From: Bradyrhizobium sp. 190
Lineage (GTDB): Bacteria; Pseudomonadota; Alphaproteobacteria; Rhizobiales; Xanthobacteraceae
Length of the DNA stretch: 64,000 nucleotides
Direction: 5' to 3'
Assembly: GCF_023073415.1 (NCBI RefSeq)
Contig: NZ_JADPJL010000005.1
Coordinates: 124,001 to 188,000 of the forward strand
A program made the position numbers and the translations under genes. Under the pieces are notes generated by a model, which was given only the letters and a program-made list of their open reading frames with translations, was not told the DNA's origin and made no database searches. Below, in pieces: positions 1-64,000 of this stretch (the first letter of the stretch is position 1; each line of letters begins with the position of its first letter).

Positions 1-14
1 CCAAGAAGGCTTGA
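1..14 (+). CDS. rpsS: 30S ribosomal protein S19, 3' end only
   Basis: The first bases read Lys-Lys-Ala-stop in the frame that ends 10 bases before rplV. In this operon order the gene before rplV is rpsS, and rhizobial S19 proteins end in a Lys/Ala tail. Only the last three codons and the TGA are inside the window, so the identity rests mainly on position. Confidence 0.7.
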
Positions 15-24
15 GGAATAGACG

Positions 25-411
25 ATGAGCAAACCAAAGCGCGAACGTGTCCTCGCGGACAACGAGGCCAAGGCAGTTGCCCGGATGCTGCGCGTCAGCC
101 CGCAGAAGCTCAATCTTGTCGCGCAGCTGATCCGCGGCCGGAAGGCATCTGCTGCGCTCGCCGACCTGCAGTTCTCGCGCAAGCGGATCGCGGTCGACGT
201 CAAGAAGTGCCTGGAATCGGCGATCGCGAACGCCGAGAACAACCACGACCTCGAGGTCGACGATCTCGTCGTCGCCGAGGCGCATGTCGGCAACGGCATC
301 GTGATGAAGCGTTTTTCACCGCGCGGCCGTGGCCGTTCGGGGCGTATCTATAAACCGTTCTCGCACCTGACCATCGTGGTTCGTCAGGTCGAGGCCGAGG
401 CAAGCGCTTAA
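25..411 (+). CDS. rplV: 50S ribosomal protein L22
   Basis: uL22 binds 23S rRNA and sends a long beta hairpin into the peptide exit tunnel. The 128 residues carry the family hallmarks HVGNG (about 87-91) and RGRGRSGRI (about 100-108), then a strand ending in VVRQ. A GAGGAA ribosome-binding site lies 6 bases before the ATG, and the gene starts 10 bases after the rpsS stop. It is part of the continuous S10/spc operon, with rpsC 19 bases downstream. Length is slightly above the 110-residue enteric form because of a charged N-terminal extension and an Ala/Glu-rich tail, which is usual in rhizobia. Confidence 0.97.
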
Positions 412-430
412 AGCGGCGCGGGAGAAAACG

Positions 431-1129
431 ATGGGTCAAAAGATCAATCCAATCGGACTGCGTCTCGGCATCAACCGCACGTGGGATTCCCGTTGGTTCG
501 CCGGCAAGAACGAGTACGGCAAGCTGTTGCATGAAGACGTCAAGATCCGCGAGATCCTGCACAAGGAACTCAAGCAGGCGGCCGTCGCCCGCATCGTGAT
601 CGAGCGTCCGCATAAGAAGTGCCGCGTGACGATCCATTCGGCGCGTCCCGGCGTCGTGATCGGCAAGAAGGGCGCCGACATCGACAAGCTGCGCAAGCGG
701 GTTGCCGACATCACGGCTTCCGACGTCGTCATCAACATCGTCGAAATCCGCAAGCCCGAACTCGACGCCACCCTGGTCGCCGAATCGATCGCCCAGCAGC
801 TCGAGCGCCGCGTCGCTTTCCGCCGCGCCATGAAGCGGGCGGTGCAGTCGGCGATGCGTCTCGGCGCCGAAGGCATTCGTATCAATTGCTCGGGCCGTCT
901 CGGCGGCGCCGAAATCGCGCGCATGGAGTGGTACCGCGAGGGCCGCGTGCCGTTGCATACGCTGCGCGCCGACGTCGATTACGGCGTGGCGACCGCGTTC
1001 ACCACGTTCGGTACCTGCGGCGTCAAGGTCTGGATCTTCAAGGGTGAGATCCTCGAGCACGATCCGATGGCCCAGGACAAGAAGATGGCCGAAGGCGACA
1101 CCGCACGTCCGCGCCGCGACGCAGCGTGA
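431..1129 (+). CDS. rpsC: 30S ribosomal protein S3
   Basis: uS3 sits on the head of the small subunit at the mRNA entry channel. The 232-residue product starts [13 protein letters not shown]. It has a type-2 KH RNA-binding domain with the GKKG loop at residues 78-81, and the C-terminal S3 signature [11 protein letters not shown] followed by EWYREGRVP. The tail is charged and ends in Arg/Asp/Ala. The ATG follows a GGAGAAA site. It is co-transcribed with rplV and rplP. Confidence 0.98.
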
Positions 1130-1161
1130 GATATCAGAAGAAGGTTTGAGGGCTTAAAGCC

Positions 1162-1575
1162 ATGATGCAACCAAAGAAAACGAAGTTCCGGAAGGCGCAT
1201 AAGGGCCGTATCCACGGCGTTGCGACTTCGGGTGCGACGTTGTCGTTCGGTCAATTCGGCCTGAAGGCGATGGCGCCCGAGCGCATCACCGCCCGCCAGA
1301 TCGAAGCCGCGCGCCGCGCGCTGACCCGTCACATGAAGCGCGCCGGCCGCGTCTGGATCCGCGTGTTCCCGGACCTGCCGGTATCGAAGAAGCCGGCCGA
1401 AGTCCGCATGGGCTCCGGCAAGGGTACGCCGGAATTGTGGGTGGCGCGGGTCAAGCCCGGCCGCGTGATTTTCGAGATCGACGGCGTCACGGTGCAGACC
1501 GCCAAGGAGGCGCTCTCGCTTGCCGCCGCCAAGCTGCCGATCAAGACGCGCTTCGTCGCGCGCATTGCGGAGTAA
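1162..1575 (+). CDS. rplP: 50S ribosomal protein L16
   Basis: uL16 helps shape the A-site and peptidyl-transferase centre of the large subunit. At 137 residues it has the standard length. It starts [16 protein letters not shown] and contains the conserved [13 protein letters not shown] segment and the earlier [11 protein letters not shown] helix. It lies between rpsC and rpmC in the standard order, with only 5 bases to rpmC, so translation is probably coupled. Confidence 0.98.
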
Positions 1576-1580
1576 TCGTC

Positions 1581-1787
1581 ATGGCCCCGATGAAAGTTGA
1601 AGACATCCGCGCGATGAGCGACGACCAGAGGGAGGACGCCGTCCTCAGTCTGAAGAAGGAACGTTTCAATCTGCGTTTCCAGCGCGCCACCGGGCAGCTG
1701 GAGAACACCTCGCGGCTGCGCGAAGCCCGCCGCGATATCGCCCGCATCAAGACCATCGCCGCGCAAACGCGCGCGAAGAAGAAGTAA
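1581..1787 (+). CDS. rpmC: 50S ribosomal protein L29
   Basis: uL29 is a small helical-hairpin protein next to the exit tunnel and part of the docking platform for trigger factor and SRP. The 68 residues run from [10 protein letters not shown] to TRAKKK, with the family core [32 protein letters not shown] split over two helices. I chose the ATG at 1581, five bases after the rplP stop, because homology begins there. The open frame extends further upstream into rplP, but that part is not L29-like. Confidence 0.96.
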
Positions 1788-1798
1788 GAGGCCTTATT

Positions 1799-2047
1799 AT
1801 GCCGAAACGTACCCTTCAGGGCGTGGTCGTGAGCGACAAGCAAGCCAAGACGGTGGTGGTGCGCGTCGATCGCCGCTTCACCCATCCGATCTACAAGAAG
1901 ACGATCCGCCAGTCCAAGAACTACCACGCGCACGACGAGAACAACGAGTTCAAGCCGGGCGACATGGTGTGGATCGAGGAAAGCAAGCCGATCTCCAAGT
2001 TGAAGCGCTGGACCGTGGTCCGGGGCGAGCAGAAGAAAACCGCCTGA
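1799..2047 (+). CDS. rpsQ: 30S ribosomal protein S17
   Basis: uS17 is an OB-fold protein that binds 16S rRNA early in assembly. The 82-residue product starts [21 protein letters not shown] and contains the conserved HPIYKK and HAHDENN segments and the IEESKPISK motif. It follows rpmC by 11 bases. An 84-base spacer separates it from rplN, longer than most gaps in this operon. Confidence 0.97.
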
Positions 2048-2131
2048 GGTTCGTTCGGCTTGCCGGACGGGTAATCAGGAAAAATTTTAGGCGCTAATTC
2101 GAGCGCAACAGAAAGAGGACGAGGTGCATCA

Positions 2132-2500
2132 ATGATTCAGATGCAGACCAACCTCGACGTGGCCGACAATTCAGGCGCACGCCGTGTCATGTGCATCAAG
2201 GTGCTGGGGGGCTCCAAGCGCCGCTATGCCACCGTGGGCGACGTTATCGTCGTGTCGATCAAGGAAGCGATTCCTCGCGGCAAGGTGAAGAAGGGCGACG
2301 TGATGAAGGCCGTCGTGGTCCGGGTCCGCAAGGACATCCGCCGCGCCGACGGCTCGGTCATCCGCTTCGACCGCAACGCCGCCGTGTTGATCAACAACCA
2401 GTCGGAGCCGGTCGGCACCCGTATCTTCGGGCCCGTGCCGCGCGAGCTGCGCGCCAAGAACCACATGAAAATCATCTCGCTTGCGCCGGAGGTGCTGTGA
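2132..2500 (+). CDS. rplN: 50S ribosomal protein L14
   Basis: uL14 lies at the subunit interface and contacts 16S rRNA. The protein has the family's invariant length of 122 residues, starts [18 protein letters not shown], and has the signature region [11 protein letters not shown] and the C-terminal FGPVPRELR. An AGAGGAC ribosome-binding site precedes the ATG. The TGA overlaps the ATG of rplX by one base (TGATG), so the two are translationally coupled. Confidence 0.98.
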
Positions 2501-2814
2501 TGGCTGCCAAGATCCGGAAAGGTGACAAGGTCATCGTGCTGAACGGCCGCGACAAGGGCCGCACCGGCGAAGTATTCGAGGTCCGCCCCGCCGAGAACAA
2601 GGCGCTGGTGCGCGGCGTCAACATGGTGAAGCGTCACCAGAAGCAGACCCAGAACCAGGAAGGCGGCATCATCTCCAAGGAGTCGCCGATCCACCTGTCC
2701 AACGTCGCCTATGTCGGCAAGGACGGCAAGCCGACCCGCGTGGGCTTCAAGATTCAGGCTGATGGCAAGAAGGTACGCATTGCCAAGAGCTCGGGAGCAG
2801 AGATCGATGGCTGA
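2500..2814 (+). CDS. rplX: 50S ribosomal protein L24
   Basis: uL24 nucleates large-subunit assembly. The 104-residue product opens with a KOW motif ([19 protein letters not shown], about residues 4-22) and continues with the family's [15 protein letters not shown] segment. The start is fixed by the one-base TGATG overlap with rplN. The end overlaps the start of rplE by 8 bases. Confidence 0.97.
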
Positions 2815-3364
2815 TACCGCTTACACACCGCGCCTGCGCGTAGAGTATGACAAGAGCATCCGTGGCCAGCTGACTGAGAAGTTCGGCTATGCCAACGTCA
2901 TGCAGGTGCCGCGGCTGGACAAGGTCGTGCTCAACATGGGCGTCGGCGACGCTGTCAACGACCGCAAGAAGGCAGAGACCGCGGCTGGCGAACTGACGCA
3001 GATCGCGGGCCAGAAGGCGATCGTGACCTATTCGCGGATCGCGATCGCGACCTTCAAGCTGCGTGAAAACCAGCCGATCGGCTGCAAGGTCACGCTGCGC
3101 AAGGCCAAGATGTACGAGTTCATCGACCGCCTGGTGAACGTGGCGCTGCCGCGCGTGCGCGACTTCCGTGGCCTCAATCCGAAGAGCTTCGATGGTCGCG
3201 GCAATTACTCGCTCGGTCTCAAGGAGCACATCATTTTCCCCGAAATCGATTTCGACAAGGTTTCGGAAGCCCGCGGCATGGACATCACGGTCTGCACCAC
3301 GGCGAAGACCGACGACGAGGCGCGTGCCTTGTTGACCGCATTCAATTTCCCGTTCCGGCAGTGA
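2807..3364 (+). CDS. rplE: 50S ribosomal protein L5
   Basis: uL5 binds 5S rRNA in the central protuberance and contacts P-site tRNA. The 185-residue product contains the signatures [17 protein letters not shown] and [20 protein letters not shown]. The chosen ATG lies inside the last codons of rplX, because the long open frame further upstream is the wrong frame of rplX. Confidence 0.97.
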
Positions 3365-3408
3365 GAAGCAGTTAAAGCCTCTCAAACGCGGAAACCCAGG
3401 AGCCAAGC

Positions 3409-3714
3409 ATGGCAAAGAAGAGTTCGATCGAGAAGAACAACCGGCGCAAGCGGATGACGAAGAACGCCGCGCCGCAGCGCGCGAAGCTGAAGGCGATCAT
3501 CGCCGACAAGACGCGGCCGATGGAAGAGCGGTTCGCGGCGACGCTGAAGCTCGCCCAGATGCCGCGCAATTCGTCGGCGACGCGGATCCGCAACCGCTGC
3601 GAGCTGACCGGCCGTCCGCGCTCGACCTACCGCAAGAACAAGCTTTCCCGCATCGCGCTGCGTGAACTCGGCTCCAAGGGCCTGGTTCCCGGGCTCGTGA
3701 AGTCGAGCTGGTAA
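3409..3714 (+). CDS. rpsN: 30S ribosomal protein S14
   Basis: uS14 sits in the small-subunit head. At 101 residues this is the long, zinc-free form: it lacks the CxxC pairs of the 61-residue zinc form and instead has the [16 protein letters not shown] core and the C-terminal [14 protein letters not shown]. An AGGAG site lies just before the ATG. It is the only S14 gene in the window. Confidence 0.97.
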
Positions 3715-3728
3715 GGAGGGTCGTCAAG

Positions 3729-4127
3729 ATGTCAACGCACGATCCGATCTCCGATCTCATCACCCGCATCCGCAACGCGCAGATGCGTTCGAAGTCCAAG
3801 GTCTCGACCCCGGGCTCGAAGATGCGCGCCAGCGTGCTCGAAGTGCTGAAGTCCGAGGGCTACATCCGCGGTTACGCCAGCGTCGAACATGCTTCGGGCC
3901 GCAGCGAGCTTGAGATCGAGCTGAGATATTTCGACGGCGAGCCCGTCATTCGCGAGATCGAGCGGGTCTCCAAGCCGGGCCGTCGGGTTTACGCCTCGGT
4001 GAAGAACCTGCCGCGCGTGAACAACGGTCTCGGTATTTCGGTGTTGTCGACGCCGAAGGGAATCATGGCTGACCACGCCGCGCGTGACGCGAATGTGGGC
4101 GGCGAAATTCTCTTCACGGTGTTCTGA
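3729..4127 (+). CDS. rpsH: 30S ribosomal protein S8
   Basis: uS8 is a central-domain 16S rRNA binder, and in enterics it is the translational repressor of the spc operon. The 132-residue protein starts [18 protein letters not shown] and ends with the conserved [12 protein letters not shown] and GGEILFTVF segments. A strong AAGGAGGG site lies just before the ATG. Autoregulation through this mRNA is known in E. coli; I see no specific evidence for it here. Confidence 0.98.
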
Positions 4128-4143
4128 GGAAGGATTTAGAGCC

Positions 4144-4677
4144 ATGTCACGTGTTGGCAAACGGCCTGTAGCGATCCCGTCCGGTGTGACGGCGACCGTC
4201 GAGGGACAGACCGTCAAGATGAAGGGGCCGAAGGGCCAGCTTCAGTTCGTCGTGCATGACGACGTCGAAGTGAAGTTCGAGGACGGCGCGGTCAAGGTCG
4301 CACCGAAGCTCGCGACCAACCGCGCCCAGGCGATGTACGGCACTGCGCGCGCGCAGGTCGCCAATCTGGTCGAGGGTGTTACCAAGGGTTTCGAGAAGAA
4401 GCTCGAGATCACCGGCGTCGGTTACCGTGCTGCGCTGCAGGGCAAGAGCCTGCAGCTCGCGCTCGGCTACAGCCACGACGTCGTCTACGCGATCCCGGAA
4501 GGCATCACCATCGTGGTGCCGAAGCCGACCGAGATCACGATCACGGGCACCGATTCCCAGCGCGTCGGCCAGGTCGCCGCGGAAATCCGCGCCTACCGTC
4601 CGCCGGAGCCCTACAAGGGCAAGGGTGTGAAGTACGCCAACGAATTCATCTTCCGCAAGGAAGGCAAGAAGAAGTAA
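4144..4677 (+). CDS. rplF: 50S ribosomal protein L6
   Basis: uL6 lies near the GTPase-associated centre. The 177-residue protein starts [15 protein letters not shown] and has two tandem L6 domains. The C-terminal signature [16 protein letters not shown] is at about residues 152-167. The ATG at 4144 was chosen because homology starts there and a GGAAGGA site precedes it; the open frame extends back into rpsH out of register. Confidence 0.97.
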
Positions 4678-4688
4678 CGGAGCCGGTC

Positions 4689-5048
4689 ATGTCACTCAAG
4701 GTCACGAATGCCCGGCGCAAGCAGCGCGTGCGCAACTCGCTGCGCCGGTCCGCCAATGGACGTCCGCGTCTGTCGGTGTTTCGTTCGTCGAAGCACATCT
4801 ACGCCCAGGTCATCGACGACCTGAAAGGCGAAACGCTGGCTTCCGCTTCGTCGCTGGAAAAGACCATGCGCGATGGCGGCAATACGGGCGCCAACATCGA
4901 TGCGGCCAAGGCCGTCGGCAAGCTGCTGGCGGAACGCGCCGTGCAGAAGGGCGTCAAGGAAGTGGTGTTCGATCGCGGTCAGTATCTCTATCACGGGCGC
5001 GTCAAGGCGCTCGCGGATGCGGCCCGCGAAAGCGGCCTGAGCTTCTAA
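4689..5048 (+). CDS. rplR: 50S ribosomal protein L18
   Basis: uL18 binds 5S rRNA together with L5. The 119-residue product has the basic N-terminus with [19 protein letters not shown], the [10 protein letters not shown] strand and the closing [24 protein letters not shown]. It lies 11 bases after rplF in the standard spc order, with a CGGAG site before the ATG. Confidence 0.97.
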
Positions 5049-5109
5049 CGAACCGTTTTGGATAATTACGAGGACAGGGGCTTTACTCCCCTAAAGATTG
5101 GAAAACACC

Positions 5110-5685
5110 ATGGCAGGTGAACGCGAACGCGGCGGACGCGAACGGAGCAGGGATCGCGATGAGCGCGACAGCGAGTTCGTCGACAAGCTCGTCCACATCA
5201 ATCGCGTGGCGAAGGTCGTCAAAGGCGGCAAGCGCTTCGGCTTTGCGGCGCTGGTCGTGATCGGCGACCAGAAGGGCCGGGTCGGTTTCGGCCACGGCAA
5301 GGCGCGCGAAGTTCCCGAAGCGATCCGCAAGGCGACCGAGTCGGCCAAGCGCAACCTGACGCGCGTCGCATTGCGCGAAGGCCGCACGCTGCATCACGAC
5401 ATCGCCGGCCGCCACGGCGCCGGCCGCGTCTACCTGCGCGCCGCTCCGGCCGGTACCGGCATCATCGCCGGCGGCCCGATGCGTGCGGTGTTCGAAACGC
5501 TCGGCATCCAGGACGTGGTGGCGAAGTCGATCGGATCGTCGAATCCCTACAACATGGTTCGCGCCACCTTCGACGCGCTGAAGCATCAGGATTCGCCGCG
5601 TTCGGTGGCCGCACGCCGCAACATCAAGGTGTCCACGCTGCAGTCGCGCCGCGTCGGCGGCGATGCCGAAGTGGTGGCTGAATAA
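5110..5685 (+). CDS. rpsE: 30S ribosomal protein S5
   Basis: uS5 lines the mRNA channel and affects decoding accuracy. The 191-residue protein has an unusually charged Glu/Arg N-terminus ([20 protein letters not shown]). The S5 dsRNA-binding domain follows ([17 protein letters not shown]), then the C-terminal domain with [18 protein letters not shown]. The ATG at 5110 is preferred over a TTG at 5098 because the added four residues are not S5-like. Confidence 0.96.
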
Positions 5686-5722
5686 CCGGCGCGATTTTCA
5701 AGCGCTCTTTGGAGTTAAGACG

Positions 5723-5917
5723 ATGGCCAAGGCCGCAAAGACGATCAAGGTCGAGCAGACCGGCAGCGCAATCCGCCGCCATCACTCGCAGCGTGCGACG
5801 CTGATCGGTCTCAAGCTCAACAAGATCGGTCGTGTCACCGAGCTGCAGGACACGCCTGCAATTCGCGGCATGATCGCCAAGGTTCAACATCTCGTCCGCA
5901 TCGTCGGCGAGAAGTAA
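5723..5917 (+). CDS. rpmD: 50S ribosomal protein L30
   Basis: uL30 is a small surface protein of the large subunit that is absent from some bacterial lineages. The 64 residues contain [12 protein letters not shown] and the family motif [12 protein letters not shown], followed by [15 protein letters not shown]. The GGAG site at 5711 and the homology start favour the ATG at 5723. A rhizobial-type palindromic element separates it from rplO. Confidence 0.96.
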
Positions 5918-5921
5918 GTTC

Positions 5922-5972
5922 GGAGCATGATCCCGAAAAGTGGGTACCGGTTTTCGGTCAAGATCATGCTCC
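5922..5972. repeat. Palindromic intergenic element (GAGCATGATC type)
   Basis: The spacer between rpmD and rplO opens with GGAGCATGATC and closes with GATCATGCTCC, with a further complementary CCGAAAA...TTTTCGG pair inside. It can fold into one long hairpin. A longer element with the same ends lies at 22907-22982. This type of dispersed palindrome is familiar from Bradyrhizobium-like genomes; what it does here, inside a ribosomal operon, is unknown. Confidence 0.85.
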
Positions 5973-5992
5973 AAGGATAAAGGAAACTAACG

Positions 5993-6481
5993 ATGAAGCT
6001 CAGCGATATCGCCGACAACGCCGGCTCGCGCAAGAAGCGCATGCGCGTCGGCCGTGGCATCGGTTCGGGCAAGGGCAAGACTTCGGGCCGCGGCGGCAAG
6101 GGCCAGACCGCGCGTTCGGGCGTGCGCATCAAGGGCTTCGAGGGCGGCCAGATGCCGCTGCATCGCCGCCTGCCGAAGCGCGGCTTCAACAACATCTTCC
6201 GCCTCGACTTCGCCGAGATCAATCTCGACCGGCTGCAGGAGGCGATCGACGCCAAGCTGGTCGATGCCAAGGAAACCGTCACCGTCGAATCGCTGGTGAA
6301 GGCCGGCGTGATCCGTCGCGCCAAGGACGGCCTGCGGCTGCTCGGCCGCGGCGAACTCAAGGCCAAGCTCGCGATCGAGGTGCATGGCGCCTCGAAATCG
6401 GCGGTCGCGGCGGTCGAGAAGGCCGGCGGCACGGTCAAGGTCCTGGCCCCGGCCAAGAAGGACGAAGGCGAGGCGGCGTAA
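5993..6481 (+). CDS. rplO: 50S ribosomal protein L15
   Basis: uL15 threads a long Gly/Arg/Lys-rich N-terminal arm into the large-subunit core. The 162-residue protein shows that arm ([21 protein letters not shown]) followed by [18 protein letters not shown], and the C-terminal globular domain with the L15 signature region KAGGTVKVL. It follows the palindromic spacer, with an AAGGAAA site before the ATG. Confidence 0.97.
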
Positions 6482-6491
6482 CATCTGCGTC

Positions 6492-6515
6492 ATCGCCCGT
6501 TTTGTCGCGGGCGAT
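6492..6515 (+). other. Hairpin between rplO and secY
   Basis: ATCGCCCG and CGGGCGAT form an 8-bp perfect stem around an 8-base loop, 11 bases after the rplO stop. There is no T-run, so it is not a classical terminator. It could be an attenuator or a processing or stability element separating ribosomal-protein from secY expression. Confidence 0.45.
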
Positions 6516-6629
6516 CCGCACGATAGAACGATGGACTTATCGAAGCCGAGCACCAAATAATGTCCGGCGTCTGCCGATCGCCCCGGGGGAGGGGTGGCGG
6601 TTTGAGGGGCGGCGGGAGAAAGCCTGAAC

Positions 6630-7961
6630 ATGGTCTCAGCAGCAGAACAACTTGCGGCAAACCTCAATTTCGGCGCTTTGGCGAAAGCCGACGAACTGAA
6701 GAAGCGCATCTGGTTCACGCTGGGTGCGCTGCTTGTTTATCGGCTCGGCACCTATATTCCGCTGCCCGGCATCGATCCCGCGGCCTGGGAGCAGGTGTTC
6801 AAGTCGCAGGCCGGCGGCATCCTCGGCATGTTTAACATGTTCGCCGGCGGCGGCATCAACCGCATGGCGATCTTCGCGCTGAACATCATGCCGTACATCT
6901 CGGCATCGATCATCATCCAGCTCTTGACCACCGTATCGCCCAAGCTCGAAGCGCTGAAGAAGGAAGGCGAGGCTGGCCGCAAGACGCTGAACCAGTACAC
7001 CCGCTATCTGACGGTAATCCTGGCCACGTTCCAGGCCTACGGCATCGCCGTCGGCCTCCAGGGCGCCGGCAACGTCGTCAGCGAACCCGGGATGTTCTTC
7101 CTCATTTCCACCACCGTCACGCTGACCGGCGGCACCATGTTCCTGATGTGGCTCGGCGAGCAGATCACCTCACGCGGCATCGGCAACGGTATTTCGCTGA
7201 TCATTCTGGCCGGCATTGTTGCCGAGCTGCCGTCTGCTCTCGCCAATATGCTGGAACTGGGACGCCAGGGCGCGCTCTCGACCGGCCTGATCCTGGTCGT
7301 GATCGTGATGGCGGTCGTGGTGATCGCCTTCATCGTGTTCATGGAGCGCGCGCAGCGCAGGCTTTTGATCCAGTATCCGAAGCGACAGGTCGGCAACAAG
7401 ATGTTCGAGGGCCAGTCCTCGCATCTGCCGCTCAAGCTCAACACGTCAGGCGTGATCCCGCCGATCTTCGCCTCGTCGCTGTTGCTGCTGCCGGCGACCG
7501 TCGCGAATTTCAATGCCGGCCAGGGCCCGGAATGGTTCCAGTGGCTGAACACCCAGCTCAGCCACGGCCGTCCACTGTTCCTGATCCTCTACCTGAGCCT
7601 GATCGTGTTCTTCGCATTTTTCTACACCGCGATCGTGTTCAACCCGACCGAGACCGCCGACAATCTGAAGAAGCATGGCGGCTTCATCCCGGGCATCCGG
7701 CCGGGCGAGCGCACCGCCGAATATATCGATTACGTGCTGTCGCGCGTTACCGTGCTCGGCGCGATCTATCTGGCGATCGTCTGCCTGATACCTGAGATCC
7801 TGATTTCCTATGCTTCGGTGCCGTTCTACTTCGGCGGCACCTCGCTCCTGATCGTCGTCAGCGTGACCATGGATACGGTAGCGCAGGTGCAGGGCTATCT
7901 CCTGGCCCATCAGTATGAGGGGCTGATCAGGAAATCCAAGCTGAGGGGCCGCCGCCGCTGA
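6630..7961 (+). CDS. secY: Protein translocase subunit SecY
   Basis: SecY is the central pore of the Sec translocon in the inner membrane, working with SecE, SecG and SecA. The 443-residue product has about ten hydrophobic segments. The signature YRLGTYIPLPGID is in the first helix region, the GGGINRMAIFALNIMPYISASI segment follows, and the cytoplasmic loop around FIPGIRPGERTAEYID is present. The start at 6630 follows a GGGAGAAA site. Its position after rplO is the usual one. Confidence 0.98.
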   Translation: MVSAAEQLAANLNFGALAKADELKKRIWFTLGALLVYRLGTYIPLPGIDPAAWEQVFKSQAGGILGMFNMFAGGGINRMAIFALNIMPYISASIIIQLLTTVSPKLEALKKEGEAGRKTLNQYTRYLTVILATFQAYGIAVGLQGAGNVVSEPGMFFLISTTVTLTGGTMFLMWLGEQITSRGIGNGISLIILAGIVAELPSALANMLELGRQGALSTGLILVVIVMAVVVIAFIVFMERAQRRLLIQYPKRQVGNKMFEGQSSHLPLKLNTSGVIPPIFASSLLLLPATVANFNAGQGPEWFQWLNTQLSHGRPLFLILYLSLIVFFAFFYTAIVFNPTETADNLKKHGGFIPGIRPGERTAEYIDYVLSRVTVLGAIYLAIVCLIPEILISYASVPFYFGGTSLLIVVSVTMDTVAQVQGYLLAHQYEGLIRKSKLRGRRR

Positions 7962-8039
7962 TCTCGCGGAAGCGCGGCGGTCTGAATTCCAATAAGAGGT
8001 GTGCGGCGTTTCGCTCACCAAGCCGGGGGGCGAATAGTC

Positions 8040-8921
8040 ATGAGATTGATCCTTTTGGGTCCGCCGGGCGCGGGTAAGGGGACCCAGGCGCAGCGGCTGG
8101 TTCAGAAGTACGGCATCATCCAGCTCTCGACCGGCGAGATGCTGCGCGCGGCGGTGGCCGCGCAGACGCCGGTCGGCCTGCAGGCCAAGGACATCATGGC
8201 CAGCGGCTCCCTGGTGCCGGATGAGATCGTGATCGGGATCATCTCCGACCGTCTCGACCAGCCCGACATGAAGAACGGTTTCATCCTCGACGGCTTTCCG
8301 CGGACGGTGCCGCAGGCGGCCGCGCTCGACGAACTCCTGAAGAAGAAACACATCAAGCTCGACGCCGTGGTCGAACTGCGCGTCAACGAGAGCGCGCTTC
8401 TGAACCGCGTCGAGACGCGTGTCGCCGAGATGCAGGCGCGCGGCGAGGAAGTGCGAATCGACGATACCCCGGAGGTGCTGTCGAAGCGGCTGGCCAACTA
8501 CCGGACGCAGACCGAGCCACTGATTCACTATTATTCGGAGCGGCGGAAGCTTCTGACGGTCGACGGAATGATGACCATCGAGCACGTCACCCGGGAGATC
8601 AACCGGATCCTGACCGCGATCGGGGCAGTGGAACCCAAGGCTGCCAGGTCCGCGGCGCCGGCCAGGAAGGCCGCAGCGGCCACCAGGAAGACCGCCAGGC
8701 CGGCGGGCAAAAAGGCCGCCAAAACCGCCCGGAAGGCTGCGAAACCGGCCCCAAAGGGCAGGAAAGCGGCCTCGAAGGGGGGCGGTAAGGCTAGCAAGAA
8801 GGCCGCTTCGCCGGCCAAGGGGCGGGGAGCCGGCAAGGCCAAAAAGGCGGCAAAAAAGGCCGCAGGGAAGACTACCGCCAAGGCCTCGAAAAAGGTCACG
8901 AAAAAGCGAGCTAAGCGATAG
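8040..8921 (+). CDS. adk: Adenylate kinase with a long Lys/Ala-rich C-terminal tail
   Basis: Adk interconverts 2 ADP with ATP + AMP in the cytoplasm. Residues 1-199 are a complete short-LID adenylate kinase: P-loop GPPGAGKGT (7-15), AMP-site STGEMLR (30-36), and DGFPRT (84-89). Residues about 200-293 are almost entirely Ala, Lys, Arg, Gly and Pro, with repeated KKA, RKA and KPA units like histone H1 tails. The family is usually 180-220 residues, so roughly 90 residues are extra. The reading frame is uninterrupted and the tail uses the same G+C-rich codons. The ATG at 8040 is where the P-loop strand begins. Genes for secY and rpsM flank it in the usual order. Confidence 0.96.
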   Translation: MRLILLGPPGAGKGTQAQRLVQKYGIIQLSTGEMLRAAVAAQTPVGLQAKDIMASGSLVPDEIVIGIISDRLDQPDMKNGFILDGFPRTVPQAAALDELLKKKHIKLDAVVELRVNESALLNRVETRVAEMQARGEEVRIDDTPEVLSKRLANYRTQTEPLIHYYSERRKLLTVDGMMTIEHVTREINRILTAIGAVEPKAARSAAPARKAAAATRKTARPAGKKAAKTARKAAKPAPKGRKAASKGGGKASKKAASPAKGRGAGKAKKAAKKAAGKTTAKASKKVTKKRAKR

Positions 8922-9105
8922 AGGCGGTTGACGAAACCGAGTTGAATCCTTTAATAAGCCCCGCATCCAAGTCGGATAGTTTTGACGATGCCGGGCCCCG
9001 AAGCAGATGAGGGGAAGGGCGTCGTGTTCGCGTTTGCGGAAACCTGCCCGAGATAGCAAGAACTTAAGGCCGGCCCATGAGGGATCGGCGACAGGAGAGA
9101 AGTCC

Positions 9106-9474
9106 GTGGCCCGTATTGCCGGCGTGAATATCCCGACCAACAAGCGCGTCCTGATCGCGCTCCAGTACATTCATGGCATCGGCCAGAAGAACGCGGCCGA
9201 GATCGTCGAGAAGGTCAAGATCCCCGTGGATCGTCGCGTCAGCCAGCTGAGCGACCAGGAAGTCCTGCAGATCCGCGAAGTGATTGACCGCGACTACCTC
9301 GTCGAAGGCGATCTTCGCCGTGAGACCGGTATCAACATCAAGCGTCTGATGGACCTCGGCTGCTATCGCGGCCTGCGTCATCGCCGCGGCCTGCCGGTGC
9401 GCGGCCAGCGCACCCACACCAACGCGCGCACGCGCAAGGGCCCGGCCAAGTCGATCGCCGGCAAGAAGAAGTAA
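9106..9474 (+). CDS. rpsM: 30S ribosomal protein S13
   Basis: uS13 lies in the small-subunit head and contacts tRNA and the large subunit. The 122-residue product begins at a GTG ([10 protein letters not shown]) preceded by CAGGAGAGA. It contains the conserved YIHGIG (helix-turn-helix region) and the C-terminal [25 protein letters not shown] tail. A longer open frame upstream has no S13 similarity. rpmJ (L36), found between secY and rpsM in many bacteria, is absent here. Confidence 0.97.
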
Positions 9475-9485
9475 TTTTGCGAATA

Positions 9486-9530
9486 GCGAACAGGAGGCGG
9501 CGAATAGACTATTCGCCGCTCACCGTTCGC
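9486..9530. repeat. Nested hairpin between rpsM and rpsK
   Basis: GCGGCGAATAG (9497-9507) and CTATTCGCCGC (9509-9519) are perfectly complementary around a single base, and GCGAAC (9486-9491) with GTTCGC (9525-9530) forms an outer pair. No T-run follows, and rpsK continues downstream. It may be a dispersed palindromic repeat or an RNA-processing or stability element. Confidence 0.6.
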
Positions 9531-9590
9531 TTCTTAGGTGTAGCCGCTGGCAGTACGGCGGCGTTTGAGATCACAGGAAGGTTTTAGGTA

Positions 9591-9980
9591 ATGGGCAAGG
9601 AAGCCACCCGCGTACGCCGTCGCGAACGCAAGAATATCGCCTCGGGTATCGCGCACGTCAATTCGTCGTTCAACAACACGACCATCACCATCACCGATGC
9701 GCAGGGCAACACCATTGCCTGGTCGTCGGCCGGCACGATGGGCTTCAAGGGCTCGCGCAAGTCGACCCCCTATGCCGCGCAGGTCGCGGCCGAAGACGTT
9801 TCCAAGAAGGCGCAGGAACACGGCATGCGCACACTGGAAGTGGAAGTTGCCGGTCCGGGTTCGGGCCGTGAATCGGCGCTTCGTGCGCTGCAGGCGGCGG
9901 GCTTCACCGTGACGTCGATTCGCGACGTGACGACGATCCCGCACAATGGTTGCCGTCCGCGCAAGCGCCGGCGCGTCTGA
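9591..9980 (+). CDS. rpsK: 30S ribosomal protein S11
   Basis: uS11 forms part of the platform near the mRNA exit. The 129-residue protein contains [19 protein letters not shown], the [11 protein letters not shown] segment, and ends with the family signature [22 protein letters not shown]. An AGGAAGG site precedes the ATG. It is the first gene after the rpsM hairpin. Confidence 0.98.
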
Positions 9981-10119
9981 CGTCTGGTCGCGCGCGGCTC
10001 GCACCGCCTCGCGATTGTTTTTGGAATTTTGACTGCCGCGGACTGATCCGCGGATCTCCAACGCCAGTGATTTGAAGGCAAATCGACTGGCCGGTCTATT
10101 GACCCGAAGGGGTGACAAA

Positions 10120-11139
10120 GTGACGATCCAGAAAAATTGGCAAGAACTCATTCGACCGAACAAGCTGCAGGTAACGCCGGGCACCGATGCGACCCGGTTT
10201 GCAACCGTCGTAGCCGAACCGCTCGAGCGCGGCTTTGGCCAGACGCTCGGTAACGCGCTGCGCCGCATCCTACTGTCGTCGCTGCAGGGCGCCGCCGTGC
10301 AGTCGGTGCACATCGACGGCGTGCTGCACGAGTTCTCCTCGATCGCGGGCGTTCGCGAGGACGTCACCGACATCGTGCTCAACATCAAGGACATCTCGAT
10401 CAAGATGCAGGGCGAAGGCCCCAAGCGCATGGTCGTGAAGAAGTCCGGCCCGGGCGTCGTCACCGCCGGCGACATCCAGACCGTCGGCGACGTCGTGGTG
10501 CTCAATCCCGACCTGCAGATCTGCACGCTGGACGAGGGCGCGGAAATCCGCATGGAGTTCACGGTTGCCGCCGGCAAGGGCTACGTCGCCGCCGAGCGTA
10601 ACCGGCCCGAGGACGCGCCGATCGGCCTGATCCCGGTCGACAGCCTGTTCTCGCCCGTGCGCAAGGTCTCCTACAAGGTCGAGAACACCCGCGAGGGCCA
10701 GATCCTCGACTACGACAAGCTGACCATGACGATCGAGACCAACGGCGCGATCTCGCCGGAAGACGCGGTGGCCTATGCCGCCCGCATCCTGCAGGATCAG
10801 CTCAACGTGTTCGTGAACTTCGAAGAGCCGCGCAAGGAAGTGGCGCAGGAGATCATCCCCGATCTCGCCTTCAACCCGGCGTTCCTCAAGAAGGTCGACG
10901 AGCTCGAACTGTCGGTGCGTTCGGCAAACTGCCTGAAGAACGACAACATCGTCTACATCGGCGACCTCGTGCAGAAGTCGGAAGCGGAAATGCTCCGCAC
11001 CCCGAACTTCGGCCGCAAGTCGCTGAACGAGATCAAGGAAGTGCTGGCCCAGATGGGTCTGCATCTCGGCATGGAAGTGCCGGGCTGGCCGCCGGAGAAC
11101 ATCGACGAGCTCGCCAAGCGCTTCGAAGATCACTACTGA
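10120..11139 (+). CDS. rpoA: DNA-directed RNA polymerase subunit alpha
   Basis: RpoA dimerises to seed core RNA polymerase assembly and contacts UP elements and activators. The 339-residue product has the N-terminal domain with [20 protein letters not shown] and the C-terminal helix-hairpin-helix domain with [43 protein letters not shown] use the GTG at 10120 ([11 protein letters not shown]), preceded by GAAGGGG; the frame extends 16 codons further upstream. The gene order rpsK-rpoA-rplQ lacks rpsD, which is typical of alphaproteobacteria. Confidence 0.97.
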
Positions 11140-11262
11140 GTCGAAAGTTATCGTCGTGGCCGGGGAATCCCGGCCATTACGTTATCGGGCGAACGCAGGC
11201 AGCCCACCTGAGCAACAAGTCCGACGAACCGTCGCGACGAAGACAAATCAAGGAATAGTTCA

Positions 11263-11679
11263 ATGCGTCACGGCAAGGTTCATCGTAAGCTCAACCGCAC
11301 CGCCGAGCATCGCAAGGCGATGTTCGCCAACATGTGCGCGGCGCTGATCAAGCACGAGCAGATCGTCACCACGCTCCCGAAGGCGAAGGAATTGCGCCCG
11401 ATCGTCGAGAAGCTGGTCACCCTCGGCAAGAAGGGCGGGCTGGCGCTGCGCCGCCAGGCGATCTCCGAGATGCGCGACAAGGATCAGGTCAAGAAGCTGT
11501 TCGACACGCTGGCGCCCCGCTACAAGGACCGCCAGGGCGGCTACACCCGCATCATCAAGGCTGGCTTCCGCTACGGCGACAACGCCCCGATGGCCGTGAT
11601 CGAGTTCGTCGACCGCGACGTCGATGCCAAGGGCCAGGATTCCGGCCCGGTGCAGGAGAAGGAAGCCGAAGCGGCTTAA
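11263..11679 (+). CDS. rplQ: 50S ribosomal protein L17
   Basis: bL17 is a surface protein of the large subunit. The 138-residue product starts [24 protein letters not shown] and contains [23 protein letters not shown], both family signatures, plus a Glu/Ala-rich C-terminal extension. It is the last gene of the ribosomal cluster, and a strong terminator follows within 25 bases. Confidence 0.98.
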
Positions 11680-11701
11680 GTCTTTCAGAATCGCAAGTTT
11701 C

Positions 11702-11733
11702 AAAAGCGGCGCCTTTGGGCGCCGCTTTTTTTG
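11702..11733 (+). terminator. Rho-independent terminator of the ribosomal cluster
   Basis: AAGCGGCGCC and GGCGCCGCTT form a near-perfect G+C-rich stem with a short TTTG loop, followed by a run of T residues. It lies about 23 bases after the rplQ stop and closes the S10/spc/alpha supercluster. Confidence 0.93.
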
Positions 11734-11817
11734 TCGGCTAACGCGCTCGTTATCTCCTCACCATGTGTGGGCGTGGGTTGATAGGAACCCTCGGGGACTG
11801 CAGGCGTTTTACAATGC

Positions 11818-12276
11818 ATGAGCCGTGCTTTCGTCAAGGACACCGAGGACGTCGAGGATCTGCCTGACCGGCCGATCTCCGATCTTCCGAATGATGTAAC
11901 CGCTGAAGGTCTCCGCCGGATCGAGGAAGCGTTGGCCGCAGCGCAAGCGGCCCAGGCTGCGGCGCAATCCGCCGGGGACCGGACGGCCCTGGCCAGCGCC
12001 CGCCGCGATGTCCGCTATTGGAGCGCGCGCCGCGCTACGGCGACGGTGATCCCGGAGCCTACGGACAATTCAGTCGTGCGGCTCGGCCACACCGTCACCA
12101 TCGTACGCGAGGATGACCGCCGGCAGACGTTCCGGATCGTCGGTGAAGACGAGGCCGATCCCGCGCGAGGGACGATCTCGCACGCATCGCCGCTGGCGCG
12201 CGCGCTGTTCGGCAAGGGTGTCGGCGATGTCGTCGTCATCGCCGGTGGCGAAGCGGAAATCCTGGAAATCCGGTGA
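11818..12276 (+). CDS. GreA/GreB-family elongation factor-like protein
   Basis: Gre factors rescue backtracked RNA polymerase by stimulating transcript cleavage. The C-terminal half of this 152-residue protein (about residues 80-152) matches the GreA/GreB FKBP-like domain: VRLGHTVTI, then DDRRQTFRIVGEDEAD, SPLARALFGKGVGDVV and a final EIL strand. The N-terminal half is Ala/Gln-rich and could form the coiled-coil arm, but it lacks the clear acidic-tip pattern of GreA, so cleavage stimulation is uncertain. It is transcribed in the same direction as the ribosomal cluster but behind its terminator. The ribosome-binding site is weak. Alternative: an Rnk-like RNA-polymerase-binding protein. Confidence 0.8.
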   Translation: MSRAFVKDTEDVEDLPDRPISDLPNDVTAEGLRRIEEALAAAQAAQAAAQSAGDRTALASARRDVRYWSARRATATVIPEPTDNSVVRLGHTVTIVREDDRRQTFRIVGEDEADPARGTISHASPLARALFGKGVGDVVVIAGGEAEILEIR

Positions 12277-12304
12277 TCTGCAAAACCATCCGGCGAGGTG
12301 AGGG

Positions 12305-12601
12305 ATGCCAGCCTATGTCATTTCCGAAGTTGAGATGCGCGATGCGGCGGGCTTCGAGGTCTATCGCGCCATCGCCGCGAAAACGATCGCGCAGTATGGC
12401 GGGCGCTATCTGGTGCGCGGCGGCGCTGCAAGCGTGATCGAAGGTAGCCCACCGCCGAAAGCCGTCATTGTCGTCGAATTTCCGACCATGGAACGTCTGC
12501 GCGAATGGTACGCCTCGCAGGAATACGCCGAGGCGCTGAAGGTACGGCAGACTGCGCTCGATCGGCGACTGATCTTCGTTGAGGGCGTGGCGCCGGTTTG
12601 A
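12305..12601 (+). CDS. DUF1330 family protein
   Basis: A small 98-residue protein of the dimeric alpha-beta barrel type. It shows the DUF1330 pattern: AYVISEVEMRDAAGFEVYR at the start, GGRYLVRGG in the middle, then VIVVEFPTMERLREWYASQEYAEALKVR. The biochemical role of the family is not established. A GAGGTGAGG ribosome-binding site precedes the ATG, and the gene lies 28 bases after the GreA-like gene, so they may be co-transcribed. Confidence 0.88.
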   Translation: MPAYVISEVEMRDAAGFEVYRAIAAKTIAQYGGRYLVRGGAASVIEGSPPPKAVIVVEFPTMERLREWYASQEYAEALKVRQTALDRRLIFVEGVAPV

Positions 12602-12752
12602 GTTTGCATCGAGTGGCGCGCCGAAGCGGCACCTCAGGCGAGGCGATGTCGTTGCGTTTCAACGCGAAGTGGAGCTGAATTCTTCCCGGAACAAGAGCGT
12701 AAAAAATCTGTTTTTCCTGCAGCCGCGCTGATGCGGTTTGAGGAGGAACCAG

Positions 12753-13094
12753 ATGAAGAAGCTGTTCATGATTGCGGCCGCCGCGTCGCTGGTTGCGACG
12801 ATGGCCAACGCGCAGACCACCGTCGAGACGACGACCGGAGCTGCTGGCGCGACGGTCCGGATCGAGCCGGAATATCGCACCCGGATCAAGAGCTATGTGA
12901 CCGAGCAGAAGATCCGCCCGGTGGAAACACGCGAACGAATTGTCGTTGGCGCCAAGGTGCCGACCGACGTCGAACTCGAGGCGGTGCCTTCGGATTGGGG
13001 TCCGTCAGTGACGAAGTATCGCTACGTCTATTCAGGCAATCGCGTGATGCTGGTCGATCCCGGCACGCGCACGGTGGTGCATGAAATCGACTAA
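12753..13094 (+). CDS. DUF1236 exported protein
   Basis: The 113-residue product starts with a signal peptide (MKKLFMIAAAASLVATMANAQ, cleavage likely after NAQ). A DUF1236-type domain follows, with RTRIKSYVTEQKIRPVETRERIVVGAKVP and the closing VPSDWGPSVTKYRYVYSGNRVMLVDPGTRTVVHEI. Function is unknown; such proteins are periplasmic or envelope-associated in rhizobia. An AGGAGGAACC site fixes the ATG at 12753. The shared terminator at 13116 follows. Confidence 0.88.
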   Translation: MKKLFMIAAAASLVATMANAQTTVETTTGAAGATVRIEPEYRTRIKSYVTEQKIRPVETRERIVVGAKVPTDVELEAVPSDWGPSVTKYRYVYSGNRVMLVDPGTRTVVHEID

Positions 13095-13115
13095 GGTGCT
13101 CTCGCAGCGCCATGC

Positions 13116-13149
13116 AAAAAGGGCCGCCAGTCGGGCGGCCCTTTTCATT
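13116..13149. terminator. Bidirectional terminator between convergent genes
   Basis: AAAAAGGGCCGCC and GGGCGGCCCTTTT form a strong stem with A and T runs on the two sides. It lies between the DUF1236 gene and the convergent Gly/Tyr-rich gene, so it can serve both strands. Confidence 0.9.
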
Positions 13150-13157
13150 TTGCTGGA

Positions 13158-13574
13158 TCACCAGCGACGATAGTAGCCGCCGTAATACCGCGGACCATAG
13201 AAGCGCGGACCGCCATAGTAGGCATAGGCCGGGCGGATCACGCGGCGGTAGCGAACCACGGGGTAAGAATCGCCGTAATAGCCGCCATAGTAGGCCGGCG
13301 CGTATCCACCGCCGTAATACCCGCCATACCCGCCGCCGTAATACGCCGGCGCATAGCCGCCATAGTATCCGTAACCCGGGCCGTAACCGTAACCTGGACC
13401 ATAGGCGTAGGCGTTCGAAGCCAATCCGCCAATCACGGCGCCCGCGATCAGTCCGCCGGCCACGGCTGGGAAAAATCCCCCGCCGCGCCAGCGGGCCTCC
13501 GCCGGCGAAGGTGCCGTTACCGCCGTCAGGCCCAGGACCGCCGCTGCGGCCAAAGCCAAAGGTGCTTTCCTCAT
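13158..13574 (-). CDS. Gly/Tyr-rich exported protein
   Basis: The 138-residue product has a signal peptide (MRKAPLALAAAAVLGLTAVTAPSPAEA). A short hydrophobic Gly/Ala segment (FFPAVAGGLIAGAVIGGLA) follows, then a low-complexity C-terminal half made of repeated YGPGYGYG, YYGGYAPAYYGG and similar units. Such proteins are common in rhizobia and probably envelope- or surface-associated, but no function is established. The start is set by an AGGAG site 6-7 bases upstream of the ATG. The repeats could be prone to slippage. Confidence 0.85.
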   Translation of the reverse strand: MRKAPLALAAAAVLGLTAVTAPSPAEARWRGGGFFPAVAGGLIAGAVIGGLASNAYAYGPGYGYGPGYGYYGGYAPAYYGGGYGGYYGGGYAPAYYGGYYGDSYPVVRYRRVIRPAYAYYGGPRFYGPRYYGGYYRRW

Positions 13575-13844
13575 GGACAACTCCTTTCCGTAATCAGACA
13601 CCCGATCAACACATTTGGGTGAAGTTCGTTGCCTGAGCCGCGGGTTTGCAATGGCTTCACCCGCAGATTTAACTTTCATGAACGGGCGTTCAGGACGGCG
13701 CTGAAGTACATCCCCGTCCTGTCTGAAGGATCGTCAATTTTTTCCCGGTTTGGAACTCAAGGCTCCGTGAGGCTGTACGGCATTTTCGGGCAGAGCCGAG
13801 CGCACGCGATCCGCCTGTCAGCGTAGCCACAGACGAATATCGCC

Positions 13845-15335
13845 TCAGTCGAAATCCAGAAAACCCGGCCGGCCGGACATCGGCGGCTGGCGGCGCAGCC
13901 AGGCGAGGTCGGGGACGGGACGGGCCGTCTCTGGATTGGCGGCAAGCAGGGCCTCGATCTCGCGGGCAACCGAAAGCGTCGCGACATCGCCGCCGCGCGG
14001 GCCGATGATCTGGATGCCGAACGGCAATCCGGCGCCATCGCGGCCGGCCGGTATCGCCACCGCCGGGTGTCCGGCATTGGTCACGGCATAGGCCAGCGCC
14101 AGCCAGTGGAAATAGCTTTTGGTCGGCGTGCCGTCGATGGTGGCCGGGTAGAGCTCCGACCACGGCCGCGGGCTGATCGTGACCGTCGGCGCAATGACAA
14201 AATCATGTTCGCCGAAGAATTGTTGCCAGCTCCGGTAGAGCGCGGTCTGTAGCGAGAGCGCACGCGCGACGTCGAGAGCGGAATAGCCGAGCCCCTCGGC
14301 CACGTTGTCGCGAATATTGGGACCCACTTTGTCCGGATATTTCTCCGCAAGCTCACGGTGACGCCCCAGAAATGCGACGGCGCGCAAGATCCGGAACACC
14401 TCGTCGGCGTGGCTGCAATCCGGATGGGTCCATTCGAGGCTGCGGAATGCCGATCCGAACGTCGCGAGCTTCCTGAACGTCTCGGCGATGGCGCGCTCCG
14501 TCGGCGCGAATCCGAAATCGCACGTCGCGGCGATACGCAAGGTCGCGAGATCGGTCCTTGGCGGATCGCGGTAGGTCTCGCGCACGGGCGTTCCGCCGGC
14601 GTGAAGGATGGCCGACAGCGGATCGCGCGCGTCGCGATCCAGCATGCAGGAAAGCATCAGGCAGGCGTCCGATACATTTCTTGCCATTGGCCCAAGCTGC
14701 GAGATTTGCAGCCATGCCATGTTGCGGCTGTTGCTGGCGATCAGCCCGGGCGAGGGGCGGAATCCGACGACACCGCAAAAGGCGGCGGGATTCCTGACCG
14801 AGCCGCCGGTGTCCGAACCGGTCGCCAGCGGCACCATGCCGGTGGCGAGCGCCACCGCCGATCCGCCGGATGAGCCGGCGGCGGAGCGATCAGGGTCGAA
14901 CGGGTTGCCGGTGGCGCCATGAAGCGCGTTGCGGGTATTGCCGCCGGCGCCCCATTCGGGGACGTTGGTCTTGCCGACGACGATGGCGCCGGCGCGCTTG
15001 AGCATCGCGACAGCAGCCTCATCCTCGGCCGCGATGTTGTCCGCGAACAGCACGCTGCCGAAGCTCGTCGGCAGCCCCCTGGCGTCGATCAGGTCCTTCA
15101 CCCCGAGTGGAAGCCCGTGCAGCGGGCCGAGGCTATCGCCGCGCATCACGGCAGCCTCGCTCTCCTGCGCCGTCGCGCGCGCCGCCTCGAACGAGCGCGC
15201 AATGACCGCATTGACGGCGGGATCGATCTCCTCGATCCGCCGGATGCAACTGTCCATGAGTTCGACCGGCGAAAGCTTGCGTTCGCCGATCAGCGCCCGG
15301 ACCGTTACCGCGGGCAGATCGCACGGCTCGGTCAT
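13845..15335 (-). CDS. Amidase (amidase-signature family)
   Basis: Hydrolyses carboxylic amides through a Ser-cisSer-Lys triad. The 496-residue protein shows Lys80 (PLGVKD), the serine pair at 155-156 (AGSSGGSA) and the nucleophile Ser179 in GSDTGGSVRNPAAFCG, all at family spacing. Length fits bacterial amidases and AtzF/GatA relatives. No signal peptide is visible, so it is likely cytoplasmic. The Bug-type binding protein gene lies 7 bases upstream on the same strand, which suggests that the imported ligand or its derivative is an amide, but the substrate cannot be read from sequence. GatA is unlikely because no gatB or gatC neighbours are present. Confidence 0.9.
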   Translation of the reverse strand: MTEPCDLPAVTVRALIGERKLSPVELMDSCIRRIEEIDPAVNAVIARSFEAARATAQESEAAVMRGDSLGPLHGLPLGVKDLIDARGLPTSFGSVLFADNIAAEDEAAVAMLKRAGAIVVGKTNVPEWGAGGNTRNALHGATGNPFDPDRSAAGSSGGSAVALATGMVPLATGSDTGGSVRNPAAFCGVVGFRPSPGLIASNSRNMAWLQISQLGPMARNVSDACLMLSCMLDRDARDPLSAILHAGGTPVRETYRDPPRTDLATLRIAATCDFGFAPTERAIAETFRKLATFGSAFRSLEWTHPDCSHADEVFRILRAVAFLGRHRELAEKYPDKVGPNIRDNVAEGLGYSALDVARALSLQTALYRSWQQFFGEHDFVIAPTVTISPRPWSELYPATIDGTPTKSYFHWLALAYAVTNAGHPAVAIPAGRDGAGLPFGIQIIGPRGGDVATLSVAREIEALLAANPETARPVPDLAWLRRQPPMSGRPGFLDFD

Positions 15336-15342
15336 GTCGGGA

Positions 15343-16320
15343 TTACTCTTCCTTGATCCCGCCCTTGCGGGCCAGTTCCTTCATCTCGGCGGTTTCCTTG
15401 GCGATGAAGCCCGGCCAGTCCGGATAGCGCTTGAAGCCGGCTTCGTACCCGACCTTCTTAAAGCGCTCGATCACCGAAGGGCTTGCGATCGCCTCTTCCA
15501 GCACCGACGCCAGCCGGCCGCGGATGGCCGGGGGGATTCCCTTGGGGGCAACCAAGGTACCCCAGGAGACAAAATCGATATTGGGATAGCCGAGTTCGGC
15601 GAGCGTCGGAACGTCGGGAAGTAACGATGAGCGTTTGGCGGAGAACACCGCGAGCGGGCGAACCGCGCCGGATTCGAGCAGTGGCCTGATCGCGATCACG
15701 GTGTCCACGTGGTACTCGATATGCTTGCCCATCAGGTCGTTCATCGCCGGCGCGCTTCCCTTGTAGGGCAAATGCAACATCTTGATGCCGGCGCTCGATT
15801 TGAAGAGCTCGCCGGCGAAATGCGAAGTGGTCGCCACGCCGTAGGAGGCGAGCGACAGCTTGTCGGGATTGGCCTTGGCAGCCGCGACCAGTGCCGCGAC
15901 GTCCTTGATCGGATTGTCGCGATGGGTAACCAGCACCATGGTCAGGGTGCCGGTCTGGCCGATCGGCTCAAAATCCTTCGCGCTGTCGTACGGCACGTTC
16001 TCCTTCACGGCATTCTGCAGGGTGAAGGTCGAATTCGAGCTGGAGAGCAGGGTGTAGCCGTCAGGCGCCGCGTTGGCGGCTTCCTTCGCTGCGATCGTCG
16101 TACCGCCGCCGGGGCGGTTCAGCACGATCACGGGCTTGCCCAGACGCGCCTCGAGTTCGCCGGCAACGATGCGTCCGACGACGTCGGAGGCCCCGCCGGC
16201 CGGAAAGGGCACGATCAACTGCAGCGGTTTTTCGGGGTAGGTGCCTTGGGCTGTTGCGATCGAGGCACAAGCAACCACACAGGCCGACGCTATCGCGGCC
16301 CCCAGAAACATCCGTATCAT
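15343..16320 (-). CDS. TctC/Bug-family periplasmic binding protein
   Basis: Bug proteins are periplasmic solute receptors, some serving tripartite tricarboxylate transporters and others acting as orphan sensors. The 325-residue product has a signal peptide ending near SIATAQG. Family hallmarks follow: YPEKPLQLIVPFPAGGASDVVGR, NRPGGGTTIAAKEAANAAPDGYTLL, and LLDVPTLAELGYP-like text near residue 230. No tctA or tctB membrane genes are nearby, so it is an orphan receptor. It is transcribed just upstream of the amidase gene and probably shares its promoter. Confidence 0.92.
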   Translation of the reverse strand: MIRMFLGAAIASACVVACASIATAQGTYPEKPLQLIVPFPAGGASDVVGRIVAGELEARLGKPVIVLNRPGGGTTIAAKEAANAAPDGYTLLSSSNSTFTLQNAVKENVPYDSAKDFEPIGQTGTLTMVLVTHRDNPIKDVAALVAAAKANPDKLSLASYGVATTSHFAGELFKSSAGIKMLHLPYKGSAPAMNDLMGKHIEYHVDTVIAIRPLLESGAVRPLAVFSAKRSSLLPDVPTLAELGYPNIDFVSWGTLVAPKGIPPAIRGRLASVLEEAIASPSVIERFKKVGYEAGFKRYPDWPGFIAKETAEMKELARKGGIKEE

Positions 16321-16448
16321 GTCGAAACAGGTCTCCTGTCTTCCGTGTTCCCCGGCAATTCGCGCCGGGGTTCTCGGCGACAGCCGTCCCGGATCGATGG
16401 AACAGGGTCCCTTGAATCGACGTCCCGATCAACCCTGTTGTAGGGTAG

Positions 16449-17462
16449 CTACCAGCCCTCCAGCACGATCTTGCCGCGCGACTTGCCGCTTTCCAGCAGC
16501 GCGTGGGCGCGCTTCAGATTGGCGGCGTTGATGGTGCCGAAAGTCTGGTCGAGAGTGGTGCGCAGGACGCCCTTGTCGATCAGGTCTGCCACGTCGTTGA
16601 GCAGATGATGCTGAGCGATCATATCGGCTGTCTGGAACGAGGAGCGTGTGAACATCGATTCCCAGTGGATCGAGACCGCCTTGCCCTTGAAGGCAGAGAC
16701 AGTGAATTCCGGGGGATCGTCGATCAGGCCGAACTTGCCTTGCGGCGCGATGAAATCCGCGATCGCCTTGTAATGCTGGTCGGTGAAGGTGAGGCTCGCG
16801 ACCAGGGCGACCGGCGGCACCTTCAGCTTCTCGATCTGCTCTTTCATCAGTTTGGAATGGTCGACCACTGCATGTGCACCGAGATCGAGGCACCATTTCT
16901 GCGACTCGGGGCGCGTGGCGGTGGCGACAACTGTCAGGCCGGTGAGGCGGCGCGCGAGCTGGATCAGGATCGAGCCGACGCCACCGGCGCCGCCGGTAAT
17001 CAGTAGCGTGCGCGGATCGACGCTCTTGCCCGGCACGGCGCCGAGCCGGTCGAACAGCAATTCCCATGCGGTGATCGAGGTCAGTGGCAGCGCTGCGGCC
17101 TGCGCGAACGACAGCGATTTCGGCTTTTTGCCGACGATACGTTCGTCGACCAGATGAAATTCCGCATTCGTGCCCTGGCGCAGGATCGAGCCGGCGTAGA
17201 ACACTTCGTCGCCCGCCTTGAACAGGGTGACGTCGGGGCCGACGGCATCGACGATTCCGGCGGCGTCATAGCCCAGGATTTTGGTCTCGCCCTCGGGCGG
17301 GGCGGCGCGTTTGCGGACCTTGTAATCGACCGGGTTGGCCGAGATCGCCTTGACGGCGACTCTGATGTCGCGGCCCTTCGGTTCCGGCTTGGCGGTCTCG
17401 AAATCGATCAGCGAATCCGCATCCTCGATCGGGAGCGATTTTTTGTATCCGACGGCCTTCAT
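16449..17462 (-). CDS. Zinc-type alcohol dehydrogenase / quinone oxidoreductase-like protein
   Basis: A medium-chain dehydrogenase/reductase of 337 residues. It has the GroES-like N-terminal half (NPVDYKVRKR, ILGYDAAGIVDAVG) and the NADPH-binding Rossmann motif GGAGGVGSILIQLA at about residues 152-165. The catalytic-zinc ligands of true alcohol dehydrogenases are not obvious, so it is more likely an NADPH:quinone or enone reductase of the ZADH group. The start at 17462 (MKAVGYKKSL) is where homology begins. It is divergent from an HxlR-type regulator, a common arrangement in which the regulator controls the reductase in response to electrophiles or quinones. Confidence 0.9.
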   Translation of the reverse strand: MKAVGYKKSLPIEDADSLIDFETAKPEPKGRDIRVAVKAISANPVDYKVRKRAAPPEGETKILGYDAAGIVDAVGPDVTLFKAGDEVFYAGSILRQGTNAEFHLVDERIVGKKPKSLSFAQAAALPLTSITAWELLFDRLGAVPGKSVDPRTLLITGGAGGVGSILIQLARRLTGLTVVATATRPESQKWCLDLGAHAVVDHSKLMKEQIEKLKVPPVALVASLTFTDQHYKAIADFIAPQGKFGLIDDPPEFTVSAFKGKAVSIHWESMFTRSSFQTADMIAQHHLLNDVADLIDKGVLRTTLDQTFGTINAANLKRAHALLESGKSRGKIVLEGW

Positions 17463-17543
17463 GCCGGTGTCTCCTGCGTCGTTTGGAAAGATCGGTTTCC
17501 TAACTGTCGCGCTGGCATCAACTTGGCAAGTACTGTAAATTCG

Positions 17544-17556
17544 GGGAACTAGTCCC
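17544..17556. promoter_or_regulatory. Possible operator in the reductase/HxlR intergenic region
   Basis: GGGAACTAGTCCC is an imperfect palindrome centred on ACTAGT in the 120-base gap between the divergent reductase and regulator genes. HxlR proteins bind short inverted repeats in such gaps, so this is a candidate site. It is short and imperfect. Confidence 0.3.
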
Positions 17557-17582
17557 TGTTTGGATACTATTGGGAAAAACTC

Positions 17583-17960
17583 ATGAAACGGCGAAATTTT
17601 GCCCACCGACCCGGCTGCGCGGTCGAGGCAACGCTCGATCTGATCGACGGCAAGTGGAAGGGCGTCATCCTGTTCCACCTCCAGGCCGGCACCCAGCGTT
17701 TTGGGGAGTTGCGGCGGCGGATGCCCGGCATTACCCAGCGCATGCTGACCAAGCAGCTTCGCGCGCTCGAGGACGACAAGCTCGTGATCCGCAAGGTCTA
17801 TGCCGAGGTGCCGCCGCGGGTCGAATACACGCTGTCGGACATTGGCGAGAGCCTGCGGCCCGTGATCGAGACGCTGCGGGCGTGGGGCGAGGGCCATCAG
17901 GAAAGACTATCCTGTGCGCCGGCGCCAGACGCCGTCAAAACGCCCGATCGCGCGGCCTGA
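17583..17960 (+). CDS. HxlR-family transcriptional regulator
   Basis: The 125-residue protein is a winged helix-turn-helix factor of the HxlR (DUF24) type. It has Cys11 near the start (RPGCAVEATLDLIDGKWK), then the helix-turn-helix RFGELRRRMPGITQRMLTKQLRALEDDKLV and the wing YAEVPPRVEYTLSDIGESL. A conserved N-terminal cysteine in this family can sense quinones or aldehydes by modification. The divergent quinone-reductase-like gene is the obvious target. Confidence 0.92.
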   Translation: MKRRNFAHRPGCAVEATLDLIDGKWKGVILFHLQAGTQRFGELRRRMPGITQRMLTKQLRALEDDKLVIRKVYAEVPPRVEYTLSDIGESLRPVIETLRAWGEGHQERLSCAPAPDAVKTPDRAA

Positions 17961-18041
17961 TTACTGGTATTGCGTTCGCTTTATCTTCTCTCGTTGCCGC
18001 CCCGCATCTATATGTGTGGCGCCAAATTCCAGGATTTTCGC

Positions 18042-19436
18042 ATGAATTTGATCCGCTCCTTCGCCCTGCTGCTGGCCTCGGCAGTCGTTGCAACGCCTGC
18101 GCTGGCGCAGGACCGGCGCGTGCCGTCTTCGGGCGCCGAACTGCGGCTGTCCTACGCGCCGATCGTGCAGCGTGCGCAGCCGGCGGTGGTGAACGTCTAT
18201 GCCGCCAAGACCGTGCAGAACCGCAATCCGCTGCTGGATGACCCGCTCTTCCGCCGCTTCTTCGGCGTCCCCGGCCAGCAGCCCGAGCAGATGCAGCGCT
18301 CGCTCGGATCGGGCGTCATGGTTGACCCCGTGGGGCTCGTCGTCACCAACAACCACGTCATCGAGGGCGCCGATCAGGTCAAGATTTCGCTCGCCGACAA
18401 GCGCGAGTTCGAGGCCGAGATCGTGCTGAAGGACAGCCGCACCGATCTGGCCGTGCTGCGCGTGAAGGACGGCAGGGAGAAATTCGCCACGCTGGAGTTC
18501 GCCAATTCCGACGAGCTGCTGGTCGGCGACGTCGTGCTCGCGATCGGCAATCCCTTCGGCGTCGGTCAGACCGTGACTCATGGCATCGTCTCCGCGCTGG
18601 CCCGCACCAAGGTCGGCATCACCGATTATCAGTTCTTCATCCAGACCGACGCCGCGATCAATCCCGGCAATTCGGGTGGCGCGCTGGTCGACATGACCGG
18701 CAAGCTCGTCGGTATCAATACCGCGATCTTCTCGCGCTCCGGCGGCTCGCAGGGCATTGGCTTTGCGATCCCGGCCAACATGGTGCGCGTCGTCGTGGCG
18801 TCCGCCAAGAGCGGTGGCAAGGCCGTCAAGCGGCCATGGCTGGGCGCGAAGCTGCAGGCGGTGACGCCCGAGATCGCCGAGACGCTGGGGCTGAAATTGC
18901 CGAACGGCGCCTTGGTCGCCAATGTCGCGCCGAACAGTCCGGCCGCGCGCGCCGGGCTGAAGCCTTCGGATCTGATTGTAGCGATCGAGGGCCAGACGAT
19001 CGACGAGCCTAACGCGTTCGACTACCGCTTCGCTACAAGGCAGCTCGGCGGCGCTGCGCAGATCGACGTGCAGCGCGCCGGCAAGACCGTCAAGCTGACG
19101 GTGCCGCTGGAGACTGCGCCCGATACCAACCGCGATGAAATCGTGCTCACCGCGCGCTCGCCGTTCCAGGGTGCCAAGGTCGCCAATATTTCACCGGCGG
19201 TCGCCGATGAATTGCATCTGGATTCCCAAGCCGAGGGTGTCGTGGTGATCGATCTCGCCGACGGCGGCACCGCGGCCAGCGTCGGCTTCCAGAAGGGCGA
19301 CATCATCCTTGCGGTCAACAGCCAGAAGATCACCAAGACCAGCGATCTCGACAAGGCTTCAAAGGCGTCGTCCAGGGTCTGGCGCATCGTCGTGGTGCGC
19401 GGCGGCCAGCAGATCAACGTGACGCTGGGCGGATGA
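18042..19436 (+). CDS. DegP/DegQ-type periplasmic serine endopeptidase
   Basis: Do/HtrA-family protease that degrades or refolds damaged envelope proteins. The 464-residue product has a signal peptide ending at ALAQ (22-23). The trypsin-like domain has His105 (TNNHVIEG), Asp135 (SRTDLAVL) and Ser211 (NPGNSGGAL), and two PDZ domains follow (about 275-360 and 375-460). I chose the ATG at 18042, which gives a proper signal peptide; the frame runs 24 codons further upstream. The stop overlaps the rarA start (ATGA), so the two genes and the TPR gene form one operon. Confidence 0.95.
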   Translation: MNLIRSFALLLASAVVATPALAQDRRVPSSGAELRLSYAPIVQRAQPAVVNVYAAKTVQNRNPLLDDPLFRRFFGVPGQQPEQMQRSLGSGVMVDPVGLVVTNNHVIEGADQVKISLADKREFEAEIVLKDSRTDLAVLRVKDGREKFATLEFANSDELLVGDVVLAIGNPFGVGQTVTHGIVSALARTKVGITDYQFFIQTDAAINPGNSGGALVDMTGKLVGINTAIFSRSGGSQGIGFAIPANMVRVVVASAKSGGKAVKRPWLGAKLQAVTPEIAETLGLKLPNGALVANVAPNSPAARAGLKPSDLIVAIEGQTIDEPNAFDYRFATRQLGGAAQIDVQRAGKTVKLTVPLETAPDTNRDEIVLTARSPFQGAKVANISPAVADELHLDSQAEGVVVIDLADGGTAASVGFQKGDIILAVNSQKITKTSDLDKASKASSRVWRIVVVRGGQQINVTLGG

Positions 19437-20767
19437 GCCCGAAGCAACCGCGCGAGGCGACCAACCTCTTCGCTGCGGCGGGGATGGAGCAGGATGCGCC
19501 GCATCCGCTGCCCGACCGGCTGCGGCCGCGCACGCTTTCCGACGTCGTCGGCCAGGATCACATCCTCGGTCCCGACGGCGCGCTGACGCGCATGCTGGCG
19601 ACGCGCACGCTGGGCTCGCTGGTGTTCTGGGGACCGCCCGGCACCGGCAAGACCACGGTGGCGCGGCTGCTGGCCGATGCCACCGAATTGCATTTCGAGC
19701 AGATTTCCGCGGTGTTTTCCGGCGTCGCCGACCTGAAGAAAGTATTCGACGCGGCCCGCGCCCGGCGCGAAATGGGCAAGGGTACGCTGTTGTTCGTCGA
19801 CGAGGTGCATCGCTTCAACCGCGCGCAGCAGGATTCGTTTCTGCCCGTGATGGAAGACGGCACGGTGGTGCTGGTCGGCGCCACCACGGAAAACCCGTCG
19901 TTCGAACTCAACGCTGCGCTTCTGTCGCGGGCGCGGGTGCTGGTGTTTCATTCACTCGATGCCGCCGCGATCGAAAAACTGTTTGCGCATGCCGAAAAGG
20001 TCGAGGGTCGAAAATTGCCGCTCGATGCGGAGGCGCGCGCCGTGCTGGTGCGGATGGCCGATGGCGACGGCCGCGCCGCGTTGACCTTGGCCGAAGAGGT
20101 CTGGCGCGCCGCGCGCAAGGAGGAAATCTTCAACGCTGCGCAATTGCAAGAAATCCTGCAGCGCCGCGCGCCGATCTACGACAAGTCCGCAGACGGCCAT
20201 TACAACCTGATCTCGGCGCTGCATAAATCGGTGCGCGGCTCCGATCCCGATGCTGCGCTGTATTACCTCGCACGCATGCTGGATGCTGGCGAGGACCCGC
20301 TGTTCCTGGCGCGGCGCGTCGTGCGGATGGCAGTCGAGGACATCGGCCTTGCCGACCCGCAGGCGCTGGTGATCTGCAATGCGGCCAAGGATGCCTTTGA
20401 TTTTCTTGGGTCTCCCGAAGGTGAACTCGCAATCGCGCAGGCCGTGATCTATCTCGCCACCGCGCCGAAATCGAACGCCGCCTACAAGGCCTTTGGCGCT
20501 GCGATGCGCACGGCGAAAGAGGGCGGCTCGCTGCTGCCGCCAAAGCATATTCTCAATTCGCCGACCAAGCTGATGAAGTCGGAAGGCTATGGTTCGGGTT
20601 ACGAATACGACCACGACGCGCCGGACGCCTTCTCCGGGCAGGACTACTTCCCGGATGCGCTGGGGCGGCAAACCTTCTACGATCCGCCGGACCGCGGCTT
20701 CGAGCGCGAGATCCGCAAGCGGCTGGACTACTGGGCGAAGTTGCGAAGGGAACGTGAGCGCGAATGA
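19433..20767 (+). CDS. rarA: Replication-associated recombination protein A (MgsA/WRNIP1 family AAA+ ATPase)
   Basis: RarA acts at stalled replication forks, interacting with SSB. The 444-residue protein has Walker A GPPGTGKTT (67-75) and Walker B LLFVDEVHRF (119-128). The sensor segment GATTENPSFELN and the C-terminal tetramerisation region with DPDAALYYLARMLDAGEDPLFLARR are present, as is the late YPHDxP-like patch. Length fits the family. The ATG overlaps the protease stop, and its own stop overlaps the next ATG, so translation is coupled on both sides. Confidence 0.95.
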   Translation: MSPKQPREATNLFAAAGMEQDAPHPLPDRLRPRTLSDVVGQDHILGPDGALTRMLATRTLGSLVFWGPPGTGKTTVARLLADATELHFEQISAVFSGVADLKKVFDAARARREMGKGTLLFVDEVHRFNRAQQDSFLPVMEDGTVVLVGATTENPSFELNAALLSRARVLVFHSLDAAAIEKLFAHAEKVEGRKLPLDAEARAVLVRMADGDGRAALTLAEEVWRAARKEEIFNAAQLQEILQRRAPIYDKSADGHYNLISALHKSVRGSDPDAALYYLARMLDAGEDPLFLARRVVRMAVEDIGLADPQALVICNAAKDAFDFLGSPEGELAIAQAVIYLATAPKSNAAYKAFGAAMRTAKEGGSLLPPKHILNSPTKLMKSEGYGSGYEYDHDAPDAFSGQDYFPDALGRQTFYDPPDRGFEREIRKRLDYWAKLRRERERE

Positions 20768-21480
20768 ACAGTTTCGGGAACTATCTTGCACAAACCATTC
20801 GCGCCGTCACCTTTGTGGCGGTGCTGTCGTCGCCGCTTGCGGCCGCCGCCGAGACCGTCGAGGTGGTGCCGGGCGTACAAGTGACGAAGCGGACGTATTC
20901 CGCGCCGATCAACGAGCAGCCATTTTTTGGATTTGCGGCCAAGAGCCCGGATGAGAAAGCCGCTGATGAAAAATTTGTAGACGCCATCGTGGGAGCCACC
21001 GGCTCGCGTGAGAAGGCTTTCGATGAAACAACCATGCGTGGCTGGAGGGCGATAAATACCGGCAAGATAAAGGAAGCCGCGGTGCGATTTAATCAGGCGT
21101 TTCTCATTTTGCCTGAACAGAGCCGCGTCTATCATGGCTTCGCGGTGGTTGCCCAAGCTCGATTCAATGACCTGGATGCTGCGGACGAGTTCTTCAGGAT
21201 CGCGCTGGAGCGGCCCAACCCGGTGAAGGCCCTCAAGGCCGATTATGGTCGCTTCCTGCTGGTCGCCAAACGACCGCGTGATGCGCAGTCTGTGCTGGAA
21301 CAGGCGGTCAAGGACGCGCCGGATTTCGGCGACGCCTGGACCAATCTCGCCTGGGCGCGCTTCCAGAACGGCGATGCGGCGGCGGCCTGCGCGGCGGCGG
21401 AGGAGGCTGCCAAGCGCCGTCCGTCCAACAATTCCATGGGCGATCTGACCGCGGTCAGAAACGTCGCGCAGTGCAAATAG
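20764..21480 (+). CDS. Exported TPR-repeat protein
   Basis: The 238-residue product has an N-terminal hydrophobic signal (TIRAVTFVAVLSSPLAAAAE). It carries several TPR-like helical pairs between about residues 90 and 215, ending DAWTNLAWARFQNGDAAAACAAAEEAAKRRP. TPR arrays bind other proteins; no partner can be named. It overlaps rarA by four bases and is the third gene of the protease-rarA operon. Two late cysteines (in AAACAAAEEA and VAQCK) might form a disulfide. Confidence 0.8.
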   Translation: MNSFGNYLAQTIRAVTFVAVLSSPLAAAAETVEVVPGVQVTKRTYSAPINEQPFFGFAAKSPDEKAADEKFVDAIVGATGSREKAFDETTMRGWRAINTGKIKEAAVRFNQAFLILPEQSRVYHGFAVVAQARFNDLDAADEFFRIALERPNPVKALKADYGRFLLVAKRPRDAQSVLEQAVKDAPDFGDAWTNLAWARFQNGDAAAACAAAEEAAKRRPSNNSMGDLTAVRNVAQCK

Positions 21481-21740
21481 TTCGAGCGGCTTGGATTAGC
21501 CGGCAACGCGATTGTGGTGCAGCAGCGAAATGGCGCGTTGGCCAAGTTGTTGAACAGCGCCATTCGCCGCAACATCTTTCGCGTCAAGCGGACCTTGCTT
21601 CGTAGACTCGAATGCTCGAAAAAAAAGGAGTTGCCTAGGGCCATCTTCTCGGCGTCGTCGCGATTTGCAGCGCGACCCGTTGGCTCATGCGGGCTACGTG
21701 GCCGGGCTGTTTGACAATTGGAAGTGGGCGGCGTGCGGCA

Positions 21741-22079
21741 CTACCCCTGCGGCGTCACCGATATCCTGGCGCAGTCGCGGCGGCCCATCAGCACGCAGTC
21801 CTGGGTCTTGCGCAGATCGGCGATGCTCACGGCGAGCCAGATGCCGATGGCGGTCAACGCCACGGTGAAGGCGAGTGCGGCGACATTGGCGAGCATGCGA
21901 TGACGGAAATCGTCGCCCTCGTCGCGCGGCCGCTCGTAGCGGGACAGATCGTTCGCCGCCGGCGACGCGTTGGCCTGGCTGGTTTCTTCCCGTCCGCCCG
22001 GCGGGTGGGCGGAGGTGCGCGGCCGGAACTTGAGCACGACGTGCTCATCGTCCGAAATAATGGGCCGCTGGGTTTTCAC
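21741..22079 (-). CDS. Small single-pass membrane protein, unknown function
   Basis: A 112-residue product with a charged, proline-rich cytoplasmic N-terminus and one transmembrane segment (about 70-92, VAALAFTVALTAIGIWLAVSIA). A short tail with two cysteines follows (DCVLMGRRDCARI). I do not recognise a family, but proteins of this layout are frequent in Bradyrhizobium-like genomes. It is alone on the minus strand. Codon use is native. Confidence 0.6.
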   Translation of the reverse strand: MKTQRPIISDDEHVVLKFRPRTSAHPPGGREETSQANASPAANDLSRYERPRDEGDDFRHRMLANVAALAFTVALTAIGIWLAVSIADLRKTQDCVLMGRRDCARISVTPQG

Positions 22080-22208
22080 TGCCGCCGATCCGCGAAAAAT
22101 CCTGAGCCTTTCTTAGCACGCCGGCAGCACTTCCAACATGAAATGTTGCCGGACGCAGGCCAGCCATCCCGTCCCGCAAGGTCCGGAACCAAACGCAAGC
22201 AAGCCGGC

Positions 22209-22793
22209 TCAGTCCTGCTTCGGCAGCCGCCCCATCATGTAGAACTCGTCGTTCGGGCGCATCGCGGTGACGTTGGCCAGCCGGTTCGACAACGCGAAGA
22301 AGGCCGCGATCGCTGTGATATCCCAGATGTCGTCGTCGCTAAAGCCGTGGCCGGCGATCTCGGCAAAATCCGCCTCCGAAACCTCGTTGGCCGCCTGGCT
22401 CACCTTCATGGCGAAGTCGAGCATGGCGCGCTGCCGCGGCGTGATGTCGGCCTTGCGGTAGTTGACGGCGATCTGGTCGGCGATGACAGGGTTCTTGGCC
22501 CGGATGCGCAGGATCGCCCCGTGCGCGATCACGCAGTAGTGGCACTGGTTGGCGGCGGACGTCGCCACCACGATCATCTCGCGCTCGGCCTTGGTCAGCC
22601 CGCCATCCTTTTCCATCAGCGCGTCGTGATAGGCAAAGAAGGCGCGAAACTCGTCCGGGCGGTAAGCCAGCGTCAGGAAGACGTTCGGGACGAAGCCGGA
22701 TTTCTCCTGCACCGCGAGGATCCGGGTGCGGATGTCCTCCGGCAGCTTGTCGATGGCGGGCGGCTGAAATCGTTTGGTGGCGGGCTTGGTCAT
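22209..22793 (-). CDS. Peroxidase-related / AhpD-like protein
   Basis: Carboxymuconolactone-decarboxylase/AhpD fold. The redox motif Cys84-x-x-Cys87 with His91 (NQCHYCVIAHG) is the catalytic pair of AhpD-type alkylhydroperoxidases. The 194-residue length and the C-terminal region (DDDIWDITAIAAFFALSNRLAN) match the peroxidase-related subfamily. It reduces peroxides with electrons from a partner thiol system; no partner lies next to it. The ATG at 22793 is preferred because homology starts there. Confidence 0.88.
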   Translation of the reverse strand: MTKPATKRFQPPAIDKLPEDIRTRILAVQEKSGFVPNVFLTLAYRPDEFRAFFAYHDALMEKDGGLTKAEREMIVVATSAANQCHYCVIAHGAILRIRAKNPVIADQIAVNYRKADITPRQRAMLDFAMKVSQAANEVSEADFAEIAGHGFSDDDIWDITAIAAFFALSNRLANVTAMRPNDEFYMMGRLPKQD

Positions 22794-22906
22794 GAAAGGT
22801 TCCGGCTGGAGCCGCGAGGCGGCGTTGCCGGGACCATATAGCTTTTTGCGGCGAAGTGGATACCGGCTCACGTCAAGAATTCGCGCGAACGCTGATTCTT
22901 CTATTT

Positions 22907-22982
22907 GAGCATGATCTCCGCGCAAACGCGTTCCGCGTTTGTCGCGAGGGAAAACCGTTATCAACTTTTCCGGATCATGCTC
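22907..22982. repeat. Long palindromic intergenic element (GAGCATGATC type)
   Basis: GAGCATGATC at the left and GATCATGCTC at the right end enclose internal complementary segments (CAAACGCG...CGCGTTTG). It is a longer relative of the element at 5922-5972. It lies between the AhpD-like gene and the 3' end of the HerA-type gene. Confidence 0.85.
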
Positions 22983-22986
22983 CGCC

Positions 22987-24750
22987 TCAGCGCAGCGGCT
23001 TCTTCAGGAGCGAGAACCGGTCGGGGTCCAGCCCCATCGAGGGCTGCAACATCGGCGCTTCCACCGGCGTCATGACGCGGGCGGCGGGCCGGTCGCCGAC
23101 GCCGGGATCGTTCGGCACGTCGCGGCTCGATGTGGCGCCGCGCCAGCGGTCCAGCACGGCGGAGACGAAATGCATGTCGTGGCCGGCGGAGACCGACGTC
23201 ACGGACGCGATGGTGGCTTCGCTGCGCGGCAGTTGGTGGACCGGAACCTCCTTGAAGCGCAGGCGTGTCGGCAACGCCACGCCTTCGCCGAAGGCCAGCA
23301 CTTCGCGGGTTCCGAGTGAGGGCACGAACGACAAGAGGTTCGCGGCAGCGTCCGAGACCGCCGAGCGCAACAGCGCCTGGTCGCGGTCGTTGGCAAGCCG
23401 CATCGCAAACAGCGTGTTGCACTGTGAGATGATGGTGGCGTCGAGTTCTGCCGGACGCTGGGTCACGAGGCCGAGAAAGACGCCGTATTTGCGGCCCTCC
23501 TTGGCGATGCGCGAAACGGCTTTCCGGGTCGGGCCGAAACCGATGTTGCGGTCGGCGGAGGCGTAGCGGTGCGCCTCTTCGCAAACGAACAGCAGCGGCG
23601 ACACGCCGTCGCTCCACAGGCCGAAATCGAACGCCATGCGGCACAACACCGACACGACGGAATCGACGACTTCGGCTGGGAAGCCGGCGAGCTGCATGAT
23701 AGTCATCGGCCGGCCGTTGGCGGGCAGACGGAACAGATGGCTGATCACCTCCGCCATGGTGTCGCCGCCGACATTGGCGTTGTCGAACATGAAGGTGTAG
23801 CGCGGATCGTTGCGCACGGTCTCGATGCGCGAAATCAGCTTGTGATAGATGATGCGCGAAGAGCGGTTCTCCAGCTTGCCCATCCGTTCATCGATCAGCG
23901 AGATCAGATCGACCAGGCGGTACGGCACCGGCGTATCGACGGTGTAGCCGCCCGACTTCGGGTCCATGCGCTTGAGCCCGAGCCGGTCGGAGTTCTGGTA
24001 CTGGGTGTAGAGACCCTTCGCCATCGGGATGACTTCGGCGAGGACGTCGAGCTCTTCGGGCACGCCCGGGCGGCCGCCGAACAGGACGTCCACAATCTCT
24101 TCGAAATTGAACAGCCAGAACGGCAGTTTCAGGTTGCGCGGGTTGAGTACCAGCGCACGGTCGCCGAAGCAGCGGCCATACTCGTTGTGGACGTCGAGCA
24201 GGAATACCCGAAGATTCGGCCGCGCCTTGAGAATCTCGTTGAGCAGCAGCGAAACGCTGGTCGATTTGCCGACGCCGGTGGAGCCGAGCACCGCGAAGTG
24301 CTTGGAAAGCATCTCCTCGACATCGACATAAGCGATGACGGAACGGTCCTGCTGCAGGGTGCCGACATTGATCTGATCTGACCCGCTCGGCGCATAGACG
24401 GTGCGGAGGTCCTGGGCGGTGACGAGGTCGACGGCATCGCCGATGGTCGGATAGTTGGTCACGCCGCGCTGAAACTTGGGGCGCTCCCCACCGGAAATCT
24501 CGCCGAGCAGGTCGACCGACGCGGTCGCCATGTATTCATCGGAGCTCTGCTGGTTCTCGCACGACACCTCGGTGATCATCGCAATGATGGTGGTGGCCGT
24601 CGCACAGCGAATACTGATGAAGCGGCCGACGGTGGCGCGCGCCTCGGTGACGGGCATCGGGCCTGCGGCCAGAAGTCCGACCCGTGCGAGGGAGCCACGC
24701 ACGGAAATCACACGTCCGAAGGATGTCACGGTGTTGAACCTGGCTCTCAT
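22987..24750 (-). CDS. HerA-type ATP-binding protein
   Basis: HerA/FtsK-superfamily hexameric DNA-translocating ATPase. The 587-residue protein has an N-terminal HAS-barrel-like part (about 1-65), Walker A GSTGVGKST (156-164) and Walker B LLFVCEEAHRY with the acidic pair. The sensor region VTQRPAELDATIISQCNTLFAMRL follows. In archaea and bacteria HerA works with a NurA nuclease in end resection, or with SIR2 or other partners in phage defence; no nuclease gene is adjacent here, so this is probably the housekeeping alphaproteobacterial form (DUF87). The ATG at 24750 was chosen over a start 7 codons upstream by homology. Confidence 0.88.
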   Translation of the reverse strand: MRARFNTVTSFGRVISVRGSLARVGLLAAGPMPVTEARATVGRFISIRCATATTIIAMITEVSCENQQSSDEYMATASVDLLGEISGGERPKFQRGVTNYPTIGDAVDLVTAQDLRTVYAPSGSDQINVGTLQQDRSVIAYVDVEEMLSKHFAVLGSTGVGKSTSVSLLLNEILKARPNLRVFLLDVHNEYGRCFGDRALVLNPRNLKLPFWLFNFEEIVDVLFGGRPGVPEELDVLAEVIPMAKGLYTQYQNSDRLGLKRMDPKSGGYTVDTPVPYRLVDLISLIDERMGKLENRSSRIIYHKLISRIETVRNDPRYTFMFDNANVGGDTMAEVISHLFRLPANGRPMTIMQLAGFPAEVVDSVVSVLCRMAFDFGLWSDGVSPLLFVCEEAHRYASADRNIGFGPTRKAVSRIAKEGRKYGVFLGLVTQRPAELDATIISQCNTLFAMRLANDRDQALLRSAVSDAAANLLSFVPSLGTREVLAFGEGVALPTRLRFKEVPVHQLPRSEATIASVTSVSAGHDMHFVSAVLDRWRGATSSRDVPNDPGVGDRPAARVMTPVEAPMLQPSMGLDPDRFSLLKKPLR

Positions 24751-25181
24751 GAATTGGGGTCTGACCCCCATTATGGGCAGCCCCAGCTAGCGAAACGGTT
24801 AAACAGGTGCAGGTTCGTGTCAGCTAAATCCGCGGCATCTCGGTCAGGATTCGTTTTTGCGGCAGTGCCGTCAGTACCGTCCGGTGTCAGTTACGCTGGA
24901 AAATAAGGGCTTTCTTGCATTTCCGGCCACGCGCGACGCCGGCTTCGGATTAATCATTCGTTTACCACCTCGCACGAGAGCCGCCGCCCGCCGGGCGCGT
25001 CTCGGTAACCTCCGATGCCGGATCGCGGATTGGAGCCAGCACGTGTGCGAGGTAACCGATCGCTAACCGCAAGTTGTAACGCGCCTTCCATCAGTGCTGC
25101 GTAACACTGCTGCGGGGCGCGCGATCAGTTGTCTGAGTTCCATTTCGTACGGACGCTTGTCGCATTCCAAAGGCACGTCGG
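24751..25181. other. Divergent promoter region, no gene seen
   Basis: About 430 bases separate the divergent HerA-type and GGDEF-EAL genes. I see scattered short inverted repeats such as GGGTCTGACCCCC near 24757 but no open frame with support and no RNA gene. It presumably holds the promoters of both genes. Confidence 0.5.
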
Positions 25182-27092
25182 GTGAGCAACGAGGGCGGTC
25201 ATCAAATATCGGGCGGCTCGGTCGGTTCTGCGCAAGGGGGCGGAACGGTCAAATTGCTTGCGGCCTGCTGCGTGCTGTTCGCGGTGTTGGTTGCGACCGA
25301 CCTGACGACCTCGGGATGGAGCCTTCGCGAACGCCTCCTGCTGGCGCTCGTCGCCGTTCTGGCCGTGGCCGCCGGACTGCTGCTGCGGCGTGACCGGCTG
25401 ACCGACCGGCGGCTGGCGGCCGAGCGGCGCCAGCTCTCCATTGCCGTGAACAATATCCCGCAAGGCCTTGTTCTCTATGATGCATCCGCGCGGATCATCA
25501 TTTGCAACCAGCCCTATCTCGACATGTTCGGACTGTCGCCGGACGTGGCCAAGTCCGGCTGCACCATGCAGCGGCTGATCGCTCACCGGAAAGAAACCGG
25601 ATCATTCGACGGCGACGTCGACGCGTTCTGCAACGCGATCATCCAAACGGTGAGGCTCGGCAAGGCCACGCGCCAGCTCACGGAAGCGCCGGGTGGCCGG
25701 GCGATCGAGATCATCAACCGGCCGCTGAAGAGCGGCGGATGGGTCGCGACCATCGAGGACGTCACCGAGCGCAGGCGCGCGGACGAGAAGATCGCGCATC
25801 TGGCGCATTACGACGGGTTGACCGACCTGCCGAACCGGATCCTGTTCCGCGAGCGGCTGGAACAGTCGCTCAAGGCGATACGGCCGGGCGAGCAACTGGC
25901 GGTGCTCTATATCGACATCGATGAGTTCAAGAGCATCAACGACGCGCTCGGTCATCCGATCGGCGATGAGCTGCTCAAGGGCGTCGCCGAGCGTCTGCGC
26001 GGTTGTCTTGAAGAGGCCGATGTGGCGGCCCGGCTTGGCGGCGACGAATTCGCCGTCATTCAGACCGCTATCAAGGACCGGTCGGAAACCACTCGGCTCG
26101 TTGATGAAATCCACTCGGCGATCAGGCAGCCTTTTGACTGCATGGGGCATCTGATCACCACCGATGCCAGCATAGGCATAGCGCTTGCCCCTGTTGACGG
26201 GGTGGACCTCGACCAGTTGCTGAAGAATGCGGACCTCGCGCTCTACGGCGCGAAGGGCGACGGACGGCGCACCCACCGCTTCTTCGAGGCCGGCATGGAT
26301 CAGCGCGCCAAGGCGCGGCGCAGCCTGGAGCTCGAGCTGCGCCAGGCGATCAGCGACGGCAGCCTCGAGACCTACTATCAGCCGGTGGTCAATATCGAGG
26401 ACGGCAAGGTCTCATCCTGCGAGGCGCTGCTGCGGTGGCGGCATCCCGAACGCGGCATGATCTCGCCGGCGGAATTCATTCCGATTGCGGAAGACAGCGG
26501 CCTGATCAATCAGCTCGGCCTGTGGGTGCTCAACACCGCCTGCGCCGAGGCCGTCACCTGGCCGGATCATGTCCGCGTCGCGGTCAACGTCTCGCCGGTG
26601 CAGTTCAGGAGCCAGTCGCTGGCGTTGAACGTGGCGGCGGCACTCGCGGCTTGCGGCCTTCCGGCAAGCAGGCTGGAGCTCGAGATCACCGAGGCCGTGC
26701 TCATTCGCGACGACGAGGCGGCGCTCGACATGCTGCACCAGCTGCGCAAGCTGGGTGTCCGGATCGCGCTGGACGATTTCGGCACCGGATATTCCTCGCT
26801 CAGCTACCTGCAGCGTTTCCCGTTCGACAAGATCAAGATCGATCGCTCTTTCATCCGGGATATCGCAGGTCCCGGCGCATCCTCGTCCATCGTTCAGGCC
26901 GTGGTAAACATCGCAGCCGCCAGCGACATGACGACGACGGCGGAGGGTGTCGAAACCGAGCAGCAAAGGAACCTGCTGTACATCCTCGGCTGCACCGAGA
27001 TGCAGGGCTATCTGTTCAGCCCCGCGATACCGGCCGCCGAGGTGAGGCGACTGTTGCTGACGCATAGCGGCAGAGCGATGTCGGCTGCTTGA
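25182..27092 (+). CDS. Membrane PAS-GGDEF-EAL cyclic-di-GMP signalling protein
   Basis: Makes and/or degrades cyclic di-GMP. The 636-residue product has two N-terminal transmembrane segments (about 24-42 and 50-68) and a PAS-like sensor (about 85-195). A GGDEF domain with the intact motif GGDEF at 286-290 follows, then an EAL domain with EALLRW (414-419), DDFGTGYSSL and KIDRSFI, so both active sites look competent. The start is a GTG after an AAGG-like site. The signal sensed is unknown. Confidence 0.93.
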   Translation: MSNEGGHQISGGSVGSAQGGGTVKLLAACCVLFAVLVATDLTTSGWSLRERLLLALVAVLAVAAGLLLRRDRLTDRRLAAERRQLSIAVNNIPQGLVLYDASARIIICNQPYLDMFGLSPDVAKSGCTMQRLIAHRKETGSFDGDVDAFCNAIIQTVRLGKATRQLTEAPGGRAIEIINRPLKSGGWVATIEDVTERRRADEKIAHLAHYDGLTDLPNRILFRERLEQSLKAIRPGEQLAVLYIDIDEFKSINDALGHPIGDELLKGVAERLRGCLEEADVAARLGGDEFAVIQTAIKDRSETTRLVDEIHSAIRQPFDCMGHLITTDASIGIALAPVDGVDLDQLLKNADLALYGAKGDGRRTHRFFEAGMDQRAKARRSLELELRQAISDGSLETYYQPVVNIEDGKVSSCEALLRWRHPERGMISPAEFIPIAEDSGLINQLGLWVLNTACAEAVTWPDHVRVAVNVSPVQFRSQSLALNVAAALAACGLPASRLELEITEAVLIRDDEAALDMLHQLRKLGVRIALDDFGTGYSSLSYLQRFPFDKIKIDRSFIRDIAGPGASSSIVQAVVNIAAASDMTTTAEGVETEQQRNLLYILGCTEMQGYLFSPAIPAAEVRRLLLTHSGRAMSAA

Positions 27093-27176
27093 AACGCCGG
27101 GCACAGCTTGCTATCGACGGTGAGGCAAAAATAAGAACAGGGCAGGGTAGACCGCGATGAATCGCGACAACGCATC

Positions 27177-28436
27177 TTGAGCGACCCGGCGCGGCCTTCG
27201 GCGCTCGCACCATTCCGCGTCAGGAACTACCGTTTTCAGTGGCCCGCCGATCTGCTCACCTCGTGGGCGTTCGAGATGGAGCTGATCATTCTCGGCTGGT
27301 ATGTGCTGGTCGAGACCGGGTCGGTGCTGCTGCTCACGCTGTTCGCCTCCCTCGGCTATATCGGTACGCTGGTAGCGCCGATGTTCGGCGTTGTCGGCGA
27401 CCGGATCGGTCACCGCGATCTGCTGGCGATGATGCGCGCGATCTACGCGGTGCTGGCGGCCGTGCTGATGACGCTGGCGCTGTCCGGCCAACTTGCACCG
27501 GTCTACGTCTTCATGGTCGCGGCCGTGATGGGCATCGTCCGCCCATCAGACCTTGGCGTGCGTGGCGCTTTGGTCGCGACCATCATGCCGCATGGCCAGT
27601 TGATCGGGGCGATCAGCATCTCGCGCACGACGATGGATACCGCGCGCATCGCCGGCGCGCTGAGCGGCGCCGGATTGTTTGCAGCGCTCGGCATGGGCGC
27701 GGCCTATGTGGCGATCGTCTGCCTCTATATTACCGCGACCGCACTGACGCTATGCATCATGGTCCCGGCAAAGCCGCAACTCGCAGGCGAGGCGGCCAGC
27801 GAGGCGTTGCAACGTTCGCCGATGCGCGACCTCAAGGAAGGGGTTGCCTATGTCTGGACCACGCCGCGGATGCAGGCCGCGCTATGGGTGGCGTTCCTCG
27901 CCAACCTGACGGCCTATCCGCTCTCCAATGGCCTGCTGCCCTACATCGCCAAGGCGATCTATGGCACCAACCAAACCGGGCTCGGATATCTGTCGGCGAG
28001 TTTCGCGATCGGCTCGCTGGCCGGCTCGATCGTGTTGAGCCTGATCCGCGATATCCGGGTGGCGCGGCTGATGATCGGCGCCACCGTCGTCTGGTACGCG
28101 ACCTTGCTGGTGTTTGTGCAGATGCAGACGGTGCCGACCGCGATCCTGTGCCTGGTGGTGGCGGGCTTTTCGCAAAGCCTCGCCATGATCTCGATTGCCG
28201 TCATCCTGATGCGGACCGCGAGCGAGAATTTCCGCGGCCGGGTGATGGGGGTGCGCATGATGGTGATCTATGGCCTGCCGATCGGCCTGCTGGCCGCCGG
28301 CAGCCTGATCGACGAGATCGGATTTGCGGCGACCGGAACACTCTACGCGGCGGCCGGCCTCGCGCTGATGCTGGCGATCGTGCTGCACTGGCGCGCCGAT
28401 CTGTGGCACGTGCACGCGCCGGCGAATGCGCGGTGA
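27177..28436 (+). CDS. Major facilitator superfamily transporter
   Basis: A 419-residue inner-membrane protein with about 12 hydrophobic segments and the MFS loop motif GVVGDRIGHRD between helices 2 and 3. The overall pattern is like the EntS/MFS_3 exporter group. Substrate cannot be assigned. The start is a TTG (27177), because no in-frame ATG or GTG precedes the first conserved segment PFRVRNYRFQW. It is convergent with the next Bug-type gene. Confidence 0.88.
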   Translation: MSDPARPSALAPFRVRNYRFQWPADLLTSWAFEMELIILGWYVLVETGSVLLLTLFASLGYIGTLVAPMFGVVGDRIGHRDLLAMMRAIYAVLAAVLMTLALSGQLAPVYVFMVAAVMGIVRPSDLGVRGALVATIMPHGQLIGAISISRTTMDTARIAGALSGAGLFAALGMGAAYVAIVCLYITATALTLCIMVPAKPQLAGEAASEALQRSPMRDLKEGVAYVWTTPRMQAALWVAFLANLTAYPLSNGLLPYIAKAIYGTNQTGLGYLSASFAIGSLAGSIVLSLIRDIRVARLMIGATVVWYATLLVFVQMQTVPTAILCLVVAGFSQSLAMISIAVILMRTASENFRGRVMGVRMMVIYGLPIGLLAAGSLIDEIGFAATGTLYAAAGLALMLAIVLHWRADLWHVHAPANAR

Positions 28437-28458
28437 GTTGATCGGGCAGCCGGCGGCC

Positions 28459-29436
28459 TCACTGCATCTTGATATTCGCCTCTTTCAGTACCGGCTCCCA
28501 CTTCGCGGCCTCGGCGCGCATGAAGGCGTCGAAATCCTTTGGCGAATTGCCGACCGGCGTGGCGCCCATCTTTTCCAGCGCGGCCAGAACCACCGGATCC
28601 TTCAGCGCGGCGGCAAGGTCGGCGTGGATCTTGGCGACCAGGTCAGGCACCATGCCGGCGGGGCCGAGAAAACCCCACCAGACCGAAGCGTCGTAGCCGG
28701 GGATGCCTGCCTCCGCGACCGTGGGAACATCGGGCAATGCCTTCGAGCGCTGGGCGGTCGTCACCGCAAGCGCACGCACCGCATTGCCTTCGAGCTGGCC
28801 GACGACCTCCGGCAGCGGATTGACGCTCATGGGAATTTCGCCAGCGATGACGGCGGTGAGGGCGGGGGCGCCGCCCTTGTAAGGGATCGACTGGATCTTC
28901 ACCTTGGCCATGTAGTTGAGAAGCTCGCCGGCGAGATGGGCCGAGGTGCCGTTGCCGGACATGCCGTACGACAATGAATCCGGCTTTTCGCGCGCGGTCG
29001 CCAGCAACTCCTGCAAATTCTTCACCGGACTGCTTTTGGACACCACGATTGCAAGCGGCGAATAGGCGATCTCGCTGATCGCGGTGAAGTCCTTGAACGT
29101 GTCGTAGGGCAGTTTTGGATAGAAGAACTGGTTCAGCGGATGACCGCTTGCGACCAGGATCAGCGTGTAGCCATCCGGCGCCGATTGTGTGAGCGCCTGC
29201 GACGCGATAGTCCCGCCGGCGCCCGGACGATTTTCGATGACCGGTTGCTGTCCCCAGGTTTTCGACAGCGATTGCCCGAGCGTGCGCGCCAGCACGTCGA
29301 CGGCGCCGCCGGCGGCGTAGGGCACCAGGATGCGCACGGGCCTGGTCGGGAACTGATCTGCATAGACGTTCGTGCCAGCCAAGGAAAACAGCGCGGCGGC
29401 AAGCGTGCAGCGGATCAATGCTCTGCGTGGGATCAT
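28459..29436 (-). CDS. TctC/Bug-family periplasmic binding protein
   Basis: A 325-residue orphan solute receptor with a signal peptide (RALIRCTLAAALFSLAGTNVYAD). Bug hallmarks are FPTRPVRILVPYAAGGAVDVLAR, ENRPGAGGTIASQALTQSAPDGYTL and LPDVPTVAEAGIPGYD. It is divergent from the TetR regulator of the catabolic cluster and likely controlled by the same operator region. The ligand is probably an aromatic acid related to the neighbouring pathway; that is inference from position only. Confidence 0.92.
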   Translation of the reverse strand: MIPRRALIRCTLAAALFSLAGTNVYADQFPTRPVRILVPYAAGGAVDVLARTLGQSLSKTWGQQPVIENRPGAGGTIASQALTQSAPDGYTLILVASGHPLNQFFYPKLPYDTFKDFTAISEIAYSPLAIVVSKSSPVKNLQELLATAREKPDSLSYGMSGNGTSAHLAGELLNYMAKVKIQSIPYKGGAPALTAVIAGEIPMSVNPLPEVVGQLEGNAVRALAVTTAQRSKALPDVPTVAEAGIPGYDASVWWGFLGPAGMVPDLVAKIHADLAAALKDPVVLAALEKMGATPVGNSPKDFDAFMRAEAAKWEPVLKEANIKMQ

Positions 29437-29565
29437 GAGAAAAGGTCCTCTTGTGTTGGCAGTATCATTTGAAAATCCGGGCATCCGGCGGCTCTCCCTG
29501 TCACTCCGGCCCAGCCACGATGGCGGGGTCACCCCACCCAGATGTTTGTTGACTAGACCTGATAA

Positions 29566-29583
29566 TTTGTACAAACGTACAAA
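29566..29583. promoter_or_regulatory. Candidate TetR operator
   Basis: TTTGTAC-AAAC-GTACAAA is a perfect 7-bp inverted repeat with a 4-base spacer. It lies about 25 bases before the TetR start codon in the divergent gap with the Bug gene. TetR regulators typically bind such palindromes in their own promoters. Confidence 0.65.
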
Positions 29584-29607
29584 ACTCGAGAACGGAAAGC
29601 AAATGCC

Positions 29608-30333
29608 ATGACGCGAAATCCCAACATGCGGGAAGCCATCCTGAGTGCGGCCGAATTGCTGTTCTCGACCAAGGGCTTCAATGCCGTGTCGATCCGCGAC
29701 ATCGCGCTGGAAGCCGGCGCCAATCCGGGCAGCATCACCTATCATTTCAAGAGCAAGGACGGCTTGCTGCTGGAAATCTACAAGCGCCATTGCGGTCCCA
29801 TGAACAAGCGCCGCATCGAGTTGCTGGTGGCGGCACGGCGCGTGCGCGACGTTCAGGACCGGCTGGAAGCAATCGTGCGGGCCTATGTGCAGCCGGCGTT
29901 TTCATCCAGCAGCGATCTTGCCGGTGGTGGGGCGCGCTTCACGCGGCTGCGGGCCGTGATGTCGGCCGAGGGCAACGCCGTGGTGGGGCGTATCATCGCC
30001 GAGATCTTCGACGACACCACCAACGCCTTTATCGAGGCCATTGAAGAAAGCCTGCCGCATCTGCCGCGGACGACGATCGTGTGGCGGTCGCAATTCCTGC
30101 TCGGCGCGCTCTATTACACCCTCGTCAATCCGGAGCGGGTCACGCGGCTGTCCCGCGGCGAAGCCGATGGCGCCGACATGGCGGAAGCGATCGAGCAAAT
30201 CGTCTCGGCGACGGTCGCCTCGTTGCAGGCGTCCGATGTCGATCACATCGACACCGCGCCCACTCGGGCGAAACCGACCCAGCCGCCAGCAAAAGGCGCT
30301 GCCGGGAAGCGGAAAGAAAATTCGGCTTCATGA
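29608..30333 (+). CDS. TetR-family transcriptional regulator
   Basis: The 241-residue protein has the TetR helix-turn-helix at about residues 7-52 (REAILSAAELLFSTKGFNAVSIRDIALEAGANPGSITYHFKSKDGLL) and a ligand-binding C-terminal part with the TetR_C layout of the RutR/NemR-like groups. The last 30 residues are Pro/Lys-rich and probably disordered. It starts the catabolic gene run and has a palindrome in its own promoter. It likely represses the ligI-galB-ligK genes and the divergent Bug gene until an aromatic intermediate binds. Confidence 0.9.
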   Translation: MTRNPNMREAILSAAELLFSTKGFNAVSIRDIALEAGANPGSITYHFKSKDGLLLEIYKRHCGPMNKRRIELLVAARRVRDVQDRLEAIVRAYVQPAFSSSSDLAGGGARFTRLRAVMSAEGNAVVGRIIAEIFDDTTNAFIEAIEESLPHLPRTTIVWRSQFLLGALYYTLVNPERVTRLSRGEADGADMAEAIEQIVSATVASLQASDVDHIDTAPTRAKPTQPPAKGAAGKRKENSAS

Positions 30334-30378
30334 ATTCGAGACGCCGTGAAGCGCGACCAAAACACTACAGAAGGCACC

Positions 30379-31248
30379 ATGCACAAGCCGACGATCCCCG
30401 GACCCGATCCCGATACACGAACGCCCAAATTCAAACTCCCCGCGCTGGCGTGTGATGCGCATACCCACATCTTTGGCCCCGGTGACAAATACCCTTACGC
30501 GCCGGGACGGCCCTATACGCCGCCCGATGCGCCGCTGGAGGATTTCCGGGCGCTGCACAAGAAGCTCGGGATCGGCCGTGCCGTCATCGTCAATGCCAGC
30601 GTGCACGGCACCGACAATCGCGTGGCGCTTGATGCCATCGCGATCAGCAACGGGACCTTTCGCGCCGTCGCCAATATCGACGATACCATTACCGAGCGCG
30701 GCCTTCGCGAGCTGCACGAAGGCGGTTTCCGCGGTTGCCGCTTCAACTTCGTGCGCCATCTCGGCGGGGTGCCCGACATGAGGGTGTTCCATCGCATCGT
30801 CGCGATGGTGGCGCCGCTCGGCTGGCATATTGATCTGCATTTCGATGCGATCGATCTGCCTGAATATGCCGAGATGCTGGCAAAATTGCCGGTGCGCTAC
30901 ACCATCGATCACATGGGGCGCGTCAAGGCATCTGACGGTCTCGACCAGCTTCCGTTCCGGACGCTGATCGACCTGATGACTCGGGACGAGAAATGCTGGG
31001 TCAAGGTGTGCGGCTGCGAGCGCGTGTCATCCGGCGGACCGCCGTTCCACGACGCAGTGCCGTTCGCACGACGCATCGTCGAGACCGCGCCGGACCGCGT
31101 GATCTGGGGGACCGATTGGCCGCACCCCAACGTCAAGGTGATGCCGAACGACGGCGATCTGGTCGACCTTATCCCCTTGTTTGCGCCGGAGCCCGAGCTG
31201 CAGCAGAAGATCCTGGTCGACAATCCGGCGCGGTTGTTCGAGTTTTGA
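30379..31248 (+). CDS. ligI: 2-pyrone-4,6-dicarboxylate lactonase-like amidohydrolase
   Basis: LigI opens 2-pyrone-4,6-dicarboxylate to 4-oxalomesaconate in the protocatechuate 4,5-cleavage and syringate/gallate pathways. The 289-residue product shows the LigI layout: DAHTHIFGP (His28 and His30), SVHGTDNRVALDAIA, LHEGGFRGCRFNFVRH, IDHMGR and VIWGTDWPHPN with the catalytic Asp. The ATG at 30379 follows an AGAAGG site; a frame-open stretch 11 codons upstream is not conserved. It lies upstream of galB- and ligK-type genes, which fits the next pathway steps. An amidohydrolase-2 enzyme for a related lactone is the alternative. Confidence 0.85.
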   Translation: MHKPTIPGPDPDTRTPKFKLPALACDAHTHIFGPGDKYPYAPGRPYTPPDAPLEDFRALHKKLGIGRAVIVNASVHGTDNRVALDAIAISNGTFRAVANIDDTITERGLRELHEGGFRGCRFNFVRHLGGVPDMRVFHRIVAMVAPLGWHIDLHFDAIDLPEYAEMLAKLPVRYTIDHMGRVKASDGLDQLPFRTLIDLMTRDEKCWVKVCGCERVSSGGPPFHDAVPFARRIVETAPDRVIWGTDWPHPNVKVMPNDGDLVDLIPLFAPEPELQQKILVDNPARLFEF

Positions 31249-31261
31249 AGGAGCGCGTGCG

Positions 31262-32260
31262 ATGGTGGACAAACGATACACCCTGAGCCGGCGCGGCGTG
31301 TCGATCGCCGGTATGGCCCTGCTGGTGGCGGCATTGTTGCTGCCGCAAATCGCCGAGGCGCAGAATTATCCAAACAGGCCGGTGCGGCTGATCCTGCCGT
31401 TCGGCGCGGGCGGGGTTGCCGACGTCACGGCGCGGCTCGTTACCGAAAAACTCGGCGAAAAGCTCGGCCAGCGCTTCGTCATCGAGAACATGGCGGGCGC
31501 CGGCGGCATCAACGCCGCACGCGCCGTGCTGTCCGCACCTGCGGATGGCTATACGCTGGCGCTGCTGAGCAACGGCACCGCGATCTCGGTATCGTTGTTC
31601 AAGAGCCTTGGCTTCAATCCGGTGACCGACTTCGTTCCGGTTTCGAGCATGGGCTATTTCGATTTCATCTTCGTGACGCAAGCCGGCTCGCCATATCCGA
31701 CGCTGGCTGAATTCATCAAGGCGGCCAGGGCAAAACCCGGCGCGCTCAATGTCGGCACCATCAATGTCGGGTCGACGCAGAATCTTGCGGCGCAATTGTT
31801 CAAATCGACCGCCGGTGTCGACGTCACCATCGTGCCGTTCCGCAGTTCGCCCGATGTGCTGATCGCGCTGTTGCGCGGGGATATCCAGATGGCGATCGAG
31901 AACTACAGCGCGGTGCAGTCGCATGTTGCCGACAAGGCGGCCATTGCAGTGTCGTCTTCGGGCACGATCCGCACTTCATTCCTGCCTGATGTGCCGACGG
32001 TGAAGGAAGCGGGCGGCGGCGATTTCGAGGCGCGGTCGTGGAATGCGATCTTTGCGCCGAAGGGCACGCCGCCGGAGGTGATCAAGACGCTCAATGCCGC
32101 GCTGCGCGAGGTGCTCGACATGCCGGAGCTGAAGAAGCGCGCGCTCGATCTCGGCATCGAGGCCAAGGCCAGCTCGCCCGAGGAAATCCTCGACCGGCTC
32201 AAGGCCGATATCGACAAATGGGCTGGTGTGATCGAGCGGGCAGGAATTGCCAAACAGTAG
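31262..32260 (+). CDS. TctC/Bug-family periplasmic binding protein
   Basis: A 332-residue solute receptor starting at ATG 31262 (MVDKRYTLSRRGVSIAGMALLV), with a signal peptide that appears to end near AEAQN. Bug signatures are YPNRPVRLILPFGAGGVADVTAR, ENMAGAGGINAARAVLSAPADGYTL and LPDVPTVKEAGG. It lies 13 bases after ligI and before galB within the catabolic operon, so it likely captures a pathway substrate in the periplasm. No TctAB membrane subunits are present nearby. The open frame extends upstream into ligI and is ignored. Confidence 0.92.
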   Translation: MVDKRYTLSRRGVSIAGMALLVAALLLPQIAEAQNYPNRPVRLILPFGAGGVADVTARLVTEKLGEKLGQRFVIENMAGAGGINAARAVLSAPADGYTLALLSNGTAISVSLFKSLGFNPVTDFVPVSSMGYFDFIFVTQAGSPYPTLAEFIKAARAKPGALNVGTINVGSTQNLAAQLFKSTAGVDVTIVPFRSSPDVLIALLRGDIQMAIENYSAVQSHVADKAAIAVSSSGTIRTSFLPDVPTVKEAGGGDFEARSWNAIFAPKGTPPEVIKTLNAALREVLDMPELKKRALDLGIEAKASSPEEILDRLKADIDKWAGVIERAGIAKQ

Positions 32261-32315
32261 TCACGCGGCCGGTGCGGCCGGCCACGTGCGACAAGCGAAG
32301 GAGGAAATCCCGATC

Positions 32316-33041
32316 ATGAGCAATGCTGGCAAAACGGGCCTGGTGGTCACGGCGCATCCCGGCGATTTCGTCTGGCGCGCGGGCGGCGCGATCGCGCTGC
32401 ATGCCAAGAAGGGCTATCGCGTCAAGATTGCCTGCCTCTCGTTCGGCGAGCGCGGCGAAAGCCAGTTCGCCTGGAAGGAGGCAGGCGCGACGATGGAGAA
32501 GGTCAAGGCTGGACGGCGTGACGAGGCGCAGCGCGCGGCGGAGATGCTCGGAGCGGAGATCGAATTCTTCGACGCCGGCGACTACCCGCTGCGGCTAACG
32601 GATAAGCATTTCGACCGCATGGTCGATATCTACCGCGAGCTCAATCCGTCCTTCGTGCTCACCCACGCGCTGGAGGATCCTTATAATTTCGATCATCCGA
32701 ACGCGGCGCACTTCGCCCAGGAAACCCGTGTCGTCGCGCAGGCGATGGGCCACAAGCCCGGCGCCAAATACACCTATTCGGCACCGCCGGTGTTCCTGTT
32801 CGAGCCGCACCAGCCGGAGATGTGCAATTTCAAGCCGCAGGTGATCCTCAACATCGACGAGGTCTGGGAGATCAAACGCAAGACGTTCGAAGTTCTCGCC
32901 GCGCAAAAGCATTTGTGGGCCTATTATGAGCGGGTCGCGTTGCAGCGGGGCGTGCAGGGCGGCCGCAATACCGGCAAGCCGATGACCTATGGCGAGGCTT
33001 ATCAGCGGCTGTTCCCGATGGCGATGGAGGAACTGGCATGA
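32316..33041 (+). CDS. galB: 4-oxalomesaconate hydratase (PIG-L/LmbE family)
   Basis: GalB hydrates 4-oxalomesaconate to 4-carboxy-4-hydroxy-2-oxoadipate. It is unusual in belonging to the zinc-dependent PIG-L deacetylase fold. The 241-residue product keeps that fold's metal sites: His14 and Asp17 (TAHPGDF) and the later HPNAAH. It also matches the Pseudomonas putida GalB pattern in detail: DFVWRAGGAIALHAKKGY, LSFGERGES, EFFDAGDYP, EDPYNFDHP, FEPHQPEMC and HLWAYYERVALQRGVQ. A strong GAAGGAGG site precedes the ATG. Its stop overlaps the ligK start by four bases. Confidence 0.88.
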   Translation: MSNAGKTGLVVTAHPGDFVWRAGGAIALHAKKGYRVKIACLSFGERGESQFAWKEAGATMEKVKAGRRDEAQRAAEMLGAEIEFFDAGDYPLRLTDKHFDRMVDIYRELNPSFVLTHALEDPYNFDHPNAAHFAQETRVVAQAMGHKPGAKYTYSAPPVFLFEPHQPEMCNFKPQVILNIDEVWEIKRKTFEVLAAQKHLWAYYERVALQRGVQGGRNTGKPMTYGEAYQRLFPMAMEELA

Positions 33042-33730
33042 AGACGGTCGTCGTCCGCAACATCAAACGAACCGATGCCGAACTGGTGAAACGGCTGGGC
33101 GCGCTTGGCGTCGCCACCGCGCATGAGGCCTATGGCCGCTTCGGGCTGATGAAGCCCTATCTGCGTCCGGTGTGGAGCGGTGCCGAAGCAGCCGGCACCG
33201 CCGTGACCGTCCTGGCACAGCCCGGCGACAACTGGATGATCCATGTGGCGGTGGAACAGTGCAAGCCCGGGGACATCCTGGTAGTCGGCTGCACGACGGA
33301 TAATACCGACGGCATGTTTGGCGATCTGCTGGCGACTTCGCTGATGGCGCGCGGAGTCAAGGGGCTCGCCATCGACGCCGGCGTTCGCGACGCCAAATCG
33401 CTTCGTGAAATGGGCTTTCCGGTTTGGTCGAAGGCGATCTCGGCCAAGGGCACGGTCAAGGCGACGCTGGGCGCGGTCAACGTTCCCGTGGTCTGCGCCG
33501 GTATTAATGTCGTGCCGGGCGATGCCGTGGTCGCCGATGACGACGGCGTGGTGGTGATTGGACGTAGGGACGCCGCCGACGTGGTCGCCAAGGGCGAGAA
33601 GCGCGTCGCCGACGAAGACGGCAAGCGCAAGCAGTTGGCGGCGGGCGTGCTCGGCCTCGACATGTACAATATGCGCGAGCCGCTGGCGAAAGCCGGCCTC
33701 GTCTATGTCGACGAGCTGGAGGAAGACTGA
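33038..33730 (+). CDS. ligK: 4-carboxy-4-hydroxy-2-oxoadipate aldolase (RraA fold)
   Basis: LigK/GalC/ProA cleaves 4-carboxy-4-hydroxy-2-oxoadipate to pyruvate and oxaloacetate. The 230-residue protein has the class II RraA-like aldolase signature GDLLATSLMARGVKGLAIDAGVRD (metal and pyruvate site), with PGDNWMIHVAV before it. The gene overlaps galB by four bases (ATGA), so hydratase and aldolase are made together. It is the final ring-fragment step of the pathway. Confidence 0.9.
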   Translation: MKTVVVRNIKRTDAELVKRLGALGVATAHEAYGRFGLMKPYLRPVWSGAEAAGTAVTVLAQPGDNWMIHVAVEQCKPGDILVVGCTTDNTDGMFGDLLATSLMARGVKGLAIDAGVRDAKSLREMGFPVWSKAISAKGTVKATLGAVNVPVVCAGINVVPGDAVVADDDGVVVIGRRDAADVVAKGEKRVADEDGKRKQLAAGVLGLDMYNMREPLAKAGLVYVDELEED

Positions 33731-33731
33731 G

Positions 33732-34580
33732 GTGGCGATGCGCCTGCGGACCTTGCTCGGCGACCATCCCGGCACGACCGCGCTGAAGAATGGGTCGATC
33801 AGGTCGGATCTGGTCGCGCTCGATTTCGCGCAGTATTCGCCGACCAACAAGGGTTTTAAGCCGATGGTCCGCGAAGGGGCGTTCGACGTCTCGGAGATGG
33901 CGATCGTCACTTATCTGATGGCGAAGTCTTTCGGCAAGCCGATGGTACTGCTGCCGGATGTCGTGCTGGCGCGGTTCCAGCATGGGCATGCGCTTTACAA
34001 TGCGAAGGCCGGAAAGTTCGCGCCACGCGATCTCAACGTCAAGCGCGTCGGCATTCGCTCGTTCACCACCACGACCGGTGCGTGGCTGCGCGGCATCCTT
34101 GCCAATGATTATGGCGTCGATCTCGATTCGATCGACTGGGTGACGTTCGAGGACGCCCACGTCGCTGAATTCGTTGATACGACCAAGCGGGCACCCGCGG
34201 GCCAGCAGATTATCCAGATGCTGATCGACGGCGAACTCGATGCGGTGCTCGGCGAGAAATCGGACCATCCGGATTTGAAGCCGCTGTTCGCCGACGTCGC
34301 TGCGGAAGAGAAGGCGTGGTTTGAAAAGCACGGAGTGGTGCCGATCAATCACATGGTGGTAGTGAGCCAGGCATTGTCGGACCAGCACCCGGATGTGGTC
34401 CGGGAGGTTCATCGGCTGCTGGCCGAATCTGCCGCCGTTTCATCCGCTGCGGCCCGCTTTAGCCCGGACGAGATGCGGCGATCGCTGGAGCTGATTATCG
34501 ATTACTCCGCGCAGCAAAAGCTCATCCCGCGCGCGTTCAACGTGGACGAACTGTTCGACGACGTGACGCGGACGCTGTAA
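33732..34580 (+). CDS. 4,5-dihydroxyphthalate decarboxylase-like protein
   Basis: The 282-residue product matches proteins annotated as 4,5-dihydroxyphthalate decarboxylase, which have a periplasmic-binding-protein-like fold. The pattern includes RTLLGDHPGTTALKNG, FKPMVREGAFDVSEMAIVTYL, TTGAWLRGILANDYGVDLDSIDWVTFEDAHVAEF and GVVPINHMVVV. That enzyme yields protocatechuate from 4,5-dihydroxyphthalate; members of the family may have other substrates. I chose the GTG at 33732 because GGAGGAA lies 7 bases upstream; an ATG six bases later is possible. No signal peptide is present. It follows ligK by one base. Confidence 0.8.
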   Translation: MAMRLRTLLGDHPGTTALKNGSIRSDLVALDFAQYSPTNKGFKPMVREGAFDVSEMAIVTYLMAKSFGKPMVLLPDVVLARFQHGHALYNAKAGKFAPRDLNVKRVGIRSFTTTTGAWLRGILANDYGVDLDSIDWVTFEDAHVAEFVDTTKRAPAGQQIIQMLIDGELDAVLGEKSDHPDLKPLFADVAAEEKAWFEKHGVVPINHMVVVSQALSDQHPDVVREVHRLLAESAAVSSAAARFSPDEMRRSLELIIDYSAQQKLIPRAFNVDELFDDVTRTL

Positions 34581-34582
34581 CT

Positions 34583-34662
34583 GTAGGGTGGGCAAAGGCG
34601 CATGGCGCCGTGCCCACCATGTGGTTTGAACTGGTGGGCACGCTGCGCTTTGCCCACCCTAC
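34583..34662. repeat. Palindromic intergenic element (GTAGGGTGGGC type)
   Basis: GTAGGGTGGGCAAAGGCGC at the left is complementary to GCGCTTTGCCCACCCTAC at the right, with further GTGCCCACCA...TGGTGGGCAC pairing inside. The whole gap between the decarboxylase-like and VOC genes is one long hairpin. This is a second class of dispersed palindrome, different from the GAGCATGATC elements. It may separate or modulate expression of the VOC gene. Confidence 0.85.
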
Positions 34663-34676
34663 GAGAGAGACCGCCA

Positions 34677-35627
34677 ATGACATCAGAGCCGATATTCGAT
34701 CTCGCCCATCTCGGCCATATGGAATTGCTGACGCCGAAGCCGGACGAAAGCCTGAAATTCTTCGTCGACGTCATGAACATGACGGTCAGCGGCCAGAAGG
34801 GCGAGTCGGTTTATTTGCGCGGCTGGGACGATTACGAGCGCTATTCGCTCAAGCTGACGGCCTCGAAAACATCAGGCATGGAACACATGGCGCTGCGCGC
34901 CCGCAGCCCGCAGGCACTGGAGCGCCGGGTTGCTGCACTGAAGGGCTCCGGCTTCGACATCGGCTGGGTTGACGGTGACATGGGGCAGGGGCCGGCGTTC
35001 CGCTGCCGCGATCCCGATGGCCATATCGTCGAGCTCTATTACGAGACCGAATGGTACCAGGCGCCACCCGAGTTCAAGCCGGCGCTGAAGAACCAGGCGC
35101 AGCGGTTTCCGGCGCGCGGTGTCAATGTCCGCAGGCTCGATCACCTCAATTGCCTCGCCATCGACATCAAGGCCAACCGTCTCTTCTTCGAAAACTATCT
35201 GGGCTTGCGCACCACCGAGCAGATCGTGCTCAACGACGGCACGGAAGCCGCGATGTGGATGACGATGTCGAACAAGAGCTACGATTTTGCCTATACTCGC
35301 GATCACTACGGCAAGGCTGGCCGCTTCCATCATGTTACCTACGCGCTCGACAGCCGTGAGGAAATCCTGCGCGCCGCCGATATCTTTCTCGAAAACGGCA
35401 TCCATATCGAGACCGGCCCGCACAAGCACGCGATCCAGCAGACCTTCTTCCTCTACGTCTACGAGCCCGGCGGCAACCGCGTCGAGGTTGCGAACGCCGG
35501 CGCCCGCCTGATCCTCGCACCCGACTGGAAACCGATCGTCTGGACCGAGGAAGAGCGCAAGAAGGGCCAGGCGTGGGGGCTGAAGACGATCGAGTCGTTT
35601 CACACCCATGGCACGCCGCCGGTGTGA
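34677..35627 (+). CDS. VOC-family extradiol ring-cleavage dioxygenase
   Basis: A two-domain type I extradiol dioxygenase of 316 residues. The C-terminal domain carries the iron-binding 2-His-1-Glu triad: His156 (RLDHLNCLA), His219 (RFHHVTYAL) and Glu270 (GNRVEVAN). The N-terminal domain (about 8-125) keeps the same fold without the metal site. This matches catechol 2,3-dioxygenase-like enzymes. In the cluster it is the only ring-cleaving enzyme; no LigAB-type protocatechuate 4,5-dioxygenase is present. Its exact substrate is therefore open. The ATG at 34677 is preceded by GAGAGAGA. Confidence 0.88.
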   Translation: MTSEPIFDLAHLGHMELLTPKPDESLKFFVDVMNMTVSGQKGESVYLRGWDDYERYSLKLTASKTSGMEHMALRARSPQALERRVAALKGSGFDIGWVDGDMGQGPAFRCRDPDGHIVELYYETEWYQAPPEFKPALKNQAQRFPARGVNVRRLDHLNCLAIDIKANRLFFENYLGLRTTEQIVLNDGTEAAMWMTMSNKSYDFAYTRDHYGKAGRFHHVTYALDSREEILRAADIFLENGIHIETGPHKHAIQQTFFLYVYEPGGNRVEVANAGARLILAPDWKPIVWTEEERKKGQAWGLKTIESFHTHGTPPV

Positions 35628-35894
35628 GATAGGGCTCCGTCGCCAAACGCGGACCGCCCCCGAGCATAACGCCGGCATTGCGCTCGAGACGCAGGCGGCA
35701 CGGATAGGCGCAGGCGACTGCCAGGTCACCGTCACTTCTCAGAGGCATCTGCGGTAAGTTGTCAGACGGTCTGTCCCAAAGCTCCCGGGCATTGACATGC
35801 GCGGCGGCAGGTTACATCCTATAGTGGTATTTATACACAAGATTGACCGCACATTTCGGCGGCGAATTTATTTTTTTTGCATAGGGAGGTCGCG

Positions 35895-37439
35895 ATGGAC
35901 GACAAGATCATCGTTAGCAACCGTGCTGCGTTAACGGCCAAGTATGGCAGTGCCGGTGTTGGGAAGATCAAGCAGGCTGTCACAGCCCTGATCGCGGCCG
36001 ATGAAAAGCGCGGCATCAAGACCCGTCTGGTATATCTGGACACCGCGGCCGCCATGAAGAATTTTAGAGGCAAAGCCGTGACCGATCCCGCGGACGCGCG
36101 CCAGAACAAGGAAGCGATTGATGCGATTTTCAAAACCGGAGATCCGGACTACCTGATGATCCTGGGTGCTGCCGACGTGGTCCCTCATCAGGATATGACC
36201 AACCCTACATTCGTGCCCAACGACGACCCGGACAGGTTTGCGTACGGCGACTTGCCCTATGCGTGCGATACGCCATATTCGCGAGACATCGCCACATTCA
36301 AGGGGCCGACCCGTGTTGTGGGACGACTTCCGGACCTTACGAGAAAGACCGGCCTAAACGGACAGAAGCCCGCATCACCCGCATACCTTGTTTCGGTGCT
36401 CGGATTTGCGGAGAAATTCAAATCGCGCGATGTCGCCGAGTACGGCAAGTTCTTCGGCTTGTCGACGCACTCCTGGCGCAAGTCCACTGAGCTTAGTCTC
36501 TCCAACACCTTCGGCAATCACGGCGCGCTTACGATTGCTCCGCCGAGCGGCCCAACGCATTCGGCTGCCCGCATCGCGCCGCTCGCTCATTTCATCAACT
36601 GCCACGGAGGCCAGACGGATCCGAATTTCTACGGCGAAAAGGGCAACTCTCAGCCGATATCGCTCACCAGCGATGGCATCGCAAAGAAGATCAAGCCCGG
36701 AACGGTGGCTGCCGTCGAGTGCTGCTACGGTGCTGAGCTTTACGACTCGGTCACGCTCGGGCTGCCGATACCGATCTGCCAGCGATACCTCATTCAGGGG
36801 GCCTACGGATATTTCGGCAGTAGTACGATCGCCTATGGCCCCGCGGACGGGAATGGGGCGGCTGACCTCATTACCCAGTACTTCCTTGCGGCGGTGCTTG
36901 GCGGAGCATCTATCGGACGTGCGGCGCTTATGGCGCGCCAGCAATTCGTTGCGCAGACGGGCGAGCTCGATCCGGTGGATCTCAAGACGCTTGCGCAGTT
37001 TAGTTTGCTGGGCGATCCGTCGATCACTCCAGCGGTAGTTCCTAGCCCAACCAGTGTTCCAAAGGGCGTCGATGCCGAACAAGGCGAGCGTCAAAGCCGG
37101 CACCTGCGCCGCGCAAAACTGCGCGCAGTTGGCCAACTGCTTCAGGAAAGCAAGCCCACTGCATCCAAGAAGGCGCGCAAGGTGCGTAAGTCCGAAACCG
37201 TCCGCAAGGCGCTCAGCAATATTGCGAAGGAAGCCGGGATCGGGAGCAAGAGGGAGTTTATGGCCTTCGACGTCAAGACGCCCAAAGGAGCGCGTCCACG
37301 CGGCAGCAAGGCGGTTCCGGCAGCATCGCATTATTACGTTGCTGTGTATCGACCGAAAAAGGAGTATTCCAGCGTGGCGGCCGTGGCCAAGGAAGTCAGC
37401 GGCCGGATCGTTGGATATCGAATCTATGCGGAAAAATAG
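35895..37439 (+). CDS. Caspase-like peptidase of the C25 (gingipain) type
   Basis: A 514-residue cytoplasmic protein without signal peptide. The central part (about 80-380) has a C25 peptidase layout: the strand and turn DYLMILGAADVVPHQD, then GRLPD, the catalytic His237 in FINCHGGQTD, the catalytic Cys276/Cys277 in AVECCYGAEL, and the closing FSLLGDPSITP. Gingipains are secreted; this one is not and lacks their C-terminal sorting domain, so it is an orphan intracellular caspase-like protease. The C-terminal 130 residues are Lys/Arg-rich and may bind nucleic acid or a partner. A GGGAGG site precedes the ATG. The stop overlaps the next small gene. Confidence 0.8.
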   Translation: MDDKIIVSNRAALTAKYGSAGVGKIKQAVTALIAADEKRGIKTRLVYLDTAAAMKNFRGKAVTDPADARQNKEAIDAIFKTGDPDYLMILGAADVVPHQDMTNPTFVPNDDPDRFAYGDLPYACDTPYSRDIATFKGPTRVVGRLPDLTRKTGLNGQKPASPAYLVSVLGFAEKFKSRDVAEYGKFFGLSTHSWRKSTELSLSNTFGNHGALTIAPPSGPTHSAARIAPLAHFINCHGGQTDPNFYGEKGNSQPISLTSDGIAKKIKPGTVAAVECCYGAELYDSVTLGLPIPICQRYLIQGAYGYFGSSTIAYGPADGNGAADLITQYFLAAVLGGASIGRAALMARQQFVAQTGELDPVDLKTLAQFSLLGDPSITPAVVPSPTSVPKGVDAEQGERQSRHLRRAKLRAVGQLLQESKPTASKKARKVRKSETVRKALSNIAKEAGIGSKREFMAFDVKTPKGARPRGSKAVPAASHYYVAVYRPKKEYSSVAAVAKEVSGRIVGYRIYAEK

Positions 37440-37699
37440 TGGGAAACAGCAGCGATAGTCCCGAGAAAGTTGATGGGTTGACCGGCACCGTAGCGCGGGG
37501 ATCGTTCGGCGAAGGCAGCAAAAGTGAGCGAGAGGCGATCTGGTTGGAAGCGGACGGCCGTCGCTTAGTATTGAGGCGCAAGGGCGGGCCAAGCTTCGGA
37601 GATCAATCGCTCGAAAAATATGTAGGCAAGCGCGTGAAGTGTGACGGCTTTGTCGTCGGCTACACGCTGCTCGCTGAGCGGATCGAAACACTGGGGTAG
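37439..37699 (+). CDS. Small protein of unknown function, coupled to the caspase-like gene
   Basis: An 86-residue product starting at a GTG whose first base is the last base of the preceding TAG. The predicted strands VDGLTGTVARGS, EAIWLEADGRRLVLRR and KYVGKRVKCDGFVVGYTLLAERI look like a small beta-barrel, possibly OB-like, but I do not recognise a family. The overlap implies co-translation with the caspase-like protease, so it may be its regulator, inhibitor or substrate adaptor. That role is inferred from position only. Confidence 0.65.
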   Translation: MGNSSDSPEKVDGLTGTVARGSFGEGSKSEREAIWLEADGRRLVLRRKGGPSFGDQSLEKYVGKRVKCDGFVVGYTLLAERIETLG

Positions 37700-37748
37700 A
37701 CGAGGCGTTTTACGGGATCGGTTCTGACGCATCCGGAGAGGGGGGCAG

Positions 37749-38873
37749 ATGGCGCGCGCAGGAAAACGCAAGAACGTCAGGAAGGCCTCGCGGGCCAAGG
37801 GCCGAGCCGGAAAGGTGACTGCGAAAGCGGCTGCGAAGTCCGTTCCGGCTACGGGGCCCGTTACGCTCGACGAGGCAAGGGCGCTGGCCCAGGCAAAGCA
37901 GCCAAAGTTGGCAATGCGGGCCGTGCGGAAAACAGCGGCGCCCCCGGCATCACCTGCGGCGGTTGGCGCCGAGCGCGAAAAGTTGAAGAAGGAACAGCGC
38001 GACGAACGGGCGCAGCGTATTCGCGAGTACAAGGCGACGATGGAGATCATGAAGCGGCGCGGCGCCCGGTCGCCGCGGCCAAAAAGCACCAAAGCGCGGG
38101 ATGGCGAACCGACGGCGAAGGACGGCGGATCGTTCGAGCCGCTGCAGATCTTCGCCGAGGGTGATTCCTGGTTCGATTATCCGGTCCCCTTTTTCGGAGG
38201 TGGTATCATCCCTCGGCTGGAAGATCGGCTCGGTGTGCCGATCCTGAATCTGGCCAAGGCGGGCGATGAGGTTCGCTACATGCTCGGAGTTGAGGAGCGT
38301 GCGGTGCTCACGGAGAACCTCAGCAATGGCAGCCCAGCGGGAGATCCTTGGGACGTGCTGCTCTTTTCGGGCGGCGGCAATGATATCGTGGACAACCCCA
38401 TGGCGCTGTGGGTCAAGGACTGGAATCCGGCGCTTCCCCCGGCTGCACTCATCCACAAGGCGCGCTTCGACGCGGCTCTCGCATTGGTGCGCGCCGGTTA
38501 TGAGGACGTGATCGAATTGCGAAACGAGCTCAGTCCGACCACGCAATTGGTCTTTCATGGCTACGACTTTGCAATTCCTGACGGCCGCGGAATCTGCGGG
38601 TTCGGTCCATGGCTCAAGCCCACATTCGAACTACGGAAGTTCCCAACGCGTGCGGCGATGGAGGCTGTGGTCAAGGCCATGCTTCAGCAATTCGCGGCGA
38701 TGTTGGACTCGCTGGCTGGTCCGACGGTCACCTTCGTCAACGGCCAGGGTACGTTGGTCCCCCAGCCCAGCTCCTGGCACAACGAACTTCATCCTGCGCG
38801 CCGGGGATTTGAAAGATTTGCCGACATTTTTCACGTCAGGCTGAAGGCGCTTTTCCCCGATCGCGTCGCATAG
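37749..38873 (+). CDS. SGNH/GDSL hydrolase-like protein with basic N-terminal tail
   Basis: A 374-residue protein. Residues 1-125 are Lys/Arg/Ala-rich and disordered-looking (MARAGKRKNVRKASRAKGRAG and following), with a short coiled coil near 75-100. Residues 130-374 form an SGNH hydrolase with all four blocks: Ser140 in AEGDSWFDY, Gly172 in AKAGDE, Asn211 in GGGNDI and His348 in ELHP. Such enzymes are esterases, lipases or acetyl-hydrolases. There is no signal peptide, so it acts inside the cell. It lies 49 bases after the small gene and completes a three-gene unit with the caspase-like protease. Confidence 0.82.
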   Translation: MARAGKRKNVRKASRAKGRAGKVTAKAAAKSVPATGPVTLDEARALAQAKQPKLAMRAVRKTAAPPASPAAVGAEREKLKKEQRDERAQRIREYKATMEIMKRRGARSPRPKSTKARDGEPTAKDGGSFEPLQIFAEGDSWFDYPVPFFGGGIIPRLEDRLGVPILNLAKAGDEVRYMLGVEERAVLTENLSNGSPAGDPWDVLLFSGGGNDIVDNPMALWVKDWNPALPPAALIHKARFDAALALVRAGYEDVIELRNELSPTTQLVFHGYDFAIPDGRGICGFGPWLKPTFELRKFPTRAAMEAVVKAMLQQFAAMLDSLAGPTVTFVNGQGTLVPQPSSWHNELHPARRGFERFADIFHVRLKALFPDRVA

Positions 38874-38900
38874 CACTTGGTTCGGTCATCCGGACCCTTG

Positions 38901-40217
38901 TTACGTGCCGGCAGTACCCCGCCTGGACATGGCACGCAACCGGCCGAGGCCCGTCTCGATCGAACCCCGCGTCGAACGGGTCAATAACCACGTGCTCAAC
39001 CACGATGTCCGTCCGGCAATTGCTGCCGCGCTGATTCCGGACGAGGTTGCCGGATTGGCGAGGGCTGTCGGACCCACATGGGTCGGCGAAAGGAGATTTC
39101 GGGCCGCGTCCATCGCCGGCTTCTCGATCCAGCGATAGGTCAGCGCGGCAACGGGAACTACGAGCACGGTAAGTATGATCGCGGGCAACATCGCCTGTCC
39201 CGGCGTTCCCAGCAGCATCAGCTTCTCGTCATTGTGCCAGCCTACCAGATTGAGATGGGCCTTTTGCCCGACGAAAGAGACTCCCATCTTCGTCACCTGA
39301 AACAAGAAGGTGTGGAGCATGTAGATCGAGTAAGACCACAAACCGAGTTTTTGCAGAATGGACGAACGCAATATTTTCGAAACAGCGCCCTGATCGTACG
39401 AAAAAATGTAAATGACGATCATTGCGAGCAGCGGATACGCATAGTGCGACGGGCCCCATGGTCGGGTTGCAGCAAACGCAATGACCAACACCACACAGCA
39501 GGCCTCCCATAAATTCGGCGCCGTCAGTTGGTCGTCCGAACGCGCTCGCAGACCATACGCCAGGCAGCCCGCGAAGAAGCCGAACATGGCCCGCAGGATG
39601 CCCCAGTCGGCCGAGACAAACAGCGTGTCTGGCGACACCTGGTAGAGCAGCGCCCCGACCGCCAGACAAAGTGCGAGGAAGATCCCATAGCGCTGGCGCG
39701 GGAAAAGCAGGACGACCGTCGCGAACAGGATCGACACGTAGAACTCGACGGCCGCACTCCAGGCGGGGCCATTCCATGACAATCCAGCGTGCAGATTAAA
39801 AGATTGCAGAAACAGGGTGTTCGTGACGACCTCCCAGAGCGAGCGTCCCGGACCGAAGGCCTGGGAATCCAGCGCGAACGTGGTATCGGCACGGCTGAAG
39901 ATGAACTTGCCGGTTTCAAGTCCGACGAACAGGGTCAACATCACGATGTGCAACGGCCAAAGGCGGGCAAACCTCATCGCCACAAACCGGATGGTCTCGG
40001 CGCGATCGTTGAGACGTTGGCCATAAGCGTGACAGAGCACGAAGCCGGATAGGGCGAAGAACATGTCCACGCAAAATTGCAGATTGGCGAATGAGCCGAT
40101 GTCTTTAAGAGCATGGTAAACGGGGACGTGGAACAGAACCACGAGCAGCGCACAGACGCCACGCAGTGCATCGAGTGCCTCAAAACGAGCCACAATCGCA
40201 GATTTTGTTCCCGACAT
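38901..40217 (-). CDS. Acyltransferase 3 family membrane protein (OafA/YrhL type)
   Basis: A 438-residue integral membrane acyltransferase with about ten hydrophobic helices. It has the family opening RFEALDALRGVCALLVVLFHVPVYHAL (with the conserved His), the FALSGFVLCHAYGQR loop with FARLWPLHI, and the late SYSIYMLHTFLF. It acylates surface polysaccharide or lipid headgroups. The last 65 residues are a polar extension. The ATG at 40217 is where homology begins; a long open frame further upstream is antisense to the P450 gene and was ignored. Confidence 0.9.
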   Translation of the reverse strand: MSGTKSAIVARFEALDALRGVCALLVVLFHVPVYHALKDIGSFANLQFCVDMFFALSGFVLCHAYGQRLNDRAETIRFVAMRFARLWPLHIVMLTLFVGLETGKFIFSRADTTFALDSQAFGPGRSLWEVVTNTLFLQSFNLHAGLSWNGPAWSAAVEFYVSILFATVVLLFPRQRYGIFLALCLAVGALLYQVSPDTLFVSADWGILRAMFGFFAGCLAYGLRARSDDQLTAPNLWEACCVVLVIAFAATRPWGPSHYAYPLLAMIVIYIFSYDQGAVSKILRSSILQKLGLWSYSIYMLHTFLFQVTKMGVSFVGQKAHLNLVGWHNDEKLMLLGTPGQAMLPAIILTVLVVPVAALTYRWIEKPAMDAARNLLSPTHVGPTALANPATSSGISAAAIAGRTSWLSTWLLTRSTRGSIETGLGRLRAMSRRGTAGT

Positions 40218-40421
40218 GGTACATCTTCTTCTATGGTTCTTTCCGGTTGTATTTCTGTCAGCAAAAGCGGGGCCACAAACCTGGCAAGGCCGGGATCGAA
40301 CCCGAATGTTTCGAACCGGGGCATGGTGCCGGTGAGAGACGTCGTGTCCCCGGCCATTGCGCCGATCATGTTGCGCACCACCTTGATGCATGGGCGTGAA
40401 AGAGACCGTGAGGGTGTGCCG

Positions 40422-41630
40422 ATGGCAGAGTTCGTGGATTTCGCCAGCGAGGCATTTTTTCGTGATCCGCAGGCCGGCGTCGCGAGCTTGCGCGCCGCCG
40501 GTCCGGTCGTCGCGACGAAGTTTCCGATCATAGGCCGCGTCTGGGTTACCACGACCTACGAGGCGGCGGCGCGCGTGCTGAAGGACAGCACGTTGTTCAC
40601 GCTGCGCAAGGAGGGTGGCGCAGTTGTCGGCCTGCCCTGGTGGATGCCGAAATTCATCGCGACATTCGCCAACAACATGCTGACGATGGACGAGCCGGAT
40701 CACACGCGGCTGCGAAGTATCGTCGACGAGGCGTTCCGTCGCCGCGCGGTCCTCGACATGGAGCCGCACATCCGCGCCATCGCCGATCGCCTCGCCGATG
40801 AATTGTTCAGCGAAGGCAGCCCCGCCGATCTGGTGCAGCGTTACGCGCGGATGCTGCCGCTTGCGGTGATCTGCGAGCTGCTCGGCCTGCCGCCGGCTGA
40901 CCGGCCGAAATTCATCGCCTGGGCCAACTCGATGGCGCATCTCACCAATGCATTCGGCTTTCTGCGGTTGATCGGCGGCCTTATCAAGATGCGGCGCTAT
41001 CTGCGAGAACGCCTGTGGCTCGCCCGTGAAAAGGGCGGCGAAGGATTGATCGCGGAACTCGTGCGCGTCGAGCAGGAGGGCGGACGCATCACGCCGGATG
41101 AGATGGTCTCGATGGTGTTTCTGCTGCTCGGCGCCGGCTCCGAGACCACGACGCATCTGATCAGCGGATCGGTGTTCGAATTGCTGAAGGATCCGGATCG
41201 CCGCGACTGGCTCGCGGCGGACTGGAGCCGCGCGGGGCTTGCGGTGGAAGAATTCCTGCGCTTCGTCTCGCCGGTGCAGTTCTCAAAGCCGCGCTACGTG
41301 CGCCAGGACGTCGATATCGAGGGCGTGAAATTGAAGAAGGGCGATCGGGTCATGGCGATGATCGTCGCCGCCAACCTGGACAAGGAAGCCAATGAGTGCC
41401 CCGAACGGCTCGATCTGGAGCGGCGGCCGAACCGGCATCTATCGTTCGGAACAGGAATTCATCTCTGTCTCGGTCACCAGCTCGCGCGGATCGAAGGAAT
41501 TTGCGCACTGCAGGCGCTGTTCACGCGCTGGCCGGGATTAAAGCTGGCGGTTGAGCCGTCGCAAATTCATTGGAGGAGGCGGCCCGGCATTCGCATGATC
41601 GCGGAGCTGCCTGTGATGGCCGGCGTTTGA
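40422..41630 (+). CDS. Cytochrome P450
   Basis: A soluble 402-residue bacterial P450. It has the I-helix oxygen-activation motif GAGSETTTHL, an ExxR pair in VEEFLRF, and the haem-binding loop SFGTGIHLCLGHQLA with axial Cys349. Substrate and redox partners are unknown; no ferredoxin or reductase gene is adjacent. The ATG at 40422 follows GAGGGTG. The gene ends 33 bases before the left end of the genomic island, so it is the last chromosomal gene on that side. Confidence 0.93.
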   Translation: MAEFVDFASEAFFRDPQAGVASLRAAGPVVATKFPIIGRVWVTTTYEAAARVLKDSTLFTLRKEGGAVVGLPWWMPKFIATFANNMLTMDEPDHTRLRSIVDEAFRRRAVLDMEPHIRAIADRLADELFSEGSPADLVQRYARMLPLAVICELLGLPPADRPKFIAWANSMAHLTNAFGFLRLIGGLIKMRRYLRERLWLAREKGGEGLIAELVRVEQEGGRITPDEMVSMVFLLLGAGSETTTHLISGSVFELLKDPDRRDWLAADWSRAGLAVEEFLRFVSPVQFSKPRYVRQDVDIEGVKLKKGDRVMAMIVAANLDKEANECPERLDLERRPNRHLSFGTGIHLCLGHQLARIEGICALQALFTRWPGLKLAVEPSQIHWRRRPGIRMIAELPVMAGV

Positions 41631-41663
41631 CGAGGGCGGCTAAGAGGAAAGGGCCGACAAGTC

Positions 41664-41680
41664 TGGCTGGGGAACTAGGA
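41664..41680. repeat. Left attachment site of the genomic island
   Basis: TGGCTGGGGAACTAGGA is an exact 17-bp copy of the 3' end of the tRNA-Gln gene at 63491-63507, in the same orientation. The flanking bases differ on both sides. It marks the distal crossover point left by a tRNA-targeting tyrosine recombinase. Confidence 0.88.
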
Positions 41681-41743
41681 CCCTACGCGAAAGGCTCCGA
41701 AACCCTAGAAATACTGCAACATAAGGTCTATACCAACACCTGC

Positions 41744-41778
41744 GTTGGGGGCGATCCGTTGGGGGCGCCGTTGGGGGC
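41744..41778 (+). repeat. Triple GTTGGGGGC arm-type repeats, left end
   Basis: GTTGGGGGC occurs at 41744, 41758 and 41770, spaced 14 and 12 bases apart and just upstream of the integrase start codon. A matching triplet lies at the right end of the island. The distance from the attachment core is 63 bases. They are probably integrase arm-binding sites and may also allow the integrase to repress itself. Confidence 0.75.
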
Positions 41779-41784
41779 AGGGGC

Positions 41785-43170
41785 ATGAACGTCATTCTAA
41801 GGTCGGAAAAAGGTGGCGGCGATCGGCGCTATCTAACCCAGCCCCGAGGCGAAGGGACGACTTGGTATGCTGTCGCTGAAGTTCCTAGGAGTTTGCGGCG
41901 CGCCATCGGAAAGAAGCGGCTTCTGAGGTCCCTGGAGACGATCGACCTTCGTGTGGCCCGCGTTGCCCGCTGGAATGCAGTCGCGGACTTGAAATCCCAG
42001 ATTGCCGGACACCGGACGCCCGGACCCGAGGATCAGGACCCCTTGCTTTTGGAGGCCATGGCTCTGCGGGAGGAATTTGTGAGGGCGGATGCCGCGCGGC
42101 GCAATGACCTCATGTATCAAATCACGGACCGCGCCGAAGAGATCGACCTAGCGGCGGGTGGCACTCGGGACGATTACGAACCCTTCGAAGACCCCCGGGC
42201 GGCCAGCAAGCGGGCCACCGAGTTTGTCCAACTGGCCGCAGCAAAGGCCACTCCGGCCGATCTTTACGTTGAGCGGTGGCTTTCGGCTTCCACTTACAGC
42301 GAGCGCACTAAAGCTGATGCCCGCACGGCACTAGCGCAGTTTAAGGAATGGTGCACGAAGGCAAGCCAAGGGTTCTTTATCGAGACAACCACCGATCGGG
42401 TTGCTGCCGATTTTCGCGATGAGGCTTTCGTCAAGGCTGGTGTCCATTTCAAGACAGCGAACAAAAAGCTATCCGCCTTGCGGCAATACTGGGGTTGGCT
42501 CGACCGAAGCTTTGGTGTGAAGTCGAACCCTTGGATGCGCAAATCGCTTCCTAAAGCCAAGGCTCACAGGATCGCGCAAGATGGTCCAATGGGCGCGGAG
42601 CGGCCGTTTACGGACGACGAGGTTCGCACTCTCCTCGCTGGCCCCGCGGATACCGATTTGGCCAACGTCATGCGGATTGCGGCCTTGTCGGGAATGCGCC
42701 TTGATGAGATCGGGCAGCTTCGTGTCGGTGATTGCCGCGACAACTCCGTCAGTGTCACACGCAGCAAATCCGCGGCGGGTGTTCGCACCATTCCGATTCA
42801 TTCGGCGTTGCGGTCGAAGATTGCGCAACTCATGGGTAAGCGTGATGCCACGGCATATTTATTCCCGGACTTTCAGGACACCGGTTGGGACGGCAACCGC
42901 ACCATGGCGCTCTCCAAGCGGTTCACTTACTACCGCATAAAACTCGGCGTGCATGACAAAAGGCCAGGAGCACGGCGATCAAAGGTGAACTTCCATAGCT
43001 TCCGGCGTTGGTTTGCGACGAAGGCTGAAGATGCCGGACACAGAGAGAACGTCGTGGCAGACATTATGGGCCACGAAAGCGAGGTCGGGATTACCTTCGG
43101 GCTCTATTCGAACGCTCAGTTGAAGCGGCTGAAGATGGCCTGTGTGGAATCGGTCAAGCTTCCGCTTTAG
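41785..43170 (+). CDS. Tyrosine-recombinase integrase of the island
   Basis: A 461-residue phage-type integrase. The N-terminal half contains an arm-binding region and a core-binding SAM-like domain (about 155-245). The catalytic domain shows Arg305 (SGMRLDEIGQL), His404 and Arg407 (NFHSFRRW), His430 (IMGHE) and the nucleophile Tyr441 (GLYS). It sits immediately inside the left attachment site and reads into the island, and the arm-type repeats overlap its promoter. It should catalyse insertion at the tRNA-Gln 3' end. All catalytic residues are present, so the element may still be mobile. Confidence 0.94.
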   Translation: MNVILRSEKGGGDRRYLTQPRGEGTTWYAVAEVPRSLRRAIGKKRLLRSLETIDLRVARVARWNAVADLKSQIAGHRTPGPEDQDPLLLEAMALREEFVRADAARRNDLMYQITDRAEEIDLAAGGTRDDYEPFEDPRAASKRATEFVQLAAAKATPADLYVERWLSASTYSERTKADARTALAQFKEWCTKASQGFFIETTTDRVAADFRDEAFVKAGVHFKTANKKLSALRQYWGWLDRSFGVKSNPWMRKSLPKAKAHRIAQDGPMGAERPFTDDEVRTLLAGPADTDLANVMRIAALSGMRLDEIGQLRVGDCRDNSVSVTRSKSAAGVRTIPIHSALRSKIAQLMGKRDATAYLFPDFQDTGWDGNRTMALSKRFTYYRIKLGVHDKRPGARRSKVNFHSFRRWFATKAEDAGHRENVVADIMGHESEVGITFGLYSNAQLKRLKMACVESVKLPL

Positions 43171-43921
43171 TGCGCTCCTCACGGAAAAGGCGCTGGTTTG
43201 CCAGGGTTGCCATGCGATCAAATTCGGAAACGCAATCCCTCATCCAATCGGTTGTAGCTTTGCCAAAGTCATATGACGGAATATGCGGATGCTGAAGGCT
43301 TAGACGTCTTTGAACTTGGGCACCCGACATCTTATCGATAACGCTTGCGAATTCCGAGGTAATTGATGCCGGCATGAAAATGCGCTGTTCGCGAAGAACT
43401 AAGCGGGCCTGATAGATATCAGTTTCCGCCAAGGACACGGTGCGCCAGTTTATGACCTTAGCGTACTCCTTTTCGCGATCGGTCGCGTTCAGTAGCATCT
43501 CCTTTTCTCGCTCATCTAAGTCCGATGATGCCATAAAGCTTGTCAGGTCGTCTGCGGACATGGTGCTAAAGCGCGGGATTGTCATCATTTGGCCCGTGCA
43601 AGTGTTCGTCGAAAGCCAAGCTTTAACGAACGCCTTCCAAACCGCTTCGGTAGCAGCGAATTCCATTTCGTTTGAGCGCCGGCCACGATCGCCAAGGTGA
43701 TTGAGTTGTTCTCTGAGAAGCTCCAGTTCACGGCTCTGCGAGGATTTTATGCGTTCAAGTTCGTGACTTTGCTGGGCCTTAAATCCTTCCAGAGCCTTGT
43801 TAGTTCTAAATTGAAACAGCGCCTCTCCGAGTTTGGTAGGCAGGAGGAGCGTAGCGCCGATGAGGCCGCCGATCGCCGATACAATCCAAGGGGAAATCTG
43901 CGTCCACAGCTCGTGCATCAT
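43154..43921 (-). CDS. Membrane-anchored coiled-coil protein, unknown function
   Basis: A 255-residue product with one N-terminal transmembrane segment (about 10-28, SPWIVSAIGGLIGATLLLP). A long charged coiled coil follows (about 38-85, ALEGFKAQQSHELERIKSSQSRELELLREQL), then a helical domain with no recognised family. It is the third gene of a minus-strand operon, overlapping the previous gene by four bases, and its 3' end overlaps the convergent integrase by 17 bases. I cannot assign a function. Proteins of this shape can act as membrane sensors or scaffolds. Confidence 0.75.
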   Translation of the reverse strand: MMHELWTQISPWIVSAIGGLIGATLLLPTKLGEALFQFRTNKALEGFKAQQSHELERIKSSQSRELELLREQLNHLGDRGRRSNEMEFAATEAVWKAFVKAWLSTNTCTGQMMTIPRFSTMSADDLTSFMASSDLDEREKEMLLNATDREKEYAKVINWRTVSLAETDIYQARLVLREQRIFMPASITSEFASVIDKMSGAQVQRRLSLQHPHIPSYDFGKATTDWMRDCVSEFDRMATLANQRLFREERTKAEA

Positions 43922-44466
43922 TGGCCATCTAAGGTTCGTAGCGCCGAGATAAGTAGTACCCTACGTATGCCGTAAAGCAGTTGAAATTGGTCATTGATGC
44001 TCTTGATGTCGAGACGTTTCGCGAGCGCTTTGAGATCGGCATCCTCGTTGAAGATAGCTGCGAGGCTGATGAATCCCGCAGCTTCAGCTCGAAGATCACC
44101 TCTCTGTTGTACCATGGCCAAGTCTGAAGCTCTCTTCGCGCAGGTCGATAATGTGTCTTTCAGCTGATGCCTGGCGTACTCGGGTGTATTAACGAGCCGC
44201 GAAAGTTTGGCAACATCGGTTGTGTTGCTCTCTTGCTGAACCCACGCGTCTTCAGCCGGAGTATTTGATGGCAAAGCCGTCAATAAGTCACGACAGAATG
44301 CCGTGAAAAGCTTAGTCAGCTCTGCCCTGGCCGAAGCATCGAAAGGCTTCCCAGAGAAACCAAATTTCAGGATTTGAGAATAGGCCGTTGGGGATTGCGC
44401 GTAACTGGGCCCCACTAGCAGGAGAAGTAGGCCGATCGTTGCAGACCATCGGTTAATCGATATCAT
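43918..44466 (-). CDS. Exported protein of unknown function
   Basis: A 182-residue product with a clear signal peptide (MISINRWSATIGLLLLLVGPSYAQ). The mature domain is mostly helical, with two cysteines (FCRDLL and STCAKRA). Start and stop overlap the neighbouring genes by four bases each (ATGA), so it is the middle gene of a tightly coupled three-gene operon. No family recognised. Confidence 0.75.
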   Translation of the reverse strand: MISINRWSATIGLLLLLVGPSYAQSPTAYSQILKFGFSGKPFDASARAELTKLFTAFCRDLLTALPSNTPAEDAWVQQESNTTDVAKLSRLVNTPEYARHQLKDTLSTCAKRASDLAMVQQRGDLRAEAAGFISLAAIFNEDADLKALAKRLDIKSINDQFQLLYGIRRVLLISALRTLDGQ

Positions 44467-45023
44467 CGTTGAGCTACCTGGGCGCGATGGTTCTTGATCA
44501 TCACTGCTGTCACATCGGCCGGATAGCACAGCGGGGTCGCTCCGCCCGGACGGCTATATGCGCTACGGCTCCCGCAGCTTCGGCCATTGCGCATCCGATC
44601 ATCCGGGCAGGCGCACGGTCGGCCGCGGGTGTAATAGGCGCGACGGCTTTCTGCCACGATCAATGCTGCGATCGCTGCCCCGGTTAAGACTTCTGCGGTT
44701 CGCTTAGTGGGCGACGATGGGGCTGTTTCGGATTTGCCGACAGCAACTTGCCCGGCCTCAGCGTTTGACGGCTGCGTCCTTTGAGGTGCCAATGTCGCGA
44801 CATTTGCTTTCGGAAGGGAAGTCTCCCTGAAGTGGCTCTCGGTACTCGATAGCCGCACCATTTGCGGGGGCTGACTGGGCGTTTTGGCTTTCGGTAAATC
44901 ACTTGCTACGTACGCCGCTGGCAAATCCGCAAGGGAAGCATTTGTTGGCTTCGGATCAGCCGGCCGCGTTACGGCGTAGGCAAAAAAGACAATCCCAAAG
45001 AGCAGGAAAAATAGGCCGCGCAT
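44463..45023 (-). CDS. Membrane-anchored protein with a cysteine-rich C-terminal motif
   Basis: A 186-residue product beginning MRGLFFLLFGIVFFAYAVT, an N-terminal membrane anchor or signal. A Pro/Ala/Ser-rich linker and a second hydrophobic stretch (TGAAIAALIVA) follow. The C-terminal 50 residues hold four cysteines in the order GRPCACPDD, GRSCGSRSAYSRPGG and PLCYPADVT. I remember this motif from rhizobial hypothetical proteins but know no function. The start at 45023 has a GGGGGAG site. It is first in the minus-strand operon and divergent from the phosphatase-kinase operon. Confidence 0.72.
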   Translation of the reverse strand: MRGLFFLLFGIVFFAYAVTRPADPKPTNASLADLPAAYVASDLPKAKTPSQPPQMVRLSSTESHFRETSLPKANVATLAPQRTQPSNAEAGQVAVGKSETAPSSPTKRTAEVLTGAAIAALIVAESRRAYYTRGRPCACPDDRMRNGRSCGSRSAYSRPGGATPLCYPADVTAVMIKNHRAQVAQR

Positions 45024-45421
45024 CGCTCCCCCCGGACCGGCCCAAAGCTTCTCGCAACTCACGCGGGAGATCAAGTCGTCGGCTATCTCTACGGATAAAT
45101 ATAGCAGGTCGTTGGCTCCCTATGGGGTAGGACGTCCGGCCTCCGTGTAATTTACCCGGAAAACCAGAGATTTCTTCGCCGACCACCCGGTTATCCTAAA
45201 CGCGCGCTAATCTGGTGTGGTTAAATTCCGCTGATAACTATATGATTCCATTCAAATTATGTATGCTTCTGCAACGCGCTTCGGCTTCGAGCCCGAATTT
45301 CCACAGGCGGTTGGCACGACGCAAATAGCAATTGCAATTAGCAGGGAAGACGTGATCGTCTCTGCAACAACTCTAGCGGGAGTCTGTCATTTCTGAGCAA
45401 TTTGCCCTCCTAGCAGAGTGG
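45024..45421. other. Divergent promoter region, A/T-rich
   Basis: About 400 bases between the membrane-protein operon and the phosphatase-kinase operon. The middle (45215-45370) is noticeably A/T-rich compared with the chromosome and probably carries the promoters of both operons. No gene with support is seen. Confidence 0.5.
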
Positions 45422-46411
45422 ATGGCCGGGACCGTGCATCAACGGTCGCGCCAAGTGCTGCTTAATGATCAAGCGATAATTGCGAGCGACATTGGCGTGG
45501 TGCGAACAGAGAACCAAGACCGGGTAGCTGTGCTGCGGGTTTCCGACGGTCCGAGGCCTTTCGTCTGCTTCGCACTAAGCGACGGCATGGGCGGGATGAA
45601 GGACGGCGGTCCATGCGCGACCGTCAGCATCGCTTCGTTTTTCTCCTCATTGGTCGAAGCGTCCGAGTTAGAGCCTCATCGAAAGCTTCACATCGCGACC
45701 AATGTAGCGAATGAGACGGTTTACAAAACTTGGCAGGGGCGTGGTGGTGCGACGCTGTCGGCCGTTCTGATCGACGCAGACAATTCAGCGTACGTCTCCA
45801 ACGTCGGCGATAGTCGCGTTTATGCGCTCGATGCCAAGTGGACAAAGTTGAGCCGTGTGACGGTGGATGACAATCTGAAAGAGGCCTTCGGGGGGGCCGA
45901 TAGGGGCCTTGTCCAGTTTATCGGCATAGGGAAATCGCTGGTTCCTAATGTTCAGCAAGTCGCCGTCGGTTTAAGTTCATTTTTCATCACATCGGACGGT
46001 GCGCATTATTTCGATGAGAAGATATTTGAGCAGCTCTTGCTTTGTGCGACGGACCCGCTTCGCGCTACCGACCGGCTGCTGGCATTAGCTCGCTGGCTTG
46101 GCGGTCCCGACAACGCATCCGTAGCGGCGTTCAGTGTGTCGCACCTTTCGAATATGCTCGGTCGTCAAAATGGCTCGCTGCCCACGGTCTGGAGCGGACA
46201 TTCTCAGCTCCACCTTCAACGGGTGCCGAACAAGGTTTTAAACACCGATGCTCCGCTGAGCCAGTCGGCCAACGAGCAGGAGCGCCCGCCTGCCACCAAG
46301 CAGCGGACGGCGACGAAACGGAAGAGCAGGACTTCAAAAAAGGCCGCACCAGGCGATCAGCTTGAAATCAAAATCTCTTCCGACGAGGGCGAGGATGCGA
46401 CTGATAGCTAA
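45422..46411 (+). CDS. PP2C-type Ser/Thr protein phosphatase
   Basis: A metal-dependent PPM phosphatase of 329 residues. Motifs in order: TENQDR (29-34), SDGMGG (53-58) with the metal-binding Asp54, GGATLSAVLID, SNVGDSRVY, TSDGAHYF and GPDNASVAAF. The C-terminal 80 residues are a basic then acidic low-complexity tail (KRKSRTSKKA, then SSDEGEDATDS), which may bind the partner kinases. Its end overlaps the first kinase gene by 17 bases. It would reverse phosphorylation by the two kinases that follow. Confidence 0.9.
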   Translation: MAGTVHQRSRQVLLNDQAIIASDIGVVRTENQDRVAVLRVSDGPRPFVCFALSDGMGGMKDGGPCATVSIASFFSSLVEASELEPHRKLHIATNVANETVYKTWQGRGGATLSAVLIDADNSAYVSNVGDSRVYALDAKWTKLSRVTVDDNLKEAFGGADRGLVQFIGIGKSLVPNVQQVAVGLSSFFITSDGAHYFDEKIFEQLLLCATDPLRATDRLLALARWLGGPDNASVAAFSVSHLSNMLGRQNGSLPTVWSGHSQLHLQRVPNKVLNTDAPLSQSANEQERPPATKQRTATKRKSRTSKKAAPGDQLEIKISSDEGEDATDS

Positions 46412-47438
46412 TCGGTATGAGCCGACGGGGAATGCTTCATGGGGAGGAATGGGCGAACTAAATGAATGCGAGGACAAGAACCTGTCCCGCAAGGTAATGC
46501 TGAAACGTGTTTTCAAGCCCTCTGACCTGCCGCGACTACTAGACGAACAGAAGGCGCTCATACGTCTGCGTTCAAAACACGTTGTTCAATTGTTGGACGT
46601 TATATCGTTCAAATGGAATAGCCAGGATATCCGATGCCTTGTGCTGGAGCACATACCCGGCACGGACCTAGACAAGCTGAGTTTCTCCGCAGGCGAGGAA
46701 TATCAAAAGACCTTGTGGCAGATCGCGACCGGAATATCCGAGATTCACGCCGCTGGGGTAATTCATCGCGACATCAAACCTCAAAACATCCGGCGCGACG
46801 GAAATGGGATCATAAAGATCTTCGACTTTGGTCTCGCGAGAGAAACAGGAAAAGACGACAAGACTAAAAGCATAGTGGGCACGATCGGCTACATGGCCCC
46901 CGAGCTGTTCGGCACGAAAACAATTTCTTTCACAGCGGCCATTGATACCTTTGCTTTTGCTCGCACGGCACTGGCTCTTCTTGGAATTCAACCGCGTAAC
47001 GAGAAACCAAAAGCCATACCCGCCGGCTCGGTCATTGCGGCTCAGTCCAAGCTCAATGTAGAGGTCGCTAAAACTCTAGAAGCTTGCCTCGACCTGTCGC
47101 CAACAGGCCGGCCTTCGATGAACGAAGTGACGGCACTCCTGGGACGAGATTTGCTTCGAGACAAGCACCGCGCCCGGGTTGGCACGCAGGCGCAAGCCTA
47201 TGAACTGAACGCGACCAAGCGTACGGTCAATTTATCTTTTCAAAGTCAAGGCAGCCTGTCGATCAGATACGACGGTTATGAGTTTAAGATTACCGCGTTA
47301 TCTGGCGATGTTTACGTGAACAACGCTAGAGCTACGGTGGGCACGACTATGTTGTCCGCATGCGTCATAACTATTGGCTCCGCGGCGCCGCGAGCTTTCG
47401 TGACTTTTGACATTTCCAACCCAGAGGTCATGGCATGA
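46395..47438 (+). CDS. Ser/Thr protein kinase with FHA-like C-terminal domain
   Basis: A 347-residue Hanks-type kinase. It has catalytic Lys37 (VMLKR), HRDIKPQN with Asp126, DFG at 144-146, and the activation-loop end GTIGYMAPE. The glycine-rich loop is degenerate (NASWGGMGEL). Residues about 275-347 look like an FHA phosphopeptide-binding domain (LSIRYDGYEFKI, DVYVNN, ACVITIGSAAPRAFVTFDI), though the usual Arg/Ser recognition residues are unclear. No transmembrane segment. The start at 46395 lies within the phosphatase end, and its stop overlaps the next kinase by four bases. Confidence 0.85.
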   Translation: MRLIANRYEPTGNASWGGMGELNECEDKNLSRKVMLKRVFKPSDLPRLLDEQKALIRLRSKHVVQLLDVISFKWNSQDIRCLVLEHIPGTDLDKLSFSAGEEYQKTLWQIATGISEIHAAGVIHRDIKPQNIRRDGNGIIKIFDFGLARETGKDDKTKSIVGTIGYMAPELFGTKTISFTAAIDTFAFARTALALLGIQPRNEKPKAIPAGSVIAAQSKLNVEVAKTLEACLDLSPTGRPSMNEVTALLGRDLLRDKHRARVGTQAQAYELNATKRTVNLSFQSQGSLSIRYDGYEFKITALSGDVYVNNARATVGTTMLSACVITIGSAAPRAFVTFDISNPEVMA

Positions 47439-48499
47439 TTACGCCGGGTACTGAGTTAGCTTCACGGTACGAGATCGTTTCTTATGTGGCCTCGGGTGGC
47501 ATGCAAGATGTCTACAAGGCCAACGACAAGCTGACCGGCGAAATAGTTGCTCTAAAGACACCCCAGGCCGGTCAAGCGAACAAGCGGTTCAAACAGAGCG
47601 CCATCTTGTCTGCGCGGATAAGTAATTACAACGTCGCCAAGACTTTTGATTACTTTGAAGAAGGCAATGCATGTTATCTGATCGAGGAGTACATAGAAGG
47701 GACCACGCTAGAGGCAGCTACACTGGACGTTATTCCTCAAATCGATCCGCACCTCGCAGCATATTTGATGCTCCGTATTGCCAAGGGGCTGGCAGCTTCA
47801 CACCAAGCTCAGGTAGCGCATCGAGACCTAAAGCCGAGCAACATACTTGTCGGCTCAGGTTTCTCTTCTATCAAAATCACTGATTTTGGAATTGCGACGC
47901 TTGCGGAAGAGCTTTTTGAGGAAGTCATTGCGAAGAGCGGAGACTTAACGCGCTCGACATCTGGAACTGTGAAGGGGGCGCTTCCTTACATGGCGCCTGA
48001 GATGATGTTTCGAAAGCCCGGCGATCATGTGGGATGCGAGGCCGATATTTGGTCTCTCGGAGCATTGATGTTTCGCCTGATGACAGGCTCATTCCCATTT
48101 GGTGAAGGCATGATGGTGCCGGTAAACGTTGAGAAGAAGCAACCTCTCAGTTGGCCAAGTTTCTTGACACGAAAAGCTCAGTTCGCCCCGCTTTCAAATT
48201 CGATAACCGGCATTGTCGAGAAATGCCTTGCTTACGACAAAGAGCAGCGGCCGGTTGCGCTAGAGGTGGTGGGCTCCTGCGAGGAGCTTTGCTTCCATTT
48301 TTCACCTCGCGAGTTCGGAGTCATCAGCGAGGTCAAATACTCGACCGGCTTCGTTAGATCATCGGACGGTGAGAAAATCTTCTATCACAAAGACAGCCTC
48401 TATGGCTCGTTGGGCGCCAAAGTTGGCAGCAAGGTGGTCTTTAGCGCTCACGACGGTACACCGTTCCCTCGTGCTCATCCCATTGTCGTTTGCCCATGA
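47435..48499 (+). CDS. Ser/Thr protein kinase with cold-shock-like C-terminal domain
   Basis: A 354-residue kinase with VALKT (Lys41), AHRDLKPSN (Asp131), DFG at 150-152, GALPYMAPE and a full C-lobe (ADIWSLGALMFRLMTGSFPF). Residues 294-354 resemble a cold-shock / OB-fold domain: GVISEVKYSTGFVRSSDGEKIFYHKDSL, then GSKVVFSAHD and RAHPIVV. The order is strand, GF/V-R, FYH, then a late V-x-F strand, as in CspA. Fusion of a kinase to such a nucleic-acid-binding domain is unusual and suggests that RNA or DNA binding triggers it. It is the last gene of the operon. Confidence 0.85.
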   Translation: MITPGTELASRYEIVSYVASGGMQDVYKANDKLTGEIVALKTPQAGQANKRFKQSAILSARISNYNVAKTFDYFEEGNACYLIEEYIEGTTLEAATLDVIPQIDPHLAAYLMLRIAKGLAASHQAQVAHRDLKPSNILVGSGFSSIKITDFGIATLAEELFEEVIAKSGDLTRSTSGTVKGALPYMAPEMMFRKPGDHVGCEADIWSLGALMFRLMTGSFPFGEGMMVPVNVEKKQPLSWPSFLTRKAQFAPLSNSITGIVEKCLAYDKEQRPVALEVVGSCEELCFHFSPREFGVISEVKYSTGFVRSSDGEKIFYHKDSLYGSLGAKVGSKVVFSAHDGTPFPRAHPIVVCP

Positions 48500-48815
48500 C
48501 GTCGGGCTAAGCGCTAAGCGGGGCATTCCGGCTGCTTTGGTGCGATGCGATTTCACCTTAATGAACTGCTCCGGCCTGCAACCCGCTTCCGGGACTAAAC
48601 CATTTTTGGGGCACAAATTTGAGAGGTGTCCTCGTCAGTCGCAACGTCGCCGTTCCCCCGTAGGGCGGGGCAGGTAACGGAGCGAGCTGCTTTCCGATGA
48701 AGAGACGGCTGTCTCCTTCACGTTCTCTGGTGGTCATCCGGCACGAGATGAGTCGTTTTGACTCATGGAAAATCGCCAAACGTTCGTTAGCGTATTCTCC
48801 AAACAAGGGGATCGC
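48500..48815. other. Intergenic region, no gene seen
   Basis: About 316 bases between the second kinase and the small serine recombinase. I see no credible open frame, RNA gene or terminator hairpin with a T-run. The promoter of the recombinase is presumably near its 3' end. Confidence 0.4.
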
Positions 48816-49574
48816 ATGGCGAAAAGCGTTGATAAACAGCAGAAGGTGGTGCGCTACATCTCTTATTTGCGCGTGTCGCGGGAATCCCAGGGGCTGCATG
48901 GTCTCGGCATCGAGGCGCAAAGGCGGGCGGTCAGAGAGTACCTTGCGCGGGTGGGAGCCGCCGATGCGCTCTTAGCCGAATACGTCGAGGTCGAAAGCGG
49001 CAGGCGGAATGAGCGCCCAGAATTGCTGCGGAGCTTTGATCACGCACGAAATGCGAGAGCGACGTTGATCATCGCAAAGCTGGATCGGTTGTCACGCGAT
49101 GTGCACTTCCTCACCGGGCTCGAAAGGGCCGGCATCGAGTTCATCGCTTGTGATCTGCCAAATGCGAATCGGCTTACGATCACCATCCTCGCCGCGGTAG
49201 CCGAGCACGAACGGGAGATGACGGCCGAGCGTACACGGGCGGCGCTTGCGGTGGCCCGAGATCGGGTCGCCAAGGTTGGCCAAAGAGGGCGCCCCTCGGT
49301 TAAACGGCTGGGCAACCCGAACGGAGCGGAGCACCTAAAGGAATTGGGCAACCGAGCGGCAGTATCGGCACTGAAGGCGAGAGCCGACGATACAGCGAGG
49401 CGGCTCAGCAACAGCCTGCATGCTGTGATCGAATCCGGGGCTAAATCTTCCCGGGCCATCGCAGTGGCTCTTAATGAACGGGGCGTGTTGTCGCCGCGCG
49501 GTTCTCAATGGGACGCCAAGGCGGTCATCAATTTGCAGCGCCGCTTGGCTGCCATGGGACAGCAAAACACATAG
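48816..49574 (+). CDS. Small serine recombinase / resolvase
   Basis: A 252-residue serine recombinase. The catalytic Ser21 lies in ISYLRVSRESQ, IIAKLDRLSRDVHFLTGLE is the central signature, and LAAVAEHEREMTAERTRAAL is the E-helix. The C-terminal third has a recombinase-type DNA-binding segment (AVALNERGVLSPRGSQWDAKAVINL). It is short for a large serine integrase, so it may act as a resolvase or invertase. A CAAGGGG site sets the ATG at 48816. It does not belong to the tyrosine-integrase element by function and may mark an older nested insertion. Confidence 0.9.
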   Translation: MAKSVDKQQKVVRYISYLRVSRESQGLHGLGIEAQRRAVREYLARVGAADALLAEYVEVESGRRNERPELLRSFDHARNARATLIIAKLDRLSRDVHFLTGLERAGIEFIACDLPNANRLTITILAAVAEHEREMTAERTRAALAVARDRVAKVGQRGRPSVKRLGNPNGAEHLKELGNRAAVSALKARADDTARRLSNSLHAVIESGAKSSRAIAVALNERGVLSPRGSQWDAKAVINLQRRLAAMGQQNT

Positions 49575-50077
49575 CCCTCTGACACATACAGGACCGGTCG
49601 AGCGGCTTGCCTCTGCGGAGACCGGTGGTGGTCCGACCTCCCTCGACCTGACATGTTGGGGGTAGCCCTTGGATGACGGGGGCGGGCCTCGTGGGCACCG
49701 ACATCTCAGCTCGCCTCTTCGCAGGGGGGCGGGCTGGTGTGGTCGGTGGCCGCTTGTCCGTGGACCCTGATGCTACCTTCGCTCTCTGTAGCGGGTGTGC
49801 CGCGCACCACGTACGATTTGACGCTCCCCTGACTTCGCATTGTATCTGGCTTGCTCAGAGATGGTGCTCATCTTTGAAAGCACCCCTGTGCATCTACGCA
49901 TTGATCTAGTGACATCCCCTTCTTGCACCCTGTCGGGAGTGGCGAGACCCCACAGACCCCTTGTTTTATAGTGTTTACGCAATTTTTATTTTTCGGTGGT
50001 GTTGCGCCTGTGTGCGAGAGCGCCTACGTCGTTGCTCATGGTTCGCATATTGCGGCCACGGATAGAAGGAGACTGAA
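49575..50077. other. Intergenic region, no gene seen
   Basis: Roughly 500 bases. One modest hairpin is visible (GGTGCT at 49863 with AGCACC at 49879). The last 110 bases are A/T-rich (around TTTTATAGTGTTTACG) and may hold the promoter of the next gene. Short open frames here have no protein-like features. Confidence 0.4.
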
Positions 50078-50473
50078 ATGTTGTCGAATATGACGACCGA
50101 AGATACTCACTGGTTCGTAGGCACCGTTGACAATCTTGGCTCGGTGGAAGTTGTTAGCAAGAATAAGAGTCCGACCCTTATTCTGAAATTCAAGACGCCC
50201 TACTTGGACAAGCTCGTGGCCATATGTCAGGCCCTTCGATACGAGGGCTCGCCGACCGGACCACGAAAGCCTTCGGGCGACTCGGTGCAGCCCCAGTACA
50301 TCTTGACGTTTCGTGGCAGAAACCTTGCGATGATCGAGAACCTCGTTGTGCCGCTTCTGCGGACGGGCAAACGCAACGTGTTTGCAAGGCGGCGTGCTGA
50401 GTTGATGGCCCAGCGCGAAAGCTTGGGGCTTACGGGGCCGCGCTATTCGGTTGATGCGGAAGCACAGGCTTAG
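50078..50473 (+). CDS. LAGLIDADG-like small protein
   Basis: A 131-residue product. Residues 11-24 (HWFVGTVDNLGSVE) resemble the LAGLIDADG helix, with the catalytic acid at Asp18. A beta-rich middle follows (PTLILKFKTPYLDKLVAICQAL and PQYILTFRGRNLAMIENLVVPLL), and then KRN. The layout is like half a homing endonuclease domain: helix, strands, helix, strands, helix. Similarity is by eye, and a single motif would require a homodimer. It stands just upstream of the zinc-motif and polymerase-like genes. Alternative: an uncharacterised mobile-element protein with coincidental resemblance. Confidence 0.6.
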   Translation: MLSNMTTEDTHWFVGTVDNLGSVEVVSKNKSPTLILKFKTPYLDKLVAICQALRYEGSPTGPRKPSGDSVQPQYILTFRGRNLAMIENLVVPLLRTGKRNVFARRRAELMAQRESLGLTGPRYSVDAEAQA

Positions 50474-50652
50474 GCCTGAGCCGTAGCGTCTCGTTAGTTG
50501 GCATTCCGGCCGGGGTTCGAACTGCAAGATCCGAACTTCGACGCGAGGTGCACCGCACCCGATAGGGCCAAGGGCCGGGATTGCTGACGTTGCACGATAT
50601 TTCGCTGAAGAGCGCATCTGTCGTCGTGCTACGACGAAGAGGAGTACTAATC

Positions 50653-51408
50653 TTGTTTGAAGGTAACGCGGCGGCCGCTTCTCGGCTGCGAAGCAGGCAG
50701 CTGTTGAGAGACCGCATCAACCTCGGGCCTCTCACGGCGGCGAGCACGTGCGCCATCCCGGGCTGCGGCCGTGCGACAATGAAGGCTGCCAAAATAGGGC
50801 TGGCCCCGCATCACTGCCGCAAGCACGTGGAGCACCGCGCAAGGCACGGCAGCTACTGGATCAACACCTACGCTGCCAGCGAGCTGAAGCCGTATCTTTC
50901 AGCAGCTACCGCCTACGTCCGCCTTTGGGCAGCCACCGACAAATTCATCGCCGCAGCCATAGCCGCTGTGCAAGCGGCACTGGACGAAGCTGGCCCGGTG
51001 GAGATTGCCACTCGGCTGAAAGGCATGCCGGCGACCAAGAGGGCGAAGATTGGTCTGGCCCGATTGCGGGTCGCTAAGGTCAAGCCGGAGCGCATCGTCT
51101 CAATCGTCCTGGCTGTGACCGCGCTGTGCGAGGAAAAGGCTCACCGTACGAAGGAGTTCCGCATGGTCCAGATTTGCAAGGCTGTCCACCGGCTCGCGAG
51201 CGGCACCCATAAGGTTTGGCAGGTCGAGGACTATCAAGGTCGGAAGCGACGGACCGAACTCCACGCCTTTCCTAGGTCGTCTGGGCCGGTGCTGCGGTTG
51301 ATGGGCCGGGCCCTTGAAGAACCGTGTGAGTGGGTCGTTGAGAAGCACCTTGCGGGCGTGCTTGCCGTCAAGATCAAGCGATACGGCCGTCATCCATCAT
51401 TGCCTTAG
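50653..51408 (+). CDS. Protein with a CxxxxC...HCxxH zinc-like motif, unknown function
   Basis: About 251 residues from a TTG at 50653, which has AAGAGGAG 9 bases upstream; a TTG at 50581 is an alternative. Residues 33-58 (CAIPGCGRA through HHCRKH) form a likely zinc site with two Cys, then His-Cys and His. The C-terminal part (VWQVEDYQGRKRRTELHAFPRSSGPVLRLMGRALEEPCEWVV) has no family I know. A short zinc knuckle of this type occurs in mobile-element DNA-binding proteins. It lies between the LAGLIDADG-like and polymerase-like genes and probably shares their element. Confidence 0.6.
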   Translation: MFEGNAAAASRLRSRQLLRDRINLGPLTAASTCAIPGCGRATMKAAKIGLAPHHCRKHVEHRARHGSYWINTYAASELKPYLSAATAYVRLWAATDKFIAAAIAAVQAALDEAGPVEIATRLKGMPATKRAKIGLARLRVAKVKPERIVSIVLAVTALCEEKAHRTKEFRMVQICKAVHRLASGTHKVWQVEDYQGRKRRTELHAFPRSSGPVLRLMGRALEEPCEWVVEKHLAGVLAVKIKRYGRHPSLP

Positions 51409-51494
51409 GCGATAAGAATCCCGCCTGACTATTTTCGCGGTGTTTCATCTTTCGCGAGATATCAGGTCGAGTGGTGACGGTACGTACATAATCG

Positions 51495-52838
51495 ATGTTT
51501 ATGCCGATCACTTTGAACACGAGACTACAGATAGCACTGCGACCATCGATGATATCCCAGCCCAGGCCAATGTGGTTCGATCCTCAATTCAGAGCGAGGA
51601 CGGCTGACCTCCGTTCTGCAATCAGAAAGATCAGCGGCCTTCTGCTGGATCATGAATTCGCGAGCGGCCGGCGGACGCGAGCGCGGAAGGATGCCGACAA
51701 CGAAAAGTTCTACGTCGCGGTTGAGGCGCTAGCTTGCAATTTACTTCTTCTAAAGGCGACCGGCAGCGAATCAAAACTCGCCGTTCCCCGGTCACACGAT
51801 TTTCTATGGCAGGGCAACGCCCGCGCAAATCCGGTCTACGGTCAACACTTCTTGGACGCGATCGATCTCTCGACGGCGGTGGGGCTGGTTGAACAGAGCC
51901 GCCGGGGCTACAAAATTTCCGCAAGGTCGAAAATGCCGTCGCTCATTGGGCCTGCGGATAGTCTTGCTGACCACCTGCCGCTTGCACCGCCAGATTGGCG
52001 CAGCATCCACCAGATTGACGACCCAGCATTGATCATCCTGAAAGAAGGCAAGGACGAAGACGGCCGGGCCGCTGCTATTCCCTACAGAGAGACTGCCCGA
52101 ACAAACCAATTGGCAGGACAAATCCGGCGCATAAATAAATTCCTGCGAGATGCAAGTATCGAAATCACCGGCTCAGAGAATGGCCTCTCGCTAGGAAAAG
52201 ACGGCCAAATTGTTGCGCCTTACCGGCGTTCACTCCGGCGCATATTCAATAATGCCAACTGGCAACATGGCGGCCGTCTCGCGGGTGGTTTCTGGATGTC
52301 GATGGAACGTGTTGAACGCAAGGAACGGCTCCGAATTGATGGCCAGCCCACTGCTAGCGCTGATTACCGACAGCTTTTTTCCCGCTTGGCTTACGTTCGT
52401 GCAGGCGCCGATCAGCCCGAGGGCGACATCTACGATGTGGCGGGCGACGGGACCGGACGAGATGGCTGGAAGAAACTGATGAATGCGATGCTGTTCTCGG
52501 ATGGCCGGCTAAAGAATTGGCCAGAGGACACCCGTCAGCACTTCCCGGCCGGTACAAAAGTTCGGGAGGCCATCGAGATGCTCGCCGCGAAGCACCAACC
52601 CATCGCGCATTTATTTAGCGCCGGCCTTGGCTTCCAATTGATGCGCATCGAGAGCGATATGCTGATTGAGGTCATCACCCATCTTTTTGGTGCCGGGGTA
52701 ACCGCCTTGCCGCTTCATGACGCGGTGCTGGTCGCGGAATCTAAAGCTGACGTTGCGGCGAACGCAATGCAGGCAGTTTTTGAGAGATGGTCCACCTCAC
52801 GCTGCGCGATAGTTTCAGTGGAATTTTCCTCTCAATAA
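51495..52838 (+). CDS. Compact family-A-polymerase-like protein
   Basis: A 447-residue protein with no close named relative that I recall. In the C-terminal half, three blocks occur in the order of single-subunit (family A / T7-like) polymerases. Asp290 in ADYRQLFSRL resembles motif A (DYSQIELR). RDGWKKLMNAMLF (322-334) resembles motif B (R, K, then N). LPLHDAVLV with Asp409 resembles motif C (HDE). The spacing is compressed (36 and 83 residues against about 53 and 124 in Pol I), and there is no exonuclease domain. It may be a small mobile-element replication or RNA polymerase, or a degenerate relative. Tandem 14-bp repeats follow its stop codon. Confidence 0.7.
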   Translation: MFMPITLNTRLQIALRPSMISQPRPMWFDPQFRARTADLRSAIRKISGLLLDHEFASGRRTRARKDADNEKFYVAVEALACNLLLLKATGSESKLAVPRSHDFLWQGNARANPVYGQHFLDAIDLSTAVGLVEQSRRGYKISARSKMPSLIGPADSLADHLPLAPPDWRSIHQIDDPALIILKEGKDEDGRAAAIPYRETARTNQLAGQIRRINKFLRDASIEITGSENGLSLGKDGQIVAPYRRSLRRIFNNANWQHGGRLAGGFWMSMERVERKERLRIDGQPTASADYRQLFSRLAYVRAGADQPEGDIYDVAGDGTGRDGWKKLMNAMLFSDGRLKNWPEDTRQHFPAGTKVREAIEMLAAKHQPIAHLFSAGLGFQLMRIESDMLIEVITHLFGAGVTALPLHDAVLVAESKADVAANAMQAVFERWSTSRCAIVSVEFSSQ

Positions 52839-52876
52839 CAATAGCTTAGGTCCTTACGCCTCCGCTAATGGAGGGA

Positions 52877-52918
52877 GAAACTAAGAGGGGGAAACTTGGA
52901 GGAGGAAACTTAGAAGCT
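52877..52918 (+). repeat. Three tandem 14-bp repeats (iteron-like)
   Basis: GAAACTAAGAGGGG, GAAACTTGGAGGAG and GAAACTTAGAAGCT follow one another without gaps, 38 bases after the polymerase-like gene. The tail motif TTAGAGGAG or TTAGGAGGG recurs at 52957 and 52986 within an imperfect hairpin (52953-52995). The arrangement resembles iterons at a replication origin or a protein-binding array. Confidence 0.7.
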
Positions 52919-53894
52919 CTGGGCTCCTCCTGAGGGGCGTCCCTTGTGGTTGCCTCTTAGGAGGGTGAGTGACCATCACCCCTCTCTTAGAGGAGCACCC
53001 GGATGGGTCCCTGAAAGACTTCCCTCCTTGTAGAGAGGTCCCGCCCCATCCCATACCCAAAAGGGAGTGGCCGCTTGTATCCCAATGAGTCCCTACGCGA
53101 AGGGCAACCATTGAAGAGGGGATGCTGCGCCATCCATCACCCTCGTTACCCCTCTAAGGGCCCAAAGATAACCGGGCAGTGGGGACGTTAGGGAAAAAAG
53201 CCACCATCTCGTGATCATTGAGATCTGCCTTCGAGGGTAGTCCTATGGGAGTGTTGAGCGGGACTGGAATGACACCGGACGAACCTTAGGACCGACCACG
53301 CGTCTTCTTTCGCGGTCCTGCGAGTCATGCAGGGGAGGACAGAGGTCCGTTGTGGCTCAGTCGCGTCATTTTGGTTGTTGGCCGACTACTCCGGTCTTCC
53401 CCTGGAAACGGACATCGTCAGGGCCGGTCGCCATGTCTCAAAGGTACCAGCAACGGACGTCGCCACGGCGGAGCACCTTGGGCTGCGATGGTCACAGTTG
53501 TTGGAAGCGTATCTAGCGTTCGACCGGACCATTGAAGCGGGTGAGCTTTCGGTCACTATTGAAGCAGTGCAGCGAATTTCAACGAAAGCAAACCGTTTAA
53601 GATCGCTCCTGTTCGATTCGTCCCTTCGAACAGGCCGTCTCGGGCAGATCGGATGATGGCTACCCGTCATTGAACACACCCCCCCTTTTCAACCGTGCGT
53701 TTCGCCCTTAGACTGACTGTCAGTGCGCCTACGAAAGCACACTCATGACATATTTTTTGGCGTTCCCCACAGGAGTCAGTTGGCTCTAGCCTAGTTCTAC
53801 ACTTCGCAAAAATTCAAAACGCAGCAACCGGAAGAAAGACAGCTAACTTAGCGAAACTCAGCCGTGAAATGGGAGCAGCGCGTCTGATCGTGCA
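52919..53894. other. Long non-coding stretch with repeats
   Basis: About 975 bases without a supported gene. It contains the imperfect hairpin at 52953-52995, a purine/pyrimidine-skewed section to about 53200, and the dispersed repeat copy at 53342-53458. An A/T-richer leader sits before the CHAT gene. A 109-codon frame at 53327-53656 covers the dispersed repeat and is not convincing as a gene. Confidence 0.5.
53342..53458. repeat. Dispersed island repeat, copy A
   Basis: This stretch aligns almost without gaps to 60132-60249. Shared blocks include TCGCGTC, the GGTCTTCC/GCTCTACC segment, ACATCGT and CATGTCTCAAA. The copies diverge at many positions, so they are old. They look like remnants of an intergenic repeat or dead element rather than coding sequence. 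Confidence 0.7.
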
Positions 53895-56195
53895 ATGCAA
53901 CTGAATATCGGTTTTATACCTCAGATTCTGATTGCAGGGGCGATACTCTGGTTTGGCTTGCTTTTATTCATCGTCCTGAAGCGAGAGTTTTTTCGCGGCG
54001 ACAGATCGATCGAGCAAACGGCACTCGAGCTGACGAACATACATAGAGAATTTTTAGACCACGTACGCGCCAGGCGAGATTCAGAGTTCTTCAGGGCGCA
54101 AGTAGATGCACGTGAACTCAAAAAAATGTACAGGGATTTCTTGTGGCGCGTTCAAATTCGGCATCCCCTTCAGTCATTTCAAAGATCTCGAGAGCTCTCG
54201 GGCTTTGCGATTACTTATCGCGAGTTTATAGATCATCTCCATCAGTCTGGATTCTTCTTTCGTGAAGGTCATGACGAGGAAGTCTTGCAGGAGGAGTTTC
54301 GGCGCTTTCTCGAACGGCGTCCTCGATCCTTGTGGCTTGCATTCGGTGTCGTCGGCACACTTGTACTGTCCGCTCAGTTTGCGGTCGCCGCTTCACCTGC
54401 AGTGTTGGTAGTTGGCGGATTGCTGGCTGCCTCTTCACTATATCGAGAGAACGAAATACCAAATCGGGCTTATTGGAACACTTGGTTCGAATATGACGAC
54501 GGATTGCCGCAAGACGCGCTGACTGTTGGCAACCGCTACACGTTCGTCCTCGACCTTTCGCCATTCGAATACGCCAAACTGCGCACGGCTCCGGTCGCGA
54601 CTTCGGGAGCCAGTCCCCAGATCCAAAACTTGCTCGACGAGACAAAGCGGAAGCGGCTCACCCTGATGATCAAACCGTTGCTCGCGGGCGGCAGTGGTTT
54701 ACATTTTTCCCGAGAGGTGGGCATCACCGCCCTAGAGGCGAAATTAGAGCGTATTCGGTATCCGAACTACGAGGAGGCAAACCGCTATGCGAGTGGTGTC
54801 GGGTCACCTGCCGACCTTTCGAAGAATGTGGCGGCCGACACATTACGGTTTGATATTTTTGCAGACGCGCCGGGCTGTTCTGCCGTCGTCTTCTCCATTT
54901 TGGACGTAACCCAACGCGTTCCGCTTGACCATCTCGTGCGCTGGGTTGCGATCGCCAACCCGGGACAAGAGGCACCCCCCTGTGGAGACCGGCAGATCTA
55001 CGGAGGCCTGGAAACTCTGCTGGAAGTGTCGCTCGATGTTGAAGCAGCTGGAACTGGCCACCTTGCGGCGGCTGCATTCCATATCTTCGAGATCAACGAA
55101 GAGCACAGTTTCGTTGTATTCGCAGACGCGCGGCCTGACCGAAAACGCGTTTATGCGTGGGAAACCGAAGAAAGCATCATCAAGCTTGTGAACGAAGCAT
55201 CGAGGTTGCCATTGCTGATTAAAGAGGCTCGTGACATGGCGGTGAAGGGAAAGCCAGGAAGCTATGCGAAGGTGGCCAATGAACTTGCCAACGTGCTCTT
55301 TGCCGGGAGGGACTCGACCGAGGATGAAGCAAGGAAGGCCAAGCAGGCATTCAAAGAACTCGTGGAGCAGTCGGCAACGCGTCCAGTTATTGTAACGCGC
55401 GCGGTTTCCAATAATCTTGTCGGCGGGAAGAACCAGAGCTTTTATGTCCCGCTCGGAATTCTCGGCGCGAAGGCAGCGACGCCGGACGGCGCGGAAGCGG
55501 TCCTGAAGCAACCTATCACTGTAGTGCAGCCACTGCCTCGAGAGCGGTACGCAACCAAGAACACCTGCATCCATGAGTGGACTTTCGGGGTCCCAAACAA
55601 GTTGCAAGATGTCAGGGAGAATGTCGCCGATTTGATGCCGCGAGATCGGCCGGGGGCCTGGTTCCATGATTTTGCGGAACTGCAGTCATACCTGTTAGGC
55701 GACCAGCGGAGCGACGGCCCGCCGGAAAAGAGCCAACTCGGACAGGGATTTCTCCTTCTCGCTCATCATGGTAGAGGACATATGTGGTTCGAACGAGAGC
55801 AAGATCGCGTGATCGTGTCGAACGTCCGTCGTAGGTATCCCGCAGGAAGTGTCGGAGTGTTCGCTGCCTGCGCGGTGACAGCCGCTTACGACGCCGGATT
55901 CTTGCAGCAGTTTAATGCGCGTGGAATTGACGCGCTCATTGCGTCGCCTTTCTCGATCCCAGCAACCTATGGTACTCGGCTGGCCGCCGAATTTCCGGGG
56001 GCACTGCAGGAGCTGACGGAAAGTAAGGGTGTGCCTACCATAACCGATCTGTTCAACCTCGCTCTTGAGCGGACCGCCAGCCGTCTGGCGCGCGACTTTG
56101 GGAAGGGACGATACGAAGAAATCGGACTCGAATACATGCTGCTCGGAAATCCCGGGCTGGTTCTGTGCGACAAAACCGGAGCACGCAAGCAATGA
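53895..56195 (+). CDS. Membrane-anchored CHAT-type caspase-like protease
   Basis: A 766-residue protein. An N-terminal transmembrane helix (about 8-28) precedes a coiled-coil/helical region. A second hydrophobic hairpin (about 147-182) follows, then a large soluble part. The C-terminal 150 residues form a CHAT-like caspase fold: LLLAHHGRGHMWFE with catalytic His624 or His625, VGVFAACAVTAA with catalytic Cys659, and the late LEYMLLGNPGLVL that closes such domains. CHAT proteases (as in TPR-CHAT/Craspase and gasdermin-linked proteins) are activated by sensor partners and cut specific targets. Its stop overlaps the metallophosphoesterase start (ATGA). The ribosome-binding site is weak. Confidence 0.82.
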   Translation: MQLNIGFIPQILIAGAILWFGLLLFIVLKREFFRGDRSIEQTALELTNIHREFLDHVRARRDSEFFRAQVDARELKKMYRDFLWRVQIRHPLQSFQRSRELSGFAITYREFIDHLHQSGFFFREGHDEEVLQEEFRRFLERRPRSLWLAFGVVGTLVLSAQFAVAASPAVLVVGGLLAASSLYRENEIPNRAYWNTWFEYDDGLPQDALTVGNRYTFVLDLSPFEYAKLRTAPVATSGASPQIQNLLDETKRKRLTLMIKPLLAGGSGLHFSREVGITALEAKLERIRYPNYEEANRYASGVGSPADLSKNVAADTLRFDIFADAPGCSAVVFSILDVTQRVPLDHLVRWVAIANPGQEAPPCGDRQIYGGLETLLEVSLDVEAAGTGHLAAAAFHIFEINEEHSFVVFADARPDRKRVYAWETEESIIKLVNEASRLPLLIKEARDMAVKGKPGSYAKVANELANVLFAGRDSTEDEARKAKQAFKELVEQSATRPVIVTRAVSNNLVGGKNQSFYVPLGILGAKAATPDGAEAVLKQPITVVQPLPRERYATKNTCIHEWTFGVPNKLQDVRENVADLMPRDRPGAWFHDFAELQSYLLGDQRSDGPPEKSQLGQGFLLLAHHGRGHMWFEREQDRVIVSNVRRRYPAGSVGVFAACAVTAAYDAGFLQQFNARGIDALIASPFSIPATYGTRLAAEFPGALQELTESKGVPTITDLFNLALERTASRLARDFGKGRYEEIGLEYMLLGNPGLVLCDKTGARKQ

Positions 56196-57781
56196 TGTCT
56201 CGCCCTGATTTCGCGGCCTGCCTGGGTCTCGTGGTGGGATTGGTGCTTTTTAGCACTACTGCGGTGACGCAAAGCCAGCCGACAGGTCAACTGACACCTG
56301 CGGATGAGCCTGCCATCGCCATTACCCCCTATCGGACTCCGCCCGCGGGATCGCGTTATCTGGTGTTCATAAGCGATCTGCATTTGGGCGTGGGGCGGAG
56401 ACCGGACGGGAGTTGGGATCCGACCGAGGACTTCCGGTGGCCAAAAGCGCTCGACGGTTTTTTGCAGGAAGTGTCCCGCCGCGGGCAGGACCAAGTCGAT
56501 CTCGTCATCGTGGGTGATTTCCTCGAACTGTGGCAGCCGCCCGCGAGCATTCCTTGCAAAGGTACAAGCGCGGATCTCGGTTGCACCCTGGACGAGATGG
56601 AATCGCTTTCACGTCTGGTAGTGGCTGCCCATTCCGATTCCCTGAGTATCTTACGCGCTTTCGCCGAGCGGGGAGAGAACCGCTTGCATGTCGTTCCGGG
56701 CAACCACGACGCCACATTGCGCTACGAGCGCGTATGGCGACCACTCGGAGAGGTGCTGAACGTAACGAGCGGCCGCATTAACCTGGTCGAAAGCGGCATT
56801 TGGACCTCACCTGACGAGCGGATCGTCGCAGAGCACGGCCATCAGATCGGGATGGATGTCAACCGGTACGAACAGTGGCCGCGCATCGTTCGGCGAGAAG
56901 GCGGTCTCCAATACGTCATTCGGCCATGGGGAGAACTCTTCGTGCAGAGACTCTTCAATGAGCAAGAAGAGACGTATCCCATCATCGACAACCTAAGTCC
57001 AGAGAGCGCGGGCGCGCGTTATCGAGCCGCCGACCGCGGACTTTGGGGCTCCGCGAAAGACATTGCACGCTTTATCTTTTTCAACCTCTGGGAGACGTCC
57101 CCTAAACAGCGCGGAGCCTCCCTTGGCCCAGAGGCGATCGACAAGCGGGAGTGGAGTATTAAGGTCGCGCGTACACTTGGGGCTGATCTGTTTCTGAAGG
57201 CATTGCCACCCGAGGATGAACTAAGCAACCAGATACAAGCGGGCGGGAGCAACGCAGAAGCCGTCAAGGCCGAACTGGCCGCGATGGCGAAGAGTATTTC
57301 TCGCGTGCCTGATGAGGCCATTCTGCACCTGTGCGATCTGGTTGCCGATCGGGGAACACCGCTCTGTGCGGACCCCGAACTTGGCCAATTGGGCCAGCAT
57401 TTGTTCCTGGCCAAGGCACAGATTCTGAGTCGGCATTTTCGAGCGAGGCAATTGCAGTTCCGCGCCATGCGCGTGTTCATTTATGGCCATACGCACCAAT
57501 TCGAGACGCCTTGTTCCGTGGCGTTAAACGATCTAATAAGTATAACTGTGGCCAATACCGGGGCCTTCCAGCGGCTGATCGATGAAGAAGGTTTTCTACG
57601 TGTCATCGGCGGAACACCGCCATGGGAGGGACTGCGTACCTTGCGTTTGGAACAGCTGCCGCCGCGCTACACGGCGGTCATCGTGGCAGACGCCAATTCC
57701 AATCCGGAGGTTTATGCTTGGCATATGCCGGAAGATGGCATCGGCGCGCTAGTAACGGCCGAAGATGGGCGTTGCCGGTAA
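56192..57781 (+). CDS. Exported calcineurin-like metallophosphoesterase
   Basis: A 529-residue protein starting MMSRPDFAACLGLVVGLVLFSTTAVTQ, a signal peptide or membrane anchor. The two-metal phosphoesterase motifs are complete: FISDLHLG (Asp62, His64), VGDFLELW, PGNHD, AEHGHQIG and FIYGHTHQFETP. A helical insertion of about 200 residues lies between GHQ and GHTH. Family members hydrolyse phosphodiesters or phosphomonoesters, including lipid headgroups and cyclic nucleotides; the substrate is unknown here. The four-base overlap with the CHAT protease gene shows the two are made as a pair. Confidence 0.85.
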   Translation: MMSRPDFAACLGLVVGLVLFSTTAVTQSQPTGQLTPADEPAIAITPYRTPPAGSRYLVFISDLHLGVGRRPDGSWDPTEDFRWPKALDGFLQEVSRRGQDQVDLVIVGDFLELWQPPASIPCKGTSADLGCTLDEMESLSRLVVAAHSDSLSILRAFAERGENRLHVVPGNHDATLRYERVWRPLGEVLNVTSGRINLVESGIWTSPDERIVAEHGHQIGMDVNRYEQWPRIVRREGGLQYVIRPWGELFVQRLFNEQEETYPIIDNLSPESAGARYRAADRGLWGSAKDIARFIFFNLWETSPKQRGASLGPEAIDKREWSIKVARTLGADLFLKALPPEDELSNQIQAGGSNAEAVKAELAAMAKSISRVPDEAILHLCDLVADRGTPLCADPELGQLGQHLFLAKAQILSRHFRARQLQFRAMRVFIYGHTHQFETPCSVALNDLISITVANTGAFQRLIDEEGFLRVIGGTPPWEGLRTLRLEQLPPRYTAVIVADANSNPEVYAWHMPEDGIGALVTAEDGRCR

Positions 57782-58340
57782 ATGTGTGCACCACAATAGT
57801 TGTCGTAGCCTGCTCGTCGTTCGCGGTAGCCCGGACCAAGGTTACGACAGCAGAAACGCGAGGTGTCATGTCCTCCATGCTACTACGAATGCACTATTCG
57901 CCTTTGTGCATCTCTTCCAGACTGATCTCACAAACATGCTAAGCTCTTCTAATGCACGGAGATGCTCAGCGCCGGCAGAACCATGAGCGGGGCTGTTCGG
58001 AGTTGAGCTTCGGTTTGCGCGACTTCAATGAAGTGTGGACCCACCTGAAACTTGAAGAGCCTAAGCCGTGGATTAATTTTGTTCGGGTGCATTGCTGCAC
58101 GCGCGACAATCATCCGATCAGTGCTGGACCACCTCGCCAAATGCTGGCGGATGTCTCTTGTGGGTCAACAGCGGAAGTGAAGCGGTTATATTCAGTCAGT
58201 ACTCCTGGCTAAAGTTCACATCTTAAAGGCGATAGTACCGCCAAATGTTGAGTAGTATTCTCTGTGGCGTTGACCGGGTCGTGATCTAGACTGCTGAGAC
58301 CTCGAAGCGGAGCACGGCGAGGTCAGCCGGCGCGGCCTCC
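57782..58340. other. Intergenic region, no gene seen
   Basis: About 560 bases between the metallophosphoesterase and the large serine recombinase. A few short open frames are present but none shows protein-like features. A weakly repeat-like stretch (TTGTGGGTCAACAGCGGAAG near 58158) resembles the dispersed island repeat. The final 60 bases probably carry the recombinase promoter. Confidence 0.4.
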
Positions 58341-59921
58341 ATGGCGAACGCTCTTGTTATTCACAAGGATCGTTTTCCTCAGTCACTGAGGAGTCTTCGC
58401 GCGGCACAATACGTCCGCATGTCCACAGAATTTCAGCAATACTCTATCGAAAATCAGGCTGTGGTAATCGCTGCCTACGCACAGTTACACAATCTCTCAA
58501 TCGTCCGCACCTATCGAGATGAAGGCGAGAGCGGCCTCACTATCAAGAATAGAATGGGCCTAGCCCGATTGGTCGATGATGTCCGGTCTGGTAATGCCGA
58601 TTTCGGTACTATTCTCGTCTTTGACGTCAGCCGTTGGGGACGGTTTCAGGACGTTGATGAGAGCGCGTACTACGAGTTCATTTGCAAACAAGCGGGAATC
58701 AAAGTTGCCTATTGCGCGGAGCAGTTTCAGAACGACGGTAGCCTGATTTCGCAGATCATTAAAAACATCAAGAGAGTTATGGCTGCGGAATACAGCCGAG
58801 AACTTTCAGCGAAGGTTTATGCCGGACAGTCTCGCTTCGCGAAGCTCGGATTCAAAATGGGCGGCAGAGTGGCCTATGGCTTAGAGCGAGTCGTAGTAGA
58901 CGAACAATCTCAGCCAAAAGGCATTCTGAAGACGGGAGAGCGCAAGTATCTGAGCACCGAGCATGTGAGAATCCGTCCTGGGTCGCCGGATGAAATCGCG
59001 ACTGTGAAGTGGATTTTTGACGAATTCGTTCGGGGTACCACCGAGAAGAGGATTGCACGGGAACTAAATCTGCGAGGTGTGCCGACAAATCACGGGGGGC
59101 CATGGCGTCGAACCTTCGTCACTGACCTTCTTAGAAACGAAGTCTATATCGGAAACCTCATTTACAATCGCGTAGGCCAGAAGCTTGGAAGCAAAAAGAA
59201 CCCGAATCCAGAAAACCTTTGGATCAGAACGGAGGGCTGCGTCGAACCTATCATCGGTCGAGATATGTTTATGCGCGTGAGAACAATCATGCAGGAGCGT
59301 CGCGTCGACATCTCAGAGGACGAGATGTTAGCCCGCCTCCGTCGGGTTCTGATGAAGAGAGGGAAGCTCTCCATGGCTATCATCGACAAGACGGTCAGTC
59401 TCCCTTGTTCCCGTACATACCTGAAACACTTTGGCAGCCTTCAGAACGTCTATCGGTTGATCGGATACACCGGTAGCCGTTGGTGGGATGCTATGGAAAT
59501 TCACAGGCGTTGGTCAGCCTTGAACGCGGGAAATGCCGAGCTTCTTCGCGAGAGATTTCAGAAGATGGGATACACGGCAACTTTTGACCCAGCTATAGAA
59601 TGCCTGCGAGTGAAAGGGGTCGGGAATATCTGCTTTAGGTTGGCCCGATGGCAAGCATTTTATGAAGATCATTCGTGGCGATGGGCGGTTCGGCGTAGAA
59701 CGAAGTCACCAGCAGGATGGATGGTCGTCACACGGCTAGGTAAACACAACAAGGAAGTTCTGGATTACCTACTGCTGCCTTCAACATCCTTCCAAAGAGT
59801 TTGGCTGACTTTTTCGGACAGAACTCGCGGGGCACACAAGATAGAAAGCTTCGCGAGTTTCGCAGACCTGGCTCGATCGGTCGTCCGGCGCCTGAGCAAA
59901 CATAGACCTGTCAACCATTGA
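58341..59921 (+). CDS. Large serine recombinase
   Basis: A 526-residue site-specific recombinase. The N-terminal catalytic domain has Ser28 (QYVRMSTEFQQYS), GESGLTIKNR and ILVFDVSRWGRF. A Recombinase domain follows (about 180-290, GRVAYGLERV ... ELNLRGVPTNHGGPWRRTFVTDLLRNEVYIGNLIYN), then a long C-terminal part. The cysteine-rich zinc ribbon usual in phage integrases is not obvious, so it resembles the rhizobial recombinase subfamily lacking a clear zinc domain. It may mobilise part of the island independently of the tyrosine integrase. Confidence 0.92.
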   Translation: MANALVIHKDRFPQSLRSLRAAQYVRMSTEFQQYSIENQAVVIAAYAQLHNLSIVRTYRDEGESGLTIKNRMGLARLVDDVRSGNADFGTILVFDVSRWGRFQDVDESAYYEFICKQAGIKVAYCAEQFQNDGSLISQIIKNIKRVMAAEYSRELSAKVYAGQSRFAKLGFKMGGRVAYGLERVVVDEQSQPKGILKTGERKYLSTEHVRIRPGSPDEIATVKWIFDEFVRGTTEKRIARELNLRGVPTNHGGPWRRTFVTDLLRNEVYIGNLIYNRVGQKLGSKKNPNPENLWIRTEGCVEPIIGRDMFMRVRTIMQERRVDISEDEMLARLRRVLMKRGKLSMAIIDKTVSLPCSRTYLKHFGSLQNVYRLIGYTGSRWWDAMEIHRRWSALNAGNAELLRERFQKMGYTATFDPAIECLRVKGVGNICFRLARWQAFYEDHSWRWAVRRRTKSPAGWMVVTRLGKHNKEVLDYLLLPSTSFQRVWLTFSDRTRGAHKIESFASFADLARSVVRRLSKHRPVNH

Positions 59922-60131
59922 AGCGGCTAGGCTGGTGGTAATCGGACTGGGAACTGAGTGCGTTAAGTTGAGCAGCATGTCGCGGACTTCGTGGCAATCG
60001 CACTGCTTGTCTCCGCGCCTTCGGTTTGAAGGTCACTTCGGATCACAAGTTGGGTCACAAGCGGACAGACTCCGCCTGATCGGATCGCGCCCGCTCAGCC
60101 CGTGAAAGCCGAGGCAGTAGATCCGCCACTT

Positions 60132-60249
60132 GAGGACCGCTATGGGTCAATCGCGTCGGTTTGACGGTGTACCGACGACTTCCGCTCTACCTCTATAAAC
60201 ATACATCGTTACCGTGCGTCGGCATGTCTCAAATGTGCCAATTGCCGAC
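60132..60249. repeat. Dispersed island repeat, copy B
   Basis: Counterpart of 53342-53458, aligned nearly base for base over about 117 positions with many substitutions. Both copies lie in gene-free gaps beside a conflict-type gene pair. Confidence 0.7.
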
Positions 60250-60387
60250 CTTCGCCAAGCTCATCGCGAAGGGCCGAGTTGCGCCGACCTGCAGCGGCAA
60301 CAGAGCAGGTCTCGTGGCCGCCGCACCCGTGCAGCAGCCTATAAAGTCGCGGTTAGAGGATTGCAGTACCCCTGACGACGCATAAAG

Positions 60388-60431
60388 ATGAACTGAATCT
60401 AGAGAGGTATAAAAATGAACTGAATCTAGAG
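60388..60431. repeat. Short tandem duplication
   Basis: ATGAACTGAATCTAGAG occurs at 60388-60404 and again, exactly, at 60415-60431, a 27-base period. The intervening bases differ slightly. It is probably a replication-slippage duplication. Confidence 0.8.
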
Positions 60432-60550
60432 GCGTCGGTAGAGTTTGATAATGGCCATCAGGAGTCTCGATTTCATACGCAACGGTCAAATGTCCGGAAA
60501 GGGTCGAACCCGGTATCTCCTTCACATCCCACCCGACTCCGACCGATCCA

Positions 60551-61792
60551 TCAAACTCTCACGTATCTGATTAGGCCAAACCCGTGGAGTTTCTGATCAA
60601 ACTCCGGCCAGGCCCTGTCTGCTGTGGCTCGCAGATGAGAGAACAGACGCTCCGCAAGCTGCGATCCCCAGTTCGGCGTTGCAGCCATAGCGCAAGGACC
60701 CCGCCCGACCGCCCCACATATAATCCTGGCCGCCACGCCGGTTACGAAAGCGGTCGCAAACGAACTTCCAAAAAGAGCATCATTCGAACTGAATGACTGA
60801 CCGGGCGCCGTCGCGAGCGTTGCACCGGAATGCCGGCCACCTGGTGCCAGGATATAACGGTTGGCCGGCACGTTGTGGTACCGAGACTCCTCCGCCGGCT
60901 GGCGGCGATCGAGATCAAAGGAGCCGACTGCGAGCACCTCGGGGAAGCTCGCCGGCATCTTGACTTGTCTGTCATGGTTTCCGGCAGCAGCGATTAAGGC
61001 GCGGTTATGTGCAGAGTTACCTTGGGAGAATTGCTTGAAAAAATGCGCGAGTTGCTCGGCATTCACGCTGGCCGGGACGTTAGTGCCGCAAACCGAGCAA
61101 GGTTCGCCATCACAACTTACGCTAAGGCTCATGTTGAGAATATGGCAAGGACCCGCAGCCTCGGCCAGATATACCCCCGAGATGAGAGTGCCGATTGTAC
61201 CGGTCCTGTCCATCACTTTAACTGAAAAAATCTTTGCCGCCGGCGCTATACGGTTGATTATGTAAGCCACAAGGCTACCGTGGCCGAATCCATCGGAAGG
61301 TGCCACCCCGGGATTGGCAGGAACTTGGCTGTCATACTGCTGAAGATCTAAAGATCCTGGGGTGGTAAGCATACCAGGGTCGATCCCACTGTCGAGCACC
61401 GCAACGCTACAGCCGCTTCCGCATATCTCGGCGGCGGCCGTGGCTCCGACAAACTCAATAGCTTCGTCAACTGCACTCCTATTCAGCTCAATCGGCCCTG
61501 ACGGTCTGATGAGGAGATCGGGACATGCGGCTTTAACAAAGGTGCCCGTCCTTAGCTTCCGCGAAGCCTCTTCCTCTCGGCCTTCAGGGACGCGTAGAAC
61601 CATCGGCAAATATCCAAATTTCTTCTGGAATGAGACAATCGAGCTGCCGAAACCATAATGTCTCAATATATCTTCGACGGTATACAATATCTCAAACGGT
61701 ATGTGGTCTAAAGCATCTCCGAGATATCCACTGGACTGTTTTGGATCGAAGTTCGGAGATATCAGAATTTGACCGGGAGCAAAACATTCCAC
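60551..61792 (-). CDS. Subtilisin-like serine protease (S8)
   Basis: A 413-residue subtilase with the complete catalytic set: Asp134 (VAVLDSGID), His171 (GFGHGSLVA), oxyanion Asn272 (AAAGNHD) and Ser344 (GSSFATA). Residues 1-100 are a pro-region-like domain without a signal peptide, so it acts in the cytoplasm. An internal cysteine group (CDGEPCSVCG) is unusual and may bind metal. The start is a GTG at 61792. It follows the Trypco1-like gene by 4 bases on the same strand, an arrangement seen for proteases in predicted conflict systems. Confidence 0.9.
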   Translation of the reverse strand: MECFAPGQILISPNFDPKQSSGYLGDALDHIPFEILYTVEDILRHYGFGSSIVSFQKKFGYLPMVLRVPEGREEEASRKLRTGTFVKAACPDLLIRPSGPIELNRSAVDEAIEFVGATAAAEICGSGCSVAVLDSGIDPGMLTTPGSLDLQQYDSQVPANPGVAPSDGFGHGSLVAYIINRIAPAAKIFSVKVMDRTGTIGTLISGVYLAEAAGPCHILNMSLSVSCDGEPCSVCGTNVPASVNAEQLAHFFKQFSQGNSAHNRALIAAAGNHDRQVKMPASFPEVLAVGSFDLDRRQPAEESRYHNVPANRYILAPGGRHSGATLATAPGQSFSSNDALFGSSFATAFVTGVAARIICGAVGRGPCAMAATPNWGSQLAERLFSHLRATADRAWPEFDQKLHGFGLIRYVRV

Positions 61793-61796
61793 GGCC

Positions 61797-62129
61797 CTAA
61801 CTCCAAGTCCATTTCAGGCTAACCTTGAAATTTGCACCTAGAGTTCCCTTGGCCACGAACGGGACTCCTGCTTCTCCCCCGGCGTTGACGCCGAACTCTA
61901 TTGCACACTCCTTAGGCTTCGCTGGCATTGTATTGAGTCTATCGACGAACGATGCACATGACTCTTCAATTATGTCCGCTATACCCTTTAATGTCTCCTG
62001 TGTTGCGTTGAGAAATCTTTCGGGAGACATCTCGGGTCTTAAGCCCCCACCACTTGGAGCGGCGACCTCGATCTTAAAGGCCACCTTTGTCGCCGCCTCT
62101 GGAGGTTGGTTTTGCGCTGGATTGGTCAT
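61797..62129 (-). CDS. Trypco1-like small protein, partner of the subtilase
   Basis: A 110-residue product. The C-terminal half matches the pattern I recall for trypsin-co-occurring domain 1 (Trypco1, CU044_2847 family): a helix, then ECAIEFGVNAGGEAGVPF and a final ANFKVSLKW strand. That domain occurs beside proteases in predicted NTP-dependent conflict systems and is thought to couple a sensor to the protease. The ATG at 62129 follows CAGGACAG; earlier in-frame ATGs exist at 62147 and 62159. It is co-transcribed with the subtilase gene. Assignment is by eye. Confidence 0.7.
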   Translation of the reverse strand: MTNPAQNQPPEAATKVAFKIEVAAPSGGGLRPEMSPERFLNATQETLKGIADIIEESCASFVDRLNTMPAKPKECAIEFGVNAGGEAGVPFVAKGTLGANFKVSLKWTWS

Positions 62130-62529
62130 CTGTCCTGGTCCCTGCATCACGATCTGCATCGACGACTGGCACAGCGGAGACGCGGATATTCGCGAGGAAT
62201 TTTGCTTGCGCGTGTGAGCTGGTTCACACTTGGGTGAATTTTCTTTTTCACACTTGGGTGAGTTTTCTTTGATAGGGTAGATCGCGATGGCGGTCCTAGG
62301 CACTTAGATGACCGTGGCTGTCTGCTTTGGGTCAAACTCAGAAGTCCAGCCGGATAACAGGAAAGTCCCCTTCGCCTCCAAGGGCGGACATCGTCTGCTG
62401 GGCCTGTCAGGTCCGAAAAGTGCCACTAACGAAGTTTCCCCGCTGTCTACCTCAGCAGGTTCGTCTTCGACAGCAACCTTTAGGAGGGTGCTCAAAATGA
62501 CCGGCCTGACACCGGACGAACTCTAGGGT
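62130..62529. other. Regulatory gap with a possible short leader peptide
   Basis: About 400 bases between the divergent-facing Trypco1 and XRE genes. At 62219-62275 an 11- to 15-base phrase (TTCACACTTGGGTGA) is repeated 28 bases apart, which could be regulator binding sites in the Trypco1-subtilase promoter. At 62481-62526 an AGGAGGG site precedes ATG and nine codons (MTGLTPDEL). A weaker relative of the dispersed repeat may lie at 62312-62420. Confidence 0.5.
62222..62264. promoter_or_regulatory. Direct repeats upstream of the Trypco1-subtilase operon
   Basis: TTCACACTTGGGTGA appears at 62223-62237 and 62248-62262 (the second with one flanking difference), about 95 and 120 bases before the Trypco1 start. 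Two identical boxes about 25 bases apart, on one DNA face, suggest a bound activator or repressor; the adjacent XRE protein is a candidate. Confidence 0.5.
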
Positions 62530-62766
62530 CTAACCCCGCGTCCTCTTTTGGGGCACCAGCAGCCGGTCAGGCGTCGTCTTCAGCGCACGAGCCAAGCGGG
62601 CCAGAACAACAATCGTGCAGTTACGCGTGCCGCGCTCAACCTGGCTGATGTATGTGCGATCTAACCCCGCCTCCAAAGCTAAATCCTCTTGGGACAGCCC
62701 AAGATTCTTGCGGGCCTTCCGAACGGCCACCGCCACCACGTCAATGATGCCTGTCTCGTCTTCCAT
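62530..62766 (-). CDS. XRE-family helix-turn-helix regulator
   Basis: A 78-residue Cro/CI-type repressor: VRKARKNLGLSQEDLALEAGLDRTYISQVERGTRNCTIVVLARLARAL covers a complete five-helix HTH_3 domain, with nothing else attached. Small stand-alone XRE proteins often control restriction-modification or conflict operons. It lies upstream of the subtilase-Trypco1 operon on the same strand and near the right end of the island, so it may regulate either. Confidence 0.92.
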   Translation of the reverse strand: MEDETGIIDVVAVAVRKARKNLGLSQEDLALEAGLDRTYISQVERGTRNCTIVVLARLARALKTTPDRLLVPQKRTRG

Positions 62767-62883
62767 CTCCGGAAGCAGGCAGTCATGGTGACTTTCGGTC
62801 TACGGACTATGAGTCCCATTGTTTCGTTGAGCCATGATGACTATCGTCTACAATTGCGGCGTCCGTTAATGAGGAACGCAGGA

Positions 62884-63312
62884 ATGGCTACCACCGAAAA
62901 TATTTCCCCCAAGGCGCAAGAGACCGAACCCGTGAAGGCGCTCTTCGACCTCGCCAGCTATTGGGCGACCATCTGGGGATTCGTCGCGCTCTGCCTTTGG
63001 CTCGAACACCGCGTGCTCACCGCCTTGGACATCCAATCGGACAGCATCCAAATAGCCGTCCTCGGGGCAAGCACAGTGGCTATATTTTGGCTGACGCTCA
63101 ATCGTGTCGAGAAGGACCCAAAGGCGCGGCTCATCGTGGATCGTGCCCGGTATATCGTGATCCTGGCCGCAGCGGTCCTGCTCGGGGCATACCTTCACGC
63201 GACCCACAAAGATCAGTCGTACGAGAGCCACCTTCGCGATGGCGCAGTCCTCGCTTGCGCCGAGATTGCGGCCTGCAAAGAGTCCGTGACCCAATACGCA
63301 AACACGCGATAG
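62884..63312 (+). CDS. Small polytopic membrane protein, unknown function
   Basis: A 142-residue product with three hydrophobic segments (about 27-43, 58-76 and 93-110) and a short C-terminal tail with two cysteines (LACAEIAACKES). No family recognised. A GAGGA site lies 8 bases before the ATG at 62884; an upstream ATG (62869) is possible. It is the last gene before the right attachment site. Small membrane proteins near conflict genes sometimes act as effectors, but nothing in the sequence proves that. Confidence 0.7.
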   Translation: MATTENISPKAQETEPVKALFDLASYWATIWGFVALCLWLEHRVLTALDIQSDSIQIAVLGASTVAIFWLTLNRVEKDPKARLIVDRARYIVILAAAVLLGAYLHATHKDQSYESHLRDGAVLACAEIAACKESVTQYANTR

Positions 63313-63394
63313 GCGGCTGGGCGATGTCAGCTCGTGGCTGCAAAGTAGAGAGAACTTCGAGCGCCAAGTCTCCTTCCGCCAACGTTTAAGAAGC

Positions 63395-63428
63395 GTTGGG
63401 GGCAGCCGTTAGGGGCGGCGTTGGGGTA
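63395..63428 (+). repeat. Triple GTTGGGG arm-type repeats, right end
   Basis: GTTGGGGGC (63395), GTTAGGGGC (63408) and GTTGGGGTA (63420) repeat the left-end triplet, with 13- and 12-base periods, in the same orientation. They end 62 bases before the right attachment core, mirroring the 63-base distance on the left. Confidence 0.72.
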
Positions 63429-63490
63429 CGTCGGTTACCCGGTGCAATCAAACCCAATAATTTCAATGACTTGGTGACGTTCCGAAGCTT

Positions 63491-63507
63491 TGGCTGGGGA
63501 ACTAGGA
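63491..63507. repeat. Right attachment site of the genomic island
   Basis: TGGCTGGGGAACTAGGA, identical to 41664-41680. It forms the last 17 bases of the tRNA-Gln gene, including the encoded CCA end, so the island restores the tRNA on insertion. Confidence 0.88.
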
Positions 63508-63564
63508 TTCGAACCTAGACAAACAGAGTCAGAGTCTGTTGTGCTACCGTTACACCATTCCCCA
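63491..63564 (-). tRNA. tRNA-Gln (anticodon CTG)
   Basis: Read on the minus strand, 74 bases fold as a tRNA. The acceptor strand is TGGGGAA pairing with TTCCCCA, the D-arm lies around GTGTAACGGTAGCAC, the T-arm contains GGTTCGAATCC, and the CCA end is encoded. The anticodon loop CTCTGAC gives anticodon CTG, which reads CAG glutamine codons. Its 3' end points into the genomic island and is the integration target. Confidence 0.95.
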
Positions 63565-63712
63565 ATAATTGCTCAGTGACATCAATAGGTTAGGTGGATG
63601 TCTAGGCAATCGGCTGGAAGCGGGATTTTTGCAAATCACCGCTTTCGCTGGTGCGTCGTTCTACTCGCTCGGTCCGGGCCTTGGCAAGCGCGGAAGGAGG
63701 GGGATTTTCAGG

Positions 63713-64000
63713 CCGGGCGGCATCCGCGATCCCTTCATCATGACCTGGCCGAAGAAGATCGCAGGCAAAGGCGAGGTGCGCCACCAGTTCGTCCATGCCT
63801 GCGACCTGACGCCGACCTTGCTCGACCTGATCGGCATCGCGCCGCCGGTCGAAATTGGCGGCGTCGCGCAGATGCCGATCGAAGGCGAGAGCTTTGCGCG
63901 CTCGATTGCCGATCCAGCCGCGCCGTCAAAATCTTCGCCGCAATATTTCGAGATGTTCGGGCATCGCAGGATTTGGCAGGACGGCTGGAAGGCGGTTTCC
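63713..64000 (+). pseudogene. Arylsulfatase fragment, 5'-truncated, runs off the window
   Basis: From about 63713 the frame reads PGGIRDPFIMTWPKKIAGKGEVRHQFVHACDLTPTLL, then GIAPPVEIGGVAQMPIEGESFA and FEMFGHRRIWQDGWKAV, which is the middle to C-terminal part of a type I sulfatase. The N-terminal half, with the CxPxR formylglycine motif, is missing: the tRNA-Gln gene lies about 150 bases upstream. The frame stays open a little further upstream but is not sulfatase-like. It is probably a remnant left by rearrangement at the integration hot spot. Confidence 0.7.

Follow-up and report, generated by a model that had tools for sequence, protein, structure and literature searches.

A predicted TV-Pol-like family-A palm polymerase carried by integrative elements in Bradyrhizobium, with a linked zinc-motif gene and a G-rich 3' tract

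The kind of polymerase considered here is already in print as TV-Pol (PMC2579912), with phage relatives described as divPolA2 (PMC11348598). TV-Pols share two palm aspartates, an absolutely conserved arginine in a beta-hairpin, a fingers aspartate with an RxxxK motif, and a thumb of two antiparallel helices; the sources of the published alignment include Rhodopseudomonas palustris, Methylobacterium and Paracoccus, and in one Gemmata TV-Pol the thumb is replaced by a zinc-chelating domain (PMC2579912). A precedent for family-A priming on mobile elements is CCPol-MP, and in the available portion of that paper the authors state that by 2020 no TV-Pol other than CCPol had been biochemically characterised and recall that a putative SaPI origin lies directly downstream of the SaPI replication gene (PMC7581432).

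Here we describe a relative of these enzymes in Bradyrhizobium sp. 190. In the window, by which we mean the whole 64,000-nt stretch of DNA that was analysed, a gene for a TV-Pol-like family-A palm polymerase of 447 aa lies at 51495..52838 (+), as judged from an open reading frame with an ATG start, its conservation, a Pol I profile match, and a structural model with its fold matches. On balance, we think it somewhat probable that this protein, with its palm, short fingers and own N-terminal domain, makes DNA for an integrative element. An earlier note, made from sequence alone, had proposed three segments of the protein as catalytic motifs A, B and C, and all three are present: ADYRQLFSRL with D290, RDGWKKLMNAMLF with R322 and K326, and LPLHDAVLV with H408-D409. 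Their likeness to family-A motifs exceeds chance, because they are conserved in relatives and stand in register with Pol I far above shuffled controls. The compressed spacing that the note remarked on amounts to distances of 32 (D290 to R322) and 87 residues (R322 to D409). As it also said, no exonuclease domain is recognisable, and the 447-aa protein carries no Pfam family (no match at E up to 1); the open reading frame does match a phage family whose function is unknown, phrog_4756 (E=4.2e-22).

Conservation was assessed on 46 full-length relatives, which remained from 59 matches once identical duplicates (7) and fragments of less than 300 aa (6) had been removed. One of them (L034) was kept despite an in-frame stop and lacks motif C, hence the denominators of 45 for D409 and H408. 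The earlier note had named beforehand poor conservation of Asp290 and Asp409 as evidence against its idea, and both are invariant in the homologues aligned (46/46 and 45/45), as is N214 (46/46); R322 is kept in 42/46, K326 in 43/46 and H408 in 41/45. Alignment A1, with 44 of the 46 rows, leaves out the stop-broken L034 and L057, a near-copy of L041, and retains R261 in 41 of 44 rows (L in 2, a gap in 1), D311 in 39, Y313 in 40, R322 in 40 and K326 in 41. The catalytic residues persist in homologues down to about 12% identity. Some relatives look broken: G249:C3 (L034) has one in-frame stop, and G052:C24 (L011, L024) consists of separated pieces. Another, G787:C8:363292-364617, lies in a 1047-aa open frame and is a possible fusion.

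Comparison of the family profile with 31 Pol I sequences gave a score of 50.5 at a probability of 86% and E=5.1e-6 (a single comparison), against at most 21.0 for 20 column-shuffled profiles, 15.3 for the reversed profile, and 14.4 and 13.5 for two unrelated families. The alignment, supported throughout by conservation, places GGR (residues 259-261; 52269..52277, +), whose Arg is the equivalent of the hairpin Arg, on TGR of Pol I; D290 (52362..52364, +) on the motif A Asp; Asp and Tyr of D311-I-Y313 (52425..52433, +) on the fingers Asp and the His of DIH; R322xxxK326 (52458..52472, +) on RxxxK of motif B; and H408-D409 (52716..52721, +) on the HD of motif C. None of the 44 members matches PF00476, the housekeeping Pol I family, at E up to 0.1, and thus the family forms a divergent branch. 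A plain sequence search of PDB with the polymerase gave nothing significant, and a search of PDB with the family profile placed Taq chains at E of about 1 behind an unrelated chain at E 0.18.

An AlphaFold2 model built from 39 sequences has a mean pLDDT of 89.5 and a pTM of 0.86. The Foldseek check of the predicted structure that the note had suggested returned family-A DNA polymerases as all 50 PDB matches listed, T7 DNA polymerase being the best of these 50 at E=2.3e-6. Among predicted viral structures, the closest were phage proteins with E down to 7.9e-21, one of them named as a DNA polymerase of Rheinheimera phage Barba31A. The model has a strand at 259-264, at the hairpin Arg R261, and a helix at 201-219, a candidate for one of the two antiparallel thumb helices expected in a TV-Pol. 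Most structural matches begin at about residue 173-193, which leaves the first 170 or so residues without a fold assignment, including the N-terminal region at about residues 25-180 (51567..52034, +). By predicted fold and motifs, then, the product of 51495-52838 is a family-A palm polymerase without a recognisable exonuclease.

Whether such an enzyme would make DNA or RNA can be approached through its steric gate, five residues after the motif A Asp and corresponding to E710 of Pol I. This position holds H in 18, F in 14 and Y in 5 rows, so that 37 of 44 rows carry H, F or Y and not a small residue as in T7 RNA polymerase, which has G there (DGSCSG); T7 DNA polymerase has E (DASGLE). A bulky residue here would favour dNTPs over NTPs. 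Elsewhere in the active site, the F762 position of Pol I (position 330 here) is replaced by N, L, M or V in 41 of 44 rows, and the Y766 position is changed to N in 22 and F in 15 of 44. It is nonetheless conceivable, though we consider it unlikely, that the protein functions as a T7-like single-subunit RNA polymerase and transcribes genes of the element or makes RNA primers. A second structural aligner placed yeast mitochondrial RNA polymerase (Z 13.1) close to the DNA polymerases (apPol, Z 14.3 over 242 residues at 3.8 A). Motif C reads HDS/HDA and not HDE, and this type of motif C also occurs in T7 RNA polymerase. An RNA polymerase is likewise left open by the divPolA2 authors in the available part of their paper (PMC11348598). 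The steric gate argues against this, as does the match to the Pol I profile; T7 polymerases as single sequences, the RNA polymerase included, did not align with the family at the motifs, a single sequence being a weak test.

Three named Bradyrhizobium contigs carry relatives at 67-69% identity, and a member is present in 16 of 100 related genomes. The family profile matches in 49/265 genomes of the genus and 24/398 of the phylum, and phrog_4756 in 24/289 of the class. A tblastn search found 135 phage records (115 Rheinheimera and 20 Vibrio phages) and three plasmids, the Rheinheimera records reaching a best E of 7e-9 and covering residues 184-430; a single-protein scan of viral contigs with the polymerase found no relative.

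The gene lies in what the earlier note took to be a mobile island, and comparison of genomes points the same way: the interval from a P450 gene to tRNA-Gln (63491..63564, -), the right flank of the variable region, is 21.9 kb here versus about 3.6 and 2.4 kb in the relatives G019 and G023. Inside it are a tyrosine integrase on the left side (41785..43170, +; PF00589 at E=3.7e-13, PF20172), a serine resolvase (48765..49574, +; PF00239 at E=5.4e-23) and a serine recombinase with Resolvase and Recombinase domains (58341..59921, +; PF00239, PF07508). Similar genes accompany the family elsewhere. Among 47 loci, of which 46 are independent because L002 and L153 are the same place, an integrase-containing protein cluster occurs in 27 and a resolvase-containing cluster in 22, where clusters were identified by one inspected member and counted anywhere in the available stretch of each locus. 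Pfam on 262 of 327 neighbouring open reading frames gave at least 18 Phage_integrase and at least 18 Resolvase matches, as counted from the 25 commonest families per batch, and the neighbour families listed also include restriction-modification genes. D5_N, the one helicase family searched for, occurs in 9 of 38 polymerase-bearing genomes but within 10 kb of the polymerase in none of the 38, the nearest being about 12.8 kb off in G001. The idea of a minimal single-subunit polymerase on a bacterial element thus draws support from the predicted fold, the conserved catalytic residues and the mobile setting.

Several other features of the island were recorded. An open reading frame of 131 aa at 50078-50473 (+) resembles by eye a degenerate LAGLIDADG protein, has no Pfam match at E up to 0.5, and is kept in the relative L120 at 70% DNA identity. 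The block at 45422-48499 (+), a PP2C-like phosphatase (weak, below cut-off) followed by two Ser/Thr protein kinases, is kept in the island of the same relative at 78% identity. Between the polymerase and tRNA-Gln, positions 53895-61792 hold a 766-aa protein with no trusted Pfam match, a calcineurin-like phosphoesterase, the serine recombinase and a subtilase, a group that is possibly a second, nested insertion. The stretches 53253-53330 and 62487-62560 are alike (…ACACCGGACGAAC…); the second precedes a membrane-like open reading frame, and the ACACCGGACGAAC stretch stands closely behind the polymerase in other islands. We rejected the DNA from 62487 onward as the chromosome flank, since the stretch is itself rare in the genus (5/31 genomes). 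The segments 41501-42000 and 62301-62620 have no exact repeat of at least 10 nt in common.

Two features are linked to the polymerase itself. The first is a partner gene at 50581..51408 (+), 275 aa if counted from the first TTG as a putative start, which ends 86 nt before the polymerase start and is delimited by linkage, co-occurrence and a model. In ten of the 15 independent loci where its relatives adjoin the polymerase they lie upstream and in four downstream, all on the same strand; in one they lie 2 kb off on the opposite strand. Across 100 genomes, the partner occurs in 15, the polymerase in 16 and both in 11 (Fisher p=3.4e-8, a test that ignores relatedness), so that 5 of 16 polymerase-bearing genomes lack it; in held-out loci, it falls within the 1.5-kb flank in 12 of 18. 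In the loci examined, it was not found outside the order. Its C-x4-C-x16-C-x2-H motif is nearly invariant in 14 partner sequences, and the remainder is mostly helical, as is the model (pLDDT 82.4), which has no PDB match below E 0.47.

The second is a purine/G-rich non-coding tract directly 3' of the polymerase, at approximately 52839..53060 on neither strand in particular, recognised from run statistics, relatives and held-out loci. The earlier note had seen iteron-like repeats beside the gene. A repeat search does find 3.1 copies of a 14-nt unit (52871..52914, +), but five close relatives have no tandem array, and the copies belong to the wider tract. What close relatives do keep behind the stop codon is a 22-nt motif (52853..52874, +) followed by purine/G-rich DNA; in four relatives, DNA homology of the module stops 65-85 nt past the stop codon. 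As a measure of the tract, we used the fraction of the 250 nt following the gene that falls in purine or pyrimidine runs of at least 7, with the 90th percentile of 168 other gene ends as the threshold. By this measure, 15 of 28 testable loci (of 46) are above threshold (Mann-Whitney p=1.1e-4). In a held-out set of 18 previously unused loci, taken from 56 matched places in one genus, 16 of 18 exceed it, one tract being cut by a contig end, versus 0 of 18 upstream windows, which are mostly coding, so that the 168 gene ends are the fairer control. The 22-nt motif is present with at most 2 mismatches in 10 of the 18; divergent members (L130-L132, L230-L232, L235) have a like tract without it. When GGG and CCC clusters are counted on the coding strand over the first 100 nt, GGG prevails in 15 of 16 untied held-out loci (p=2.6e-4), and held-out p-values are too small because the loci come from one genus and the ten motif-sharing ones are close relatives; the bias in the broad set, 23 of 37 untied loci, is not significant (p=0.094). 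Thus, the tract is clear in Bradyrhizobium and weak in the broad set, and behind two phage copies it is absent.

Two other identities for this DNA were rejected. A structured RNA is disfavoured, since the 222-nt tract folds no better than its shuffles (RNA z -1.1; z 0.40 for the opposite strand folded as DNA) and there is almost no covariation (term 0.03; both sides changed in 3 of 26 pairs). An attachment site is disfavoured as well: across 100 genomes, a 17-nt core has five exact copies, all of them immediately behind a polymerase gene and none standing alone. With one mismatch, the core has three copies in genomes without the polymerase gene.

Six of 64 loci have an RNase H-like gene next to the polymerase or partner, four among the 46 independent discovery loci and two among the 18 held-out ones; none was found near the polymerase in the window. 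Catalytic residues, assigned by eye from RNase HI motifs, are kept in L137 and L143 and lost in part or entirely in L144, L002, L224 and L218. In two of these loci, L224 and L002, the RNase H-like gene overlaps the partner gene or lies directly against it. A speculative and rather doubtful extension would make the polymerase, the partner, this often degenerate protein and the G-rich tract one replication module. Transcripts running on from the gene into the tract would leave an RNA-DNA hybrid there, favoured because the G-clusters lie on the non-template strand; the RNase H-like protein or the partner would hold the hybrid, and the polymerase would prime replication of the element there. If true, the origin used by this family-A primase/replicase would lie immediately downstream of the gene that encodes it, and no D5 helicase would take part.

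It also seems improbable that the protein is a repair or translesion polymerase carried as cargo and not the replication enzyme of the element. Variable neighbourhoods and the distance of D5_N helicases would suit such a passenger, and in the available text on divPolA2 repair is among the roles that its authors suggest for the phage proteins (PMC11348598), but the tight link to the partner and the fixed non-coding DNA behind the gene would be needless for cargo. Very unlikely is a defence enzyme for which the tract is transcribed as template or trigger, as in reverse-transcriptase defence systems: conserved non-coding DNA by the gene, RNase H-like neighbours and nearby restriction-modification genes would fit, but no PADLOC family matches more than 1 of 44 members (best E 0.0037) and the tract shows neither a significant RNA fold nor covariation.

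Our best guess therefore stays with a priming or replication polymerase of integrative elements. Its computed basis is family-A homology, predicted fold, a conserved catalytic set, the mobile setting, and linkage to the partner and 3' tract. The reading is supported because the aspartates are invariant, Pol I and the predicted fold match, the steric gate is bulky, integrases and resolvases are neighbours, and partner and tract accompany the gene. Against it stand the absence of a D5 helicase within 10 kb, the replaced F762 equivalent, the genomes that lack the partner and its absence outside the order in the loci examined, the weakness of the tract in the broad set and its absence at the phage copies, and a mitochondrial RNA polymerase match that is nearly as good. 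The element would first be excised by its recombinase; the partner may then help hold the template while the polymerase begins to make DNA at the 3' tract or close by, either de novo or from a transcript that has paired with the DNA there. The element would thereby be copied before re-integration. By analogy, it may work much as the CCPol-MP primase of SCC elements does, with another partner and without a D5 helicase.

The polymerase branch is frequent (in nearly a fifth of the genus genomes given above), small and conserved, and it offers a candidate partner and a candidate start site. For these reasons, the prediction made in 2008 that mobile elements are primed and copied by family-A polymerases of their own becomes directly testable outside staphylococci, and the linked partner and tract make the function of this polymerase testable in particular. 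By homology and modelling, it is a real, conserved family-A palm polymerase of integrative elements, of a known kind and with a predicted function.

Among described systems, the N-terminal-domain subset of TV-Pols is alike in its 400-600 aa, hairpin Arg, palm Asp pair, fingers Asp with RxxxK, lack of a nuclease, and resolvase and integrase neighbours (PMC2579912). The hairpin Arg is absolute in TV-Pols (PMC2579912), whereas R261 is not absolute here; a zinc-motif partner and a G-rich 3' tract are unmentioned in the main text of PMC2579912, and no D5 helicase was found within 10 kb here. The family profile found nothing significant in Ma-LMM01, named as a TV-Pol source in 2008 (best E 0.15). 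Its gp030, which may be the TV-Pol of Ma-LMM01, aligned weakly from motif A to motif B (probability 1.6%).

The divPolA2 proteins of barbaviruses and other phages are alike, in the available part of PMC11348598, in having a palm without an exonuclease and an N-terminal domain of unknown fold. Rheinheimera barbavirus proteins of the same size, among them L026, turn up in our family search, and barbavirus gp041 is probably the divPolA2 of that text (PMC11348598). The phage genomes differ in that they carry a regular PolB (PMC11348598, same part), and the two phage copies examined have neither partner gene nor tract.

CCPol-MP and the PolA-SSB primases are alike in that their family-A polymerase is exonuclease-poor, has a small partner and is carried by elements with recombinases, as far as the available portions of PMC7581432 and PMC10061031 describe them. 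De novo priming with dNTPs is a mark of that group. According to the same portions, CCPol keeps the E710 and F762 equivalents (PMC7581432), unlike the H/F/Y and N/L/M/V found here; MP is an OB fold (PMC10061031), its kind of partner being placed between polymerase and helicase, whereas the partner here is predicted to be mostly helical with a Cys/His motif; and the PolA-SSB primase operon includes a D5 or DUF927 helicase (PMC10061031), in contrast to the surroundings of the polymerase in the 38 genomes searched for D5_N above. The partner gene, the RNase H-like neighbours and the 3' tract are undescribed in the main text of PMC2579912 and in the available parts of PMC11348598, PMC10061031, PMC7581432 and PMC6715854, and the partner and the tract may be new additions to a known kind of polymerase.
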